Below are positions 1 through 64,000 of a stretch of DNA of 64,000 bases, piece by piece. Below the pieces are notes generated by a model. The model had not been told where the DNA came from. It ran no database searches and saw nothing but the letters and a program-made list of their open reading frames with translations. The position numbers and the translations under genes are program-made. The stretch is taken from contig NC_073744.1 of NCBI RefSeq assembly GCF_029784135.1, positions 18,757,441 to 18,821,440 of the forward strand. The letters are read 5' to 3'. Within the stretch, counting starts at the first letter, position 1. Each line of letters opens with the position of its first letter. The stretch comes from Toxorhynchites rutilus septentrionalis. Taxonomy: Eukaryota; Arthropoda; Insecta; Diptera; Culicidae.

Positions 1-416
1 TGTACTGATCAAATATTTCCTACACAAAACACGACAAGCAAATATTCAATTATTGGATGCCTAGAATATTTTTGACGTAGGACTACGTCTTTCATTTCTA
101 TAAAGGGGTGTAAAATCAAAGTTTCGAAAACGAAAGCGTTACGCCGGAAACCGAGATTTTGAGCGTTAATAGCTCCTAAACAACTGAACGAATTGGTATG
201 ATAAACACTTCATTCGAAAGATAAAATGTCTACGCGTTATATACTTGTTACTTTTTGATCCAAAAACTTGTTTTAATAGTCCTAAAATTGCTTTCAAAAC
301 AGGCTATTGAAATCACCAATCGGTATAGCGAGCGCCGCTCGGAAATCCACTCAGTTCTAATTGAACAGTGATTGGAGCATGTTGTCGCTGTTGTGGTGAA
401 GCTCTTCGTTTATCAT

Positions 417-640
417 GAAAGCGCTGATGAACGGTGTCACCAAGAGCCTGTTTGTGCACCTTAGCTAGACATGAATCCATCAGGAGGAGAGTGATGCCAC
501 AAACGGTTCCCCGGGAAGATCTCGAAGCAGCCGCTACACACACACATACATACACACGCGGAATTCTTTCCGTTTGGATGCCATTCAGCATCGAGAAAGA
601 TCCGGAAAATAATCTGCCAGTTCCTCTGGGAATTTAAAAA
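417..640 (+). pseudogene. Histone H3-like pseudogene block
   Basis: Aligned by eye with H3 coding sequence. The AATCCATCAGGAGGAGA stretch (477-493) corresponds to the K-S-T-G-G-K region. CTCGAAGCAGCCGCTACAC (522-540) corresponds to A-R-K-S-A-P-A-T. CATCGAGAAAGATCCGG corresponds to L-R-E-I-R. ATCCGG..CTGCCAGTTCC near 600-625 corresponds to I-R-K-L-P-F-Q. There are many indels and stops and no intact reading frame. A better preserved sister lies on the minus strand at 6490-6717. The identification was made by reading, not by an alignment program; an unrelated sequence is possible but the colinear order argues for H3. Confidence 0.55.
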
Positions 641-3600
641 TACATTCATGTGAAAGAGTTTAATTGAATGTTTTCTATCCATGTAACACTGTGATCAAAT
701 ATGTTTCAATCAAGTACTATTAACAGATGGTTATCGAGTTAGCATAAACCACTGGTGGGCTTCCAGTATCGAGGAAAATGTGGAAATATCTAATCGTTAC
801 TGAAAATAATCTGCCAGTTCCTCTGGGAATTTAAAATTACATTCATGTGAAAGAGTTTATTTTAATGTTTTCTATCCATGTAACACTGTGACCAAATATG
901 TTTCAATCAAGTGCTATTAACAGGTGGTTATCGAATTACTATTAACCACTGGTGAGCTTCCAGTATCGAGGAAAATGTGGAAATATCTAATCGTTACTGA
1001 AAATAATCTGCCAGTACCTCTGGGAATTTAAAAATACATTCATGTGAAAGAGTTTATGTGAATGTTTTCTATCCATGTAACACTGTGACCAAATACATTT
1101 GGTTTTGTGATTTTTCGATCAATCGCAATTAACAGGATAGCTTCTGAAGATTATTTTTCCCCATCAGTAGGATATTTCCGTATCCAATATTGTATGCGCC
1201 CGCAATCGATTCTTGCTCTGTCGCCGAAAGTTCCGAGCTCAGAGAGTTCATTCCCCTCTAGTTTGCCTTCCAAATTGCCATCGTAAACCACACCTTCTCT
1301 CGATTCAATCACACACAAAAAGCATACTTAAGCGATATTCTGGTGGTGAGACACATTCATTTTTCGTGAGGACATCGACAAGACAACATCGTTGCCTAAC
1401 GTGCTGGAGGAGGTGGACGGCGAAGGATCGACACATACACGCGCAGAATTGTTTCCGTTTGGATGCCATTCAGCATCGAGAAAGTTCCGGAAAGATCTAA
1501 TCATTGCTGGGAAATAATCAGCCAGTTCCTCTGGGAATTTAAAAATACATTCATGTGAAAGAGTTTATTTGAATGTTTTCTATTCATGTAAAACTGCGAC
1601 CAAATATTTTTCAATTAAGTGCTATTAACAGGTGGTTATCGAGTTAGCATTAATCACTGGTGGGCTTCGAGTATCGAGGAGAATCTGGGAAGATGTTATT
1701 GTTGCTGAAAAATAATCTGCCAGTTCCCCTGGGAATTGAAAAATACATTCATGCTAAAGAGTTTTTTTAAATGTTTTCTAACATATAACGCTGCGACCAA
1801 ATACATTTTGTTTTGTGATTTTTCAATCAAGTGCAATTAGCAGGAAAGCTTCTGAAGATTTTTCTTCCCCATCAGTAGGATATGTTCGTTTCCAATATTG
1901 GATGCGCGCGCAACGGAAAATGTTTCGCATCGCGAAAAACATATTTCTCAATCGATTATTGCTCAGTCGCTGAAAGTTTCAAACTCAGAGAGTTCATTCG
2001 CCTCTATTTTGCCTTCCAAATTGCCATCGTAAACCACACCTTCTCTCGATTCAATCACACACAAAAAGCATACTTAAGCGATATTCTGGTGGTGAGACAC
2101 ATTCATTTTTCGTGAGGACATCGACAAGACAACATCGTTGCCTAACGTGCTGGAGGAGGTGGACGGCGAAGGATCGACACATACACGCGCAGAATTGTTT
2201 CCGTTTGGATGCCATTCAGCATCGAGAAAGTTCCGGAAAGATCTAATCATTGCTGGGAAATAATCAGCCAGTTCCTCTGGGAATTTAAAAATACATTCAT
2301 GTGAAAGAGTTTATTTGAATGTTTTCTATTCATGTAACACTGTGACCAAATATTTTTCAATCAAGTTCTATTAACAGGTGGTTATCGAGTTAGTATTAAC
2401 CACTGGTGGGCTTCCAGTATCGAGGAAAATGTGGAAATATCTAATCGTTACTGAAAATAATCTGCCAGTACCTCTGGGAATTTAAAAATACATTCATGTG
2501 AAAGAGTTTATGTGAATGTTTTCTATCCATGTAACACTGTGACCAAATACATTTGGTTTTGTGATTTTTCGATCAATCGCAATTAACAGGATAGCTTCTG
2601 AAGATTATTTTTCCCCATCAGTAGGATATTTCCGTATCCAATATTGTATGCGCCCGCAATCGATTCTTGCTCTGTCGCCGAAAGTTCCGAGCTCAGAGAG
2701 TTCATTCCCCTCTAGTTTGCCTTCCAAATTGCCATCGTAAACCACACCTTCTCTCGATTCAATCACACACAAAAAGCATACTTAAGCGATATTCTGGTGG
2801 TGAGACACATTCATTTTTCGTGAGGACATCGACAAGACAACATCGTTGCCTAACGTGCTGGAGGAGGTGGACGGCGAAGGATCGACACATACACGCGCAG
2901 AATTGTTTCCGTTTGGATGCCATTCAGCATCGAGAAAGTTCCGGAAAGATCTAATCATTGCTGGGAAATAATCAGCCAGTTCCTCTGGGAATTTAAAAAT
3001 ACATTCATGTGAAAGAGTTTATTTGAATGTTTTCTATTCATGTAACACTGTGACCAAATATTTTTCAATCAAGTACTATCAACAGGTGGTTATCGAGTTA
3101 GTATTAACCACTAGTGGGCTTCCAGTATCGAGGAAAATGTGGAAATATCTAATCGTTACTGAAAATAATCTGCCAGTACCTCTGGGAATTTAAAAATACA
3201 TTCATGTGAAAGAGTTTATTTGAATGTTTTCTATCCATGTAACACTGTGACCAAATAAAAGATGATGATGATGATGGTCCCGCCTCCTTCCCCTACAGAG
3301 GTTTGAGCAAGACGAGTTATCTAAAAGATAATTTATTTTTTTTCAACATTGAAATCAGTTTAGCAAACATGAAAAACGAACTGATTTTATTTACAGATAT
3401 AAGTTCAAAAAATTGCAATGTCCAAAAAAGCCAATACTCAGTCATGTCCGCCACAGAGCCGATACGGTCCCGACGAGGCCCTTGCAGCCAAGTGGTCCAC
3501 CAGAGCACAAGTCCAACCGCCAGCCTTGTTTTAGATTGACTTTGAATACCCTCATTCAGAGAAATCGAGAAAATTTCCTTTACGAAAAATTCCTAGACCG

Positions 3601-4500
3601 GCACTTAAAAAAAACTTTCAATTTAATATCCTTTATATCTGCGTCTCGCGCGCGACGCTCAAACTTTTGTAGACTACTTTTATTTTTTTTTAACTAATAC
3701 AACTATAAGAACGACAAAATAAAAATAAAAATAGTCCATCATCACCAAGATCATGACAGACATAATAGAGATCAATACAAATTTAAAAAAGATGATTTAA
3801 AAAAAATTAAATAATTAATACATTTGGTTTTGTGATTTTTCGATCAATCGCAATTAACAGGATAGCTTCTGAAGATTATTTTTCCCCATCAGTAGGATAT
3901 TTCCGTATCCAATATTGTATGCGCCCGCAATCGATTCTTGCTCTGTCGCCGAAAGTTCCGAGCTCAGAGAGTTCATTCCCCTCTAGTTTGCCTTCCAAAT
4001 TGCCATCGTAAACCACACCTTCTCTCGATTCAATCACACACAAAAAGCATACTTAAGCGATATTCTGGTGGTGAGACACATTCATTTTTCGTGAGGACAT
4101 CGACAAGACAACATCGTTGCCTAACGTGCTGGAGGAGGTGGACGGCGAAGGATCGACACATACACGCGCAGAATTGTTTCCGTTTGGATGCCATTCAGCA
4201 TCGAGAAAGTTCCGGAAAGATCTAATCATTGCTGGGAAATAATCAGCCAGTTCCTCTGGGAATTTAAAAATACATTCATGTGAAAGAGTTTATTTGAATG
4301 TTTTCTATTCATGTAACACTGTGACCAAATATTTTTCAATCAAGTACTATTAACAGGTGGTTATCGAGTTAGTATTAACCACTGGTGGGCTTCCAGTATC
4401 GAGGAAAATGTGGAAATATCTAATCGTTACTGAAAATAATCTGCCAGTTCCTCTGGGAATTTAAAATTACATTCATGTGAAAGAGTTTATTTTAATGTTT
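640..4500 (+). repeat. Tandem array of H3-derived units
   Basis: Long units start with ATACATTTGGTTTTGTGA at about 1097, 1799, 2551, 3819 and 4525. Shorter ~200-bp subunits carry TAACCACTGGTGGGCTTCC and CTGCCAGTTCCTCTGGG. Three units contain an identical 95-codon open stretch (1213-1500, 2667-2954, 3938-4225) that opens at TTG rather than ATG; a fourth, near 1990-2230, shares only its 3' part. The TTTCCGTTTGGATGCC..CATCGAGAAAG motif recurs in each long unit and matches the H3 RPGTVALREI region. Near-identical units imply recent amplification or homogenisation. A protein product is unlikely. Confidence 0.7.
3257..3818. mobile_element. Inserted repeat inside the tandem array
   Basis: This stretch interrupts a unit between ..GACCAAAT and ACATTTGGTT.., which are contiguous in neighbouring units. 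It opens with a short GATGATGATGATG run and ends in an A-rich, LINE-like tail. No domain is readable. It accounts for the third long unit having different spacing from the others. Confidence 0.5.
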
Positions 4501-4788
4501 TCTATCCATAAAATATCCATATAATACATTTGGGTTTGTGATTTGTCAATCAAGTACAGTTAGCAGGTTAGCTTCTGAAGATTATTCTTCAAAACAAGGT
4601 TTTTCGTATCCTATATTGGATGCATAAAACCTTGTGCCTCCAACGTAACGCTCTCGTTTTCGAAGTCTCCCAAATATTCATTTATTCATTCATTCAGAAT
4701 GGATTTAGATTCAACTTCAAACAAATGATCTCTAAATCAACGATAGTCCTACGTCACCCTTGCGGTTATACCATAGATATAACCCACT

Positions 4789-5979
4789 TCCTGTTTTTTA
4801 GTCTGTTCTTCGAACCTGTCGGTACATGGTTAGGTTACCTTGAATATTTCAGTTGATTTTTTCCATGTTCGGTGTTTGATATTGTTTACTACTGTTGAAA
4901 ATTGAAGAGTGGCAAACAAAATAGTATTTGTACAAATATCAAATCAAACCTTATCTGTCAAAAAATATCAAATATCTGACCTCCGGGCAAACAGTGTACG
5001 GCCACCTTTAGCATCAGTGACGTTTTGATTATGTCACGCTCGAAGCAAATTTTCGCGTGATATAATGGGCACCTTACACGATCAAACTGATTGACAATAA
5101 GTGTCTTCAATATCGTGACAGCTAGGCTTTCGACATCCGATCTAACCTCAATCAATATTTTGCCACCTTACACGGTCAATATCGCCCTCAACCCGAGACA
5201 ACGAAAATATCCGCGATGGCTAGTGGTGACATTCGAGTTTGGGATCCAAACTATTCTCCATCAGATTAGAAGGCTAAATTGCAATTTTCAATTGGTAAAA
5301 TTTGAATGAAAATATCTACTTGGTATTATTTAATTAGTTGAAGCAAGTAGTCGTAACACTAACTTAACCTATTTTCTATGAATTTTCAGATATTCCTACT
5401 AAAATTTATTATTATTATATAACGTCAGTTTCAGATACAATTTTTGTATGGGATTTTCTCACCACTTGCAGAAAAAAAGTGATTTGCATTCACATAGAAT
5501 ACTAATTTGATTTGGAAAAGTTAATTTTCATTCATAATTTACACTTTAAAACTCGTTTTTCCTTCTCAAAAACACATCATAATACTCGCTTCACAAATAC
5601 ATACTGATCCTTTCAGTTTCAGGGATGCCAAATTATTTTAGATTGTGAAAATATATGCAAATTATATTATCTGCAAGCAAATGTTTTTATTCGATAAATA
5701 AGACTATGACAGTAGAACCCCGATTATCTGTATCTGTATCTATTTCTGTATTGATAAAACATAGTTTCTATGTTTAAAAATCATCCCGACTATTCACGGA
5801 TAATCGGGATTCTACTGTAACTTGAATTAACACGAGATGTTTTTTCACCTGTGATTTACCCAGATCTTCTCATTCTCCAAATTTTATAGCGGAGTGTGAA
5901 GAAACACACAACTTAGACTAAAGTGGCTGCCCCGCTCGCTAGCGCAAAGAATGACCGAGTTCAATGTTAAAAACAGGAA
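4789..5979. other. Spacer between two inverted E2 cassettes
   Basis: About 1.2 kb flanked by the hairpin ends of two oppositely oriented cassettes; 4590-4788 and 5980-6170 form an inverted repeat around it. It holds a TIR scrap at 4965-5015 (CAAACAGTGTACGGCCACC) related to the ends of the 15394-17904 element, and a small MITE at 5710-5819. No gene is seen. Confidence 0.55.
5710..5819. mobile_element. Short MITE with ~20-bp inverted repeats
   Basis: CAGTAGAACCCCGATTATC at the left and GATAATCGGGATTCTACTG at the right form near-perfect terminal inverted repeats around a 70-bp AT-rich core. It has no coding capacity. Confidence 0.7.
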
Positions 5980-7053
5980 GTGGGTTATATCTATGGTATA
6001 ACCGCAAGGGTGACGTAGGACTATCGTTGATTTAGAGATCATTTGTATGAAGTTGAATCTGAATTCATTCTGAATGAATGAATATTTGGAGAACTTCGAA
6101 AACGAGAGCGTTACGTTGGAGGCACAAGGTTTTATGCATCCAATATTGGATACGGAAATATCCTACTGATGGGGAAGAATAATCTTCAGAAGCTATCCTG
6201 TTGATTGCGATTGATTGAAAAATCACAAAACCTAATGTATTTGGTCACAGTGTTACATGGATAGAAAACATTAAAATAAACTCTTTCATATGAATGTAAT
6301 TTTAAATTCCCAGAGGAACTGGCAGATTATTTTCAGTAACGATTATATATTTCCACATTTTCCTCGATACTGGAAGCCCACCAGTGGTTAATACTAACTC
6401 GATAACCATCTGTTAATAGCACTTGATTGAAACATATTTGGTTACAGTGTTACATGGACAGAAAACATTCAAATAAACTCTTTCACATGAATGTATTTTT
6501 AAATTCCTAGAGGAACTGGCAGATTATTTTCCGGATCTTTCTCGATCCAAACGGAAAGAAATCCGTGCGTGTATGTGTGTGTGTGTAGCGGCTGCTTCGA
6601 GATCTTCCCGGGGAACCGTTTGTAGCATCACTCTCCTCCTGATGGATTCCCTTCTGGCCTAAGGTGCACAAACAGGCTCTTGGTGACACCGTTCATCCGC
6701 GCTTTCATGATAAATGAAGAGCTTCACCACAACAGCGACAACATGCTCCAATCGCTGTTATTATTAGAACTGAGTGGATTTCCGAGCGGCGCTCGCTTAT
6801 ATACCGATTGGTGATTTCAATAGCCTATTTTGAAAGCAAATTTAAGACTATTGAAACAAGTTTTTGGATCAGAAAGTAACAAGTATAGAACGCGTAGACA
6901 TTTTATCTTTCGAATGAAGTGTTTATCATACCATTTCGTTCAGTTGTTTAGGAGCTATTAGCACTCAAAATCTCGGTCTTCGGCGTAACGCTTTCGTTTT
7001 CGAAACTTTCATTTTACACCCCGGTATAGAAATGAAAGACGTAGTCCTACGTC
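5980..7053 (-). mobile_element. Histone-H3-derived cassette, compact copy (type E2-B)
   Basis: A 1.07-kb element in reverse orientation. Its hairpin end (GTGGGTTATATCTATGG) is at 5980 and its palindromic end (GACGTAGTCCTACGTC) at 7038-7053. It holds one H3-like block (6490-6717) without the tandem expansion of E2-A. The minus strand carries adjacent CCAAT and TATATAAG boxes near 6797-6812. Confidence 0.65.
6490..6717 (-). pseudogene. Histone H3-like pseudogene
   Basis: Downstream of a CCAAT/TATATAAG promoter on the same strand. Minus-strand motifs run in H3 order: GCCAGAAGGGAATCCATCAG (A-R-K-S-T), GGAGGAGAG (G-G-K), CTCGAAGCAGCCGC (A-R-K-S-A), TCGAGAAAGATCCGG (R-E-I-R) and CTGCCAGTTCCTCT (L-P-F-Q-R-L). 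Frameshifts and stops leave no full frame, and the C-terminal third is missing. Confidence 0.55.
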
Positions 7054-7167
7054 AAAACATTCCTAAGACGTTGTTAATTTTCATTCACTCTCTCACCATC
7101 ACATTGTCAGTTACTTTGAGGTTTTGATTTGTATCGCGAAAAGTACTGTATTTTGCTATTTTAGGTA

Positions 7168-7403
7168 CAGTAATTTACATTTGGTGCGACATTTTTCTAA
7201 TTGGACAGACCTGTATGCGACACGTTTAGTTAGACATTTTTGTAAACATCGAGTTCGGGCCCAAATTATGGCCCCACATTGACATTCGCCGCCAGACGTC
7301 GACGCTGTACCACTCTCATCTTCAATGTCCAATTACAGGTCAAATCGCCTCCAATGCGACACTGAGTGGTTCTCCGGCATGTCGCATTAAATGTAAATTA
7401 CTA
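7168..7403. mobile_element. MITE, ACAGTAATTTACAT family
   Basis: Terminal repeats are ACAGTAATTTACATTT at the left and AAATGTAAATTACTAT at the right, with TA at both edges. The core has GCGACA motifs and a TGTAAACAT stretch. The same family occurs at 8741-8934 and, embedded in H2A cassettes, at 38291, 39626, 49788, 59226 and 61290. It has Tc1/mariner-like TA targets and no ORF. Confidence 0.75.
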
Positions 7404-8740
7404 TATCAGTTTTCCAAACCAAAAGCTTTCATTTATGATTCCTACAATTTCAGAAGTTTATAAATTTTAATTGCAATCGCAAAAAAGACTAACAAACATT
7501 AAATGTCCGCTTCCAAATCTGGCAACTCAGTCTGGAAGTCCGTGAGGTAAAACGTCAACATCATGTATCCATATGAAATGTCACGATATTGATGCCCGAA
7601 AATCAGAAAATCCGGATTTCTGCGTTGTCGGCCATGTTCAGCTGTCATTATGCTCTCAAATGTCATCATATTGTCAATAAATTTGACCGTGTAAGGTCCG
7701 CTTAACGGAAACGTGATACATTCGAAACAGATATTTTTTTGTCAAAAAAAATATTTATGAAAAATATGTATGATTTAAACATTATTTTTCGTGCAACATG
7801 CAAAATTTATAGAAATGCATTTATTACAATATTTATCACATAGACACGTAAAACTACACAAGAGTCCAACGAATTTTTTTTACAGCTTCTTTCTCATAGC
7901 AATTTCTCACATTTTTCTCAAAGACAGTATAAGCTAAATCTAAGTTGCTTTGATCTACCCATTCTACCGTAGCACTCTTTTTTTTTCCAATTGTCGTTCA
8001 GTGTAGATTGAGTTCTGTTAGTGTTATTAGATTGCATATTTTGGAGCTGCTATTTCCGGTTGATACTTGTATCCATTCTTATTTTCTTCACGTTCATCTT
8101 CCGCAACATCGGTATCTATTTCTAATTGATGGTCATTGGTTGAACAATAGATGTTGAATTCGGCGGTAGAAAAAAGCTTCTATCATTCCATCGTCAGTCG
8201 AAATTCCATCCCCGCACTAGTGCGCAACTCAGCTATCTATTAGTAAAACAGCTTTACATCAGAACCTGACGAATTTCTAGAATAAATTGATTTTGGAAGA
8301 ATGAGTTTTCGGTCCATCCAGGTATTAGCGGTACACTGGAAGAGACGCACCAATGAAACATCGATGAAAATATTAGAACAACATGAACAACATGTTATCC
8401 GGTTTTTGTCAGTTTCGATGCATACGATGCTTTTTTCCTCTGAATGAGTTAATCCTGGGAGTAATATTGAAAATAAGCCAGTTTCGTCTTTCGAAATTTG
8501 TGTTTATTATATTTATTGTCCTCTAAAACCTCCACATGCCAAATTCCGTTTCATTTACTTGATTATTCTCGAGTAATGCAGAAATTTGTGTCTCATTTGT
8601 ATGAATTTGTATGTCATTTGTATTTGTCTCATTTGTGTGAAAAAACCAAAAAAGTGGTATTTTATGGGGCGCCATTTCATAGTTTGCCGGGAGCACTGTC
8701 TACCCCGACTACTCTCACTACGCCGCTGATCTCATACACT
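7404..8740. other. No recognisable gene
   Basis: AT-rich sequence. A fragment at 7675-7710 (TTTGACCGTGTAAGGTCCG) resembles MITE termini elsewhere in the window. 8560-8640 has a TCGAGTAATGCAGAAATTTG repeat related to the array at 46960-47520. Nothing else is supported. Confidence 0.5.
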
Positions 8741-8934
8741 AGAGTAATTTACATTTAATGAGACATCTAGTTAATTGGACAGACCTGTAATGCGACACGT
8801 TTAATTGGACATTTTTGTAAACATCAAGTTCTCTGTACCACTCCCATCGCCAATGTCCAAATACAGGTCAAAATCCCCTCCAATGCGACACTGAGTGGTG
8901 CCTCGGCATGTCGCATTAAATGTAAATTACTGTA
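8741..8934. mobile_element. MITE, ACAGTAATTTACAT family (second copy)
   Basis: The left end is AGAGTAATTTACATTTAATG and the right end is CATTAAATGTAAATTACTGTA. The core matches 7168-7403 with a ~40-bp deletion after the TGTAAACATC stretch. Confidence 0.75.
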
Positions 8935-8939
8935 TATTA

Positions 8940-9165
8940 ATTTTACCTACATAACGTTCAAACGCTCGAAATTATGCAAGCTAAATAACGTTCAAACGCC
9001 CGAAATTATGCAATCGACATGTCTCTTATAAACCTGAATGAACACTTTCAATTTATTTTTACACGCAATGGTCCGTGGCAATGATAGACACAAAAGAATT
9101 AAGTGAAGTGTAAGTGATAGGAAAGCGTATGTGACAGTGATGTTTGTGATCAGGCCCGATATGTT
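8940..9165. mobile_element. MITE-like repeat, first of an inverted pair
   Basis: It matches 20276-20465 in reverse: GACATGTCTCTTATAAACC, TTTTTACACGCAA and GTGACAGTGATGTTTGTGATC in the same order. The two copies diverge by scattered substitutions. No ORF. Confidence 0.6.
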
Positions 9166-9236
9166 GGATCCCGTAAGCTGAGGATCGAAGAATCGTATCC
9201 CATATTTCAAACTAACCGGGAAATCTGGAACACAGG

Positions 9237-9390
9237 TTTACTTGCGAGAGGCCGCCGCTTCCGACGGTGGATCGGCGGCCGACTCGGATTGCGTCATCTC
9301 GGTGACTTCGGGCTGCCTCGATTCCTTAACCTCGTTGAATGGGGAGTTCACTCGCATTACATTGGTTCCAGAATGAATTTCATTACGAAA
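9237..9390. repeat. GC-richer repeat shared with 53120-53290
   Basis: Contains GGCCGCCGCTTCCGACGG, GACTCGGATTGCGTCATC and GCCTCGATTCCTTAACCTCG; the same blocks recur in the same direction at 53120-53290. The minus strand is open for about 60 codons, but the other copy is frameshifted. It may be a scrap of a once-coding repeat whose origin I do not recognise. Confidence 0.45.
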
Positions 9391-9396
9391 AACGAT

Positions 9397-10460
9397 GGAT
9401 GGGTTATACCTATGATATAATCGCAAGGTTGACGTAGTGCTGCCGTTGGCTTAGTAATCATTTGTGTTTTTTCAATTAGCAATAATTGCACCTCGGATGT
9501 TCCTCACTGGGTACGACATCGCTGCTGCGCAGAGCTATCTTTTGTATGTATTGATTAAATTATTGATTAAACTAGCGGATGAATGAAGAAAATTACGAAT
9601 TCAATTGCAAACAAATCCCAATTTAGGTCAATTCATGCATTATGCTAGTGGTTATCGCGGCTAATAGTTATCAATATTTTGCCTAATCATCAAACGGTAT
9701 GCGTAGAAGCTCAGTGAGCTGGTGACATGAAGCCTGCCGACATCTGCAATGCCAAATTTCCCCACGCTCCATAATTTTGAAATCTGTGTTAAGGATACAT
9801 TCCGATTTGCAGAAACGCAAGCGAGTACAAAAGTACCCACTGCTTGTATCTATTTTGCAATGCCGATTTACCCAGCCTCCATGGTTTTGAAGTCTGCGTT
9901 AGGGAAACATTCCGATTTGCAAAAGCACTAACGAGTATAAAAGTACCCGCTGCTTGCATCTAATTTGCAATAACAGTTTCCTCAGGATCCATGGTTTTGG
10001 GGTTTGTGTTAGGGAAACATTCCGATTTGCAAAAGCACAAACGAGTACAAAAGTACTCGTTGCTTGTATCTATTTTGCAATGCCGATTTGCCCTGGCTCC
10101 ATGGGTTTGAAGTCTGTGTTAGGGAAACATCCATTCATTTCAGCGATGGTACCTCAATCGTTGCGCAATCATAACTGAGTAGATTTCCGAGCGACACTCG
10201 CTTTTATACCGATTGGTGTAATTTCAATAGCCTGTTTTGAAAGCAATTTTAAGACTATTGAAACAAGTTTTTGGATTAAAAAGTAACAAGCATAGAACGC
10301 GTAGACATTTTATCTTTTGAATGGAGTATTTATCATACCATTTCGTTCAGTTGTTTAGGAGCTATTAACGCTCAAAATTTCGTTCTCCGGCGTAACGCTT
10401 TCGTTTTCGAAACTTTTAACTTACACCCCAGTATGGGAATGAAAGACGTAGTCCTACGTC
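9397..10460 (-). mobile_element. Cassette with E2-type palindromic end and tandem ~110-bp units (E2-C)
   Basis: A hairpin-type end (GGGTTATACCTATGATATAA) lies at 9401 and the palindromic end GACGTAGTCCTACGTC at 10445-10460. The right 320 bp match E2-B, including the CCAAT/TATA block. The body is not H3-like; it is four ~110-bp tandem units (9740-10140), as in the E3 cassettes. It looks like a recombinant of two families. Confidence 0.55.
9740..10140. repeat. Tandem repeat, four ~110-bp units
   Basis: Each unit has CAATGCCGATTTxCCC, GTTTTGAAGTCTGTGTTAGG, GAAACATTCCGATTTGC and ACGAGTACAAAAGTACxC. Units start near 9748, 9857, 9967 and 10078. Related units lie at 11030-11275 and, inverted, at 40360-40950. 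Confidence 0.75.
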
Positions 10461-10479
10461 AAAAACTTATAATAATAAG

Positions 10480-10545
10480 ACGGGTGGGTAATGTCGGGGA
10501 CATGACCGGAAAGACGTAGGACTACACCAAGGGGTGTCCATTATT
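10480..10545. mobile_element. Solitary GGGTGGGTAAT cassette end
   Basis: CGGGTGGGTAATGTCGGGGAC with AGACGTAGGACTACACC after it is the E1-type hairpin end without its element. It is a truncated remnant between E2-C and E3-A. Confidence 0.5.
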
Positions 10546-10609
10546 CGAATATCATGGAGCACAGATCCCAGAATGACCAACTTTTCATGTGCAAAATTGC
10601 AAAAAAAAA

Positions 10610-11550
10610 TGGGTGGGTTATATCTATGATATAACCGCAAGGTTGACGTGAGACTACCTTAGCGTAGCAATCATTCGTTTGTATTGATTAAATTTTTGAT
10701 AGAATGAAACAATTCCCGAATTCAATTGAATTCAATATATTTGCTTTGTGAGTAAAAATTCCCTATAAGGTCAATTCATGCATTTTGATAGATTATGTTC
10801 TTCGTTACAAGTAAATTTAATGACAGTCTTTTTACGTTTGGTATGATGCCTAGGACAAAATATGTCAACGGAAGGACCATCAAACGATTATTTTATGTTA
10901 CGTTTCCTTCTGAAGTTTGCATCTCTCAAGTGTACGTTTTTCTCGAATCGTGAATTTGCTTGATTTGATGAACTTCAGGCACTTGCACAAAGGCAAGCGA
11001 GTACAAAAGTACTCGCAGTTTGCATTTATTTGCTGAGCCGATTTCTCCAGACATCTTGGTTTTGAAATCTGTGTTAGAGGCAAACACATTTCAGTCGAAA
11101 CAAAAATACCCCCGACTTTCATGTATTTGCAATGCCGATCTCTCCAACGCTGCATGGTTTTGAAGTCTGTGTTAGGGAACACATTTCGGTGAGAACAAAA
11201 GTCCCCATACTTTCATGTATTTACAATGCCGATTTCCCCAAGGCTGCTTGGTTTAGATGGCTGTGTTAGGGAAACTGTAGATCGGGCCAATCAAAATGAG
11301 GCAGTTAGGGCGTTTAGATAACGCTTAACATTTTACAGTTGTTCAATTGTTTATCTAATGAAAAATAACATTTAATTAATTACGATAGAAGCGTAGAAAT
11401 ATTTCCTATCAATTGATGTAAAAATCTTTCCGATCCAGTAAGAAATGTTCGAGTTATAAGCATTCGGAATCTTTCATTTTTTCCTGCATGTTCTGTGTTT
11501 ATGTTTTCATTTTACCCCCCATATACTCCGGTTAGACGTAGTCCCACGTC
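10610..11550 (-). mobile_element. Cassette with tandem ~100-bp units (type E3-A)
   Basis: The hairpin end GGGTGGGTTATATCTATGAT is at 10611 and the palindromic end GACGTAGTCCCACGTC at 11535-11550. It contains three degenerate ~100-bp units (11030-11275). A longer copy in reverse orientation is at 40074-41404. The last ~250 bp resemble the E1 terminus, although the body is different. Confidence 0.6.
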
Positions 11551-11719
11551 AAAATCAAAGGATAAAATAAAACCTCAGCACTCAGCAAACACTCAAACGT
11601 TTAGATTCGAATACGAAAAAAGCAAAGTTTGTCGTGCAAATGTTGCAGGGCTTATTGTTCAGCCGGCAACGAACACATACTTGATGGCAAGCATATCGTA
11701 ATAGGAATTTACCGTCTGG

Positions 11720-12126
11720 TATCGTGATACAATTGGGATTTGTACTCCTCATGAATAATTGTGTTCTACTAGTCAGGTCCTTCATTTGATACCCATATTG
11801 ATGGGGTTTAGAGAATATATATAATTCGCCATTTTGTGGTGGCGGCAATTTTTGATTTGCATTTTTCATAAATAACTATGTTCTACTAGTCAATCCCTTC
11901 CATTTGATACCCATATTGATGGGGCTTTGAGAAAAAATGTAATCCGCCAGTTTGTAGCGGTCGCCATCTTGGATTTTCAAGATCATGAAATACGCAGTTT
12001 TAAAATGACTGCAGAGATAAAGGTGTGTTCCAAATTTCAGATCAACCGGTCAACAGGAAAGGGGTCAAATTTCAATTAATGTGGTACAGCGCCATAGACA
12101 AACATGTTACATACAAACATACAAAT
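11720..12126. repeat. Two ~118-bp tandem units plus LINE-like tail
   Basis: TTTGATACCCATATTGATGG occurs at about 11785 and 11905, followed by AAATTTCAGATCAACCGG and CATACAAACATACAAA. This layout is common at the 3' end of mosquito non-LTR elements. No reverse transcriptase remains. It separates the H4-like cassette from E3-A. Confidence 0.4.
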
Positions 12127-12129
12127 ATG

Positions 12130-12430
12130 TCACAGCTAAATAAAACCGTATCAAAACTCCAGCATTCTATCAAATCGAGCACGATTAGCCACTCATTCAC
12201 CCGGCGCGACGCTTCCATCGCTTTCAACACACTTCGATAGGCTCTCCTGCTCCACATCCCATTGAAACTCCTGTCTCTCACTCTTGCGGTATCGCACCGC
12301 ATACATCCCCGGCAAATGCAGCGATATCTCTTATGCTGAAAATCAATTTCAAGAAAGCGTCTTTCCTGCTTGGCGTCCGATGATAAAATGTGGCCAAGCC
12401 CCACCATCGCTCACTTTATATAGCCATATG
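12130..12430 (-). pseudogene. Histone H4-like pseudogene
   Basis: The minus strand near 12425-12330 reads GGGCTTGGCC, then GACGCCAAGCAGGAAAGACG, then CTTTCTTGA, in the order of H4 GLGKGGAKRHRKVLRD. Near 12245-12210 a frame gives YRSVLKAMEAS, against TRGVLKVFLENV of H4. The intervening DNA is badly diverged and the C-terminus is not recognisable. Support is weaker than for H2A or H3. Confidence 0.4.
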
Positions 12431-12808
12431 GGTAACGTTGTTGCGACCGCCTATATTTATTTCTAATCTCTTTTTTGTCTCCCTCCTTCACCTTGTACAT
12501 ACGTTTCGCCCGTACCTGTGGTTGCTTGTAATGAATAGCTGTTTTCTGCGGGAGCGCAGACAAAATGTATGGGAAAGTAGGGAATTCTTTCTTCCAATTT
12601 TTCATCAATTTGAACTTTATATGAGCCGAAAAACCGTAATGTGTAGCATATAAACAATTGCTGAAGATATTTCCTATCAATGAGTGTGTTTGGAACTAAA
12701 ATCCATTCATTAATTCAGGAATTATTAGCGTTCAAAAACTGAACACATTTTCACACCGACATATTAAAATGGGCCCCTATATTGAAATATTAGACGTAGT
12801 CCTACGTC
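12130..12808 (-). mobile_element. Cassette with H4-like content (type E4), left end missing
   Basis: It has the palindromic end GACGTAGTCCTACGTC at 12793-12808, then an AT-rich terminal region, then an H4-like coding remnant on the minus strand. The hairpin end was probably lost when the LINE-like repeat arrived at its left. Confidence 0.45.
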
Positions 12809-13273
12809 AAAATTACACTTTTGACGTATTTATGTGCGGCATTCATACCCACAATGTTTTTTTTTCGCGTCAGAATATTTCTAGTTAGCTGTTGTGAGAT
12901 TACGCTGATTTCTCTGCGGTTATTTCTGTTGCTCTTATGTCCTTCCCGATTTTTTTTGTGGTCCTGTATAAAACTATAGTCATTCGAAAAATTGGCAATA
13001 TTGTGAAATACAATGTTTAATGTCAAAAAAAAAAAAAAAGAAATTGGGCATTGAATGGTATAAGGAAACATTTCGATGCTATTAACAATGACAAATTTTT
13101 TTGGCTGATCAAATTCACATTTGATATTTGGTTTTAAGGTAGTTCGGATGAATGAAGAATTTAAGAAATTATTTCATAAATGACAAACATCGGTTTAACT
13201 TGTTGAAAAAAACGGATATATTTCTTACAACAAATAAGTATATTTCTAAAACAAAAGTCTTACCGGTTGAATT
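12809..13273. other. Intergenic, downstream of GNL3
   Basis: AT-rich with a poly-A run at 13025. It presumably contains the GNL3 3' UTR on the minus strand. No gene is seen. Confidence 0.5.
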
Positions 13274-15192
13274 TTACATTTGATAATCATCATCAAAATC
13301 ATAATCATCCGCTCCAGGATTAGATTTCTTCTTCTTGCCACCAACATTGATCGTACAAGAATCCATATCCTCTGCCACATCGGCGACTTTGCCCTCAACG
13401 CGTGAGGCAGCTTTTTTCTTTGCCTTCAGGATTGCCTTTCGGTTTTTGTTCAACGTTTGGTTCCCTTCCAGCTGGAACATGGGATCCTTCCGGAACTTCT
13501 TTTCCTCCTCCGCGTAATCATTCACCTTACGCTTCTTCCCTTTCGCGCCCTTCATTTCGTCATCCTGTTCGATAATCTTGCCGGATCCTTGCAAAAGATC
13601 GCCCAGAACATTTTTGGCTTGATCATCCTTGGACAGTTGCATGCTGACGGGTCCCTTGGTGTCAATCTCCATCGTCAGAATTTCGTCCTTCGAGATAACC
13701 ATCATTTCCTCTCCATCTTTATCCTTCATCTTGAAACTCTCTTCGTACTCATTTCCCAACGCATCCAAGACCTGATCGAAGCTCTCCAAGTTAAACTCTG
13801 GCGCATCGGAGGACACCAACTGAGCACTAATGTGAATATCATCACCTTCCTCCGGCGGATGAGTGCAGTACTTAATCTTGCCAGCGTTCCAGTCTTCAAT
13901 TAGCGTTCGAGCGGCTTTTTTCACGTCCGGAACGCCTTTCTTAGCAAGGGCCCCCATTTTGATTGCCTTTCTGGCCAAAAACTCGTCCGTCGAGTGAAAT
14001 TCACTGATATCGTACAATTTGCAGAAATAGGTCATCGTTCCACGCTTCAAAATATCTTCGGCCAGTGGAAAGGGATCCTGAATTTCTGTCACCTTTTGAG
14101 CATTCTTGAGCGCAAAGAACCGATTCTGGTCTTCATCCTGCGGCCGTTGGAAGATAATTCCCGGACTGTCCAGAAGCTTCACGTGGGAATCAATTTGTAC
14201 CTCCTGCATCTGCCTTGTGATGCCCGGCTTGGCCCCTACCAGACAGGCTCGTTTACGCTTGAGAGAATTCACCAGCGAAGACTTTCCTACGTTCGGAAGA
14301 CCAACAATTCCAACCCTAATCGATGTGCGAATGTCGTCATTGCGACAATAATTCGCCAAAAGTTCCTTCAACAAATCCGCTCCTATACAAGGTGAGGCTT
14401 CAAGAGTTTTGGCCGTTTTGAATTTACGATTGCCAATCCTGTACTTTTGTGTTTGTGTCGTGGCTTTGAACGGAATAACCGGTCCAGATTTACGGAGATA
14501 CTTCAACCATTTCTCCAAATTTTCCCTGGGCACCAGATCGGCTTTGTTCAGAATCAATACCAAACGTTTCTGGCCTGGCGCTTCGCGGACAATTTGTGCC
14601 ACCTCAGCACATCTAGTTCCCAGAGGATCCCTGGCATCGACCACCTCAAGAATCACATCGGCCGCGTCGATGACTTTCTTGAACTCTTTGAAGTATGCCT
14701 TAAGCGAGCCTTCCTTTCCCCGGCCGAAATTCGTATATTCTTCCTCTTGTTTGGCTGCGGCAGCTTCCACCTTCAAAGGGTCGTATTCTTGACCTCTTTT
14801 GGCTGCATCCGCCGCGATCGACTCGATCGTCTGTCCCTTGGGGGCCTCCTGTCGTTGCTGTTTCATCAATTCCCGCTTTCTTTCCTTCTCCTGCTCGGCG
14901 AATTTCTTGTGTTCAGCTACCTCATCCAAAATTTCCTTCTTGAAGGGACATATATTGGGCACCTGGATCAGTTTCTGCTTTTTCGATTTGAACTTGGGAA
15001 GCTTTTTAGCTTCCTTTTCCTTCTTCCTCTTGCTGGCGGCAATTTTCTTCAGCACTTTGTATCTGAGCCCTGCCTTTTGTCGTTTGGATTGTCGACCTGA
15101 AAAGAGTGTTGATTTTAATTTAGTTTATGATTATTTGATGGAAGGGATTGCCTTCCAGCAGAATACTCACATTTCAGTGCTTTTAGGGCCAT
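13274..15192 (-). CDS. Ns1: Nucleostemin/GNL3-type nucleolar GTPase (Ns1-like), two coding exons
   Basis: Joined exons 15192-15171 and 15096-13274 encode 614 residues. Exon 1 is only 22 coding nt (MALKALK plus one base), ending at a GTGAGT donor; the second exon starts after a TTTTCAG acceptor and continues C-R-Q-S-K-R. Domains: a basic N-terminus with a GNL3-type conserved stretch (KQKLIQVPNICPFKKEIL); a circularly permuted YlqF/YawG GTPase with DARDPLG (161-167), G4 NKAD (191-194), G1 GLPNVGKSS (273-281) and G3 DSPG (317-320); then a Lys/Glu-rich C-terminus ending DDYDFDDDYQM. The family acts in nucleolar ribosome biogenesis and growth. An internal GTG-initiated frame from 15055 omits the conserved start, so the spliced ATG is preferred. 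Length fits the family. Confidence 0.93.
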
Positions 15193-15393
15193 TCTTTCGG
15201 GAGAAAATTAAGATTTTATGGGGACGACCAAGTACGATCGTAAACACGTTTTCACGTTTGTTTTGAAAAGAACTGTCTGACAGCTGAACACGCATTAGCG
15301 TGAAAATTAAAAACATCTTTCATGTAGAAAGTATGGCTGTTGTCATCGTAAATGGAAGCGGATTTGGTTTAATTGATCGAAAAAATATTACCT
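15193..15393. promoter_or_regulatory. Upstream region of the GNL3-type gene
   Basis: Immediately upstream of the minus-strand ATG at 15192. It should hold the 5' UTR and core promoter. I see no clear TATA box. Confidence 0.35.
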
Positions 15394-15757
15394 AAAGGTG
15401 GCCGTACACTGTTTGACCGGAGGTCAAATATTTGACATTTTTTGACAAAAAAAATTTGGCCAAATTTTAGTACAAATTACATATTTGACAAAAATATTTT
15501 ACAACCATAATTACATTTATTTGTTTTTGTCAAAAGTTTGACATAAAACTATTTGGCCAAATACAACTTTTTGGAGTGAATGCCAAACACGATTATCACA
15601 TAGTACATTGTTTGTCGAGTTGAACACTATTTTATGTGCGCCCGCTGTCATTTTTCGAAGAAAAAATGTTTATTGATGACAATGGCTACTGCCACTGAAC
15701 ACGTCATATGAATAAATAAATCTACGAATAAATTATTTCGACGTATCAATGTTTCAT

Positions 15758-16490
15758 TCAAATTAAATTTATGAAATTGTGTTCCCTCAAATAGAAATGA
15801 TTATTTTTATAAAAAAAAACTATCGCACACCTATGTACACATCTTTTTACATCGTCTTTTTGAGCCGAACGCTTTTCACGATTCTCCACACGGGTTATTG
15901 TTCGCACTTTGAAGGCGGCTGCACTGATGAACTTCCTTTCCATCTTGGCCATCTTGGCATTGCTCTGGACGTCGTCCAATCGGGCGCCCAGATGCACCAC
16001 ATTACACAGAAAATCGTTCTCCGACAGATGCACGTTCATTCCGAAACCCAGCGTGTTCCAGAGACAGATTAATTGATGATGGAGAGACCATGTGTCCAGC
16101 ACATCGCGAAAGGTCGCACGCACGCAGTCGTGTTTGGTGCGATATTTGTAGGCATCGGTGTACAGCTTCTTGGTCACTTTGATAAAATTGGAAAGTTCCT
16201 CGCCAAGGAAGTAGTCGTCGTGAGAGTGGCCACTCTCCAGGAAAAGTGCGATGGTTTCCCCGGCAGCCATTCTTACGTCGAGATGGAGACTCCGTGGCAT
16301 TCTGACGAGTTTCTGGATCGATGAAATCATGGCATTGTTACTGTTGACAAGAGAAACCAAATTCCCCGAGAGCGGAACTGTGAAGGGCAGCAGCATCGCC
16401 GTTGGCACTGCTCGGTGTGTTGTTTTGAGATAGTTTCCGGAGAAGATTTCGTCGAAGCTCTTAGGTGCTTTGTGCATACTTGTAGCGGAA
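15758..16490 (-). pseudogene. IFRD/Tis7-like C-terminal fragment, open frame
   Basis: A 239-codon open stretch matching the C-terminal half of interferon-related developmental regulators: FDEIFSGNYLK, then LHLDVRMAAGETIALFLE, then KYRTKHDCVRATFRDVL, then GMNVHLSENDFL, then AAAFKVRT and NREKRSA. IFRD proteins are transcriptional co-regulators of about 420 residues. The N-terminal half is absent, about 25 residues seem deleted after ATFRDVLDT, and it lies beside a second, more broken copy. A truncated duplicate or retrocopy is likely; expression cannot be excluded. Confidence 0.7.
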
Positions 16491-16499
16491 ACTTTGCAC

Positions 16500-17290
16500 T
16501 CCTAGAATCAGGGTACCAGCACTTTATACAACCAGTGCATCAATTGTTTCTCCAGCAGCCAGTAATCAGCCATCTCCATTGTCGGCTTGTGGCAGTCTCC
16601 ATATCGAATGCCTTGTCAGCTCGCTGATAGTTCAGCTCGATTCGTCCGTGTTTGATCAGGGCGGTCACCGTTTTGCGAAGTTTGTCATGCCGGTTTTGAT
16701 AAAAGCGGAAAGTTCCTCGCCGTGAGAGCGGCCACTCTATAGGAAAAGAGCGATGGTTTCCCCGGCAGCCATTCATACGTCAAGATGGGACTATGTAGCA
16801 TTCCGACGATTCCGGTGTTGGCACTGCTCGGTGTATTGTCTCCTTTGAGATAGCTGCCGGAGAAGATTCCGTCGAAGCTTTTCATCAGTGGCAGCAAGTC
16901 TCCAATACCATCCGAACCAAGGAAATTGAACAAACCCAAAGCCACACAGCACGACCCGGATGCCGTGCGAGCCGGCGGTATCATGTATGACCGCCAAAAG
17001 AACTTCTTTGAACCGAATCACCACCAGCGGACTTCATGGACTCCTCGATCGCATCCACAAACGTCATCTTTCGATCGTATCGAGGATGTAGTGATGTACC
17101 GGCACATGATTGCCTGGAATGCCTTGATTCTGATGTGTAGCGATTTGTACGTGATATTATCGATAGCCTGGATGAGTTTTTCCTCGTATTCCTCGAAGCC
17201 GTTACCTTTTCGCCACTTATTAGCTAGAGAAATATCCACACGAACAAGGCAATCCGTTACGTTATGATGCATTCGCGATGAGACCTAGAA
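16500..17290 (-). pseudogene. IFRD/Tis7-like pseudogene, frameshifted first copy
   Basis: Minus-strand pieces in different frames. GFEEYEEKLIQAIDNITYKS (17200-17140) matches the IFRD N-terminal region. DRKMTFVDAIEESMK appears after a frameshift. LGLFNFLGSDGIGDLLPLMK and SFDGIFSGSYLKGDN are at 16960-16845. A second MAAGETIALFL-like block follows near 16770. These same blocks occur again in 15758-16490, so two degenerate copies lie head-to-tail. About 100 middle residues are missing. A possible acceptor (AACTTCTAG) precedes the first piece. Confidence 0.7.
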
Positions 17291-18348
17291 GTTAATATTA
17301 AATAATAATAAAATAATCTTAAATAGAAAATAATAAACTTATCTATCGGCCATATTGCGAAATGTTTACTAATGTTTACTTTCGGGCATGAATGCCAGGT
17401 GCACAGATCAATCCGTGTTGCTCAATTTTTTCAACGTGTCTCAGGCCTTAAATCAATTGATTCATTTCGTTGGTGTTGATGAAATAAAAAGAATTACAAA
17501 CTCTGATGAACGATTTAAATAGAAAATAATAATATTACATATTACAAAAAATCACACATATTACACAGATTTTCATTGTTTTGAAAATGAATGAACAAAA
17601 ATTACAATAAAAAAGATCTGGCATCCCTTTTGGCAGTTTTATTTGCCACTTGCCACTTTGTTTGCCACTCTTCAATTATCAGCAGCGGCAAATAATGTCA
17701 AACATCAAAAATACACAAAATTTGACTGAAATATTAAACGTACGTGGTTTGACAAATTGGTCTAAAAAAGTTTAAGCAAACAAGTACTAAATATTTGCTC
17801 GTCGTGTTTTGTGTCGAATACATTTGATCAGTACACGTTGATCAAATTTTATCTGTCCAAAATAGTCAAATATTTGGCTTTGGTCAAACAGTGTATGAGC
17901 ACCCTGAGTGGTGCCTCGGCATGTCGCTTTAAATGTAAATAACTGTATTCAGAAAACACTATTCGCACACTTGTTCCGAATCCCCTCTGCAAAAAAATGT
18001 AAAAATCTCAAAACACCAGAACTGTCAAATATTTTCGCCCGAACTTGCGCCATGTGAGTTGAGTAATCATCGTAATCATCGTCCTTGCCGCGGCTCTCGA
18101 GAAGAAAATCAGTTCCAGCTGTTTATGCTTGTTTGATTTGCAATTATCGAGCTATGATAGTTCCAATTGGACGCCTATTGTTATTACCATAGATCGCGTT
18201 TCAATTACTGTACATAACAAACGAAATGTGGCGAGAGCAGCAGCTGTTTCGATGATGACCCGAGGAAGTAAAACCGCGATTCGCGAATCCTAATGTCAAC
18301 ATCGGAAGACGGGTCCGATATACGAAAACCAAAACGAATTGCAACAAT
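17291..18348. other. Intergenic, with truncated MITE at 17908-17946
   Basis: AT-rich to 17880, then the right TIR of the pseudogene-containing segment, a 40-bp ACAGTAATTTACAT-family remnant, and about 400 bp upstream of COQ2 with no clear TATA box. Confidence 0.45.
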
Positions 18349-19707
18349 ATGTTACGAACACTGGTCGGTTGTTGGAGGTGGCGGCATCGGACAGATGGAA
18401 CGCTGCTGCAAATTTACAGCCGTCATTTCGTTGGCCGAATGGCGATAATTTCCACCGGCGGCGTTTTGCGTGATGAGCTGAGCAATAATTGCGCAACACT
18501 GTCTAACAGTTGTCCGCTGGTGCGGCGGAGTGGTGTTAGTTCGACCCGAGTCCTGGATGAGCGGTGGCCGCGTTCTAGTTTATGTACCTCCAATAGCGTT
18601 AGTAGTTTACTATTAAGAGAATTTAGCAGTCAAGTTAAGAGTAAGGAAAACGAACCAAAGGGCTTACTGCAGAAGCTGGGACAGAATCCATACGCAAGAC
18701 TAATGAGAATTGATCGACCGATTGGATCCTGGCTGTTGTTTTGGCCGTGCGGATGGAGTATAGCTTTATGTGCACCCGCTGGGTGCTGGCCGGATCCGGT
18801 GATGTTGGCTTTGTTTGGTATGGGAGCGTTTATAATGCGGGGTGCCGGTTGCACCATAAACGATATGTGGGATAAGGATATTGACGCCAAAGTTGTCAGA
18901 ACCAAGGGAAGACCTCTGGTGGCCGGTGAGTTGAGTCAGCTGGATGCTTGGGTGTTTCTATCGACGCAGTTGGGAGTTGGTTTGTTGATACTGCTTCAGC
19001 TAAATTGGTACTCGATTGTTCTTGGAGCAAGTTCTCTCGGGCTAGTCATTATTTATCCACTGATGAAGCGCGTAACACATTGGCCACAGTTGGTGCTAGG
19101 TATGACCTTTAATTGGGGCGCTCTGCTGGGTTGCAGTGCTGTTCAGGGTTCAGTGATGTGGTCTGCCTGCTTACCGCTCTATCTGGCAGGAGTCTGCTGG
19201 ACAATAGTGTACGATACCATCTATGCCCACCAGGACAAGGTGGACGACATTCTGCTTGGCATCAAATCAACGGCTATTCGATTCGGTGACAACACGAAGC
19301 TGTGGCTTAGTGGATTTTCAACGGCTATGATTGGAAGTCTAATAACATCGGGAATTGCGTGTGAGCAATCGTGGCCGTATTATGCGGCCTTAACAGTGAT
19401 CTCTTCACATCTGGCGCAACAAGTGGGCTTTTATTGGTTTTCTATTCTAAGGCATATTTATGATTCTCTTCTGTTGCAGATTTATACACTCAACATCAAC
19501 AACCCGACGGATTGTGCCACCAAATTCATCTCCAACCATCAAGTTGGGTTCATCCTATTTCTGGGCATTATAGCAGGAACATTGTACAAAGGATTCAGCA
19601 AGAGTAGTGCCACCGCTAGTTCCACACCTTCATCTGCCATTCTAGTGGCTACGGCAAATCAGGCCGTACCGAGTAAAACCGCAGCCGGACGGAATGCGAT
19701 CGTTTAA
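18349..19707 (+). CDS. Coq2: 4-hydroxybenzoate polyprenyltransferase, mitochondrial (COQ2)
   Basis: UbiA-superfamily membrane enzyme that attaches the polyprenyl chain to 4-hydroxybenzoate in ubiquinone biosynthesis at the inner mitochondrial membrane. The first ~95 residues are Arg/Ser-rich and lack acids at the start, like a transit peptide. [20 protein letters not shown] opens the core. The first Asp-rich motif NDMWDKDID is at 171-179 and the second, [13 protein letters not shown], at 288-300, with several hydrophobic helices around them. The continuous frame gives 452 residues. A 57-nt segment at 19423-19479 has a GT start and CTGTTGCAG end; removing it joins SHLAQQ to [12 protein letters not shown], as in other COQ2 proteins, giving 433 residues. 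The ATG at 18349 is followed by a typical presequence. Confidence 0.92.
19423..19479 (+). other. Probable in-frame 57-nt intron of COQ2
   Basis: Begins GTGGGC and ends TTCTGTTGCAG after a pyrimidine-rich stretch. It is a multiple of three without stops, so it hides as 19 extra codons ([19 protein letters not shown]). Known COQ2 proteins run AHL..QIYTLDI without this insert. Confidence 0.75.
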
Positions 19708-20275
19708 TAGCTAACTTAATTTTTCAAATCAACGTGTTAAGATGCGTGTGGCTAATTCAATTTAGGCGCTGATTGTGGCATGGAAGCATGTGCTTTAATG
19801 ATGAAATAAATCGGGTAATTTGTTTTAAGAACGCTTATTCCTCCAGCCAGCCTTTCGAAAAACACTTACACATGTGCATTCAAATTCCATAGTTTTGTTG
19901 TACATTGATCTTCGTTTCCTTTCATACACGGAAAAAATATTCCTCCCAAAACATTTCTTTGTAGAATACCTACTCACAGAAACTAACTAGACACATAGTT
20001 CTTACTGCAAATATTGCATGAACTCAAAGGCTATGAGTTCATACACGTTTTACTAGTCTGATTAAATAATCCAAACATTCTCTGAATAGAAAGAAGCTTC
20101 CTATGATTTTTTTTCCGTTCATGTTGCCAATAATTGAAGTCTGGGGAAATGACTGCACAGCGGAACGATGTCATACAAATGCTGGCCAAATAAATAAATA
20201 AATATCTAAACATTAGTTTTAGACGCATGTTCTCAGGAAAGTTTACACATATTCTTGGTATTGACCTAGCGCTAC
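19708..20275 (+). other. COQ2 3' flank
   Basis: AAATAA at 19804-19809, about 100 nt after the stop, may serve as a polyadenylation signal. Nothing else is recognised. Confidence 0.4.
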
Positions 20276-20465
20276 GGGCCTGATCACGAACATCACTGTC
20301 ACAAACGCTTTCACGCTACTTACACTTCACATTTTGTGTCTATCATCATTGTCACGGACAGTTGCGTGTAAAAATAAACTCCGTGAAGTGAAAGAGTTCA
20401 TTCCCGTTTATAAGAGACATGTCAGTTGCATAATTTCGGACGTTTGAAAGTTATGTAGGTAAAAT
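20276..20465. mobile_element. MITE-like repeat, second of an inverted pair
   Basis: Reverse-oriented relative of 8940-9165 with GATCACGAACATCACTGTCA, GCGTGTAAAAATAAAC, TTTATAAGAGACATGTC and GCATAATTTCGGACGTTTG. Confidence 0.6.
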
Positions 20466-20512
20466 TGATAAGTGAATGAGATAATATTTCATTTAATTGA
20501 ACGTATGTTTTA

Positions 20513-21145
20513 GGCCATGTTCTCACTGCAGCGGGGCGTTAACGTGGCGTGTTCACTTCTCGCCACGATATTTGAATTCACTCACATTGCACCGTGCCAG
20601 CGGCGTGTCTTCGGCGTGTTTTATGAAAATTGTCAATTTGTGTTTTTGAATGAAAAATGAAAATTGGTTTATTTTTAAATATTCCAACATCCGTTTCCGT
20701 ATCCGGCTTAAAACTCGGGGGGTGAAAAACTTTCGCGGATAAAAATATAAAACTAGACCGTTCAGGTTGGGTGTTAGAAGACTAATGAAAATTTTATTCA
20801 AATCAACAAACTACGTTGCTACGTTATATATAACAGAAGTACATTTCGTTGGTTACATTTTAGGCAATGTCTACTGCGATCACAACAAAAACGTAAAAAT
20901 AAAAAAAAACAAAATAAATTAAATTATGTCACTACTACAAACAAACATATGCAAGAGAGAAGCGGAGAAGTACAAATATCGCCGGCGTGAAGTGTTTTCG
21001 TTTGCACGCCAGCCACACGCCAAAACCACGCTCACGACACGTCAGCCTGGTGTGAACACATCGGTAAGAACACACACGATTAATCGTAAGCGTCAAAGGC
21101 CCCGTCCAAGCCACGCTGACGCCCCGCTGCAGTGAGAACAAGGCC
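20513..21145. mobile_element. PIF/Harbinger-type MITE, 633 bp
   Basis: Left GGCCATGTTCTCACTGCAGC and right GCTGCAGTGAGAACAAGGCC are TIRs that extend about 28 bp. Both sides carry the trinucleotide TTA (20510-20512 and 21146-21148), the classic PIF/Harbinger target duplication. The core is AT-rich with no transposase. Confidence 0.85.
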
Positions 21146-22181
21146 TTAGAATGACAAATTTGCGATTATACCTCGATGGTTCGGTATTTCAATGCCAACT
21201 ATTCGGACTCATTCCATGAATCATTTGCTTGGTGCGTTAGGTTGCTGATTCAAAGATGAGGAGGAATACTTGGTTGCTCTTGAATGATGTAGTTGCTGAA
21301 CATATGGGAATGTAATTTTATTTTCTCTTTCTATGAATTACTCTAGAGATAAAGCATGACTATCATGAGTTTAACAATCGATATCTCGCTAACTCTTGTA
21401 CTCAGTTCTGTCTTACTCGTTTGAATAGTGAGAAGTATTTAGTATAGGTCAACGTTAAAATATTTTTTTAAGAACCATTTCTACAAGTTTGATGAATAAT
21501 CATATTTTCTATATCTGAGAATAAACCCGAATTTATCCATCTCATGATCAGTATAATCTGAGCTACTCCCATATAGGATTCTGAAGTTTAATCCTTTTAT
21601 CCTTCCTATTCTCGTGTAATTTGATATACGGGACATACGGGACATGAGGGTGAGGCCAGAGTGAACGCGACACGCGATGTGATGCGATGCGACGCGAAAA
21701 GAACGCGATTTTTGAAGCGACATAGTGGCCAGAGTGGACGCGATTGAATGCGACAGACATACGCGACAGATGTAAACAAGAGGTTTTATTTTCATTTTGT
21801 GTTCATGTTTCGAAATGGATTCTGACGAAGAATATTTAATGTCCAAAAGCGTATGTAATTTTTTTTCGGAAACAAAAAAGACTTCGGAATCCATTCAATC
21901 AATAGGAAAAGAGGAGAATACGGAGAATACCACCATCTATATCAAAACCTGGTTGAAGATCCGAACAAATTTCGCAACTATACCCGTATGAGCATCGAAA
22001 CTTTCGAATATATTTTAGGACATATTGAAGTTGTTCTCATGAAAAAGTGGACCAACTTTATTAAAACTCCAATTGAGCCTGGCGAAAAACTTTTGATCAC
22101 ACTGAGGTAAGAAAATATTCATAAATAATCTTTATGTTCGATTTTGAATCTCTTTCCCCTTCACGTAGTTTTCCGGCATTA

Positions 22182-23480
22182 AAGGGTGTGTCACATCAAA
22201 TTGCATCACGGAAAAAACGCTGTAAAAATTCGCCCAGAAGACCGATCCTTTTGAAAATTTTAGACAGTAAAATAAAAACTATTAAACAACTTTTGGCATT
22301 TTCTTTTTATTCATACTTCGAGCCCAAGCCCGTATGCTCACACCTTCCTCTTTACCCCGTCCATAAGGTTCTGTACAACGTCAGGTTGTAGTTTTTTTTT
22401 GAACAGAAATCCATTTTCTCTTGAAGTCCGCCTCCGATTTGACAACTTTTGGGTTCTTCCGGAGGGCCTGCTTCATAATCGCCCAATATTTCTCTATTGG
22501 GCGAAGCTCCGGCGCGTTGGGCGGGTTCATTTCCTTTGGCACGAAGGTGACCCCGTTGGCTTCGTACCACTCCAACACGTCCTTTGAATAGTGGCACGAA
22601 GCGAGATCCGACCAGAAGATGGTCGGGCCCTCGTGCTGCTTCAATAGTGGTAGTAAGCGCTTCTGTAGGCACTCCTTAAGGTAAACCTGCCCGTTTACCG
22701 TGCCGGTCATCACGAAGGGGGCGCTCCGCTTTCCGCAAGAGCAGATCGCTTGCCACACCATGTACTTTTTGGCAAACTTGGATAGTTTCGGCTTGCGAAT
22801 CTCCTCCGGAACGCTGAATTTGTCCTCTGCGGAGAAGAACAACAGGCCCGGCAGCTGACGAAAGTTCGCTTTGACGTAGGTTTCGTCGTCCATTACCAGG
22901 TAATGCGGCTTCGTCAGCATTTCGGTGTACAGCTTCCGGGCTCGCGTATTCCCCACCATGTTTTGCCTTTCGTCGCGGTTAGGAGCCTTCTGAACCTTGT
23001 ATGTACGCAGGCCCTCCCGCTGCTTGGTCCGCTGGACGAATGAACTTGACAAATTCAGCTTATTGGCGACATCCCGGACCGAACTTCTCGGATCACGTCT
23101 AAACTGCTTAACTACGCGCTTGTGATCTTTTTCACTGACGGAGCATCCATTTTTGCCGTTCTTCACCTTCCGGTCGATGGTTAGGTTCTCGAAGTATCGT
23201 TTTAGTACTCTGCTGACCGTGGATTGGACGATTCCCAGCATCCTACCGATGTCCCGATGTGACAACTCCGGATTCTCGAAATGAGTGCACAGGATTAATT
23301 CACGACGCTCTTTTTCGTTCGACGACATTTCTTCAAATTTACGAAAAATTGACAGTGAAGCATGGCCAACGTGATCTATACACTCTTATCTGATTATAAG
23401 CGAAAGCTGAAAATATAATTCCTAAAAATTAAATTTCTACAGCGTTTTTTCCGTGATGCAATTTGATGTGACACACCCTT
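22182..23480 (-). mobile_element. ITmD37E (Tc1/mariner, DD37E) element, 1,299 bp
   Basis: Terminal inverted repeats start AAGGGTGTGTCACATCAAAT at the left and end TTTGATGTGACACACCCTT at the right. TA dinucleotides flank both sides (22180-22181, 23481-23482). A single long transposase frame fills most of the element. DD37E elements are known from mosquitoes. Confidence 0.93.
22381..23328 (-). CDS. ITmD37E transposase, 315 residues, apparently intact
   Basis: N-terminal helix-turn-helix region (SHRDIGRMLGIVQSTVSRVL and a second HTH near DVANKL), then the DDE domain: YLVMDDETYVK gives the first Asp, IFWSDLASCHYS the second, PIEKYWAIMK the Glu. Exactly 37 residues lie between the second Asp and the Glu, hence DD37E. 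The frame opens at ATG and has no stops; whether it is still active is unknown. It belongs to the transposon, not the host. Confidence 0.92.
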   Translation of the reverse strand: MSSNEKERRELILCTHFENPELSHRDIGRMLGIVQSTVSRVLKRYFENLTIDRKVKNGKNGCSVSEKDHKRVVKQFRRDPRSSVRDVANKLNLSSSFVQRTKQREGLRTYKVQKAPNRDERQNMVGNTRARKLYTEMLTKPHYLVMDDETYVKANFRQLPGLLFFSAEDKFSVPEEIRKPKLSKFAKKYMVWQAICSCGKRSAPFVMTGTVNGQVYLKECLQKRLLPLLKQHEGPTIFWSDLASCHYSKDVLEWYEANGVTFVPKEMNPPNAPELRPIEKYWAIMKQALRKNPKVVKSEADFKRKWISVQKKTTT

Positions 23481-23727
23481 TATTCCACAATCCATTTTTC
23501 TGTGCTTTCTAGGTTTCTTGCAACGGGATTCTGGGCTTCATTTGTTGCTTCAGAAATAGCACACTACTGAAGTATGGCCAGTTAGTGGAAATGCTGTCAT
23601 CACCGTGATCCCTAGATCTCGACTGCGTTCACGGCCAAAAGTATCCCGTAAATTTTTCCATTTTTTTAGCAGCATATTCTGAAATTAAAAAATCCTTTCA
23701 ATATATATTCAAACAATTTCATTTGAC

Positions 23728-23890
23728 TCACTTACCAGTGATTCCTAATTCTTCCGAAACTTCTTTCCAACACTTACTAACAAGAACCCAGTCCCTGTAG
23801 TGTCGAGTTTGCTGATTCCAAAGTGCACTTCTTTGAAATATAGCTCCGATTAGTGCTTCCACATCCACAGACACATCTTCTTCCGTCATG
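23728..23890 (-). pseudogene. Harbinger-associated Myb/MADF-like ORF, partial
   Basis: Minus frame starting MTEEDVSVDVEALIGAIFQR and containing RDWVLVSKCWKEVSEELGIT, with Trp spacing like a MADF/Myb DNA-binding domain. Only the first third remains. The same type of protein, also paired with a Harbinger transposase, is seen at 53888-55430. Confidence 0.6.
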
Positions 23891-24599
23891 TTGTAAACAA
23901 AATATAAAACTGACATTGACTTGTCGCGTGTTCATCGCGCGAAAAAGCTGTGCATGCCGAGGTTGATTTTGTGTCGCGCAGAAATTCGCTTGTCGCGTCG
24001 CATCGCATCGCGTTTACTCTGGCATATGAAATAGTTTTTTGCCAGAATTGAATGAACGGAGCTTGGTCGCGTAACAACGCGCGGCTTGTCAAAAATAACG
24101 TAGTGTCGCATCGCATGTCGCGTTCACTCTGGCATCATCCTAAGGTTTGATATAATTATTTAAACAGAAACTGGTCAGTAGCGTCGGTCAGAAGCATAAT
24201 TTTCATATGAAACACCTGATGAGTTTCAAGGAATTTGCCAAAAGCAGAAAATGGTTCAGATTTTCTATAGACGGATATCAATATTATGGAAAAGCACTAG
24301 AGAATAATTAGAAATTCATTGAGATTCATTTTTTCCTTATTTGAAACTTAAATATTCTTTCATTCAAAGTATGTCTTCAAAACAATATCGTTAAAAATAT
24401 CTATTACGTAAAAACAAATGATCAATGGTCTTATTCTTATATAATATTATCAATATTATACATAATCAATCATAATGATCGTTTTGGGCCATTGGCCTCC
24501 ATTGCACAACGAAAGGAAGAAGAAGAACGAAGGGGAATATTTGCCTAGAGCATAAATATTGGATCTCGCTGAGGCAATCAATTAGGGGCGAATGAACTA

Positions 24600-24915
24600 A
24601 AAAGTTTAAAGCCTCTTAAAAACAAAGAGTCAAGTCGAGGCAAACTTTCAGTATCTTTCCACATTCGAAGCAATGAACATCGCTTGTTCTTCCTCGTTTT
24701 GCGTCATCACATGTCTTCGTTTCGAATAAAGCTGTGGACCTTCGCACTGATTCCCTACGGAACGCGCAACGGACGGAAGTCAAGCAATCTATCGAAATGA
24801 TTCCGTCAACAAGTAGATTCAACTGCCTTCGCACTAATTCCCTACGGAACGCGTGACGAACAGGAGCTTGATCAATTTGTCCAAATCTACTAAGCGGGAG
24901 GATCAACGAGAACAA
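24600..24915. repeat. Direct ~95-bp duplication
   Basis: CCTTCGCACTGATTCCCTAC at 24738 and CCTTCGCACTAATTCCCTAC at 24829, both followed by GGAACGCG. No gene assignment. Confidence 0.5.
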
Positions 24916-24920
24916 GCATC

Positions 24921-25113
24921 CCTATTCTGTATTTCGATCGATTCGAAATATTTCGAACGATTTGATAACATTCTTTTCTGTATTCCGTTCGAGTTGTTGT
25001 AGCACTTCATTCGATCTGTTTATCTTCTATCTTTGAATGGGCAAAACGTTCGAAATAAAGAATGCGAAATTATAACTCGAACGAAATGGAAATCCATCGG
25101 AATACAGAATAGG
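24921..25113. mobile_element. MITE, CCTATTCTGTATT family (copy 1)
   Basis: CCTATTCTGTATTTCGATCG at the left mirrors CGGAATACAGAATAGG at the right, and internal TTCGAAC motifs are also palindromic. A second copy in the opposite orientation is at 54671-54882. Confidence 0.75.
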
Positions 25114-26618
25114 CCTGAAGATCTATACGAACTCCGAGCGCAAATTGTACAATTATTGCTTCAAACGTTGGAAGTCTGGAAACTGCTGATCTCTCGTTAA
25201 CGAACTCAAGACTTTGATAAATTCAAAACACTCGCGTAGTGTAGTCAATTCTACTTTAAGACAACTTCTGGCTGCAGAAGGCAGCTTAAGACTACTTATT
25301 TTATTCAAATTTGGTTGGTTTTTATACAATGCTGTGCTTACATGATATATCCTAATCCTAGGTTAAACACTCGTCTTAGGAGCTGGCAGCACCATCTCAG
25401 ATAGCAGCGAAGCGATGTGAGTGTAAACAAAAAGACCCATTTTAAGCAACTCTGCATACTTGAAATATTCAACAAAGAATTTGACTGCTTTTTTTAAAGG
25501 GCCAACATTTTTTTCTTGATTTTTTACAAAAAATTGAAACTTAAAAACTAGAATATCTGCAAAATTTAGTTTAAAGAATGAAATGTAGGAAATTGTTTAA
25601 ATTTCCCTAAAAAAATACCAAAATTTTTTTGAAAAAAATATATTAAAAATTAAAATTCGTATTTCTCAAAAATGTGTTTTTTTTCCAAATTCTCAAAAAA
25701 AATATATATGAACAGCCCTCACAATTTCCAACAAGTCGTCCATGTCAGCTATAATAAAGTGGTGGTAGCATTTATTGTAACGCCGTCACTACATCGCAAT
25801 GCTACAGAGAGAAAATAAACGAACAGGTATGATTTAGTTTAGTTCAGTTAGTCTGCACATAATACGGCACGAATATGGACGCATTTAGTTTATTGTCCCG
25901 CGAGTTAAAACGTTTTATTTCCCTTCGACACAATCACGTAATCCGGAATTATACCCGAAATTCCGCTGGTCTGTTGGGTTGTCTGATGTGTTCTGACGGT
26001 CCAATCTGTTGTCCTACAGTCCACAGTCCACAGTCCAGATGGACACTTTTAAAGGGAAAAAGTTTTTCTACCAACAACTTGTTTTGTTTGAAAAAAAAAC
26101 AACTAATCATAATTTTGTTTGAAGTTAAGATAGTAATATAGTGTATTCAACGAAGTTTTAGATCTTATTAAAATATGAATTTGAGCACATTCTATCTTTT
26201 ATAGTTTCCGGAATGTAAGGCATTTTTGTATGAAGACTCATAAAAAATTGTTTCACTCATAACATTTTTGTGTGTAAATTCTCTCGTTTGACATGTTCTA
26301 GGCATGTTTCTAAATAGAAAAAAGAGTTGGCAGAACATGTAAATCGCGATAATTTATACATAAAAATGTTACGAATTGAAAATTAATAGTAATTTTTCAA
26401 AGAAAAACATGAAAAAGTTGTTGTTCGAAAAACTTTTTCCCTGTAAAAGTGCCCATCTTCCGATGTATGGGAGACTTGTTAGAAACTGTATGGGCTATTC
26501 ATATCTATTTTTTCAAAATTAATAAAACATGTTTTCGAGAAAAATGAATTTCAATTTTCAAAATATTTACCGATCTGATCATTGAAATCACCGATGATGA
26601 TTTTGATGTCATGTTTTG
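25114..26618. other. AT-rich intergenic DNA with a hairpin repeat at 26035-26465
   Basis: GACACTTTTAAAGGGAAAAA at 26042 is mirrored by TTTTTCCCTGTAAAAGTGCC at 26435, so 26035-26465 is probably a ~430-bp MITE. 25869-26141 is an open stretch of 88 codons with no recognisable domain, and I do not call it a gene. Confidence 0.4.
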
Positions 26619-27650
26619 AGAAGCTAGCTGCGCGTATAATTCGTCTTTGTCATCATCGGACCTTGAAAGGTGAGGGATGTGCATCCAATCCAATCACACG
26701 TTTCTACATATTGACCATCGCGAAACTTACTTACTGTTGTTTCTGTGCAACACGCTTCCTGCAGCGCTACGATGTCAAACTTGCGGTTTTTCAATAGTTC
26801 GGAAGGCACACGAGTATACCCAGGTTTTCTTACGAGGTTTTTCTTCCACGGATTTTCCAATTACGGCGGTTTTTTACGCGAATTTTCAAATAAACGCGGT
26901 TTTTTTTTACGCGGACATTCTAATTAACGAATTTTGTTCCACGCGGTACCCGCGTAAAAAAGACCAGTACAATATCACATCTCTCCCTCAGCTCACATTT
27001 CTCTTTTATGCTCCATCAGAGCATACTGCTTGTAACGGGGCTTAGCGCTTATGAAGGAAATTAGTGCCGCACCTTATCACGATTCTTACGTGGATTTTAG
27101 GTGTTGGGTAACGGGGAGCCCACCGGGCAGTACAACGGGACGGGGGTTTTACGGGCAGCGATTCGTGAGTGTTTTTTCCCTATCCACTTAGCTCTAGGCG
27201 GTCCAACAGTGGTATTGCCCGTGCATCGGCAGTAGAGTGTACAAATCACAAGGGAATCTTCTAGCAACAGCAGATTACCTCATTCGTGAGGAAAACCGAA
27301 CTTTAGCTACCAGTAACCAACGAAATTGCAGGAAAATACTACGGGCTTTCGCAAGCGAGTAGCACTCAACTTTTTACTTCCGTTCAACGTAAGGATAGTC
27401 CAATTTGATATCTATCATCAAGTGACATGTTTTTTTTTACGCGAATTTTCCAATTAACGCGAATTTTCGAATTGACGTGGTTTTTTACTTGAATTTTCAA
27501 TTAACGCGCATTTTTTACGACGTACGTATCTCCCGCGTAATAAAAACCTGGGTGTACTTCCGATGAAATTGAGAGATCGACAGCCACAGGTCCCGAGTTT
27601 CCAATCATTAGTCCGGTTTCGTCGCCTGGGTCTGTGTTGATTAGTTTGGT
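26619..27650 (-). pseudogene. LINE endonuclease-domain fragment split by an inserted TIR element
   Basis: Minus-strand pieces: NDWKLGTCGCRSLNFIGS near 27620-27560 (GTWNVRSL-type start of an AP-endonuclease domain), then after the insert SELLKNRKFDIVALQEACC near 26805-26745 and KFRDGQYVETCDWIG. This is the N-terminus of a non-LTR retrotransposon ORF2. Reverse transcriptase is not seen here. Confidence 0.65.
26819..27553. mobile_element. DNA element with CCCAGGTTTT termini
   Basis: CCCAGGTTTTCTTACG at the left and CGTAATAAAAACCTGGG at the right are inverted. Several TTTTTTTACGCGxATTTTC repeats lie inside both ends. It separates the two halves of a LINE endonuclease frame, which fixes its limits. 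No transposase. Confidence 0.65.
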
Positions 27651-28578
27651 TCAAATCTTCTTGTGTGTCGTTCGTTGCTTGGTGTTTGAGTGGTGCGGCT
27701 TGCAAGGCCTGCGACCAATCCCCTTTTCTTGCAGGAGCACCACCGTTATACTGCTACGTTACGTCCCGAGTACCTCCAGGACTGGGCAAAGACGCTTATG
27801 GCGGAGTCAATTCGCTTAGTGGAGCTATTTCCGGGTTTTCTGTCTTTTCTTGAGGGTGGGCAATGCCCAATGCTCATCGCACCACACCCTAGACAGTTCC
27901 CCTGAACCAATTCAAGCCAGAAAACGATCTATGACGAGAAAATTTCTGATCCGGATGGGAATCGAACCTGTAATCTTAACCGATCATTCAGTATAATTTG
28001 ACTTGCCGAATAATTCTGGTACTTTATATTCGGGTAAAATTATAGAAATATTGTAAACAAAATTTGATGTGGATAATTAAACATCTCCGCTACGCTCTAT
28101 TCAATTTTAGCATTTGTTCAAATTGCAAATAATAGTGGATGTCTCATAAATTCAATTCATAAATTGATGCGTGCACTAAATAATGATATCAATTGACGCT
28201 TATTTTCTCTAGAATAAATAGTTTTTTTTTGCCCAAAATTTGAGACGAATGTGCCCATTGTCATGACAGGGAAGAATTTTTTCCATGTCAACACACCAAC
28301 ACACCGCTTGAGATGCAAGAGAAACTATACACCATGCTAGAACATCATGTGCAACATTGTACATATATCCAAACATACTACGAATAAAATCATGTCACAT
28401 TTTGAAACACAGGTACGAAAAAATTATGTTTGTACAAACAAAAAACTGCGAAAACCAGCTGAACATGTTCATCTCGTACGCAGTGTTTCATGAGAAACAC
28501 TAAAAACTGCCTACAGCTAATAATTAGAATTAACAATAACCTATGGTATTTATTTATACTTCTTCAACAACCAATAAC
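27651..28578. other. Repetitive and AT-rich flank
   Basis: 27651-27930 probably continues the LINE 5' region. At 27955-27985 there is GGGAATCGAACCT, a B-box-like word of tRNA-derived SINEs on the minus strand, but no complete tRNA fold. The rest is featureless. Confidence 0.35.
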
Positions 28579-30231
28579 TTATTCTTCATCCTCGAGAAAA
28601 TCCTCCGTGTCCGCCTCATCGTCGTCCTCCTCGTTCGATTCCCTTTCGGGCCGGAACTCGTCCGAGTCACTGTCGTAATCGAACAGATCCACATCCTGGT
28701 CCTCATCCTCATCACTCCCGTCGAACAGACCCGGGTTCATGATAGCAGCCATCACGATATCGCGCGCAAACCGTCGATTCCGTTGCCGCCTCTGTCCGCT
28801 GTCATCATTACTATTGTTCGATTGATTGGATTGTATTTGCATTAGCGGAACATGTGCCTGATGCACAGGGGCTACCGAGGCTGGAAGTAAAGACCTAGAT
28901 AAATCAAACTATGACCATCAAACGTTCTCAAATTTTATTAGCAACAGATGGATTGCTCATATAACAAACTTCTGACTCATTTGACATTATTTATAAATAA
29001 CATAATCTTCCAGCTTGGCCGGCTGCTTAACGTTCCGTCTCGGACGCTGGGGTCCCGAATTGATTCCTATTGTTGCCATCCTCCCGTTTGCGACCGAGAT
29101 AAATCGGGCTGTTTCATTAAAAGAATCAATGATTGTTATATACGCACAAATGGTTTGGAATGAGCAGAAGTTTTGTCAGCATGAGTTCCAATCAGGTTTA
29201 ATGACATGAATAATGAACGAGAAATGGGGATGGTGCTAATTACATACCTCTATACTCACTTGAGTCAGGATGCTGATATTCGCGAAAATGCATCGGATTC
29301 CTGCGGTAGCAACTCGCTCCGAACGGACAATGTGGTGCATCGTCCGGTGCAGCAGGAAACGTTGGTCTCCTGTAGTCGTTATCGTTAGGATGTGCGAATT
29401 GTGCCCGGTGATCTGCGGTATGTCGATAGCATCGGATACCGAACTCACAGGAAGGCCTCGGAGGAGGCCCGGTGCTGTCAGCCACTTCGGTTTTTATCTC
29501 AATCTTCACCGGCACCGACGTTGCGGGTGATTTCGGTCGTGAAGAACTAGCCTCTCCAGTCTCTTCGGTATTTGGTTCGGGTTTCACTACGGGAGCATCC
29601 GCATCAGAACAGTTCGCTTCTGCACCGGTATCCGATTGTTCCGTTCTGAGCTTCTTAGAGCTTTCAGCTTCAGATTCATCACAGCCCTTCCGCTTTCCAA
29701 CAGTGTCTGCGATTGCATCACTACTTACGACGGCATTATTAACTTCTTCCATAGTCCGAATCCTTAGTGGACAATTGTCGGATGAACTGATCGCGGTTTC
29801 CTGATCTCCTTCTGTACGGAATTTTACTTCGTACCAATACTGATCCGGAAGAAGAGCAAATTTCTCGCCCTGTCGCAGAGTAGCAGTCAAATCCTTAGAG
29901 AGAATATTCAAAACGCTGTCCTCTGTTCGGATGAAAATCGGATTCGAGTGAGTAGATGTGATTTGGATGCTTCCAGTCTCCTCAGTGGCCAGCCTTATAA
30001 TACCATGTTGCCTCGATATTCGTTTATCATCACACTAAAAGAGAAGGTAAAATCAAACTCTTGAACGAACAGGAAAACAGTGGTGTTTTCCCACTCAGCC
30101 GCCCATAACGACGCAATAACAGAACGTAAACAAACCTGCAAAATGGAATCCCGGCCAATTATGGTTTCTGCTGCTGGAATGTGAATATCTATTTGCTTGT
30201 CGCAATCATGGAGGTACAGTTGGAGCGGCAT
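28579..30231 (-). CDS. APLF-type DNA-repair histone chaperone (FHA, two PBZ fingers, acidic tail)
   Basis: Exons 30231-30136, 30034-29248 and 28880-28579 splice in phase to 394 residues. Residues 1 to about 110 form an FHA domain (TIIGRDS..., DDKRISRQHGII across the first junction). A Ser/Glu-rich linker has a basic patch (GKRKG, SSKKLR). Two PBZ zinc fingers follow: C228/C234/H241/H247 (CEFGIRCYRHTADH) and C268/C274/H281/H287 (CPFGASCYRRNPMH). The last exon encodes an acidic tail (DYDSDSDE..., DFLEDEE). In the family, FHA binds CK2-phosphorylated XRCC1/XRCC4, PBZ binds poly(ADP-ribose) and the acidic tail binds histones. Donors are CAG|GTTTGT and GAG|GTATGT. The intron at 28881-29247 also holds an alternative terminal exon. 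Confidence 0.9.
28987..29108 (-). CDS. Candidate alternative terminal exon of the APLF-type gene
   Basis: An acceptor GAAACAG ends at 29109. The 122-nt exon joins in the correct phase to the exon-2 donor at 29248 and stays open for 40 codons to TAA at 28987. The peptide contains GIDSGPQRPRRNVKQPAKLE and ends DYVIYK. This would give a 334-residue form with both PBZ fingers but a basic instead of acidic tail. The pyrimidine tract is weak, and the RRNVKQPAKLEDY end also resembles retroelement tails, so a chance fit or exonised repeat is possible. Confidence 0.45.
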
Positions 30232-31660
30232 GATTACTGAGGCAACCTAATTTGATTTCTCGATGCGTAAGCAAAGGGACATTTTCCGAGTTCCGAGCAC
30301 CTAAAAAATACAAACTTTACCACAAGACGCGCACTTTTACTGATGGATTTTTAATATTGACAACTCCGAATGTCGACAATTTCTGTTTGAGGGGTAGGAA
30401 GGTGAGCCTGATACTGATGTATAATTTTAAATTTTTGGGTAGAAACACACTAGATGGCTCTCGCGTGCAAATGCTGAAATGATGAGCCGAAGCGGGAGCT
30501 TGATGTAAAACGCATTCAGTGGCTTTCGACAGCCTCACCACTCGTATTAGAAATTTGTCATATCAAGATCCGCGATATCGCGATAATTAGACCCGAAAGC
30601 AGCTTTAAATTGGTGAAATTTGAATGAAAATTTTTATTTAAATTTATCATCGTCTTATTTAAATTTAATTAGTAACTTGAAACTTTTGTCCCTTTAATTG
30701 TTGCACTGATTTACGTACAAATGGTGCATTGCCGATTATGAAATTATTCACTGTTACTTTGAAGAAATTCTTGAGTTGAACGATGTAGGTGCTATGTACA
30801 TTTTCTCTTAAATACTATTTGTGAATTTACGAAAGTACACTTATTTGACACTGAATTCCAGTGTGAAATGCCTCTCACGAAGAAAGAGATACCATGCCTG
30901 GAAGTGAAGTGTCGTGGAACTGCATTTTTTTTAGCGTGCGCCTCTTAGAGTTACTAGTTTTTTGTGTAAGAAGCCTGGAAGTTTTGTCCTTGTAAGGTTG
31001 TATAAAATATGCAACATCTCATCGGAGCAAATTTACTAAATGGACAACCAATCAGATGATATTGAGGGTGAGAGACTCTAGCAAATCTATTCAATTTGAA
31101 AGTATATTGAACACATGCATCCAATGTTACTTGAAGTTTAGATTGCGCAAAAACTGATGAGTTAGATAAACGGAAATTGCAGACAATGAAGTGCGTCAAT
31201 ACAAGGCTTTTGGAAAACCTAAGTTTAGTGTCAGTGCTGAGGAAAGATGTGGTAGCATACAATGTACGAAGCCTACCATACAATTTTCCACATTATTTGA
31301 AAATAAATTTATCAAAGCTAAAATAAGATTGAATAATTCCAATACTCAAACCATTTTCAACATATTGAATTATTAAGATAAGGAGTGTATCGGAAAGTAG
31401 TCTTAAACATTTAACGTGTTACACACAAACGGGTGAACATTTTTCGTCGGGTAATCAGAGCACGCTTTGTTTTGAAATACAAGTTATTTAGTCGCGGTCA
31501 TAAAGTTGTTTTCGAAATGTTGCGGATTGATACAGAAACTAAAAAGAAAATTCGGCACAATTGGTGCACTAAAAAAAATGTTACATAACACAAAATAGTA
31601 AAAAAAAATATCAAAGTTTGACCAGAAAGTATTAAATGAATCGTCGCAAAGTTCAGTAAT
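30232..31660. other. Intergenic, no gene recognised
   Basis: Upstream of the minus-strand APLF-type gene. AT-rich; short open stretches have no domains. The first ~150 bp should hold its promoter. Confidence 0.4.
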
Positions 31661-31663
31661 GAG

Positions 31664-32350
31664 TTATCTTTCGAGGATCTCAGCGAAGTGAACAAAAACC
31701 CGATTGCACATAGATTGACTGAAGTCACGACTTATGTCCAAACCTTTGAACAACGTTCTCGAAGAAACATTTGGTATAATTGAATGTAACCACCGCCCAA
31801 GACTTCCAGTGTCCCAATCGGTTTGCCAATTCAAGAGGGAACTCTGACGCAATATTTGGAAAAAATCATCGTATGGAATCAGTCTTTTGACTTTTGCGAG
31901 AGTGTCCGCCTTGTCATTGCCAAAAATTGAGTAAGAGATGGGACCCATACAATGGTTATCTTATAAGATCTTTCGATCAATGCGCTCATCTGCTGCCTCA
32001 CTTTAGTGAGGAAATAAGATGGGTGCCTACTAATTTTCATCGACTGGAGTGTCTCAAGCGAACTGAGACTATCCGAGAAAATGAAGTAATGGTCTGCAGG
32101 TTTGTTGGAGATCATCCCCAAAGCGAAGTCGAATGCTGCCAGCTCAGCAACGATCATAACTCTTTTGTATCAAAGGCATGAACAACGTACTTTCGTTTTA
32201 AAATGCACGAGGTTGAGATTTGATTATATCTAAGCTGACCAAATAGTTCCGGACTGAAAACGGGACACGTATGTAAAAAAAAACACAAAAACCCTTTCAA
32301 GGTGAGGGGATTGTTGCTGGTAAGATTGATACCAAAAAACACCGCGTCTA
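31664..32350 (-). pseudogene. Non-LTR retrotransposon RNase H-domain remnant
   Basis: Minus frame around 32157-31900 reads AELAAFDFALGMI, then HYFIFSDSLSSLETL, then YKITIVWVPS, then after a frameshift IFGNDKADTLAK. These are the Glu, Asp, Asp positions of an RNase H domain found at the ORF2 C-terminus of I/LOA/R1-type LINEs. Frameshifts and the absence of reverse transcriptase mark it as dead. Confidence 0.75.
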
Positions 32351-33384
32351 ACGAAAAGTGATTTGATGTGAGCTGGTAGAAGTTGCGAATGAAGTCCCGA
32401 CTGAAGTACTGACTTTTGAATCATGATTTCGGGCTAACCTTGGGGATGATTGAAGACGATTTAACGCTGATGAGCACGGCAATATCGGTGGCAGATACAT
32501 CGTCTCTTTCAACAAGACGAATAAATGTTCGATATGTCACCAACTGATGACTCTGGTAGAAAGCAGCCATAGTTTTAGGAATCGGTTGTCAGTTAAATCC
32601 CGTGGTACAACAGGAATTTTCTTGTGAAAGATAATAAGAGCGCTATTCTTCACAAAAAAAAAATGAATCCTTTCTATAGAAGATCCAAGAGAAAGGAACC
32701 GTGTGTTACCCTGCTCAAGAAATTTAGCATCATGTTCCCCGACGAAATCACAAAAATTTTCACAGAAATTTTTTTGTACACGAATTGTGTAAATATGAAG
32801 ATATTTATAAAGTTTTACAACGGAGCTTTCAGTATCGATTGCATGTTGAAGACGGTTGTGTGGAATCTCTGCGAATACAACAATGTAAATCCCAATTAGT
32901 TCATCAGATGTTCATTCGAATAAAATTATTGGAAATAATGATAGTGGAATATTGAGGAATATAAGAATTTTCGGTATACTCAAAATACGGTACAAATTGA
33001 TAAAAAGACGGGACAATCAAAATTGGTCGAAAAAACGGTACGTTTGGTCAGCCTAATTATATATTATATGTTGCTATTCCCATTTTCGGAGAAAGTTCGA
33101 CATCATTCAATAATGATAGCTTTTTTGCCTTTATCGTATTACTGGGACCATTGTGCGAATGTCGACTTTTTCCGATGAGCACTTGCGAAGAAATGATACA
33201 CGTATAAAAACAATAATACTTGCGGGCTATTTTGATTCGGTTCCGTTCGCTCCGATAAATATTGCATTTTTCTATAGGAAATAACCATCCCTGAGTCTGC
33301 TATGAGCTTGTAATGCTAGCTTTTTTTTCCATATTGTTGATTTAGTTATTTGTTATTCTTTATCAGGCGAACACCTCCAGAACA
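32351..33384. other. Intergenic, upstream of the 627-residue gene
   Basis: AT-rich with no recognised element. The promoter and 5' UTR of the gene starting at 33385 should lie in the last few hundred bases. Confidence 0.4.
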
Positions 33385-35480
33385 ATGGTCTTATCTCGAT
33401 TCATTGAAAAGCTGAAGGTAAGTTGGAGAGACCAAAAGTGCGGAGCTGGAACAGCCTGTTGATCTTATTCTGAAACAAAAAAAACATTGTTTTCAGATTG
33501 GAAAACGTTTCGTTCTGCTCGATTTAGTGGTTCTTCCCGATTGCGATCCGCCATGGGAATCTGCTGGGCCTGAGAACAAATTCGTTCCCCGAGAGGTGTG
33601 GCAGCTGATTTATCGAAAACTGCAGGAAGTTTGTCTGAAGCATTTCGGGGAGCACAACGGGAGTGTCCGGAAGGTGGCTGTCCCTTATACGCTGGACAGG
33701 GAACATGAATACCGAATCCTGGAGCGACCAAATATTCTCTTGAAGTTTGAGTTCAAAGATGTTAATCAGAGGGATGTCCTGAACATAGTTTTTAACGATA
33801 GTGAGAAAAAATTACACAAAGACTGTCTCTGCGTGCAGATCTGGGATGATGCAAGGAACATGTTCCGAGAGTTGCAGGAAAAAGAGAAAACTGTCGGTCG
33901 GTTGCAGAAGGAGAATGAAGGACTTAAGACGCTGCCTGAGCCGAGTCAGGAATATACGCCAACTCCTGTCAAGCGGTCAGGCTCGTCGGGAGATGTTTCG
34001 CTGGGCCATTCCGAGTATGTTCCAACGGCTATCAACGGAAATTCTCCGGTACAACAGACATCTTACAAACCTTCCAAAATAGTAGACACGTACAAAGCGA
34101 AACCGGATCCGTATACTCCTAGCTCTAGCCAGGAGACTGATTCGACCAAGATTTCCTATATTCCCAGCTCGTACACGACCCCTTCTCCCAAACAACAAAC
34201 GGACCAAAAATCGGCTGTCTCCAGTTCCGGTGAGAACAAAGTCGTTGCAAAGAGGCGCCGTCGGGAAGCGGACATTTTTGGCCAATCGGACGAAGAAAAC
34301 GAAGACAAACCGTCATCTTCGACTAAAAAGGAACACGATAGTGGCAGCAACCAGAGTGCCGAAAATATTTTCAGCGAAGATTCATCGCCGAAAGCGGTCG
34401 ATCTCATTGGGAGCAGTAGCGATGAAATCGTACTGTTGATGGATAACAAACGGACTCAGCTGCCACGTAAAACTAAGAATCAAGTTCTGTACAAAGAATC
34501 CATCACTCCGGAAAATAAATCCTGCCAAGCGATGAGTTCGAAACGCCGTAAGAAGGAAGGTGAAACAACGAAAGACGGAATGTCTTCCAAGAGTACAAAA
34601 TCCTCGTCCAGTGCGCTTAACAAAAGTGGAGTTCTCGACGAATGGTGTATGAGATCCAAAGATTCGAAGAGCTCATCTTCCACCAAAAAAGAAGGCGAGT
34701 GGTTAGCCTCTTCGAAGCACATTTCCAAACCAAAAGATGGAGAAAAACACAAGAGGGAAAGCAAGGCGAAAAAGGAATCCCTGCCTGTCACTGCAGTAGC
34801 CGCTCCTCCACCGGTGGATCGAGAGAAATTACGCGAAGAGGTGGAAACAATGCGGAAAACAATAGCTAGTTTGCAAAAGCTCGAGCGAATGCTACCGGAG
34901 GATAAAAGTAATCTGGATGTACCGATATTGTAAAGTTGGCAAATATCAGTTGGCAATTAGCGTCAGTTAATAAACTAATTTTTCTTTTCAGAGATTGCTT
35001 CAAACTTTCCATAAAGGACATCCAGGATACCTTCGAGGATTACCGGGGCGAGCTGCGGCGGATATTCGACCGTTACAAGGACCTATCGGAGCGCCAATGG
35101 CAGAAAGCGAATGAGTTGTGTTATTTCACTGAGGTAACGAGTGTTATGGAAGACGACCAAAAGTACTCGATGATGCAGCGGCTCGAGGTGGAGTTCGTTC
35201 CGGAGGAGGATCGTGGGAAGGTAAAATTACGTTAAAAACCAATCTCTTGCCTGGTGCCTGATGTGAGATTTTTTTAACTGTAATTTTATAGTACACAGAG
35301 TTCTTTTCGTCGGTCCTGATCATGGAGTGGGGACTCCGCATCTGGATGAAGCTTTTCCAGTATGCCGACAGACAGGAGGCGCTGGATCGCATCAGGCTGC
35401 AGGAGGAGGCGAATCCAATGGAGCTGACGTCGAGCAATATCGGTTGTTTGATGGCGAGTAGCAACAAGAAGAAGCGATGA
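33385..35480 (+). CDS. Unrecognised Ser/Lys-rich protein with conserved-looking ends, 627 residues
   Basis: Four exons: 33385-33417, 33497-34929, 34992-35220 and 35292-35480, all with GT-AG borders and matching phases (0, 2, 0). The N-terminal ~130 residues look folded (MVLSRFIEKLK, FVPREVWQLIYRKLQ, ILERPNILLKFEFKD) and end in a short coiled coil. Residues ~140-450 are low-complexity, rich in Ser/Lys/Glu, with basic clusters (AKRRRREADIF, SSKRRKKEG) suggesting a nuclear protein. A coiled coil (EKLREEVETMRKTIASLQKL, about 453-472) precedes a second folded region (FEDYRGELRRIFDRYKD, VEFVPEEDRGKYTEFFSSV, LIMEWGLRIWMKLF). I do not recognise the family and propose no function. Confidence 0.8.
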
Positions 35481-35850
35481 GCCTCTGGTGATTTATGATT
35501 ATGTTTTTCTTATTTTTATTTCTCAACTACAAGTGGGGCCTTATCATGAGGAACGAATGATTTGTATTGTTTCTGTTAGGTACAAGAAGTATATCTTCGG
35601 TTCTCGATCTTGAACCAAAAACGAACAGTTTTTTCAATTCATCTTCGTTTTGCACAGGGAAATTTTCTCAAATTATTCGGTGGTAACCATTCATAGCATA
35701 GTGGTGGAAATTTCCGTCATAACATTGAATGCTCAATTATTATATAAAAAAACAAGTTCACTTTAAGTTGATTGTCTCTGAACCTTGATTTATTTCACCA
35801 ATTAAGAAAAAATCATGCTAAGAAGGGTCAACTTATTCTGGTTATTCATA
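35481..35850 (+). other. 3' flank of the 627-residue gene
   Basis: AT-rich 3' UTR and spacer up to the mariner end at 35851. No element is visible. Confidence 0.4.
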
Positions 35851-36345
35851 ACAGTTCGGCTGAAAAGTTTATAAGGTAACACAGTAAAACTTTTTTTTTT
35901 AAATTCAATTTTATTATTCAACATAAATGCCTTCGAGGGCGATACAGCGATTATAGCGATCTTGCAACTTTTCGATACCATTTTTATAGTATTCTTTCGG
36001 TTTTTCCTCAAAATAGGCCTCAGTTTCGGTAATCACTTCATCATCGATCTTAAATTTCTTGCCAGCGAGAATAGTCGCTGGAGAATACGGTGGATGTGGA
36101 AGCAATTCAAAGCCCAATTCATGCAATTTTGCCATCGATTTCATTGATTTGTGATTTCTCCATTTTTTTCCCAAGAACAAAGTTGCTTCACTCTCAATGC
36201 TGTAACCAGTGCTTGGAAATATCTCTTCCGCATCAATCTATCCAGCTGAATTTCAGACCACAGTCGATCATTACACCAATGCATACGGGATACCGAAAGT
36301 GAACCAACGCCAAGCCTCACAATCACAGCAGGCCATTCACAGTTG
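35851..36345 (-). mobile_element. Truncated mariner (DD34D) element
   Basis: TIR ACAGTTCGGCTGAAAAGTTT begins at 35851 beside TA. The minus frame has MAKLHELGFELLPHPPYSP, then a deletion of the catalytic third Asp region, then AGKKFKIDDEVITETEAYFE and DRYNRCIALEGIYVE. This is the C-terminus of a mariner transposase. The 5' part is lost. A second end of the same family is at 43543. Confidence 0.85.
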
Positions 36346-37123
36346 ATTCATTCATTTTCGTTCATTCTCTTTTTCGTTCTGCTCTGCGTTCACGGAATGT
36401 GAGCTAGAGGAAATATCCCTAGTTTTGTCATTCATTGATATTAATATACCAGTTCATTCAATATCAACATCGTTCTCGGACACTGACGAAACGGTAAAAT
36501 TCGTTGAGGAAGATAAGGAAGTTCAGAACATTCATAAAAGTGACAAAAAATTAGGATAGCGTTGCGGAGTGTGATGGAGTCGACAATGTAAGCCGAGGAA
36601 GAGACGTTTTTAAATTGTTCAAGCAAACAAGGTTTTCGTCTCAGTTAAAATGCTTTCATTTCACATAGTGAATATGCAGTTTCAATTCCATTTGTCGGAA
36701 ATGCTTCAAAAGACTCCAATTCCGATGTGAAAAAGTACCATTTTGACTTTAATTTCGAACAATTCATTTTTTACTCAAATTTCGAACACTTCATCTCAAA
36801 AGCTAAATTCACTGAACACCAATGTTGTTTTGATACCTATAAATGTTGTTATACTGAAGGGTATATGCTAAAGAATATCGGGGTTTTAATTATCCAATTA
36901 TTTATATCATTGATGTTCAATAAATTTAGTTTTCAAAATGAAGTGTTCGGAATTTGAGTCTGTTTGGAATATGAGTCAAAAAGGAAATTACTGTAGAACT
37001 ACTGTAACGGTAACCAGCTTTACTATATACTCTTTCAGTCTTAAGAAAGACCTCTGTGGCAAGAAAGGCCTGGCAAACTACGTAAATGAAACACGCGTGT
37101 GGCACTTCTATTGTTTTATTTTT
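36346..37123. other. AT-rich spacer without recognised features
   Basis: Open stretches are short and lack domains. It ends at the T-run beside the H2A cassette. Confidence 0.4.
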
Positions 37124-37489
37124 GACGTAGGACTACGTCTAACCGGAAGATATAGGGGGTGAAATGGAAATCTAGGCACTGAACAAGTAGGAAAAAATGC
37201 AAGATTTGGAACGCTTATAACTCGAGCATTTCTCAATAGATCGCGAAGGTTTTGGCATCAATTGATAGAAAATATATCTACGCATCTATCATAACGAATA
37301 ACATTTCATTTTTCTTGAGATAAATAATTGAATAATTGTGAAATATCAAGCATTGTCAAAATGCACTATGTGCCCATTTTTGATTGGTCCATTTTGTGCT
37401 CCTCAAATCGTACCGACTAAAACGGGCAACCAGCGGCAGCAACGAAATAGAATGAAGCACGCTTGGAAAGGAAAAAGAAAAAAATGAAC

Positions 37490-37642
37490 GAAACATTGGT
37501 CGCAGTCTCACACATGCGTAATTCTCGAGCCAGCCAGTCAGCTTAAAAATCCCCGCTCCGCTACCGTAACGATCATTCTCATTCAAACCGTACACCACAT
37601 CGGTTCGCATCACAACACATCAACAAACCAACCCAAGCAGCC
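37490..37642 (+). promoter_or_regulatory. H2A-cassette promoter a
   Basis: CACACATGCGTAATTCTCGA, AGCTTAAAAATCCCCGCTCC and ATTCTCATTCAAACCG precede the H2A-like ATG. Conserved at 60545-60708 and, inverted, at 50544-50640 and 60031-60194. Inferred from position; activity is unknown. Confidence 0.45.
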
Positions 37643-38101
37643 ATGTCTGGACATGGTAAAGGAGGAAAAGTGAAGGGACAGACAAAATCCCGCTCGAACC
37701 GTGTTGATCTGGAGTTCCCCGCAAGGGTAGCTAGGCCGAGCGCGTTAGTACCAGTGCACCAGTCCACCTAGTCGGCGTTATATAGTTTCGGCCGCCGAAG
37801 TGATCGAGTTGGCTGGTAAAGCTGCTCGCGACGATAAGAAAAACCGCATTCAGAACAGAACACATTCGGTTCGGTGGACATCAAGACAACAGGCAGTTGC
37901 AGCGAGTGGCGAGTGGCAAACGCAATCGCAAAACGGAATCAGGTAGCAGAAGAAAAAAGTTTGTTCTTTATACAATCTGCTTTGGTGGCAAATCCAGAAC
38001 AAGGCGGCATCGAGGGCGTTCGAAATGGTTTTTTTCAAAACCACGAGTACTAAGTTTTCTAAATTGGAATCATTCCATAAAACAAGGCGCTTTTCAGGGC
38101 C
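37643..38101 (+). pseudogene. Histone H2A pseudogene (copy 1a)
   Basis: Opens MSGHGKGGKVKGQTKSRSNR, nearly the canonical H2A N-terminus. It then loses the VGRIHRLL segment, continues RKGS-stop-AERV, and after a frameshift reads SAAEVIELAGKAARDDKKNR. The C-terminal part is badly diverged (SGVTIAQGG still traceable near 37910-37935). A histone 3' stem-loop closes it at 38086-38101. At least one stop and two frameshifts make it non-functional as H2A. Confidence 0.85.
38086..38101 (+). promoter_or_regulatory. Histone-type 3' stem-loop
   Basis: GGCGCTTTTCAGGGCC fits the animal histone mRNA 3' hairpin (CTTTTCAG core, SLBP site) with one stem mismatch. Equivalent elements: plus 39395, 42065, 49608, 59056, 61057, 62092, 62893; minus 38676, 40002, 48886, 50173, 57831, 58632, 59667, 61668. 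Confidence 0.75.
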
Positions 38102-38290
38102 ATTAAACCTCCCAAAAAAGAGCTTAGGAAATACAGTTCAATGCTTTCTAAAACAATATCCAAAATAATAATAAAACACAAAATGATTTTTTCATAATTT
38201 GTTTGCCAGGATATGATGAGTATGTGAATTTGGCAGTTGTTCTGAGCTTATTGATTTTCACCAATTCTTAAATTGCTTCCAGATTGAAAG

Positions 38291-38521
38291 TACATTAATT
38301 TACACTTATCTCGACATTTAGCTAATTGGACGGACCTGTAATGCGACATATTTAGTTGGACATTTTTGTAAACATAGAGTTCGGGGTCCAAATTATGACC
38401 CCACATTGAAAGTCGACACTGTACCACTGTCATCGCAAATGTTCAATTACAGGTTAAAATTACCTCCAATCCGATACTGAGTGGTGGTAATGCGACGTGC
38501 CATTGAATGTAATTTACTGTA
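38291..38521. mobile_element. MITE (ACAGTAATTTACAT family) inside H2A cassette
   Basis: ACATTAATTTACACTT at the left, ATGTAATTTACTGTA at the right, same core as 7168-7403. Because it recurs at the same place in every H2A cassette, it entered before the cassettes multiplied. It splits the second H2A unit: a C-terminal scrap (CAATCGCTAAACAG, GGTTTAGCCGAACA) follows at 38575-38620. Confidence 0.7.
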
Positions 38522-38675
38522 AAATATGTCACAAGCTGGATGGGAAGAAATTTTCCAACTGTGAAAGCTGTGGCGAGTGGCAAATGCAATCGCTAAACAG
38601 AAAGGTTTAGCCGAACAAGATGGGGATATGAGTGATAACAAAACAATAAACTCTTTAGATTGAAGATAATTTTGT

Positions 38676-38691
38676 GATCCTGAAAAGGACC
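38676..38691 (-). promoter_or_regulatory. Histone-type 3' stem-loop, minus strand
   Basis: GATCCTGAAAAGGACC is the reverse of GGTCCTTTTCAGGATC. It points away from promoter b (38750-38880), suggesting that a divergently transcribed histone gene, for instance H2B, once lay between them. Only ~180 bp remain and no coding match was found. Confidence 0.6.
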
Positions 38692-38739
38692 CTTTTTAGC
38701 CTGCATGTGAATCCAACGAGCGAACAAATCGTAATGAAT

Positions 38740-38925
38740 GTATTTTTTTGCCATCGCTCCCTTTTAACGCTCATTCGTTCGTCTCGTTGGACTTGCCCCT
38801 CTGGCTGAGTCTGCCGTTTTGGTTCTATCCTGTGAGTGTGTACCGCTAGAGTATAAAACACGCGGACCCCAAAAAAATATCTTATTTTCTTTCAAACCGT
38901 AAACCCGTGTGGTTGTACGGCATCA
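38740..38925 (+). promoter_or_regulatory. H2A-cassette promoter b with TATA box
   Basis: GAGTATAAAACACGCGGACC at 38850-38869 is a strong TATA match, followed by TATTTTCTTTCAAACCG and the H2A-like start. The same block occurs at 41410-41590 and 61730-61876, and inverted at 49376-49555 and 58863-59010. Confidence 0.6.
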
Positions 38926-39410
38926 GCATCGTGGACGTAACAAAGGAGGATAAGTTAAGGGAAAGGCAAAGTCCCACTCGAATCGTGCAGGTGTGCAGTT
39001 CCCCGTAGGTGTATCCGCCAATTGCTCAGCAAGGGTAGCTAGGCCGAGCGCGTTAGTACCAGTGCACCAGTCCACCTAGTCGGCGTTATATACTTTCGGC
39101 CGCCGAAGTGATCGAGTTAGCTGGCGAAGCTGCTCGCGACGATAAGAAAACCCGCATTCGGAACAGAACACATTCGGTTCGGTGGACATCAAGACAACAG
39201 GCAGTTGCAGCGAGTGGCGAGTGGCAAACGCAATCGCAAAACGGCAGCAGGTAGCAGAAGAAAAAAAGTTTGTTCTTTATACAAACTGCTTTGGTGGCAA
39301 ATCCAGAACAAGGCGGCATCGAGGGCGTTCGAAATGGTTTTTTTCAAAACCACGAGTACTAAGTTTTCTAAATTGGAACCATTCCATAAAACAAGGCGCT
39401 TTTCAGGGCC
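38926..39410 (+). pseudogene. Histone H2A pseudogene (copy 1b, b/a hybrid)
   Basis: The N-terminus lost its ATG but reads [26 protein letters not shown], then after a 1-nt shift RIRQLLSKGS, the shared stop, AERV, and SAAEVIELAG in another frame. The 5' half belongs to the b type and the 3' half to the a type, with stem-loop at 39395-39410. Confidence 0.8.
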
Positions 39411-40073
39411 ATTAAACCTTCCAAAAAAGAGTTTAGGAAATACAGTTCAATGCTTTCTAAAACATTATCCAAAATAATAATAAAACACAAATTGTTTTTT
39501 CATCATTTGTTTGCCAGGATCTGATGAGTATGTGAATTTGGCAGTTGTTCTGAGCTTATTGATAGTTGGGGACTTTCCTGATTATTCAATTTTCACCAAT
39601 TCTTAAATTGTTTCCAGATTGAAAGTACAGTAATTTACAATTAGTTCGACATTTAGCTAATTGGACGGACATGTAATGCGACTTATTTAGTTGGCATTTT
39701 GTAAACATAGAGATCCAAATTATGGCCCCACATTGAAAGTCGACACTGTACCACTGTCATCGCAAATGTTCAATTACAGGTTAAAATCGCCTCCAATGCG
39801 ACACTGAGTGGCGCTTCGGCACGTCGCATTGAATGTAATTTACTGTACAACATGTGACAAAGCTGGATGGGAAGAAATTTTCCAACTGTGAAAGCTGTGG
39901 CGAGTGGCAACAAATCGCTAAACAGGAAGCTTTAGCCGAACAAGATGGGAATATCGAGTGATAACAAAACAATAAACTCTTTAGATTGAAGATAATTTTG
40001 TGATCCTGAAAAGGACCCGTTTTAGCCTGCATGTGAATCCAACGAGCGAACAAATCGTAATGAATGTATTTTT

Positions 40074-41404
40074 GACGTGGGACTACGTCTAACCGGAATA
40101 TATGGAGGGTAAAATGAAAACCTAAACACAGAACATGCAGGAAAAAATGAAAGATTTCGAATGCTTATAGCTCGAACATTTCGTACTGGATAGGAGAGAT
40201 GTTTGCATCACTTGATAGGGAATATTTCTACGCATCTATCGCAACTAACAAAATGTTGTTTTTCATTAGATAAACAATTGAATAACTGTAAAATATTAGG
40301 CGTTATCTAAACGCCCTAACTGCATCGTTTTGATTGGCCCGATTTACGGTTTCCCTAACACAGCCATCAAAACCAAGCAGCCTTGGGGAAATCGGCATTG
40401 CAAATACTTGAAAGTAGGGGGACTTTTGTTCTCATCGAAAAATGTTCCCTAACACAGACTTTAAAACCAAGCAGTGAAATCGGCATTGCAAACACACGAA
40501 AGAGCCTAGAGGCGAATGAACTGAAAAGTTTAAACCCTCTTGAAGCCAAAAAGAAGAAAAAGAACACACGAAAGTAGGGGGAGCTTTTGTTCCTACCGAA
40601 ATGTGTTCCCTAATAGAGATTTCTAAACCAAGGTGCCTGGAGAAATCGGTATTTCAAATTCATGCAAGTCGGGGGTATTTTTGTTCCGACTGGAATGTGT
40701 TTCCCTAACACAGACTTCAAATCCATGAAGCGTGGGGAAATCGGCATTGCGAATTCATACAAATCGGGGGTATTTTTGTTCCGATTGAAATGTGTTTCCC
40801 TAACACAGACTTCAAAACCGAGGTTTCTGGGGAAATCGGCTCTGCAAATAAATGCAAACTGCGAGTACTTTTGTCCTCGCTTGCCTTTGTGCAGAGTGGA
40901 ATATGTCTGTCCTAACATGATCTTCTAAACTTAGGAACCTGGGAAAATCGTGCAGCCACTAGAAGCGAATGAACTTCCCAGTTTCAAGCAAATTCGAGAT
41001 TCGAGAAGTATGTACACTTTTGGGATGTAAACTTCAGAGGGAAATGTAAAATAAAATAATCGTTTGATAATTTTTTTTGTCTTTATTGGAAAGATTTTCA
41101 GCCTTAGGCTGGTTCATCAAACGTTTGATAATTCTTCCGTACATATATTTTGTTCTAGTCATCATACCGAACGTAAAAGGTCCGTCATTAAATTTACTTG
41201 TAACGAAGAACAATCAATCACAATAAATGAATTGACTTTACACGGCATTTGTTAATTTTTTTCACTCACAGAGCAAATATATTGAACTCAATTGAATTTG
41301 GAAACTGTTTCATTCAATCAAGAATTTAATCAATACAAACGAATGATTGCTAAGCTAAGGTAGTTCCACGTGAACTTTGCGGTTATATCATAGATATAAC
41401 CCAC
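40074..41404 (+). mobile_element. E3 cassette nested in the H2A cassette (E3-N)
   Basis: GACGTGGGACTACGTC at 40074 and GGTTATATCATAGATATAACC just before CAC at 41404. It splits AATGAATGTATTTTTTTGCC, which is continuous at 38743-38762, so its limits are clear. It holds five to six ~100-bp tandem units (40360-40950) and a ~55-bp scrap of another repeat at 40500-40560. Longer than E3-A (three units). Confidence 0.75.
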
Positions 41405-41591
41405 TCATTTTTTTTGCCATCGTTCCCTTTTAACGCTCATTCGTTCGTCTCGTTGGACTCGCCCCTCTGGCTGAGTCTGCCGATTTGTCTCTATCCTGTG
41501 AGTGTGTACCGCTAGAGTATAAAACACGCGGACCACAAAAAAATATCTTATTTTCTTTCAAACCGTAAACCCGTGTGGTTGTACGGCATCG

Positions 41592-42080
41592 GCATCGTGG
41601 ACGTAACAAAGGAGGACAAGTTAAGGGAAAGGCAAAGTTCCACTCGAAACGTGTAGGTGTGCAGTTCCCTGTTGGTCGCATTCACTGATTGCTCCGCAAG
41701 GGTAACTAGACCGAACGGATTGGTGCCGGAGCACCAGTATACCTAACAGCGATCATAGAGTTTCGGCCGTCGGAGTGCTCGAGTTGACTTGCAAAGCTGC
41801 TCACGACAATCAGAAAACCCGCATCAAGAACAGAGCAGCTTCGGTTCGGCGCTCATCAAGGCAACAATTTGTTTCAGTGAGTGGCAAAGTGTTTCTCCGG
41901 CACGTCGCATTAAATGTAATTTACTGAACAACATGTCACTAACTGGATGGGAAGAAATTTTCCAACTGTGAAAGCTGTGGCGAGTGGCAAACGCAATAGC
42001 TAAACAGGAAGGTTTAACCGAACAAGATGGGAATATCGAGAGATAACAAAAACACAACACCAAAGGTTCTTTTCAGAACC
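41592..42080 (+). pseudogene. Histone H2A pseudogene (copy 1c)
   Basis: Reads [39 protein letters not shown], then VLELTCKAAHD. The two stops occupy the H2A Arg and Tyr codons and recur at 49080-49375. A MITE remnant (41885-41930) interrupts the C-terminus. A perfect histone stem-loop GGTTCTTTTCAGAACC closes it at 42065-42080. Confidence 0.85.
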
Positions 42081-42259
42081 ATCAACATATTCATAAAGAG
42101 TAAACAGTAAACTAATCCATTTTTCAGGTAGATAGGTGATAGGATTCACGCAGGAGAAGAAAATAAAACAATATATTTAAAATATATATTTAACAAAAGC
42201 TGTCCCCTTTGTATAGTCCTACGTCACTCCGGTTATGTCCCCGACATTACCCACCCGTC

Positions 42260-43380
42260 TTTTTTATTTCGATGTTCACAGTACAGAGTTTTGATGTGGA
42301 ATGAAATTCTTCTGTTCTGTTCTGTTCTTGTTTTTAAAGGGACTTTAACCCAAAGGTCATTCGTCCCTCTGAAATTTTTCTCGATTGCGCGTCTCTATTT
42401 ATACCAATTTGTGTTGTAGAGATTTATCTCGTCGATGGTCGGATGTGATGTCTGTGTGGGGGAGATGGAACGGCTGGCTGTTGGTTCTTTCGCTCCACCT
42501 ATATTGCGACACGACCGCATTGGGAATAATTCGAGGTTTTCTTCGCAGACGGGTCATACTATGTTATAGGAATAGCGGATGAAAATGCCAACATCCAACT
42601 CTGGCTGACGAAGTTTGAATTCGCTACTCGGATCGATTTTTCAGAATGCTTCCACGCCGTCCAAGCCTATGCAATCCTTAACCCTTAGTAAATCTTTTTT
42701 TTGGCATTTCCGCTTGCACCACCGATTAACAAAAAGAGTTTATTTCTCTTGTTTAGTCATCAAGAAAGTAAATGTTCTGGAATTTTGTATGTGATAAGGT
42801 TTCGCTTACCAGTAGCAAAACTTCCTCCACTAAGGGTGGGTGACAGCTGTGCTTCTCTCGAGCATGAGAAAGTAATGCAACTCTTTTCGAGGCCAGTAAT
42901 ATTAACAGAAGCGTTTCTTTAGAGAATAGCGCAAAATGATGAGAAATGTTTATATTGCTAGTAGTTTCAAGCCTCCAATGTATGGCTCTGTATGCATGCT
43001 ATGGTGAACGCTTGTTTGGCGCTTGGTTTGTACGAACGATATCTAGAGGTGCGATTCCTTTGAGGCAATACTAAATAACATGTAGCATGATATTTGATAC
43101 TTCCGGAGTAACTTCAAAAATAAGTGAATAAGCAAAATCACACACTTATCGGGATATTGAAAAATGAACAGTCACAGCATTCCTGACAATTTAATGGCAA
43201 TGAATAAATGTGAATGAATTCTCATGACTCGAACTTTAATGGAAGCTCAGATAGCACAGAATGAATATGAATGAACACAGTTGTAAATTTTGTTGGACGT
43301 CGAATGAATGACAGCAGCATCGACAAGCAAAATAACCGCGTTACACTGATAAAAACCTATTTTCAATATTAATTAACAAG
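42260..43380. other. No recognisable gene
   Basis: Moderately AT-rich. AAAGGGACTTTAACCCAAAG (42338) resembles a word inside the P and Q cassettes. No domain is seen. Confidence 0.4.
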
Positions 43381-43543
43381 CTCAATGTTTCCAAGCTCTG
43401 GCTGTAACTCACGAACCAATCGACCGATTGCTGTCAAATTTTGACACGTATCCATTGAACGAAGGTGGTTTGTGATAGTCAAGTAGATTTTTGCAAGAGG
43501 CGCCATCTAGACGTCAACCTTATGAACTTTTCAGCCGAACTGT
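43381..43543. mobile_element. Mariner terminal fragment
   Basis: Ends AACTTTTCAGCCGAACTGT beside TA at 43544, the inverse of the TIR at 35851. Upstream GAGGCGCCATCTAGACGTC is typical of mariner untranslated ends. No coding part. Confidence 0.65.
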
Positions 43544-43590
43544 TATAAAAAAGTAAAGAAATCGCGATGGACATCAGCAAATAGAATATA

Positions 43591-44327
43591 CAGTGACTCA
43601 AACTCAAATTCGTACCCCACCATGCAAATTTATTTTCCTTTCTTTTAAAAGTCGAAAACAGACTTCCGAAACCCTCTATTTAGATACAGTCATATTGTCT
43701 TACGAGAGTGAAAAGGTTTGCTATCTGTTTCTAGAATAGTGGTTTTTATTTCTCTAAAAATGACGAATGTATGTGCGAATGTATGAAAATTGACTTAAAC
43801 TCATATTCGTACGGTATTTCAATTCGATTCGAAAGTGTTGATCAATTTTAGGATTCAATATTTTGTGTGGTAGCCCTTGTTCATTACAACTGTGTTTTTG
43901 AAATCGCTTTTGTAAGATATCTGATGGTTTCTAATTTTTCTGTCCGTATACTCCTATAGGTTTTCGATGGGATTGATCTCGGAAGATTGTAGTGGAGTTT
44001 CAATTACTGTTGAACAATTGTAAAGCAACCATGTGCGAACTTTGTGTGCCTTATGCTTTGGGTCATTCTCTAGGTAAAATTTGAATTCTCATTCAATTCC
44101 ATTTTGTTGGTACCTCGCTTCAAGTTTTCCTTCAGGACGTTCAAGTAAACATTTTGATCCATTACACCATCGACAAAACCAGAATTGACAATCCCTTCAG
44201 CTGACATGCACCACCATACCATCACCACCATACCATCACCACCATGTTTAACCGTTGCTTTCAGATTTGTTATGTTTAATTCATCGTTTGGATTCCTCCT
44301 CCCAGTATGACCCTCTAATCCCAGTAA
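43591..44327 (-). pseudogene. Degenerate Tc1-like transposase (copy A)
   Basis: Minus frames contain TVKHGGDGMVVMVWWCMSAE, GFVDGVMDQNVYLNVLKENL, then ENDPKHKAHKVRTWLL and INPIENL. These are the D and E regions of a Tc1 (DD34E) transposase with frameshifts. One end is CAGTGACTCAAACTCAAATT beside TA; the N-terminal half is missing. Confidence 0.8.
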
Positions 44328-44724
44328 AGGCGCGTCCACATTATGCCGAATGATGCCGATCGGCCTGTACCAGGCGGCATACTCGGTTCGTTATGTTATG
44401 TGGACGCCCTATCGGGTGCACGAAGCCGGAGTCCCATCGGATGCACGAAGCCGTCACGAACACACGAAGCACAATGTCGTCAACGCTAATTTACTTCGTT
44501 TTGCATTGGTTGCGTTTCAAGCATACTTAACTAAAATGATGCGATAAAATTTAGGACGAGTTCCTCGTTTCGGCTGTTTCGAGTGATGTTTCGACCGATT
44601 TTTGAAGAAAATAGATTGTTTCTCAGTGGTACTTTGTGTTTCTTGGATCCTGATAAGTATTTATCATTTAAACAAGAAGTATGTAAGGTTATAATTCTCG
44701 AACTCTAGTTGCAGTCAACGAAAA

Positions 44725-45650
44725 ATGGGTCTCGCGCCTAATTGCACGGAAACAAAGCGGGTGACCATCCGCAAAATGTCCAAGGCAGGCAACAGCCAAC
44801 GCGAAATCGCAGAGTACTTGGGACGATCCAAAACCTTCGTGTTTAATGCCCTCCACGACCGGAAAAAATCCGAAACGTTTTGACGTCCAAGAAAACGACC
44901 GGGATGGATGACTCTGCAATACAGAAGGCTTCTAAAAAGATCCCTTCAAGGCCTCAGAAAAGATTCGGAACGAACTGAACTTGTCCGTGAGTTCCCGGAC
45001 AGCTCAGCGGTGGCTGGTGAAGCAGAGGCAAGGCGGTAAAAGCCCCAGTAAGGTATCGATGTTGACGCCGAAGCATCTGAAGGCGCGACTGAAGTTTGCA
45101 AAAGACCGTTTTAATTGGATCGGTCAGGAGAAGGAAAAGCAGTGGAGAAAAATACTGTGGTCGAATGAGACGAAGGTAAACTTTATCGGCTCGAACGGAA
45201 CTACTTGGGCCTATCGCCCAATAGGCTGCGCTTACATGCCACAGTATACCACGAAGACAATCAAGCATGGAGGAGGGAACATTATGGTGTGGGGGTGCTT
45301 CTCCTGGTACAGGGTTTGGGCTTTTGTACTGGGTGGATAATGTTGGATACTTACGGATTTATATGCATGAAGGAAAACAAGCACAGTTCAACTTATAAAA
45401 CACGCTTTATTTTCCCGACTCATAAACACGTTCTATCGCGTTGCTCACTAGTTTACTTCTACCCGTACAGTATTTCCAGCCGCCGTCGTTGTGTGTCGCC
45501 GCTATTGAGAGAAGGGTTCCCAGTTCTACAGTGATTACTCAAAAGGGTCAATGCTTCATCAGACACTACAGATAAGATCATGGATCAGTGCTTTTACGCC
45601 CAAATCCTGAGGGATGTTATGTTGCCACACGCCGAGAACTCGAGAACTAA
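44725..45650 (+). pseudogene. Tc1-like transposase (copy B), frameshifted and interrupted
   Basis: ATG at 44725 opens MGLAPNCTETKRVTIRKMSK and an HTH (REIAEYLGRSKTFVFNAL); a frameshift follows SETF. A second frame from 44981 gives SRTAQRWLVKQ, KILWSNETKVNF (first catalytic Asp position changed to Asn) and GGGNIMVWGCFSW. After an inserted ~250-bp segment it resumes KIMDQCFYAQILRDVMLPHA. Non-functional. Confidence 0.8.
45340..45532 (+). mobile_element. Possible solo copia-like LTR
   Basis: Starts TGTTGGATACTTACGG and ends GTTCTACA, with TTATAAAACACGC inside. It interrupts a Tc1 transposase frame. The TG..CA ends and size suit a copia-type LTR, but no matching TSD was found. Confidence 0.4.
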
Positions 45651-45782
45651 TCAAGCAAATGGCGCCAAATTTGGCATGTGGGGGTTTTTGGGTACGAGAA
45701 ATGATTCTATGATGGATTGACAAATTCTTGATTTTTTTTTTCTTTTTTTTTTCTTTTTTTTTCTTGAAATTTTTATATTTTA

Positions 45783-47604
45783 CTAGCTGACCCGGCAAAC
45801 TTCGTCCCGCCCAAAATTTGTTTTTTTTATCCCATTTATTTAAGGCTCATTAGCATTTTAGCTGTAACAGAGCCGAATTTTAATCGTGTACATGTCACAT
45901 GGTTATCATATCTATAATTAGCACATTACACAGTTGCCATCCGCCAGTATTCCTTCTATACCATTACATACGGTACATTCACACAGTAGCCATTTAGGCG
46001 TAAGAGTTATTCTTTCTGTTCTTCCATTATCCAGTTGGACCACTGGACAGCGGAGATAGTTGATTGATCATTGTTGAGTTATTTATAGAACAGTAGCCCG
46101 ATGTGTCTGGCAGAGCAGAGCAGTTGTATGGATGAATCGATCTTATTTCGACCGTGGATCGATCTCCATCGCTGATGATTGTTGCGTGGACGTAGCTATT
46201 CTGTAACAACACAAAGATGGTCAATGAGGGCCCTGAGTTATGAACTCACTATCGATCGCTTACTAAGCGAACGCAAAAATTTGTTTTTGTTATCAATATC
46301 TTCAAACATTCACGTTTTCTTACTTTGAGCAAGTCCATGTGTCCAATCGCAGAACTGTTCATTGATTGATCTTCTTTTCGTCCCCGTTGAATTTACTTTT
46401 TACTATAAAATTCCTATTATTTCTAACAAAACTCATCATTATAATATCAGATTATTTTCAGACACAATTCTCGTTCAATATTTTTCAACCACTTGTGAAT
46501 AACATGTTTCTCCGTTACATGGAATAAATGTTTTATACAGAAAATATGATAGAATGAAGACAGCCCTAAATCGGACAATTCCTTCCTCGAGTTCTGCTCT
46601 TATCAACACATCTGGCGATCCTTTTCTTTGGTATAGATAGAAGAAGATATAGGAGTGCGTTTCATCGCACTAAAATCCATTTCCAGTTTCGAACAAAGAT
46701 CAATTTCGCTAGCGCAAACATCAAATGGACTAACAGCACTTGTCACTATGTAATTGTAGAACATATGGGAATTTAATTTTCCGAATTTTCCCTTTTTCCT
46801 TCAGAGTTTTCCGAAAATTTTTAATTGTTATGTTTGGCTTTAATATTTTTGGTTGAAATATGTGTAATATTTTTATGGGACCCCCTCTCCATTCCAGAGG
46901 AGGGAGGGGTGTCATACCATTATAGAAACATTTCTCATACCCAAAAACCCTCACATCCCAAATTGTGCTCGATTGCTTTCGAGTTATGCAGAAATTTGTG
47001 TTTCATTTGTATGGCAGCCCCCCCTTAGAGAGGGAGGTGGAGAGTCAAACCATCATAGAAATATTTATTGCACCCTTAAATCTCCACATGCCAAATTTGG
47101 TTTCATTTGCTTGATTAAATCGCGAGTAATGCAGAAATTTGTGTTTCATTTGTATGGCAGCCCCCCCCCCCCTTAGAGAGAGGGGCGGATAGTCTAACCA
47201 TTTAGAAACATTTATTGCACCCCAAAACCTTCACATGCAAAATTTGGTTTCATTTGCTTGATTATGCATTACTCGAGTAATGCAGAAATTTGTGTTTCAT
47301 TTGTATGGCAGCCCCCTCTTAGAGAGGGGGGTGGAAAGTCTAACTACCATAGAAACATTTATTGCACCCTAAAACCTCAATATGCCTAATTTGGTTCCAT
47401 TTTTTTGAATAATTCTCGAGTAATGCAGAAATGTGTGGTTCATTTGTATGGCAGCCCCCCCCCCTTAGAGAGGGGGGAGGTGTCTCAAACTATCACGAAA
47501 ACCTTCCCCGGGTCCAAAAACCCCTACATACCAATTTTCATGTTGATCGGTTCAGTAGTTTCCGAGTCCATAAGAATCAGATAGACAGACAGACAGAAAT
47601 CCAT

Positions 47605-47612
<8 letters not shown>
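45783..47612 (+). mobile_element. Arthropod repeat starting CTAGCTGACCCGGCAAACTT, with tandem units
   Basis: ACTAGCTGACCCGGCAAACT and the end GATCGGTTCAGTAGTTTCCG with CAGACAGACAGAAATCC are words I associate with a widespread arthropod repeat, possibly LINE-derived. No reverse transcriptase frame is seen. The class assignment is uncertain. Confidence 0.45.
46960..47520. repeat. Tandem array, four ~145-bp units
   Basis: Each unit has CATTTGTATGGCAGCCCCCC, TTAGAGAGGGGGG, CATAGAAACATTTATTGCAC and TAATGCAGAAATTTGTG. Units start near 47007, 47149, 47299 and 47442. A single related scrap is at 8560-8640. Confidence 0.8.
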
Positions 47613-47652
<40 letters not shown>

Positions 47653-47722
47653 GTATGGATGAATCGATCTTATTTCGACCGTGGATCGATCTCCATCGCT
47701 GATGATTGTTGCGTGGACGTAG

Positions 47723-47817
<95 letters not shown>
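47609..47817. repeat. (AT)n microsatellites flanking a 75-bp duplicated block
   Basis: About 40 bp and 90 bp of AT dinucleotides enclose 47651-47725, which repeats 46126-46200 without visible change (GTTGTATGGATGAATCGATC ... GTGGACGTAGCTA). Open frames across it (IYIYIY) are artefacts of the repeat. Confidence 0.9.
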
Positions 47818-47820
<3 letters not shown>

Positions 47821-48244
47821 TAGATCATCGGTTTGGTAGTAATAGGTATATAACAACAGTCAGTAGTTTTAGTATTGAACAATTATCATATGTCTATCCT
47901 ATACGCATATGTTTTCACTCTTTGTCTGAGTTGGTATTGTTACAACTTGTTATTTATTCTGATGAACGGACATTTGCCTGCATGGAAAGCCCGTTGGATA
48001 ATTTGGATAACAGTGTTCAAATTCCGTTAGGTTCAGTGTTAATCAGCGAATCTGCACCAATTCATTAGCATTCGCATTTACAATGGTATGGCTATTATCG
48101 TAGATGAACTACTTGAGTTTTTTCGTAATCTTGATTACAACAAAAAAAACGAAATATTGGAAAAATTACCACGCCACGTGAATAAATATTCTTACAATCC
48201 CAAGTATTCAATTAACCAACGAAAACAAAAACCAAATTAGTATA

Positions 48245-48711
48245 CGAGGTCAGTCCGATAAGTACTTAGCCTCATCGCTCGATGGTGTCAGTATCGCAAG
48301 AGAGATTACTTATCGTGTAGTACATTCTCGTAAACGGCTACTGTCAAAATTTCAGCTAAATCGGATTTTTTTTAGGAAAAATGGAAATTCCGCCGTCACC
48401 ACGACCAAATTGGTCGAATTGCCCTACGAACTGCTGCCCCGTCTACCGTATTCTCCAGATTTGGCCCCGTGCGGCTTTTTTTTTTGTTTTCAAACTTGAA
48501 AAAGTCCCTCGCCGGGCAGAAATTTGAGTCGAATGAGGAGGTCTACTTTACAGACCTAGAGAAAACGTATTTTTCATATGGATTAAAGAAGTTGGAGCAT
48601 CGCTGGGTCAAGTGTACCGAACTAAAAGGAGACTATGTTGAGAAATAAATCGCCACTTTTCCAAAATGTTTGTTTTATTTTGTAGACTAAGTACCTATCG
48701 GACTGCCCTCG
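48245..48711 (+). mobile_element. Internally deleted mariner, 467 bp
   Basis: TIRs CGAGGTCAGTCCGATAAGTA and TACCTATCGGACTGCCCTCG, with TA on each side. Inside: KLVELPYELLPRLPYSPDLA and, in another frame, AGQKFESNEEVYF with KKLEHRWVKCTELKGDYVE, from the C-terminus of a mariner transposase. The N-terminal two thirds are deleted. Confidence 0.85.
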
Positions 48712-48885
48712 TATGCAGAAAAAAAGATGGGTGGGTAATGTCGGGGACATAACCGGAGTGACGTAGGACTATACAAAGGGGACAGCTTTTGTTAAATATA
48801 TATTTTAAATATATTGTTTTATTTTCTATCCTATCTGCCTGAAAAATGGATTAGTTTACTGTTTACTCTTTATGAACATGTTGGT

Positions 48886-49375
48886 GGTTCTGAAAAGAAC
48901 CTTTGGTGTTGTGTTTTTGTTATCACTCGATATTCCCATCTTGTTCGGTTAAACCTTCCTGTTTAGCTATTGCGTTTGCCACTCGCCACAGCTTTCACAG
49001 TTGGAAAATTTCTTCCCATCCAGCTTGAACATGTTGTTCAGTAAATTACATTTAATGCGACGTGCCGGAGAAACACTTTGCCACTCACTGAAACTAATTG
49101 TTGCCTTGATGAGCGCCGAACCGAAGCTGCTCTGTTCTTGATGCGGGTTTTCTGATTGTCGTGAGCAGCTTTGCATGCCAACTCGAGCACTCCGACGGCC
49201 GAAACTCTATAATCGCTGTTAGGTATATTGGTGCTCCGGCACCAATCCGTTCGGCCTAGTTACCCTTGCGGAGCAATCAGTGAATGCGACCAACAGGGAA
49301 TTGGAGACCTGCACGGCTCGAGTGAGACTTTGCCTTTCCCTTAACTTGTCCTCCTTTGTTACGTCCACGATGCCG
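48886..49375 (-). pseudogene. Histone H2A pseudogene (copy 2b)
   Basis: The minus strand reads [18 protein letters not shown], then GRIH-stop-LLRKGN-stop-AERIGAGAPIYLTAIIE. Both stops match copy 1c. The stem-loop GGTTCTGAAAAGAACC (48886-48901) lies 3' of it. Confidence 0.85.
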
Positions 49376-50172
49376 ATGCCGTACAACCACACGGGTTTAC
49401 GGTTTGAAAGAAAATAAGATATTTTTTTGGGGTCCGCGTGTTTTATACTCTAGCGGTACACACTCACAGGATAGAGACAAATCGGCAGACTCAGCCAGAG
49501 GGGCGAGTCCAACGAGACGAACGAATGAGCGTTAAATGGGAGCGATGGCAAAAAATTACATTCATTACGATTTGTTCGCTCGTTGGATTCACATGCAGGA
49601 TAAAAAGTGTCCTTTTCAGGATCACAAAATTATCTTCAATCTAAAGAGTTTATTGTTTTGTTATCACTCGATATCCCCATCTTGTTCGGCTAAACCTTTC
49701 TGTTTAGCGATTGCGTTTGCCACTCGCCACAGCTTTCAGATGGAAAATTTCATCCCATCCAGCTTTGTGACATATTGTACAGTAAATTACATTCAATGCG
49801 ATGTGTCGAAGCGCCACTCAGTGTCGGATTGGAGGCGATATAAGGCTGTAATTGAACATTTGCGATGACAGTGGTACAGTGTCGACTTTCAATGTGGGGT
49901 CATAATTTGGATCTCTATGTTTACAAAAATATCCAACTAAATAAGTCGCATTACATGTCCGTCCAATTAGCTAAATGTCGAACTAATTGTAAATTACTGT
50001 ACTTCCAATCTGGAAACAATTTAAGAATTGGTGAAAATTGAATAATCCCCCAAAAAAAAAAGTCCCCAACTATCAATAAGCTCAGAACAACTGCCTGTTT
50101 TATTATTATTTTGGATAATGTTTTAGAAAGCATTGAACTGTATTTCGTAAACTCTTTTTTGGAAGGTGTAAT

Positions 50173-50290
50173 GGCCCTGAAAAGCGCCTTGTTTTATGGA
50201 ATAGTTCCAATTTAGAAAACTTAGTACTCGTGGTTTTGAAAAAAACCATTTCGAATGCCCTCGATGCCGCCTTGTTCTGGATTTGCCACC
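50173..50290 (-). pseudogene. Histone H2A cassette scrap (copy 2a)
   Basis: Only the 3' flank remains: stem-loop GGCCCTGAAAAGCGCC (50173-50188) plus the ~100 bp before it. The coding part is deleted and replaced by promoter a sequence. Confidence 0.6.
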
Positions 50291-50981
50291 AAACCGATGT
50301 GGTGTACGGTTTGAATGAGAATGATCGTTACGGAAGGAAGGAAGGAAGGTATTGTATTATAGAGACTTTAAGCTTTTGCAGTTCATTCGTCACTAGCCTT
50401 GAGAAAGGCCCTTTGAAAACTCTACTCTACTCTACTCCAGCGCTTCCACCTCCGCCCTCTTGCCTTGAGAAAGGCACTCGATCCCTCGCCGTCCAGCCCG
50501 TCCAGCAACGATGTTGTCCAGTCGGTGTCCACACAAAGAATGATCGTTACGGCAGCGGAGCGGGGATTTTTAAGCTGACTGGCTTGCTCGAGAATTACGC
50601 ATGTGTGAGACTGCGACCAATGTTTCGTTCATTTTTTTCTTTTTCTTTTCCAATCGTGCTTCATTCTATTTCGCTGCTGCTCTGGTTGCCCGTTTTGGTC
50701 GGTACGATTTGAGGAGCACAAAATGGACCAATCGAAAATGGACACATAGTGCATTTTGATATTTCACAATTATTCAATTATTTATCTCAAGAAAAATGAA
50801 ATGTTATTCGTTATGATAGATGCGTAGATATATTTCCTATCAATTGATGCAAAAACCTTTGCGATCTATTGAGAAATGCTCGAGTTATAAGCGTTCCAAA
50901 TCTTGCATTTTTTCCTACTTGTTCAGTGCCTAGATTTCCATTTCACCCCCTATATCTTCCGGTTAGACGTAGTCCTACGTC

Positions 50982-53100
50982 AAAAATCGATTCTTCTTTA
51001 AATTCTGTACTAGTTTATTCTGATATACGACCTGTGTAACGAAAATTATTGCACGTTATGCTTGAAATAACTATAAATGAGAAAAACACGCCTCGCCCAC
51101 AACCACCTGTCCACAGATACCGCAAAGTTAAAGTTCAACGAGCGTGGGAGAAATTTGTCCTAGAAAACCACTTCAAACCACTTTCTCACACCGCAACGAT
51201 AAACGACAGTCCATTTGCGAAGCACAATGCCAAAAAATGAAACCACGAATCATACAATTTATCAATAAGTTGAGACCGAAAAAGACCGGCAAATTCCCGT
51301 CGTTCAGCCAGAGCAACTTTCAATTATGGAGGGCACTTGTTTGTGAATGAATTTTCGGGATACCTGGTCAGCGATCTGATTTATTCGAGCCAATTGTCAT
51401 CCTCTCGCTCATTGATTAGGGCCAGAAGAAATCAATAAATTCAAGTGAAATTTCTATCTGGAGAACCTCCGATTAGGGGCATTCCTTTTGTACGGTGCTT
51501 TCTTATAAGTATTTTCGTTATACTCATTTCGATGTTCTGCATTGAATTCCAACAACCCAAACTAGCCAGACAGTCTGTCTGGCCCGGTTCGGTATGATTC
51601 GATGGGCTGAGAGAGTGTCCTTTTCCATGGTTGGTGTGAGGTTTCCCTTGTTTCTCCATTCATAATTTCGCTCGGACAAGTTGAATTCCTTCTCCTCATT
51701 CATTCAAGTTTTTTTTTTTATTGTCAGGTCAGTCTTTTGTTCCATGTTTCCCAGTACAAATTCTCAAAATCAGTAGAAAAGTGTTGATGGAAGAGAAACG
51801 GAAAGAAGTGGGTCATAAACTAGTCAAAAGTCAATGTTCATCTGGTTGATTGCACCCTGGTGGTGCTGCCGAGATGATGCTGTGCGTGGGATACGAGTTG
51901 GGATGAGAGACAAAAAAAAGCGACAGTGCGCGATGGGAATATTGATTGGACTTTTACATCACAACCGAGCCGGCTGGAGGACGAGGAACGAGGATGAGAC
52001 AACAAGGGTAGGACAGCCAGGAATCCTTCGTCATTTGAAAAGTGGAACGAACATAATGGGACAAGAATGGTAATAAAAAGGCGTGCAAAGCCCATCTTCT
52101 GCCAAGTCGAGATGATATTGTTCCCGCTTTACGGTTCTTACGTGTGCACAGTTTTATGGGAAAGTGCGAAAGAGGTCTGGTATGAGAAATATATGTTCTG
52201 ATTTGAAAAAAAAAAAAAAATAAGTGGATTCGTAATAGTCATGGGCATGAAAATGCTGTAAAAGTCGATTATGATACACCTCCCATTCGATTGAAGTTCT
52301 ATTTTTTTATGCTCAAACTGACAGTTATGTGACTTATAGCTGAATAGATAGCAAATGTAGGAAGCATTGGGAAAATCGCGATAAATTTCATTCAAAGGTC
52401 TGAGAAAAAATCGCTTTCTCCGGGTCGGTAGGTTTGCTGTCTCACGGAGAAAAAGAATGTGTGAAAACTTTCACGGATACTTAAAAGCACGAATGGATTC
52501 TTTTTTTTTCATTCCGCACATCAACTTTCTGCGCGCCAAATTAACACTGTAATCTCTTTGGACTCACCCCATTCACTTGCTATAGGTTACTTCTTCGGAG
52601 AAAAAACAAAGGTTCTCGAGAATCGCAACAACACTTCGTCAACCCCCTGTGGGAGGGAGTCAATGCTAACAAAGCCATTAAATTATGTTGGCTTCGTTAT
52701 CCCACTCACCTGTGGTGCTCCTCATGTCAGGTAGCAATGTCCGCTTTTTGATGGTGTGCCGACAATGAATGCAAGTGGCAAAACTAAAATGAAAATAGGA
52801 AAAAAAAAACAATTGGATATAATGTATGCTAATGCCGATCATTGACGAAGAAAGTCGGCAACTTTTGAGGGAGCGTAAAATTTGCCGACAAATTTACCCC
52901 GGAGATGGTGTTGACAAATGAACTCCGGTAGCTGACTCTTTCGGCCTCTTTGGATTTTTTCAATGGAGCTTCGCTCGGATAATAAGTGACTGGTTGGTTG
53001 TTTAGCAAACTTCCAGAGTTGGGATAACTGAATTAGTCTTCATTTGCTTCTACATCTCAACTATTTACTAACTATCCATATAATAACTGCGTTATTGTTA
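50982..53100. other. Long stretch without recognised gene
   Basis: About 2.1 kb of mixed-composition DNA. Short open stretches exist but none shows a domain, and I see no repeats shared with the rest of the window. It may be unique intergenic or intronic DNA of a gene outside the window. Confidence 0.45.
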
Positions 53101-53119
53101 TAATTGAAGTTGGGCTCAG

Positions 53120-53290
53120 ACTGCCGCGTTTTGCATCACGTCGCGTTAGTTTGTCAACACCGCCGCTTACAACGGCGGGTCGGCGGTGAACTCGTACCGC
53201 GTCATCTTGGGGGTTTGGGCCGCCTCGATTCCTTATCCTCGTTGAATAAGGACTTCGTCCCCATTACATTTACATTAGAATATGTTTCGA
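53120..53290. repeat. GC-richer repeat, second copy of 9237-9390
   Basis: CCGCTTACAACGGCGGGTCG, CGCGTCATCTTGGGG and GCCTCGATTCCTTATCCTCG match the first copy with indels. Confidence 0.45.
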
Positions 53291-54249
53291 AAAACGAAAA
53301 CGAGAGAATAATTTTTTAATAGAAATGTGAGACATTTATACACATGATGTTTTTCCCGTGCCATAATCTTTCTAGCCTACCACACTTTTTCTAAACGGTT
53401 GTTTCTGTTAAAGTTGTTTACTGCGGCGATTTATTCCCGTCATGGTTTATTCCATTTTCTATCAAACCAGTCCTTCCTATTTCGGGGGCATTTAATCGTT
53501 CCTTTACGCGCGTTTTTCGATGAGTCCTCCCGAGATCGGAAGCCAACCCTGAGAGAAGAACAGGTGAGCTTTGCCCGCCAGCTTTTGCCCGCAGAGCACT
53601 TTCATATTCCGTATGAAATAAATTTCTTTCACTTTTTGTTTAGTAAGGGTCGAAATTATGCGTTTTGCGCATTCAAATTGAATAACGAACGAAAACGACT
53701 GACAGGATTTGTAAAAAAAAAAAGCGGAGACGGACTGTTCGTTAGGTTTTTGTCTGGGCTTTGTGTCTCGGCTTTTATTTTTGTTTTGGTTGTCATCACA
53801 TTGCAACACCATTTTGGATGTTTTGGTTACTGAAGAGGTTGTGTTAAATTGGTTTAAATTCGGTGAGAGTTGCAGATTTGTTTTGAAATGGATGACGAGA
53901 TGTTGATAGAAATGATGCGACAACATGAGGAGCTATAGAACATGCGTGACAAACATCACAACGGTAAAGTATATAAAGATAATGTTTGGAGGAAAATAGC
54001 TAGTGAGCTCGGTACAACAGGTAAATTTGTTTAAAATTTCAAACAGCGTGAATATTCCAATACTAATAGGACTAACGATTTTTGTGTTGTTCCGGACAAC
54101 ATTCAAAAATTCACGTCGTTCGCTAATCGTATAATTCGTTTGAGGCAACAACATATGTAATGCGAAAGAGTTTGCTTTATGTTGCATAAAAGTGATTGTT
54201 TTCTATTTAGGGTCTAAAACGATTTGATTTGATGCACAATGATAGAGAA

Positions 54250-54660
54250 CTCAGTATCAGAACCGCTCGTATTGTATCGGGGGTATAGTCAGAAGTTAAG
54301 AGAAATATTAAATTTGTAATACTTTGGAATACCACATTGTTGTTATAGTTAGAGTTGTTAGAGTTAGAGTTGTTAGAGCTTGAGCAAGTTCCTCCGTCAC
54401 TATTTTTGCCCATAGAACCACGGAAAATGTGTGCTTGTAATTATAATACATGGAACCACTGTTAGAAGGTGCAAAAAATTCTACGTGTTTCCCGTCGAGA
54501 TCTCCTAAACAGTTGGGGAAATTCCACATGTTCCAGAATTCGTTTGCTATTCTCTCCCAGTCCTCTTCAATTGGTTGCGGCTTGACTTCCATAATTATTG
54601 CTTGGCATACTTATTTGACAATGGTATGTACTGTAGAATGGCCCAACCGAAAACCCGAAT
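54250..54660 (-). pseudogene. Harbinger (HARBI1-like) transposase fragment
   Basis: Minus frame reads PIEEDWERIANEFWNMWNFP, NCLGDLDGKHVEFFAPSNSG, SMYYNYKHTFSVVLWA. The G-[AD]-[IL]-DGKH motif holds a catalytic Asp of the DDE_4 family. It ends in a low-complexity TLTTLT repeat. The remainder is absent. Confidence 0.75.
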
Positions 54661-54670
54661 GCTATTCAGC

Positions 54671-54882
54671 CCTATTCTGTATTCCGACAGAATTCCATTT
54701 CGTTCGAAACTGTTATTTCGTTCGAGTTATAATTTCGCATTTCCTATTCCGAACGTTTTGGCCATTTAAATTTCGAAGAGAAATAGATCGAACGAAATGC
54801 AATAATAACTCGAACGGAATATCAAATGGCATTTTATCAAGTCGTTCGAAATTTTTCGAATCGATCGAAATACAGAATAGGG
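54671..54882. mobile_element. MITE, CCTATTCTGTATT family (copy 2)
   Basis: CCTATTCTGTATTCCGAC at the left, GATCGAAATACAGAATAGG at the right. It is the inverse of 24921-25113. Confidence 0.75.
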
Positions 54883-55647
54883 GTGATTGTCTGAAACGAA
54901 TCGCCCGTAGCCAGGAATCTATAAGAGAAAAAAAAAAATAAAAATGTTCTATAAAACTGTGATAAGTTGGTTTAATATATTCTAGAAATTTTCTGAATAC
55001 GTGAAAATATAAAATATTTATACGTCATTCATCCGACGATATAAAAAAAAAATAATAACCAAATTTTTCTCGTAGATACAACATGTAAAATGAGATGGAT
55101 TTCCCTGCGCGATCAGCTGAGAAAGGCAATGAAAAAATACCACAAGAAGCTGCCATATCGAATATTTAATGGAAGTACGAAGATACCATGTCATTTGCAC
55201 ACGCGTTTTTTGAAGAGCGGGAAATTTGCAGCAACATTCCCGGGGAAGAGTATATCAACTGTGAGACACTAGTTGACGGTGGAGAGGAATTTGGAGATAC
55301 CGAAGAAATTTCTGAACCAGCTTCGAAAACGATGCGAAACACGTGCGAGTGTCCCTTCGTTTACAGGCTCTCGAATAAATTTCATGGCAGGAATAAGCAT
55401 GCCAAAGAATCGCCATCAACCATGCTCATGTAGTATTTGGTAGACTGCTTAAGACTTCATTTATTCGTGTATTCAGCATTCAGCGGGATAAACATACTGC
55501 TGTCAAAGTAGTTGGTAGGAATAAACTTTCCTTTCCGACTTTGACTGCCAAACAAGTCACTTTTTTTTATTATACTCCGACGAATTTGATTAAGTATCAT
55601 TTAATAGTTTCCCTCGGTGATCCGGAGCACATTAGTATGCTTACTTC

Positions 55648-57311
55648 TGATGTAGAACTACGTCTTTCATTAAGGGTGCCAAATCAGAAAACAGGTCACG
55701 GTTTTATGAAATAAAGTTAACGTTAATAACTATTTTCACTGTGAACGAATTCTCATGATTTGCATGCCAATCGAATCGAAAATTCTCTAAGATTTGTTCG
55801 ATATACTATATATTACAAACCCAAGGTGTGAAAACGGTTTGAATTGATGAAAACTAGAAGCATTTCTATTTTCCCATGCATTTGTCATTTGTGAGCTTCC
55901 CTACCCATGCCGTCAATGACGAGCAACTTATTGGCGACCAACGAAGGGGAATGATTGAAAGACTCCGTGACCAAAGAAGAGAAGAAAAAGAGGAAAAACG
56001 AAGGGGAATATATCAAATATACTAATGTAAATGTATGAATACTACCAAATTACTTACTCGCTGATGTCTCTGGCATTGCGATCTTTACATCAAACTGACG
56101 CCCTTCCATTAAGGTTCTGAACTACACAATTGTCTGGGGAATCATCAAACTAGGCTTTCATCGGTTCACCAAGAAAATAATTGTTCAGGATTTTTGTGTG
56201 TGATTTGGTTTCGCATGACAACAACAAAACTATCTCCACCAAGGATGACGGCTAAGCTAATCGAGATCGGAAACGTTTTTGAATATAGTTCAGTCATTCG
56301 TCACGCCACGAAGTTGATGAACTAAACTATTTTTTTGGACCGAAAAAGAAGGATCATCTGGAACGAATTTAATAACGCACTCTCATCACACATTCCAATT
56401 CAGTAACAATGTACAAAATGTACGTTCTATGACAACAAGTTTCTCAAATTTCTTCTTTTTTCTTCTTCTAAATAAATATTATGTAAATATTTTAACATAA
56501 CCTTAATGCAACATAGAAACTCAAATCCTTCTCTTCCAGTGCCCTAAACAGTGTGTGGAATTCTTCTTCCTGCTTTCTGAGAGTCAACATTTTCCGAATT
56601 CATTGTTTTCTACGGCGCCTAGTAATCTCTTCCTCGACCAACAATATAGCAATAACCGCTAGTTGTTTTTTGGAATACCTCGGCATCTGCAAAAAATGTA
56701 TGAATTATTCTATTTATTTGGCGAATAGAAGTGCATTAAATATTCCCATACCTTAAAAAAACTCAGATTTATAATAAAATTAATCGAAACAAACTCTGCA
56801 AAATGATTTTTTACAGCATTTCTCTAAGCTCACAAGTTGTGAGTCACATCAAACTTCTGGTACAAAATCAAAACATCAACTAATTCATTCTATGACATTT
56901 GACGGGACGTTGCTGCTAGCACTGACTGCAAGTGTGAATTGGTGGCGACGTGAATGGTTCGTGGACGTAACGTGGACGTTCTTTTCCGTAACGTATCATG
57001 TGAATCGCTCATAAAGTGCGATTCACATACAACATCCACGTCACGTTCACGTTCCGTCCCGTCACGTTGCGTCAATTATTCTTCCAAGCAGTTCTTATGC
57101 AACCCTTATGAACCCATTACGGAATACTGTTTTCTAAAATTGGTCGGCATAGAACCTACTAATATGTAGTGAAAAATCTCAAACAATTTCAGGAGATTGC
57201 AGATAGAACATATATGATCTTCTAGATTTATACTCTGAGCAACATTTCTGGAAATATTTCAGTTTGGAACTCGCTGAACTTTTCCTGAGAAGTTGATCAA
57301 AATTAATTTTT
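55648..57311. other. Degenerate E2-like terminus and AT-rich DNA
   Basis: GATGTAGAACTACGTCTTTC at 55649 is a decayed E2-type palindromic end, followed by ~200 bp resembling the E2 terminal region; no hairpin end was found. 56890-57075 contains a palindrome (GTGAATCGCTC..GTGCGATTCAC within GACGTGAA / TTCACGTTCC arms), possibly a MITE. No gene. Confidence 0.4.
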
Positions 57312-57869
57312 GACGTAGGACTACGTCTAACCGGAAGATATAGGGGGTGAAATGGAAATCTAGGCACTGAACAAGTAGGAAAAAATGCAAGATTTGGAAC
57401 GCTTATAACTCGAGCATTTCTCAATAGATCGCAAAGGTTTTTGCATCAATTGATAGGAAATATATCTACGCATCTATCATAACGAATAACATTTCATTTT
57501 TCTTGAGATAAATAATTGAATAATTGTGAAATATCAAAATGCACTATGTGCCCATTTTTGATTGGTCCATTTTGTGCTCCTCAAATCGTACCGACCAAAA
57601 CGGGCAACCAGAGCAGCAGCGAAATAGAATGAAGCACGATTGGGAAGGAAAAAGACGGGTGGGTAATGTCGGTGACATAACCGGAGTGACGTAGGACTAT
57701 ACAAAGGGGACAGCTTTCGCTAAATATATATTTTAAATATATTGTTTTATTTTCTTCTCCTACGTGAATACCTACCTATCTACCTGAAAAATGGATTAGT
57801 TTACTGTTTACTCTTTATGAACATGTTGGGGGTTCTGAAAAGAACCTTTAGTGTTGTGTTTTTGCGTTT

Positions 57870-58615
57870 TTTTTTTACAAACTTGATTCTTGATTTTTTT
57901 CTGAAGGCTTTGTACTTATTAAATGTTCAACGTCGGGCATCTTTCGGCGTATACACATATCGTACAATCAAAATGATGGCTGTGATAGGGAATGCATAGG
58001 TGGTCATCAGCTCGTTCACTATCATATATTTCACTATTGAGCACATTATCGTACCTTAAGCTATGGTTTCGGAGACGAATGAATTGTAAGATTTGTAGTC
58101 TCCGCAAACAAATTAAATAAAAATGAAAAAGAACTGAGGTTTTGGAGACGAACTCTACGATCTGTCGAGAAATAAACGAGCTATAAGCGTCCTGAAAAAC
58201 CAACAGTAAATGCAGGGACGGATGACCTTCGGATTAAAGTCCTTTAAAATAAGAACAGAGCAGCAGGAAATACATAGCTCATCGTGTTGCTCTTTAGTTA
58301 TTTCTGTATACAATGCAGATGTAACGTCAGTCAATTTTAAACATCAGTTATCAACCAAAGAAAGCGGTTCTTGCTACCAAGAAAATTCGTTAATGCCATC
58401 CTGCATACAATGTGTTGTAATTTGAAGCCACTTTTAATTCGGAAACCATACATGGGTTTGTGAAAACTGAATGATTAATTTAAAAGACCCCAACCACCAA
58501 TAAAAACAAAATATAAACAAAGAACAAGCATAAACAAAAAAATCAGTTTATATTATATGTCATATTATGTCACTTTAGAATGCATTGGTATTGTGAAAAA
58601 CTTTTAATAACTCTT
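57870..58615. other. Cassette-specific segment of Q (mirrored at 62124-62869 in P)
   Basis: About 740 bp absent from E1-1 and E1-2, between stem-loops. AT-rich with short frames only, no domain. CTTCGGATTAAAGTCCTTTA resembles a word at 42338. It is probably an older insertion carried along with the cassette. Confidence 0.4.
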
Positions 58616-58631
58616 CTTTGAAAGGTTTAAT

Positions 58632-58862
58632 AGCCCTGAAAAGCGCCGTGTTTTACGGTGGCTGGTTTTGCCACCAAAGCAGTCTGTATAAACAAACTTT
58701 TTCTTTCTTCTACCTGCTGCCGTTTTGCGATTGCGTTTGCCACTCGCTGAAACTAGTTGTTGCCTTGATGAGCGCCGAACCGAAGCTGCTCTGTTCTCGA
58801 TGCGTGTTTTCTGATTGTCGTGAGCAGCTTTGCAAGCCAACTCGAGCACTCCGATGGCGAAA
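58632..58862 (-). pseudogene. Histone H2A pseudogene, short (Q, b type)
   Basis: The minus strand starts directly after promoter b at GVLELACKAAHDNQKTRI, so the N-terminal half is deleted. The C-terminus is a-type and ends with stem-loop 58632-58647. Mirrored at 61877-62107. Confidence 0.75.
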
Positions 58863-59666
58863 TGAGATATTTTTTTGAGGTCCGCGCGTTCTGTACTCTA
58901 GCGGTACACACTCACAGGATAGAGACAAATCGGCAGACTCAGCCAAAGAGGCGAGTCCAACGAGACAAACGAATGAGCGTTAAAAGGCAGCGATGGCAAA
59001 AAAATACATTTATTACGATTTGTTCGCTCGTTGGATTCCCATGCAGGCTAAAAAGGGTCCTTTTCAGGATCACAAAATTATCTTCAATCTAAAGAGTTTA
59101 TTGTTTTGTTATCACTCGATATCCCCATTTTGTTCGGCTAAACCTTTCTGTTTAGCGATTTGTTGCCACTCGCCACAGCTTTCACAGCTGGGAAATTTCT
59201 TCCTATCCAGCTTTGTGACATGTTGTACAGTAAATTACATTCAATGCGACGTGCCGAAGCACCACTCAGTATCGCATTGGAGGCGATTTTAACCTGTAAT
59301 TGAACATTTGCGATGACAGTGGTACAGTGTCGACTTTCAATGTGGGGTCATAATTTGGATCTCTATGTTTACAAAAATGTCCAACTAAATATGTCGCATT
59401 AAATGTCCGTCCAATTAGCTAAATGTCGAACTAATTGTAAATTACTGTACTTTCAATCTGGAAACAATTTAAGAATTGGTGAAAATTGAATAATCAGGAA
59501 AGTCCCCAACTATCAATAAGCTCAGAACAACTGCAAAATTCACATACTCATCAGATCCTGGCAAACAAATTATGAAAAAATCAATTTGTGTTTTATTATT
59601 ATTTTGGATATTATTTTAAGAAAGCATTGAACTGTATTTCGTTAATTTTTTTTTGAAAGGTTTAAT

Positions 59667-60030
59667 GGCCCTGATAAGCGCCGTGTTTTATGGAATGGTT
59701 CCAATTTAGAAAACTTAGTACTCGTGGTTTTGAAAAAAACCATTTAGAACGCCCTCGATGCCGCCTTGTTCTGGATTTGCCACCAAAGCAAATTGTAAAA
59801 AAAAACAAACTTTTTTCTTCTGCAACCTGCTGCCGTTTTGCGATTAAGTTTGCCACTCGCCACTCGCTGCAACTGCCTGTTGTTGTCTTGATGTCCACCG
59901 AACCGAATGTGTCCTGTTCCTAATGCGGGTTTTCTTATCGTCGCGAGCAGCTTTGCCAGCTGACTCGATCACTTCGGCGGCCGAAACTAGCCTTTCCCTT
60001 CACTTTTCCTCCTTTGTCATGTTCAGACAT
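59667..60030 (-). pseudogene. Histone H2A pseudogene (Q, a type)
   Basis: Starts MSEHDKGGKVKGKA, then an internal deletion jumps to the VSAAEVIE-like segment (frameshifted) and AGKAARDDKKTRI. Stem-loop (one changed loop base, CTTATCAG) at 59667-59682. Mirrored at 60709-61072. Confidence 0.8.
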
Positions 60031-60708
60031 GGCTGCTTGGGTTGGTTTGTTGATGTGTTGTGATGCGAACTGATGTGGTGTACGGTTTGAATGAGAATGA
60101 TCGTTACGGCAGCGGAGCGGGGATTTTTAAGCTGACTGGCTGGCTCGAGAGTTACGCATGTGTGAGACTGCGACCAATGTTTCGTTCATTTTTTTCTTTT
60201 TCCTTCCCAATCGTGCTTCATTCTATTTCGCTGCTGCTCTGGTTGCCCGTTTTGGTCGGTACGATTTGAGGAGCACAAAATGGACCAATCAAAAATGGGC
60301 ACATAGTGCATTTTGATATTTCACAATTATTCAATTATTTATCTCAAGAAAAATGAAATGTTATTCGTTATGATAGATGCGTAGATATATTTCCTATCAA
60401 TTGATGCAAAAACCTTTGCGATCTATTGAGAAATGCTCGAGTTATAAGCGTTCCAAATCTTGCATTTTTTCCTACTTGTTCAGTGCCTAGATTTCCATTT
60501 CACCCCCTATATCTTCCGGTTAGACGTAGTCCTACGTCAAAAGAAAAAAATGAACGAAACATTGGTCGCAGTCTCACACATGCGTAACTCTCGAGCCAGC
60601 CAGTCAGCTTAAAAATCCCCGCTCCGCTGCCGTAACGATCATTCTCATTCAAACCGTACACCACATCAGTTCGCATCACAACACATCAACAAACCAACCC
60701 AAGCAGCC

Positions 60709-61072
60709 ATGTCTGAACATGACAAAGGAGGAAAAGTGAAGGGAAAGGCTAGTTTCGGCCGCCGAAGTGATCGAGTCAGCTGGCAAAGCTGCTCGCGACG
60801 ATAAGAAAACCCGCATTAGGAACAGGACACATTCGGTTCGGTGGACATCAAGACAACAACAGGCAGTTGCAGCGAGTGGCGAGTGGCAAACTTAATCGCA
60901 AAACGGCAGCAGGTTGCAGAAGAAAAAAGTTTGTTTTTTTTTACAATTTGCTTTGGTGGCAAATCCAGAACAAGGCGGCATCGAGGGCGTTCTAAATGGT
61001 TTTTTTCAAAACCACGAGTACTAAGTTTTCTAAATTGGAACCATTCCATAAAACACGGCGCTTATCAGGGCC
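60709..61072 (+). pseudogene. Histone H2A pseudogene (P, a type)
   Basis: Mirror of 59667-60030: MSEHDKGGKVKGKA, the same internal deletion, AAEVIESAGKAARDDKKTRI and the same altered stem-loop at 61057-61072. Confidence 0.8.
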
Positions 61073-61876
61073 ATTAAACCTTTCAAAAAAAAATTAACGA
61101 AATACAGTTCAATGCTTTCTTAAAATAATATCCAAAATAATAATAAAACACAAATTGATTTTTTCATAATTTGTTTGCCAGGATCTGATGAGTATGTGAA
61201 TTTTGCAGTTGTTCTGAGCTTATTGATAGTTGGGGACTTTCCTGATTATTCAATTTTCACCAATTCTTAAATTGTTTCCAGATTGAAAGTACAGTAATTT
61301 ACAATTAGTTCGACATTTAGCTAATTGGACGGACATTTAATGCGACATATTTAGTTGGACATTTTTGTAAACATAGAGATCCAAATTATGACCCCACATT
61401 GAAAGTCGACACTGTACCACTGTCATCGCAAATGTTCAATTACAGGTTAAAATCGCCTCCAATGCGATACTGAGTGGTGCTTCGGCACGTCGCATTGAAT
61501 GTAATTTACTGTACAACATGTCACAAAGCTGGATAGGAAGAAATTTCCCAGCTGTGAAAGCTGTGGCGAGTGGCAACAAATCGCTAAACAGAAAGGTTTA
61601 GCCGAACAAAATGGGGATATCGAGTGATAACAAAACAATAAACTCTTTAGATTGAAGATAATTTTGTGATCCTGAAAAGGACCCTTTTTAGCCTGCATGG
61701 GAATCCAACGAGCGAACAAATCGTAATAAATGTATTTTTTTGCCATCGCTGCCTTTTAACGCTCATTCGTTTGTCTCGTTGGACTCGCCTCTTTGGCTGA
61801 GTCTGCCGATTTGTCTCTATCCTGTGAGTGTGTACCGCTAGAGTACAGAACGCGCGGACCTCAAAAAAATATCTCA

Positions 61877-62107
61877 TTTCGCCATCGGAGTGCTCGAGTT
61901 GGCTTGCAAAGCTGCTCACGACAATCAGAAAACACGCATCGAGAACAGAGCAGCTTCGGTTCGGCGCTCATCAAGGCAACAACTAGTTTCAGCGAGTGGC
62001 AAACGCAATCGCAAAACGGCAGCAGGTAGAAGAAAGAAAAAGTTTGTTTATACAGACTGCTTTGGTGGCAAAACCAGCCACCGTAAAACACGGCGCTTTT
62101 CAGGGCT
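61877..62107 (+). pseudogene. Histone H2A pseudogene, short (P, b type)
   Basis: Mirror of 58632-58862; VLELACKAAHDNQKTRIE follows promoter b directly. Stem-loop at 62092-62107; a perfect second stem-loop GGTTCTTTTCAGAACC lies further down at 62893-62908. Confidence 0.75.
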
Positions 62108-63084
62108 ATTAAACCTTTCAAAGAAGAGTTATTAAAAGTTTTTCACAATACCAATGCATTCTAAAGTGACATAATATGACATATAATATAAACTGATTTT
62201 TTTGTTTATGCTTGTTCTTTGTTTATATTTTGTTTTTATTGGTGGTTGGGGTCTTTTAAATTAATCATTCAGTTTTCACAAACCCATGTATGGTTTCCGA
62301 ATTAAAAGTGGCTTCAAATTACAACACATTGTATGCAGGATGGCATTAACGAATTTTCTTGGTAGCAAGAACCGCTTTCTTTGGTTGATAACTGATGTTT
62401 AAAATTGACTGACGTTACATCTGCATTGTATACAGAAATAACTAAAGAGCAACACGATGAGCTATGTATTTCCTGCTGCTCTGTTCTTATTTTAAAGGAC
62501 TTTAATCCGAAGGTCATCCGTCCCTGCATTTACTGTTGGTTTTTCAGGACGCTTATAGCTCGTTTATTTCTCGACAGATCGTAGAGTTCGTCTCCAAAAC
62601 CTCAGTTCTTTTTCATTTTTATTTAATTTGTTTGCGGAGACTACAAATCTTACAATTCATTCGTCTCCGAAACCATAGCTTAAGGTACGATAATGTGCTC
62701 AATAGTGAAATATATGATAGTGAACGAGCTGATGACCACCTATGCATTCCCTATCACAGCCATCATTTTGATTGTACGATATGTGTATACGCCGAAAGAT
62801 GCCCGACGTTGAACATTTAATAAGTACAAAGCCTTCAGAAAAAAATCAAGAATCAAGTTTGTAAAAAAAAAACGCAAAAACACAACACTAAAGGTTCTTT
62901 TCAGAACCCCCAACATGTTCATAAAGAGTAAACAGTAAACTAATCCATTTTTCAGGTAGATAGGTAGGTATTCACGTAGGAGAAGAAAATAAAACAATAT
63001 ATTTAAAATATATATTTAGCGAAAGCTGTCCCCTTTGTATAGTCCTACGTCACTCCGGTTATGTCACCGACATTACCCACCCGT

Positions 63085-64000
63085 CTTTTTTTTTCAGAAG
63101 AATAATCCTTTTATGGATTCATCGTGTCGAATTCAATAATTGCAGTAATTTAAAATTTTATTATTGTTTCAAACCACGGTTACTTGGAAGATTCGTTTTG
63201 TTTGGTTTCTGTCGTTGTCACTTGTAACTCGCACCAGCAGGGTTGCCAACTATAATTTTCAAAAATCAGGAAAAATGGAAATAAAAATCAGGATAGCTCA
63301 TATTGAGTTATCTGGAAAGTTCGTGCTTTTTTGGGAAAATAAAAGCATCATTTTTATAGGCAGACATACGTTTATTCAATTTTATAGGCACAGTTTTGTT
63401 TCATAATCTTTCCCCTTAAAAATTCAAACCTCTCAGAATATGTTTGCATTCTCGTCGAAAACAGTTCAAGGTGTTTTCTATGCTTTCCGTAGAGCCAAAG
63501 TTCTTGTCCTTGAGTGAATTTCGCAGGAACCTAAACCTGTGACAATTTGTAGGTGCAATATTCGGTTAGTTTAGCTGATTGGATTGCGACTCCTATCCAC
63601 ACTCCAGAAATTTTCGTAGCGTTTATGAAGTGAGTTGTTTCATAAACGCAGTGTAGATGCAATCCATTTAAGGTTTTACGGTCAAATTGTGTGACACTGC
63701 CACAATCACTGATGCCTGCCGCTTCACTTCTTCATCAGAATCAACTGTTCCTCTGTGAAGCGAATGGCTTGGATGATTTTCTGTGATTCGAGAATAATTA
63801 ATAGATTTCGCTCCGAGATCAATTGCGAAAGATTTTGCAGGGACACCAGCTTTTTTTTCCAAATGCCGGTACTTCAAATTTTGAACCGCATACGAATTCA
63901 TTATACATATAAAACTGCCAAATATAATCTTTCATCTTTGAATTAAGATTCTGGAGAAAAAATAGCAGCATTATCCTCATTGTTCATTTGTGCAGTTCGC
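63085..64000. other. No recognisable gene
   Basis: AT-rich to the window edge. A 77-codon minus-strand frame at 63668-63901 (contains KKAGVPAKSFAIDLGAKS) has no domain I recognise and could be part of a transposon-related gene; I do not call it. Confidence 0.4.

What the first reader, a model, noticed from the sequence alone, without database searches (positions are those of the whole stretch)
37124..42259. Mobile cassettes that carry core-histone H2A genes with promoters and histone 3' ends
At least three cassettes with the same termini contain H2A coding sequence (MSGHGKGGKVKG.. start, AGAPVYL and AAEVIELAG motifs), TATA promoters and histone-type stem-loops. Capture of a complete replication-dependent histone unit by a non-autonomous element, followed by amplification, is not something I know to be described. 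Known: histone stem-loop and H2A motifs. Inferred: that the cassettes are transposons.
Basis: partly seen in the sequence, partly recalled or inferred. Interest (0 to 1): 0.88.

Follow-up and report, generated by a model that had tools for sequence, protein, structure and literature searches.

The report
Mobile DNA spreading broken histone genes
In the mosquito Toxorhynchites rutilus a family of jumping DNA elements has picked up a piece of the histone gene array (the H2A promoter, the front of a broken H2A gene and histone-type 3' ends) and spread it to thousands of places, which extends a kind of gene capture known from a few broken histone fragments in another mosquito.

Summary
Three H2A fragments lie inside it, plus a nested relative without histone sequence; two more H2A elements lie in the window, one carrying a fourth inverted inside it. 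The ends fit a non-autonomous Helentron (HINE/Helitron2): palindromic 5' tip, its inverted copy just upstream of a 3' hairpin, T-rich flanks, no target duplication beyond Ts. The genome is Toxorhynchites rutilus septentrionalis. Whole-genome pattern counts: 5' end 8,339, 3' end 8,673, H2A start 5,882, H2A promoter 5,211 (controls 0). Cargo: the H2B 3' end, the H2B-H2A divergent promoter, H2A codons 1-78 and further histone stem-loops. H2A was dead before it spread: 3,207 exact copies of a word with two stop codons, 0 with both codons intact. A second repeat carries broken H3, 2,998 matches. Helentrons with broken H4/H1 fragments are published for Culex, and transposon-amplified H3 for fungi, so this is a new variant of a known kind. 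New: H2A and H3, captured promoter and 3' ends, scale. Any use of the promoter is untested; my within-family comparison gave no support.

The parts
37124..42259 (+). Copy A: complete 5,136-bp H2A-carrying HINE
   Evidence: Precise ends; twin at C3:66.73 Mb, 5132 of 5136 identical
37124..37139 (+). 5' palindromic tip GACGTAGGACTACGTC (subTIR/ATIR), preceded by a T run
   Evidence: Sequence; 8,339 genomic copies of the first 62 bp; weak predicted DNA hairpin
37124..37463 (+). Conserved 5' region (the 340-bp terminal region)
   Evidence: 1,365 candidates, the 40 scored all 98-100% identical
37572..37642 (+). P1: part of the H2A promoter and 5' UTR
   Evidence: 73% to donor-type L042:3456-3753 together with H2A-1; alignment
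37643..37850 (+). H2A-1: broken H2A, parts of codons 1-78
   Evidence: tblastn
38027..38101 (+). Two histone-type stem-loops (SL0 38027, SL1 38086)
   Evidence: Pattern scan; not above the Rfam threshold
38596..38696 (-). H2B 3' UTR with stem-loop and AAAGAG element, on the minus strand
   Evidence: 87% to L048:7969-8070, downstream of the H2B stop codon
38701..38931 (+). P2: H2B-H2A divergent promoter with TATA box
   Evidence: With H2A, 77% over 488 bp to L042:3267-3753; 5,211 genomic copies of its core
38932..39158 (+). H2A-2: broken H2A ending at codon 78
40074..41407 (+). Nested related HINE without histone sequence, with ~95-bp tandem repeats
   Evidence: Unoccupied counterparts at 38730 and 61722; 93.6% relative inside the host histone array; repeats
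41408..41598 (+). P2, second copy in this element
41599..41825 (+). H2A-2, second copy, with stops at codons 32 and 39
42060..42104 (+). SL3: histone 3' stem-loop with downstream AAAGAG element
   Evidence: Rfam RF00032, 41 bits; in the element of 12 of 15 genome loci given to Rfam
42214..42225 (+). 3' subterminal inverted copy of the 5' tip (TAGTCCTACGTC)
   Evidence: Sequence
42231..42259 (+). 3' hairpin GGTTATGTC-CCC-GACATTACC and terminus CACCCGTC, followed by a T run
   Evidence: Sequence; 8,673 genomic copies of the 48-bp 3' end; weak predicted DNA hairpin
48726..50981 (-). Copy B: complete 2,256-bp H2A-carrying HINE, stem-loop at 48862-48906
57312..63085 (+). Copy C: H2A-carrying HINE interrupted by copy D
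57654..60538 (-). Copy D: full copy inserted in inverse orientation into copy C
   Evidence: Unoccupied counterpart in copy A at 37465
10479..11550 (-). Copy E: related HINE without histone sequence, same type of ends (only two T after its 3' end)

Best explanation
The cassettes are a family of non-autonomous Helentrons (HINEs, Helitron2 type) of Toxorhynchites rutilus that captured a stretch of the host histone array long ago: the H2B 3' end, then (H2B coding part lost) the H2B-H2A divergent promoter and H2A codons 1-78. The captured unit was duplicated inside the element and the H2A frame decayed. Rep/helicase made by autonomous Helentrons elsewhere then copied the element, passenger included, to thousands of sites by rolling-circle transposition. 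SHOWN: ends, dispersal, cargo identity, shared lesions, insertion without target duplication other than possible Ts, nested mobility, near-identical copies at different sites. INFERRED: the rolling-circle mechanism, the order of capture steps, the autonomous source, and that the histone cargo is a passenger.
For: Of 20 genomic loci fetched (the top-ranked half of the 40 scored hits, so biased to intact copies), 20 hold H2A and 19 run to a 3' end at the same place. Whole-genome counts: 5' end 8,339, 3' end 8,673, H2A start 5,882, promoter 5,211, controls 0; on C1 0-31.3 Mb, 37 of 100 exact 5' ends have an exact H2A start or promoter at the expected place and strand, 0 with strands flipped. T runs of 4 or more at 29 of 29 5' ends and 23 of 23 3' ends of the window and the 20 loci (exceptions outside that set are given under evidence against). 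Cargo matches array DNA of L042/L048. Stops shared: 13 of 23 elements carry both H2A-2 stops; genome-wide 3,207 exact copies of the broken word, 0 with both codons intact. Recent spread: 0 and 1 differences over 2,983 bases and 4 over 5,136 between copies at different places. Composite units L036 and L037 run from an outer 5' end through an inner copy to the inner 3' end; no outer 3' end follows within 4.7 kb and the outer flanks differ, as expected if copying stops at the first terminator.
Against: No autonomous Helentron with these ends was shown. Rep-domain genes with long open frames exist, but the two 2.9-kb 5' stretches I could fetch (L051, L052) lack this tip at up to 4 mismatches in 16; the tip could lie outside them. 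T runs are not universal: the outer 5' end of the L037 composite has only two T before it, and the 3' end of copy E only two after it. The composite units could in principle also come from aberrant cut-and-paste. The predicted DNA hairpins of the two ends are weak (z -1.5 and -0.9). The source of the sequence between H2A codon 78 and SL1/SL3 was not settled.
Confidence: 0.88

Rival explanations
1. Regulatory hitchhiker: the captured divergent histone promoter and stem-loop 3' ends are kept because they drive S-phase, non-polyadenylated transcription of the element and tie its mobilisation to DNA replication; the H2A frame is irrelevant.
For: The majority base of 18 distinct promoter units differs from the donor type at only 3 of 62 proximal sites, against 24 of 93 distal (p 0.0005) and 12 of 52 in the 5' UTR (p 0.005). 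TATA box and a stem-loop with downstream AAAGAG element persist; Rfam scores SL3 above threshold in 12 of 15 loci.
Against: The donor promoter may itself be conserved, so the fairer comparison is with codon positions 1+2: 3/62 vs 18/154, p 0.20; the short TATA stretch differs at 3 of 21. Among 9 copies the proximal promoter is as diverse as broken H2A-2 (pi 0.027 vs 0.024). No transcript data.
Confidence: 0.15
2. Ordinary cut-and-paste MITE/foldback element that captured histone DNA.
For: Inverted nested pairs make foldback-like palindromes (57312-63085).
Against: Inverted repeats are asymmetric (5' terminal, 3' subterminal), a hairpin lies 8 bp from the 3' end, there is no target duplication beyond Ts, and insertion is T-rich. 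The palindrome is one copy inserted into another.
Confidence: 0.05
3. Remnants of a degenerate histone gene cluster or segmental duplications, not a transposon.
For: Tandem internal units exist (e.g. promoter words 1,318-1,321 bp apart at C1:51.70 Mb).
Against: Thousands of copies of the same two ends on three large contigs, different flanks in the fetched loci, and clean unoccupied sites.
Confidence: 0.01

Closest known systems
Helentron-Cq-32A / HINE-Cq-32A of Culex quinquefasciatus (Thomas et al. 2014, PMC4067079; passages read)
   Same: Mosquito Helentron with palindromic subTIRs, 3' stem-loop and T-rich insertion sites, carrying broken histone fragments; some HINE copies contain tandem repeats.
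   Different: There H4 and H1 fragments in a Helentron, eight copies, no promoter mentioned in the passages I read. Here H2A with the divergent promoter and H2B 3' end, and separately H3, in thousands of copies, in Toxorhynchites. Its end sequences are in a supplement I could not read, so I did not compare them.
Histone H3 amplified by a hAT transposon in Pseudocercospora fijiensis and relatives (Dhillon et al. 2019, PMC6710886; passages read)
   Same: Core histone captured by a DNA transposon and amplified (784 H3-like copies), one or two fragments per element, copies inactivated.
   Different: Fungus, hAT with 8-bp target duplications, captured from a spliced transcript; its discussion says transduplications lack promoter sequences. 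Here genomic DNA with promoter and 3' ends, Helentron-type ends.
DINE-1 of Drosophila and HINEs of the mite (same 2014 paper); Helitron2 group (Bao and Jurka 2013, PMC3627910; passages read; author names recalled)
   Same: Terminal architecture: 5' hairpin in the ATIR, 3' ATIR upstream of the 3' hairpin, insertion in T runs.
   Different: No histone cargo in the passages I read.

Membership tests
Helentron-associated interspersed element (HINE) / non-autonomous Helitron2 | Palindromic subTIR of 12-15 bp within a few bp of the 5' end | tested here: met
   GACGTAGGACTACGTC directly after the T run; its hairpin is weak by energy
Helentron-associated interspersed element (HINE) / non-autonomous Helitron2 | Inverted copy of the 5' repeat at the 3' side, subterminal, upstream of a hairpin | tested here: met
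   TAGTCCTACGTC 34-46 bp from the 3' end; hairpin stem ends 8 bp from it. PMC4067079 gives 38-60 bp and 8-35 bp; PMC3627910 gives about 20-30 bp
Helentron-associated interspersed element (HINE) / non-autonomous Helitron2 | Insertion into T-rich sites, variable T number, no target duplication | tested here: met
   29 of 29 5' and 23 of 23 3' ends in the window and 20 loci have 4 or more T; outer 5' end of L037 and 3' end of E have two. Two sites with both junctions and an unoccupied counterpart differ from it in T number plus scattered single bases of copy divergence. A duplication made of Ts alone cannot be excluded
Helentron-associated interspersed element (HINE) / non-autonomous Helitron2 | No coding capacity of its own | tested here: met
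   In copy A no ATG/GTG/TTG frame above 102 aa; the two stop-to-stop frames of 120 aa or more in copies A and B match no Pfam family. Genome copies: only tblastn with H2A
Helentron-associated interspersed element (HINE) / non-autonomous Helitron2 | Autonomous Rep/helicase/endonuclease partner sharing the ends | tested here: inconclusive
Canonical Helitron (Helitron1) | 5' TC and 3' CTRR ends, insertion between A and T | tested here: not met
   Ends are GACG... and ...CCCGTC in T runs
Functional replication-dependent histone gene | Intact open reading frame | tested here: not met
   H2A limited to codons 1-78, stops and deletions; 3,207 exact broken words vs 0 with both codons intact; words with one codon intact were not counted, and one such copy was seen (nested in L033)
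Functional replication-dependent histone gene | Histone promoter, 3' stem-loop and downstream AAAGAG element | tested here: met
   By sequence only; activity not tested. That AAAGAG is the U7-binding element is recalled

The most novel reading that the evidence does not exclude
Mosquito Helentrons repeatedly acquire pieces of replication-dependent histone genes (H4 and H1 in Culex; H2A/H2B and H3 here) because histone regulatory DNA helps the transposon: S-phase promoters and U7/SLBP-type 3' ends give replication-coupled, non-polyadenylated transcription or recruit the element to the histone locus body. Thousands of dispersed histone promoters and stem-loops may also act as decoys for host histone factors.
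Probability: 0.13. Interest if true: 0.9.

Novelty: new variant of a known kind. Interest (0 to 1): 0.62.

Why it matters
It shows that a Helentron-type element can carry a core-histone promoter and histone 3' ends through a genome on a very large scale (about nine 5' ends per Mb), and it suggests that histone capture by Helentrons recurs in mosquitoes rather than being a Culex oddity. It makes a question testable: is recurrent histone capture a by-product of arrays being large multi-copy targets, or does S-phase regulation help the element? It also warns that histone genes, histone stem-loops and histone-derived small RNAs in such genomes may be miscounted, because real histone genes can be outnumbered by transposon copies (inference; I did not count the real genes).

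Tried and rejected
Rejected: three separate cassettes in the interval (one element with internal duplication and a nested relative). Rejected: degenerate histone cluster (thousands of dispersed copies). Rejected: functional H2A-2 copies of the sampled type (0 exact words with both codons intact; that word demands the element's own neighbouring bases, so it tests element copies, not host genes). Less fitting as donor: the L039-type array, which matches the H2A coding part and only short scattered stretches besides; the L042/L048 type matches the promoter as well. H2A genes of other arrays were not fetched. Not supported: purifying selection on the promoter within the family (the high values there for P1 and H2A-1 probably reflect misaligned deletion variants). 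Not settled: L050, next to another histone array, holds P2-SL1-SL3 pieces 91-93% identical to copy C but without either element end; truncated copy or source, I cannot tell. Autonomous partner not found. The HINE inside the histone array (L048) lies in the opposite orientation to the captured block, so it shows that HINEs insert there, not that this one did the capture. Copy C and L033 have the same kind of nested inverted insertion but are only 89% identical over aligned bases, so I do not call them twins. Literature: the tip sequence gave no paper; histone + Helitron + gene capture + mosquito gave none; other searches gave the two main precedents; PMC7754599 read in passages and not relevant. 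Never answered and so missing: the whole-genome H2A protein search and a count of SL3. In one search my first of two regular expressions had a wrong spacing and found nothing; the second is the one used.


Full report
THE OBSERVATION. The interval 37124-42259 is one mobile element with exactly those boundaries. Inside are three partial H2A sequences, a duplicated unit (37648-38747 repeated at 38932-40073, 89% identical), a nested relative without histone sequence (40074-41407), and a histone 3' stem-loop at 42060-42104 recognised by Rfam. Two further H2A elements lie in the window: B at 48726-50981 (-) and C at 57312-63085 (+); C is interrupted by a full inverted copy, D (57654-60538, -). E (10479-11550, -) has the same type of ends without H2A.

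THE GENOME. The assembly is 902.6 Mb in 514 contigs. The COQ2 gene of the window is 96% identical to that of Toxorhynchites rutilus septentrionalis, whose contig length, 206,424,179, equals our C1.

DISPERSAL AND COPY NUMBER. A search with the 344-bp 5' end gave 1,365 candidates; the 40 scored were 98-100% identical and lay on all three large contigs. I fetched 20 of the 40 (the top-ranked half; biased to intact copies): 20 of 20 contain H2A and 19 of 20 run to a 3' end at the same place, in L025 with its last base changed. Pattern counts at up to 3 mismatches: 5' end 8,339, 3' end 8,673, H2A start 5,882, promoter 5,211; reversed-pattern controls 0. On C1 up to 31.3 Mb, 37 of the 100 listed exact 5' ends have an exact H2A start or promoter downstream on the same strand at the expected distance; with strands flipped none. 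The other 63 were not examined; they may have diverged or deleted cargo.

ENDS AND INSERTION. In the window and the 20 loci, 29 of 29 5' ends and 23 of 23 3' ends (nested relatives included) are bordered by at least four T; the outer 5' end of the L037 composite and the 3' end of copy E have only two. The 5' tip GACGTAGGACTACGTC is palindromic; its inverted copy TAGTCCTACGTC lies 34-46 bp from the 3' end, just upstream of a hairpin ending 8 bp from the terminus. Two insertions have both junctions and an unoccupied counterpart in the window: D into C (unoccupied at 37465) and the nested element into A (unoccupied at 38730 and 61722). Occupied and unoccupied sites differ in the number of T and in scattered single bases of copy divergence; a duplication made of Ts alone cannot be excluded. 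This matches Helentron/HINE (PMC4067079, passages) and Helitron2 (PMC3627910, passages). Predicted single-strand hairpins of the ends are weak (z -1.5 and -0.9). No own protein was found: no start-to-stop frame above 102 aa in copy A, no Pfam match for the two longer stop-to-stop frames in A and B.

RECENT ACTIVITY AND A TRACE OF MECHANISM. Copy A has a twin at C3:66.73 Mb with 5132 of 5136 bases identical; two pairs of copies at different places differ at 0 and 1 of 2,983 compared bases. L036 and L037 are composite: outer 5' end, 2.7 kb of element, inner 5' end, inner 3' end, no outer 3' end within the 4.7 kb fetched downstream, with different outer flanks. That is what copying from a 5' end to the first 3' terminator would give. 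By my own reading the composite of L036 sits inside a mariner-like transposase sequence; this was not tested with a domain search.

THE CARGO. Host H2A (124 aa) and its neighbours were read in two array types. The element matches the L042/L048 type: 77% over 488 bp across the whole H2B-H2A divergent promoter and H2A codons 1-78, preceded by the H2B 3' UTR with its stem-loop (88% over 102 bp); the H2B coding part is missing. Both H2A parts stop at codon 78 and share the stop at codon 39, so one capture and a later internal duplication is the simplest reading (inference). Further stem-loops, SL0, SL1 and SL3, the last with a downstream AAAGAG element, are present; Rfam scores SL3 above threshold in 12 of the 15 loci given to it, out of 20 (misses L022, L030, L038).

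H2A IS DEAD. H2A-1 lacks about codons 27-34 and has a stop at codon 39. H2A-2 has stops at codons 32 and 39 in 13 of 23 elements, copies A and B among them; the other ten carry other breaks: a frameshifted version (seven-odd type-2 copies), a large deletion (C and D), or one stop (nested in L033). Genome-wide an exact 35-base word with both stops occurs 3,207 times and the same word with both codons intact 0 times; words with one codon intact were not counted. The frame was broken before the amplification.

IS THE PROMOTER USED? The majority base of 18 distinct promoter units (24 found, identical ones dropped) differs from the donor type at 3 of 62 proximal sites, 3 of 21 in the TATA stretch, 24 of 93 distal sites, 12 of 52 5' UTR sites, 18 of 154 sites at codon positions 1+2 and 19 of 78 at position 3; columns with a majority gap were set aside. 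Proximal against codon positions 1+2 is not significant (p 0.20), and within 9 type-1 copies the proximal promoter is as diverse as dead H2A-2 (0.027 and 0.024). So there is no firm evidence that the element benefits from its histone parts.

A SECOND HISTONE. The Pfam histone search (150 of 7,890 candidates scored) listed dispersed partial hits. I fetched five of them (L043-L047); all five hold broken H3 with the same one-base deletion near codon 119, the stop codon, and a stem-loop-like sequence after it, judged by eye. A 53-base word with that lesion occurs 2,998 times at up to 3 mismatches, control 0. One of the five (L043) shows a related 5' tip and a hairpin 3' end around H3; L044 shows the 3' end only; for the others the ends were not established. 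Calling this family a HINE rests on one locus.

WHERE CAPTURE COULD HAPPEN. A HINE 93.6% identical (over 1,405 bp) to the nested element of copy A lies inside the host histone array between H1 and H2B (L048). So these elements do insert into histone arrays; this insertion is in the opposite orientation and is not itself the capturing one.

NOVELTY. Published: Culex Helentron-Cq-32A with broken H4 and H1 fragments in eight copies, with the remark that histone capture by a Helentron was not documented in other organisms; fungal hAT with H3. Not seen in my searches (open-licence library only): a histone promoter with 3' ends carried by an animal transposon, or this copy number. I file it as a new variant of a known kind.

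Noticed in passing
L043-L047 (C3:267.43, C3:26.24, C2:237.59, C3:259.73, C1:73.02 Mb): A second dispersed family of broken histone H3 copies with one shared one-base deletion and a stem-loop-like 3' end; 2,998 genome-wide matches to a word with the lesion, several of the listed ones in inverted pairs about 880 or 2,330 bp apart.
   Followed up: partly
L048:5856-7260: A HINE relative of the nested element of copy A sits inside the host histone gene array between H1 and H2B.
   Followed up: partly
L050:684-1811: Beside another histone array: promoter, SL1 and SL3 pieces 91-93% identical to copy C, without either element end.
   Followed up: partly
window 67-235 (+) and 6885-7075 (-): Other repeats start with the same tip GACGTAGGACTACGTC and then diverge (about 61% identity over some 170 bp), so several related families use the tip.
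   Followed up: no
window 9466-9536 (-): Rfam U4 snRNA match just above threshold (48.1 bits, gathering 46) but only 71 nt for a 138-position model, adjoining a repeat related to the nested element; probably a remnant or chance.
   Followed up: no
C1:51704123-51708145: Four exact promoter words in tandem 1,318-1,321 bp apart: the internal unit of the element may amplify like a satellite.
   Followed up: no
window 13274-15124 (-) and 18259-19707 (+): Host genes: a GTPase that looks like nucleostemin/GNL3 (my recognition) and COQ2.
   Followed up: partly
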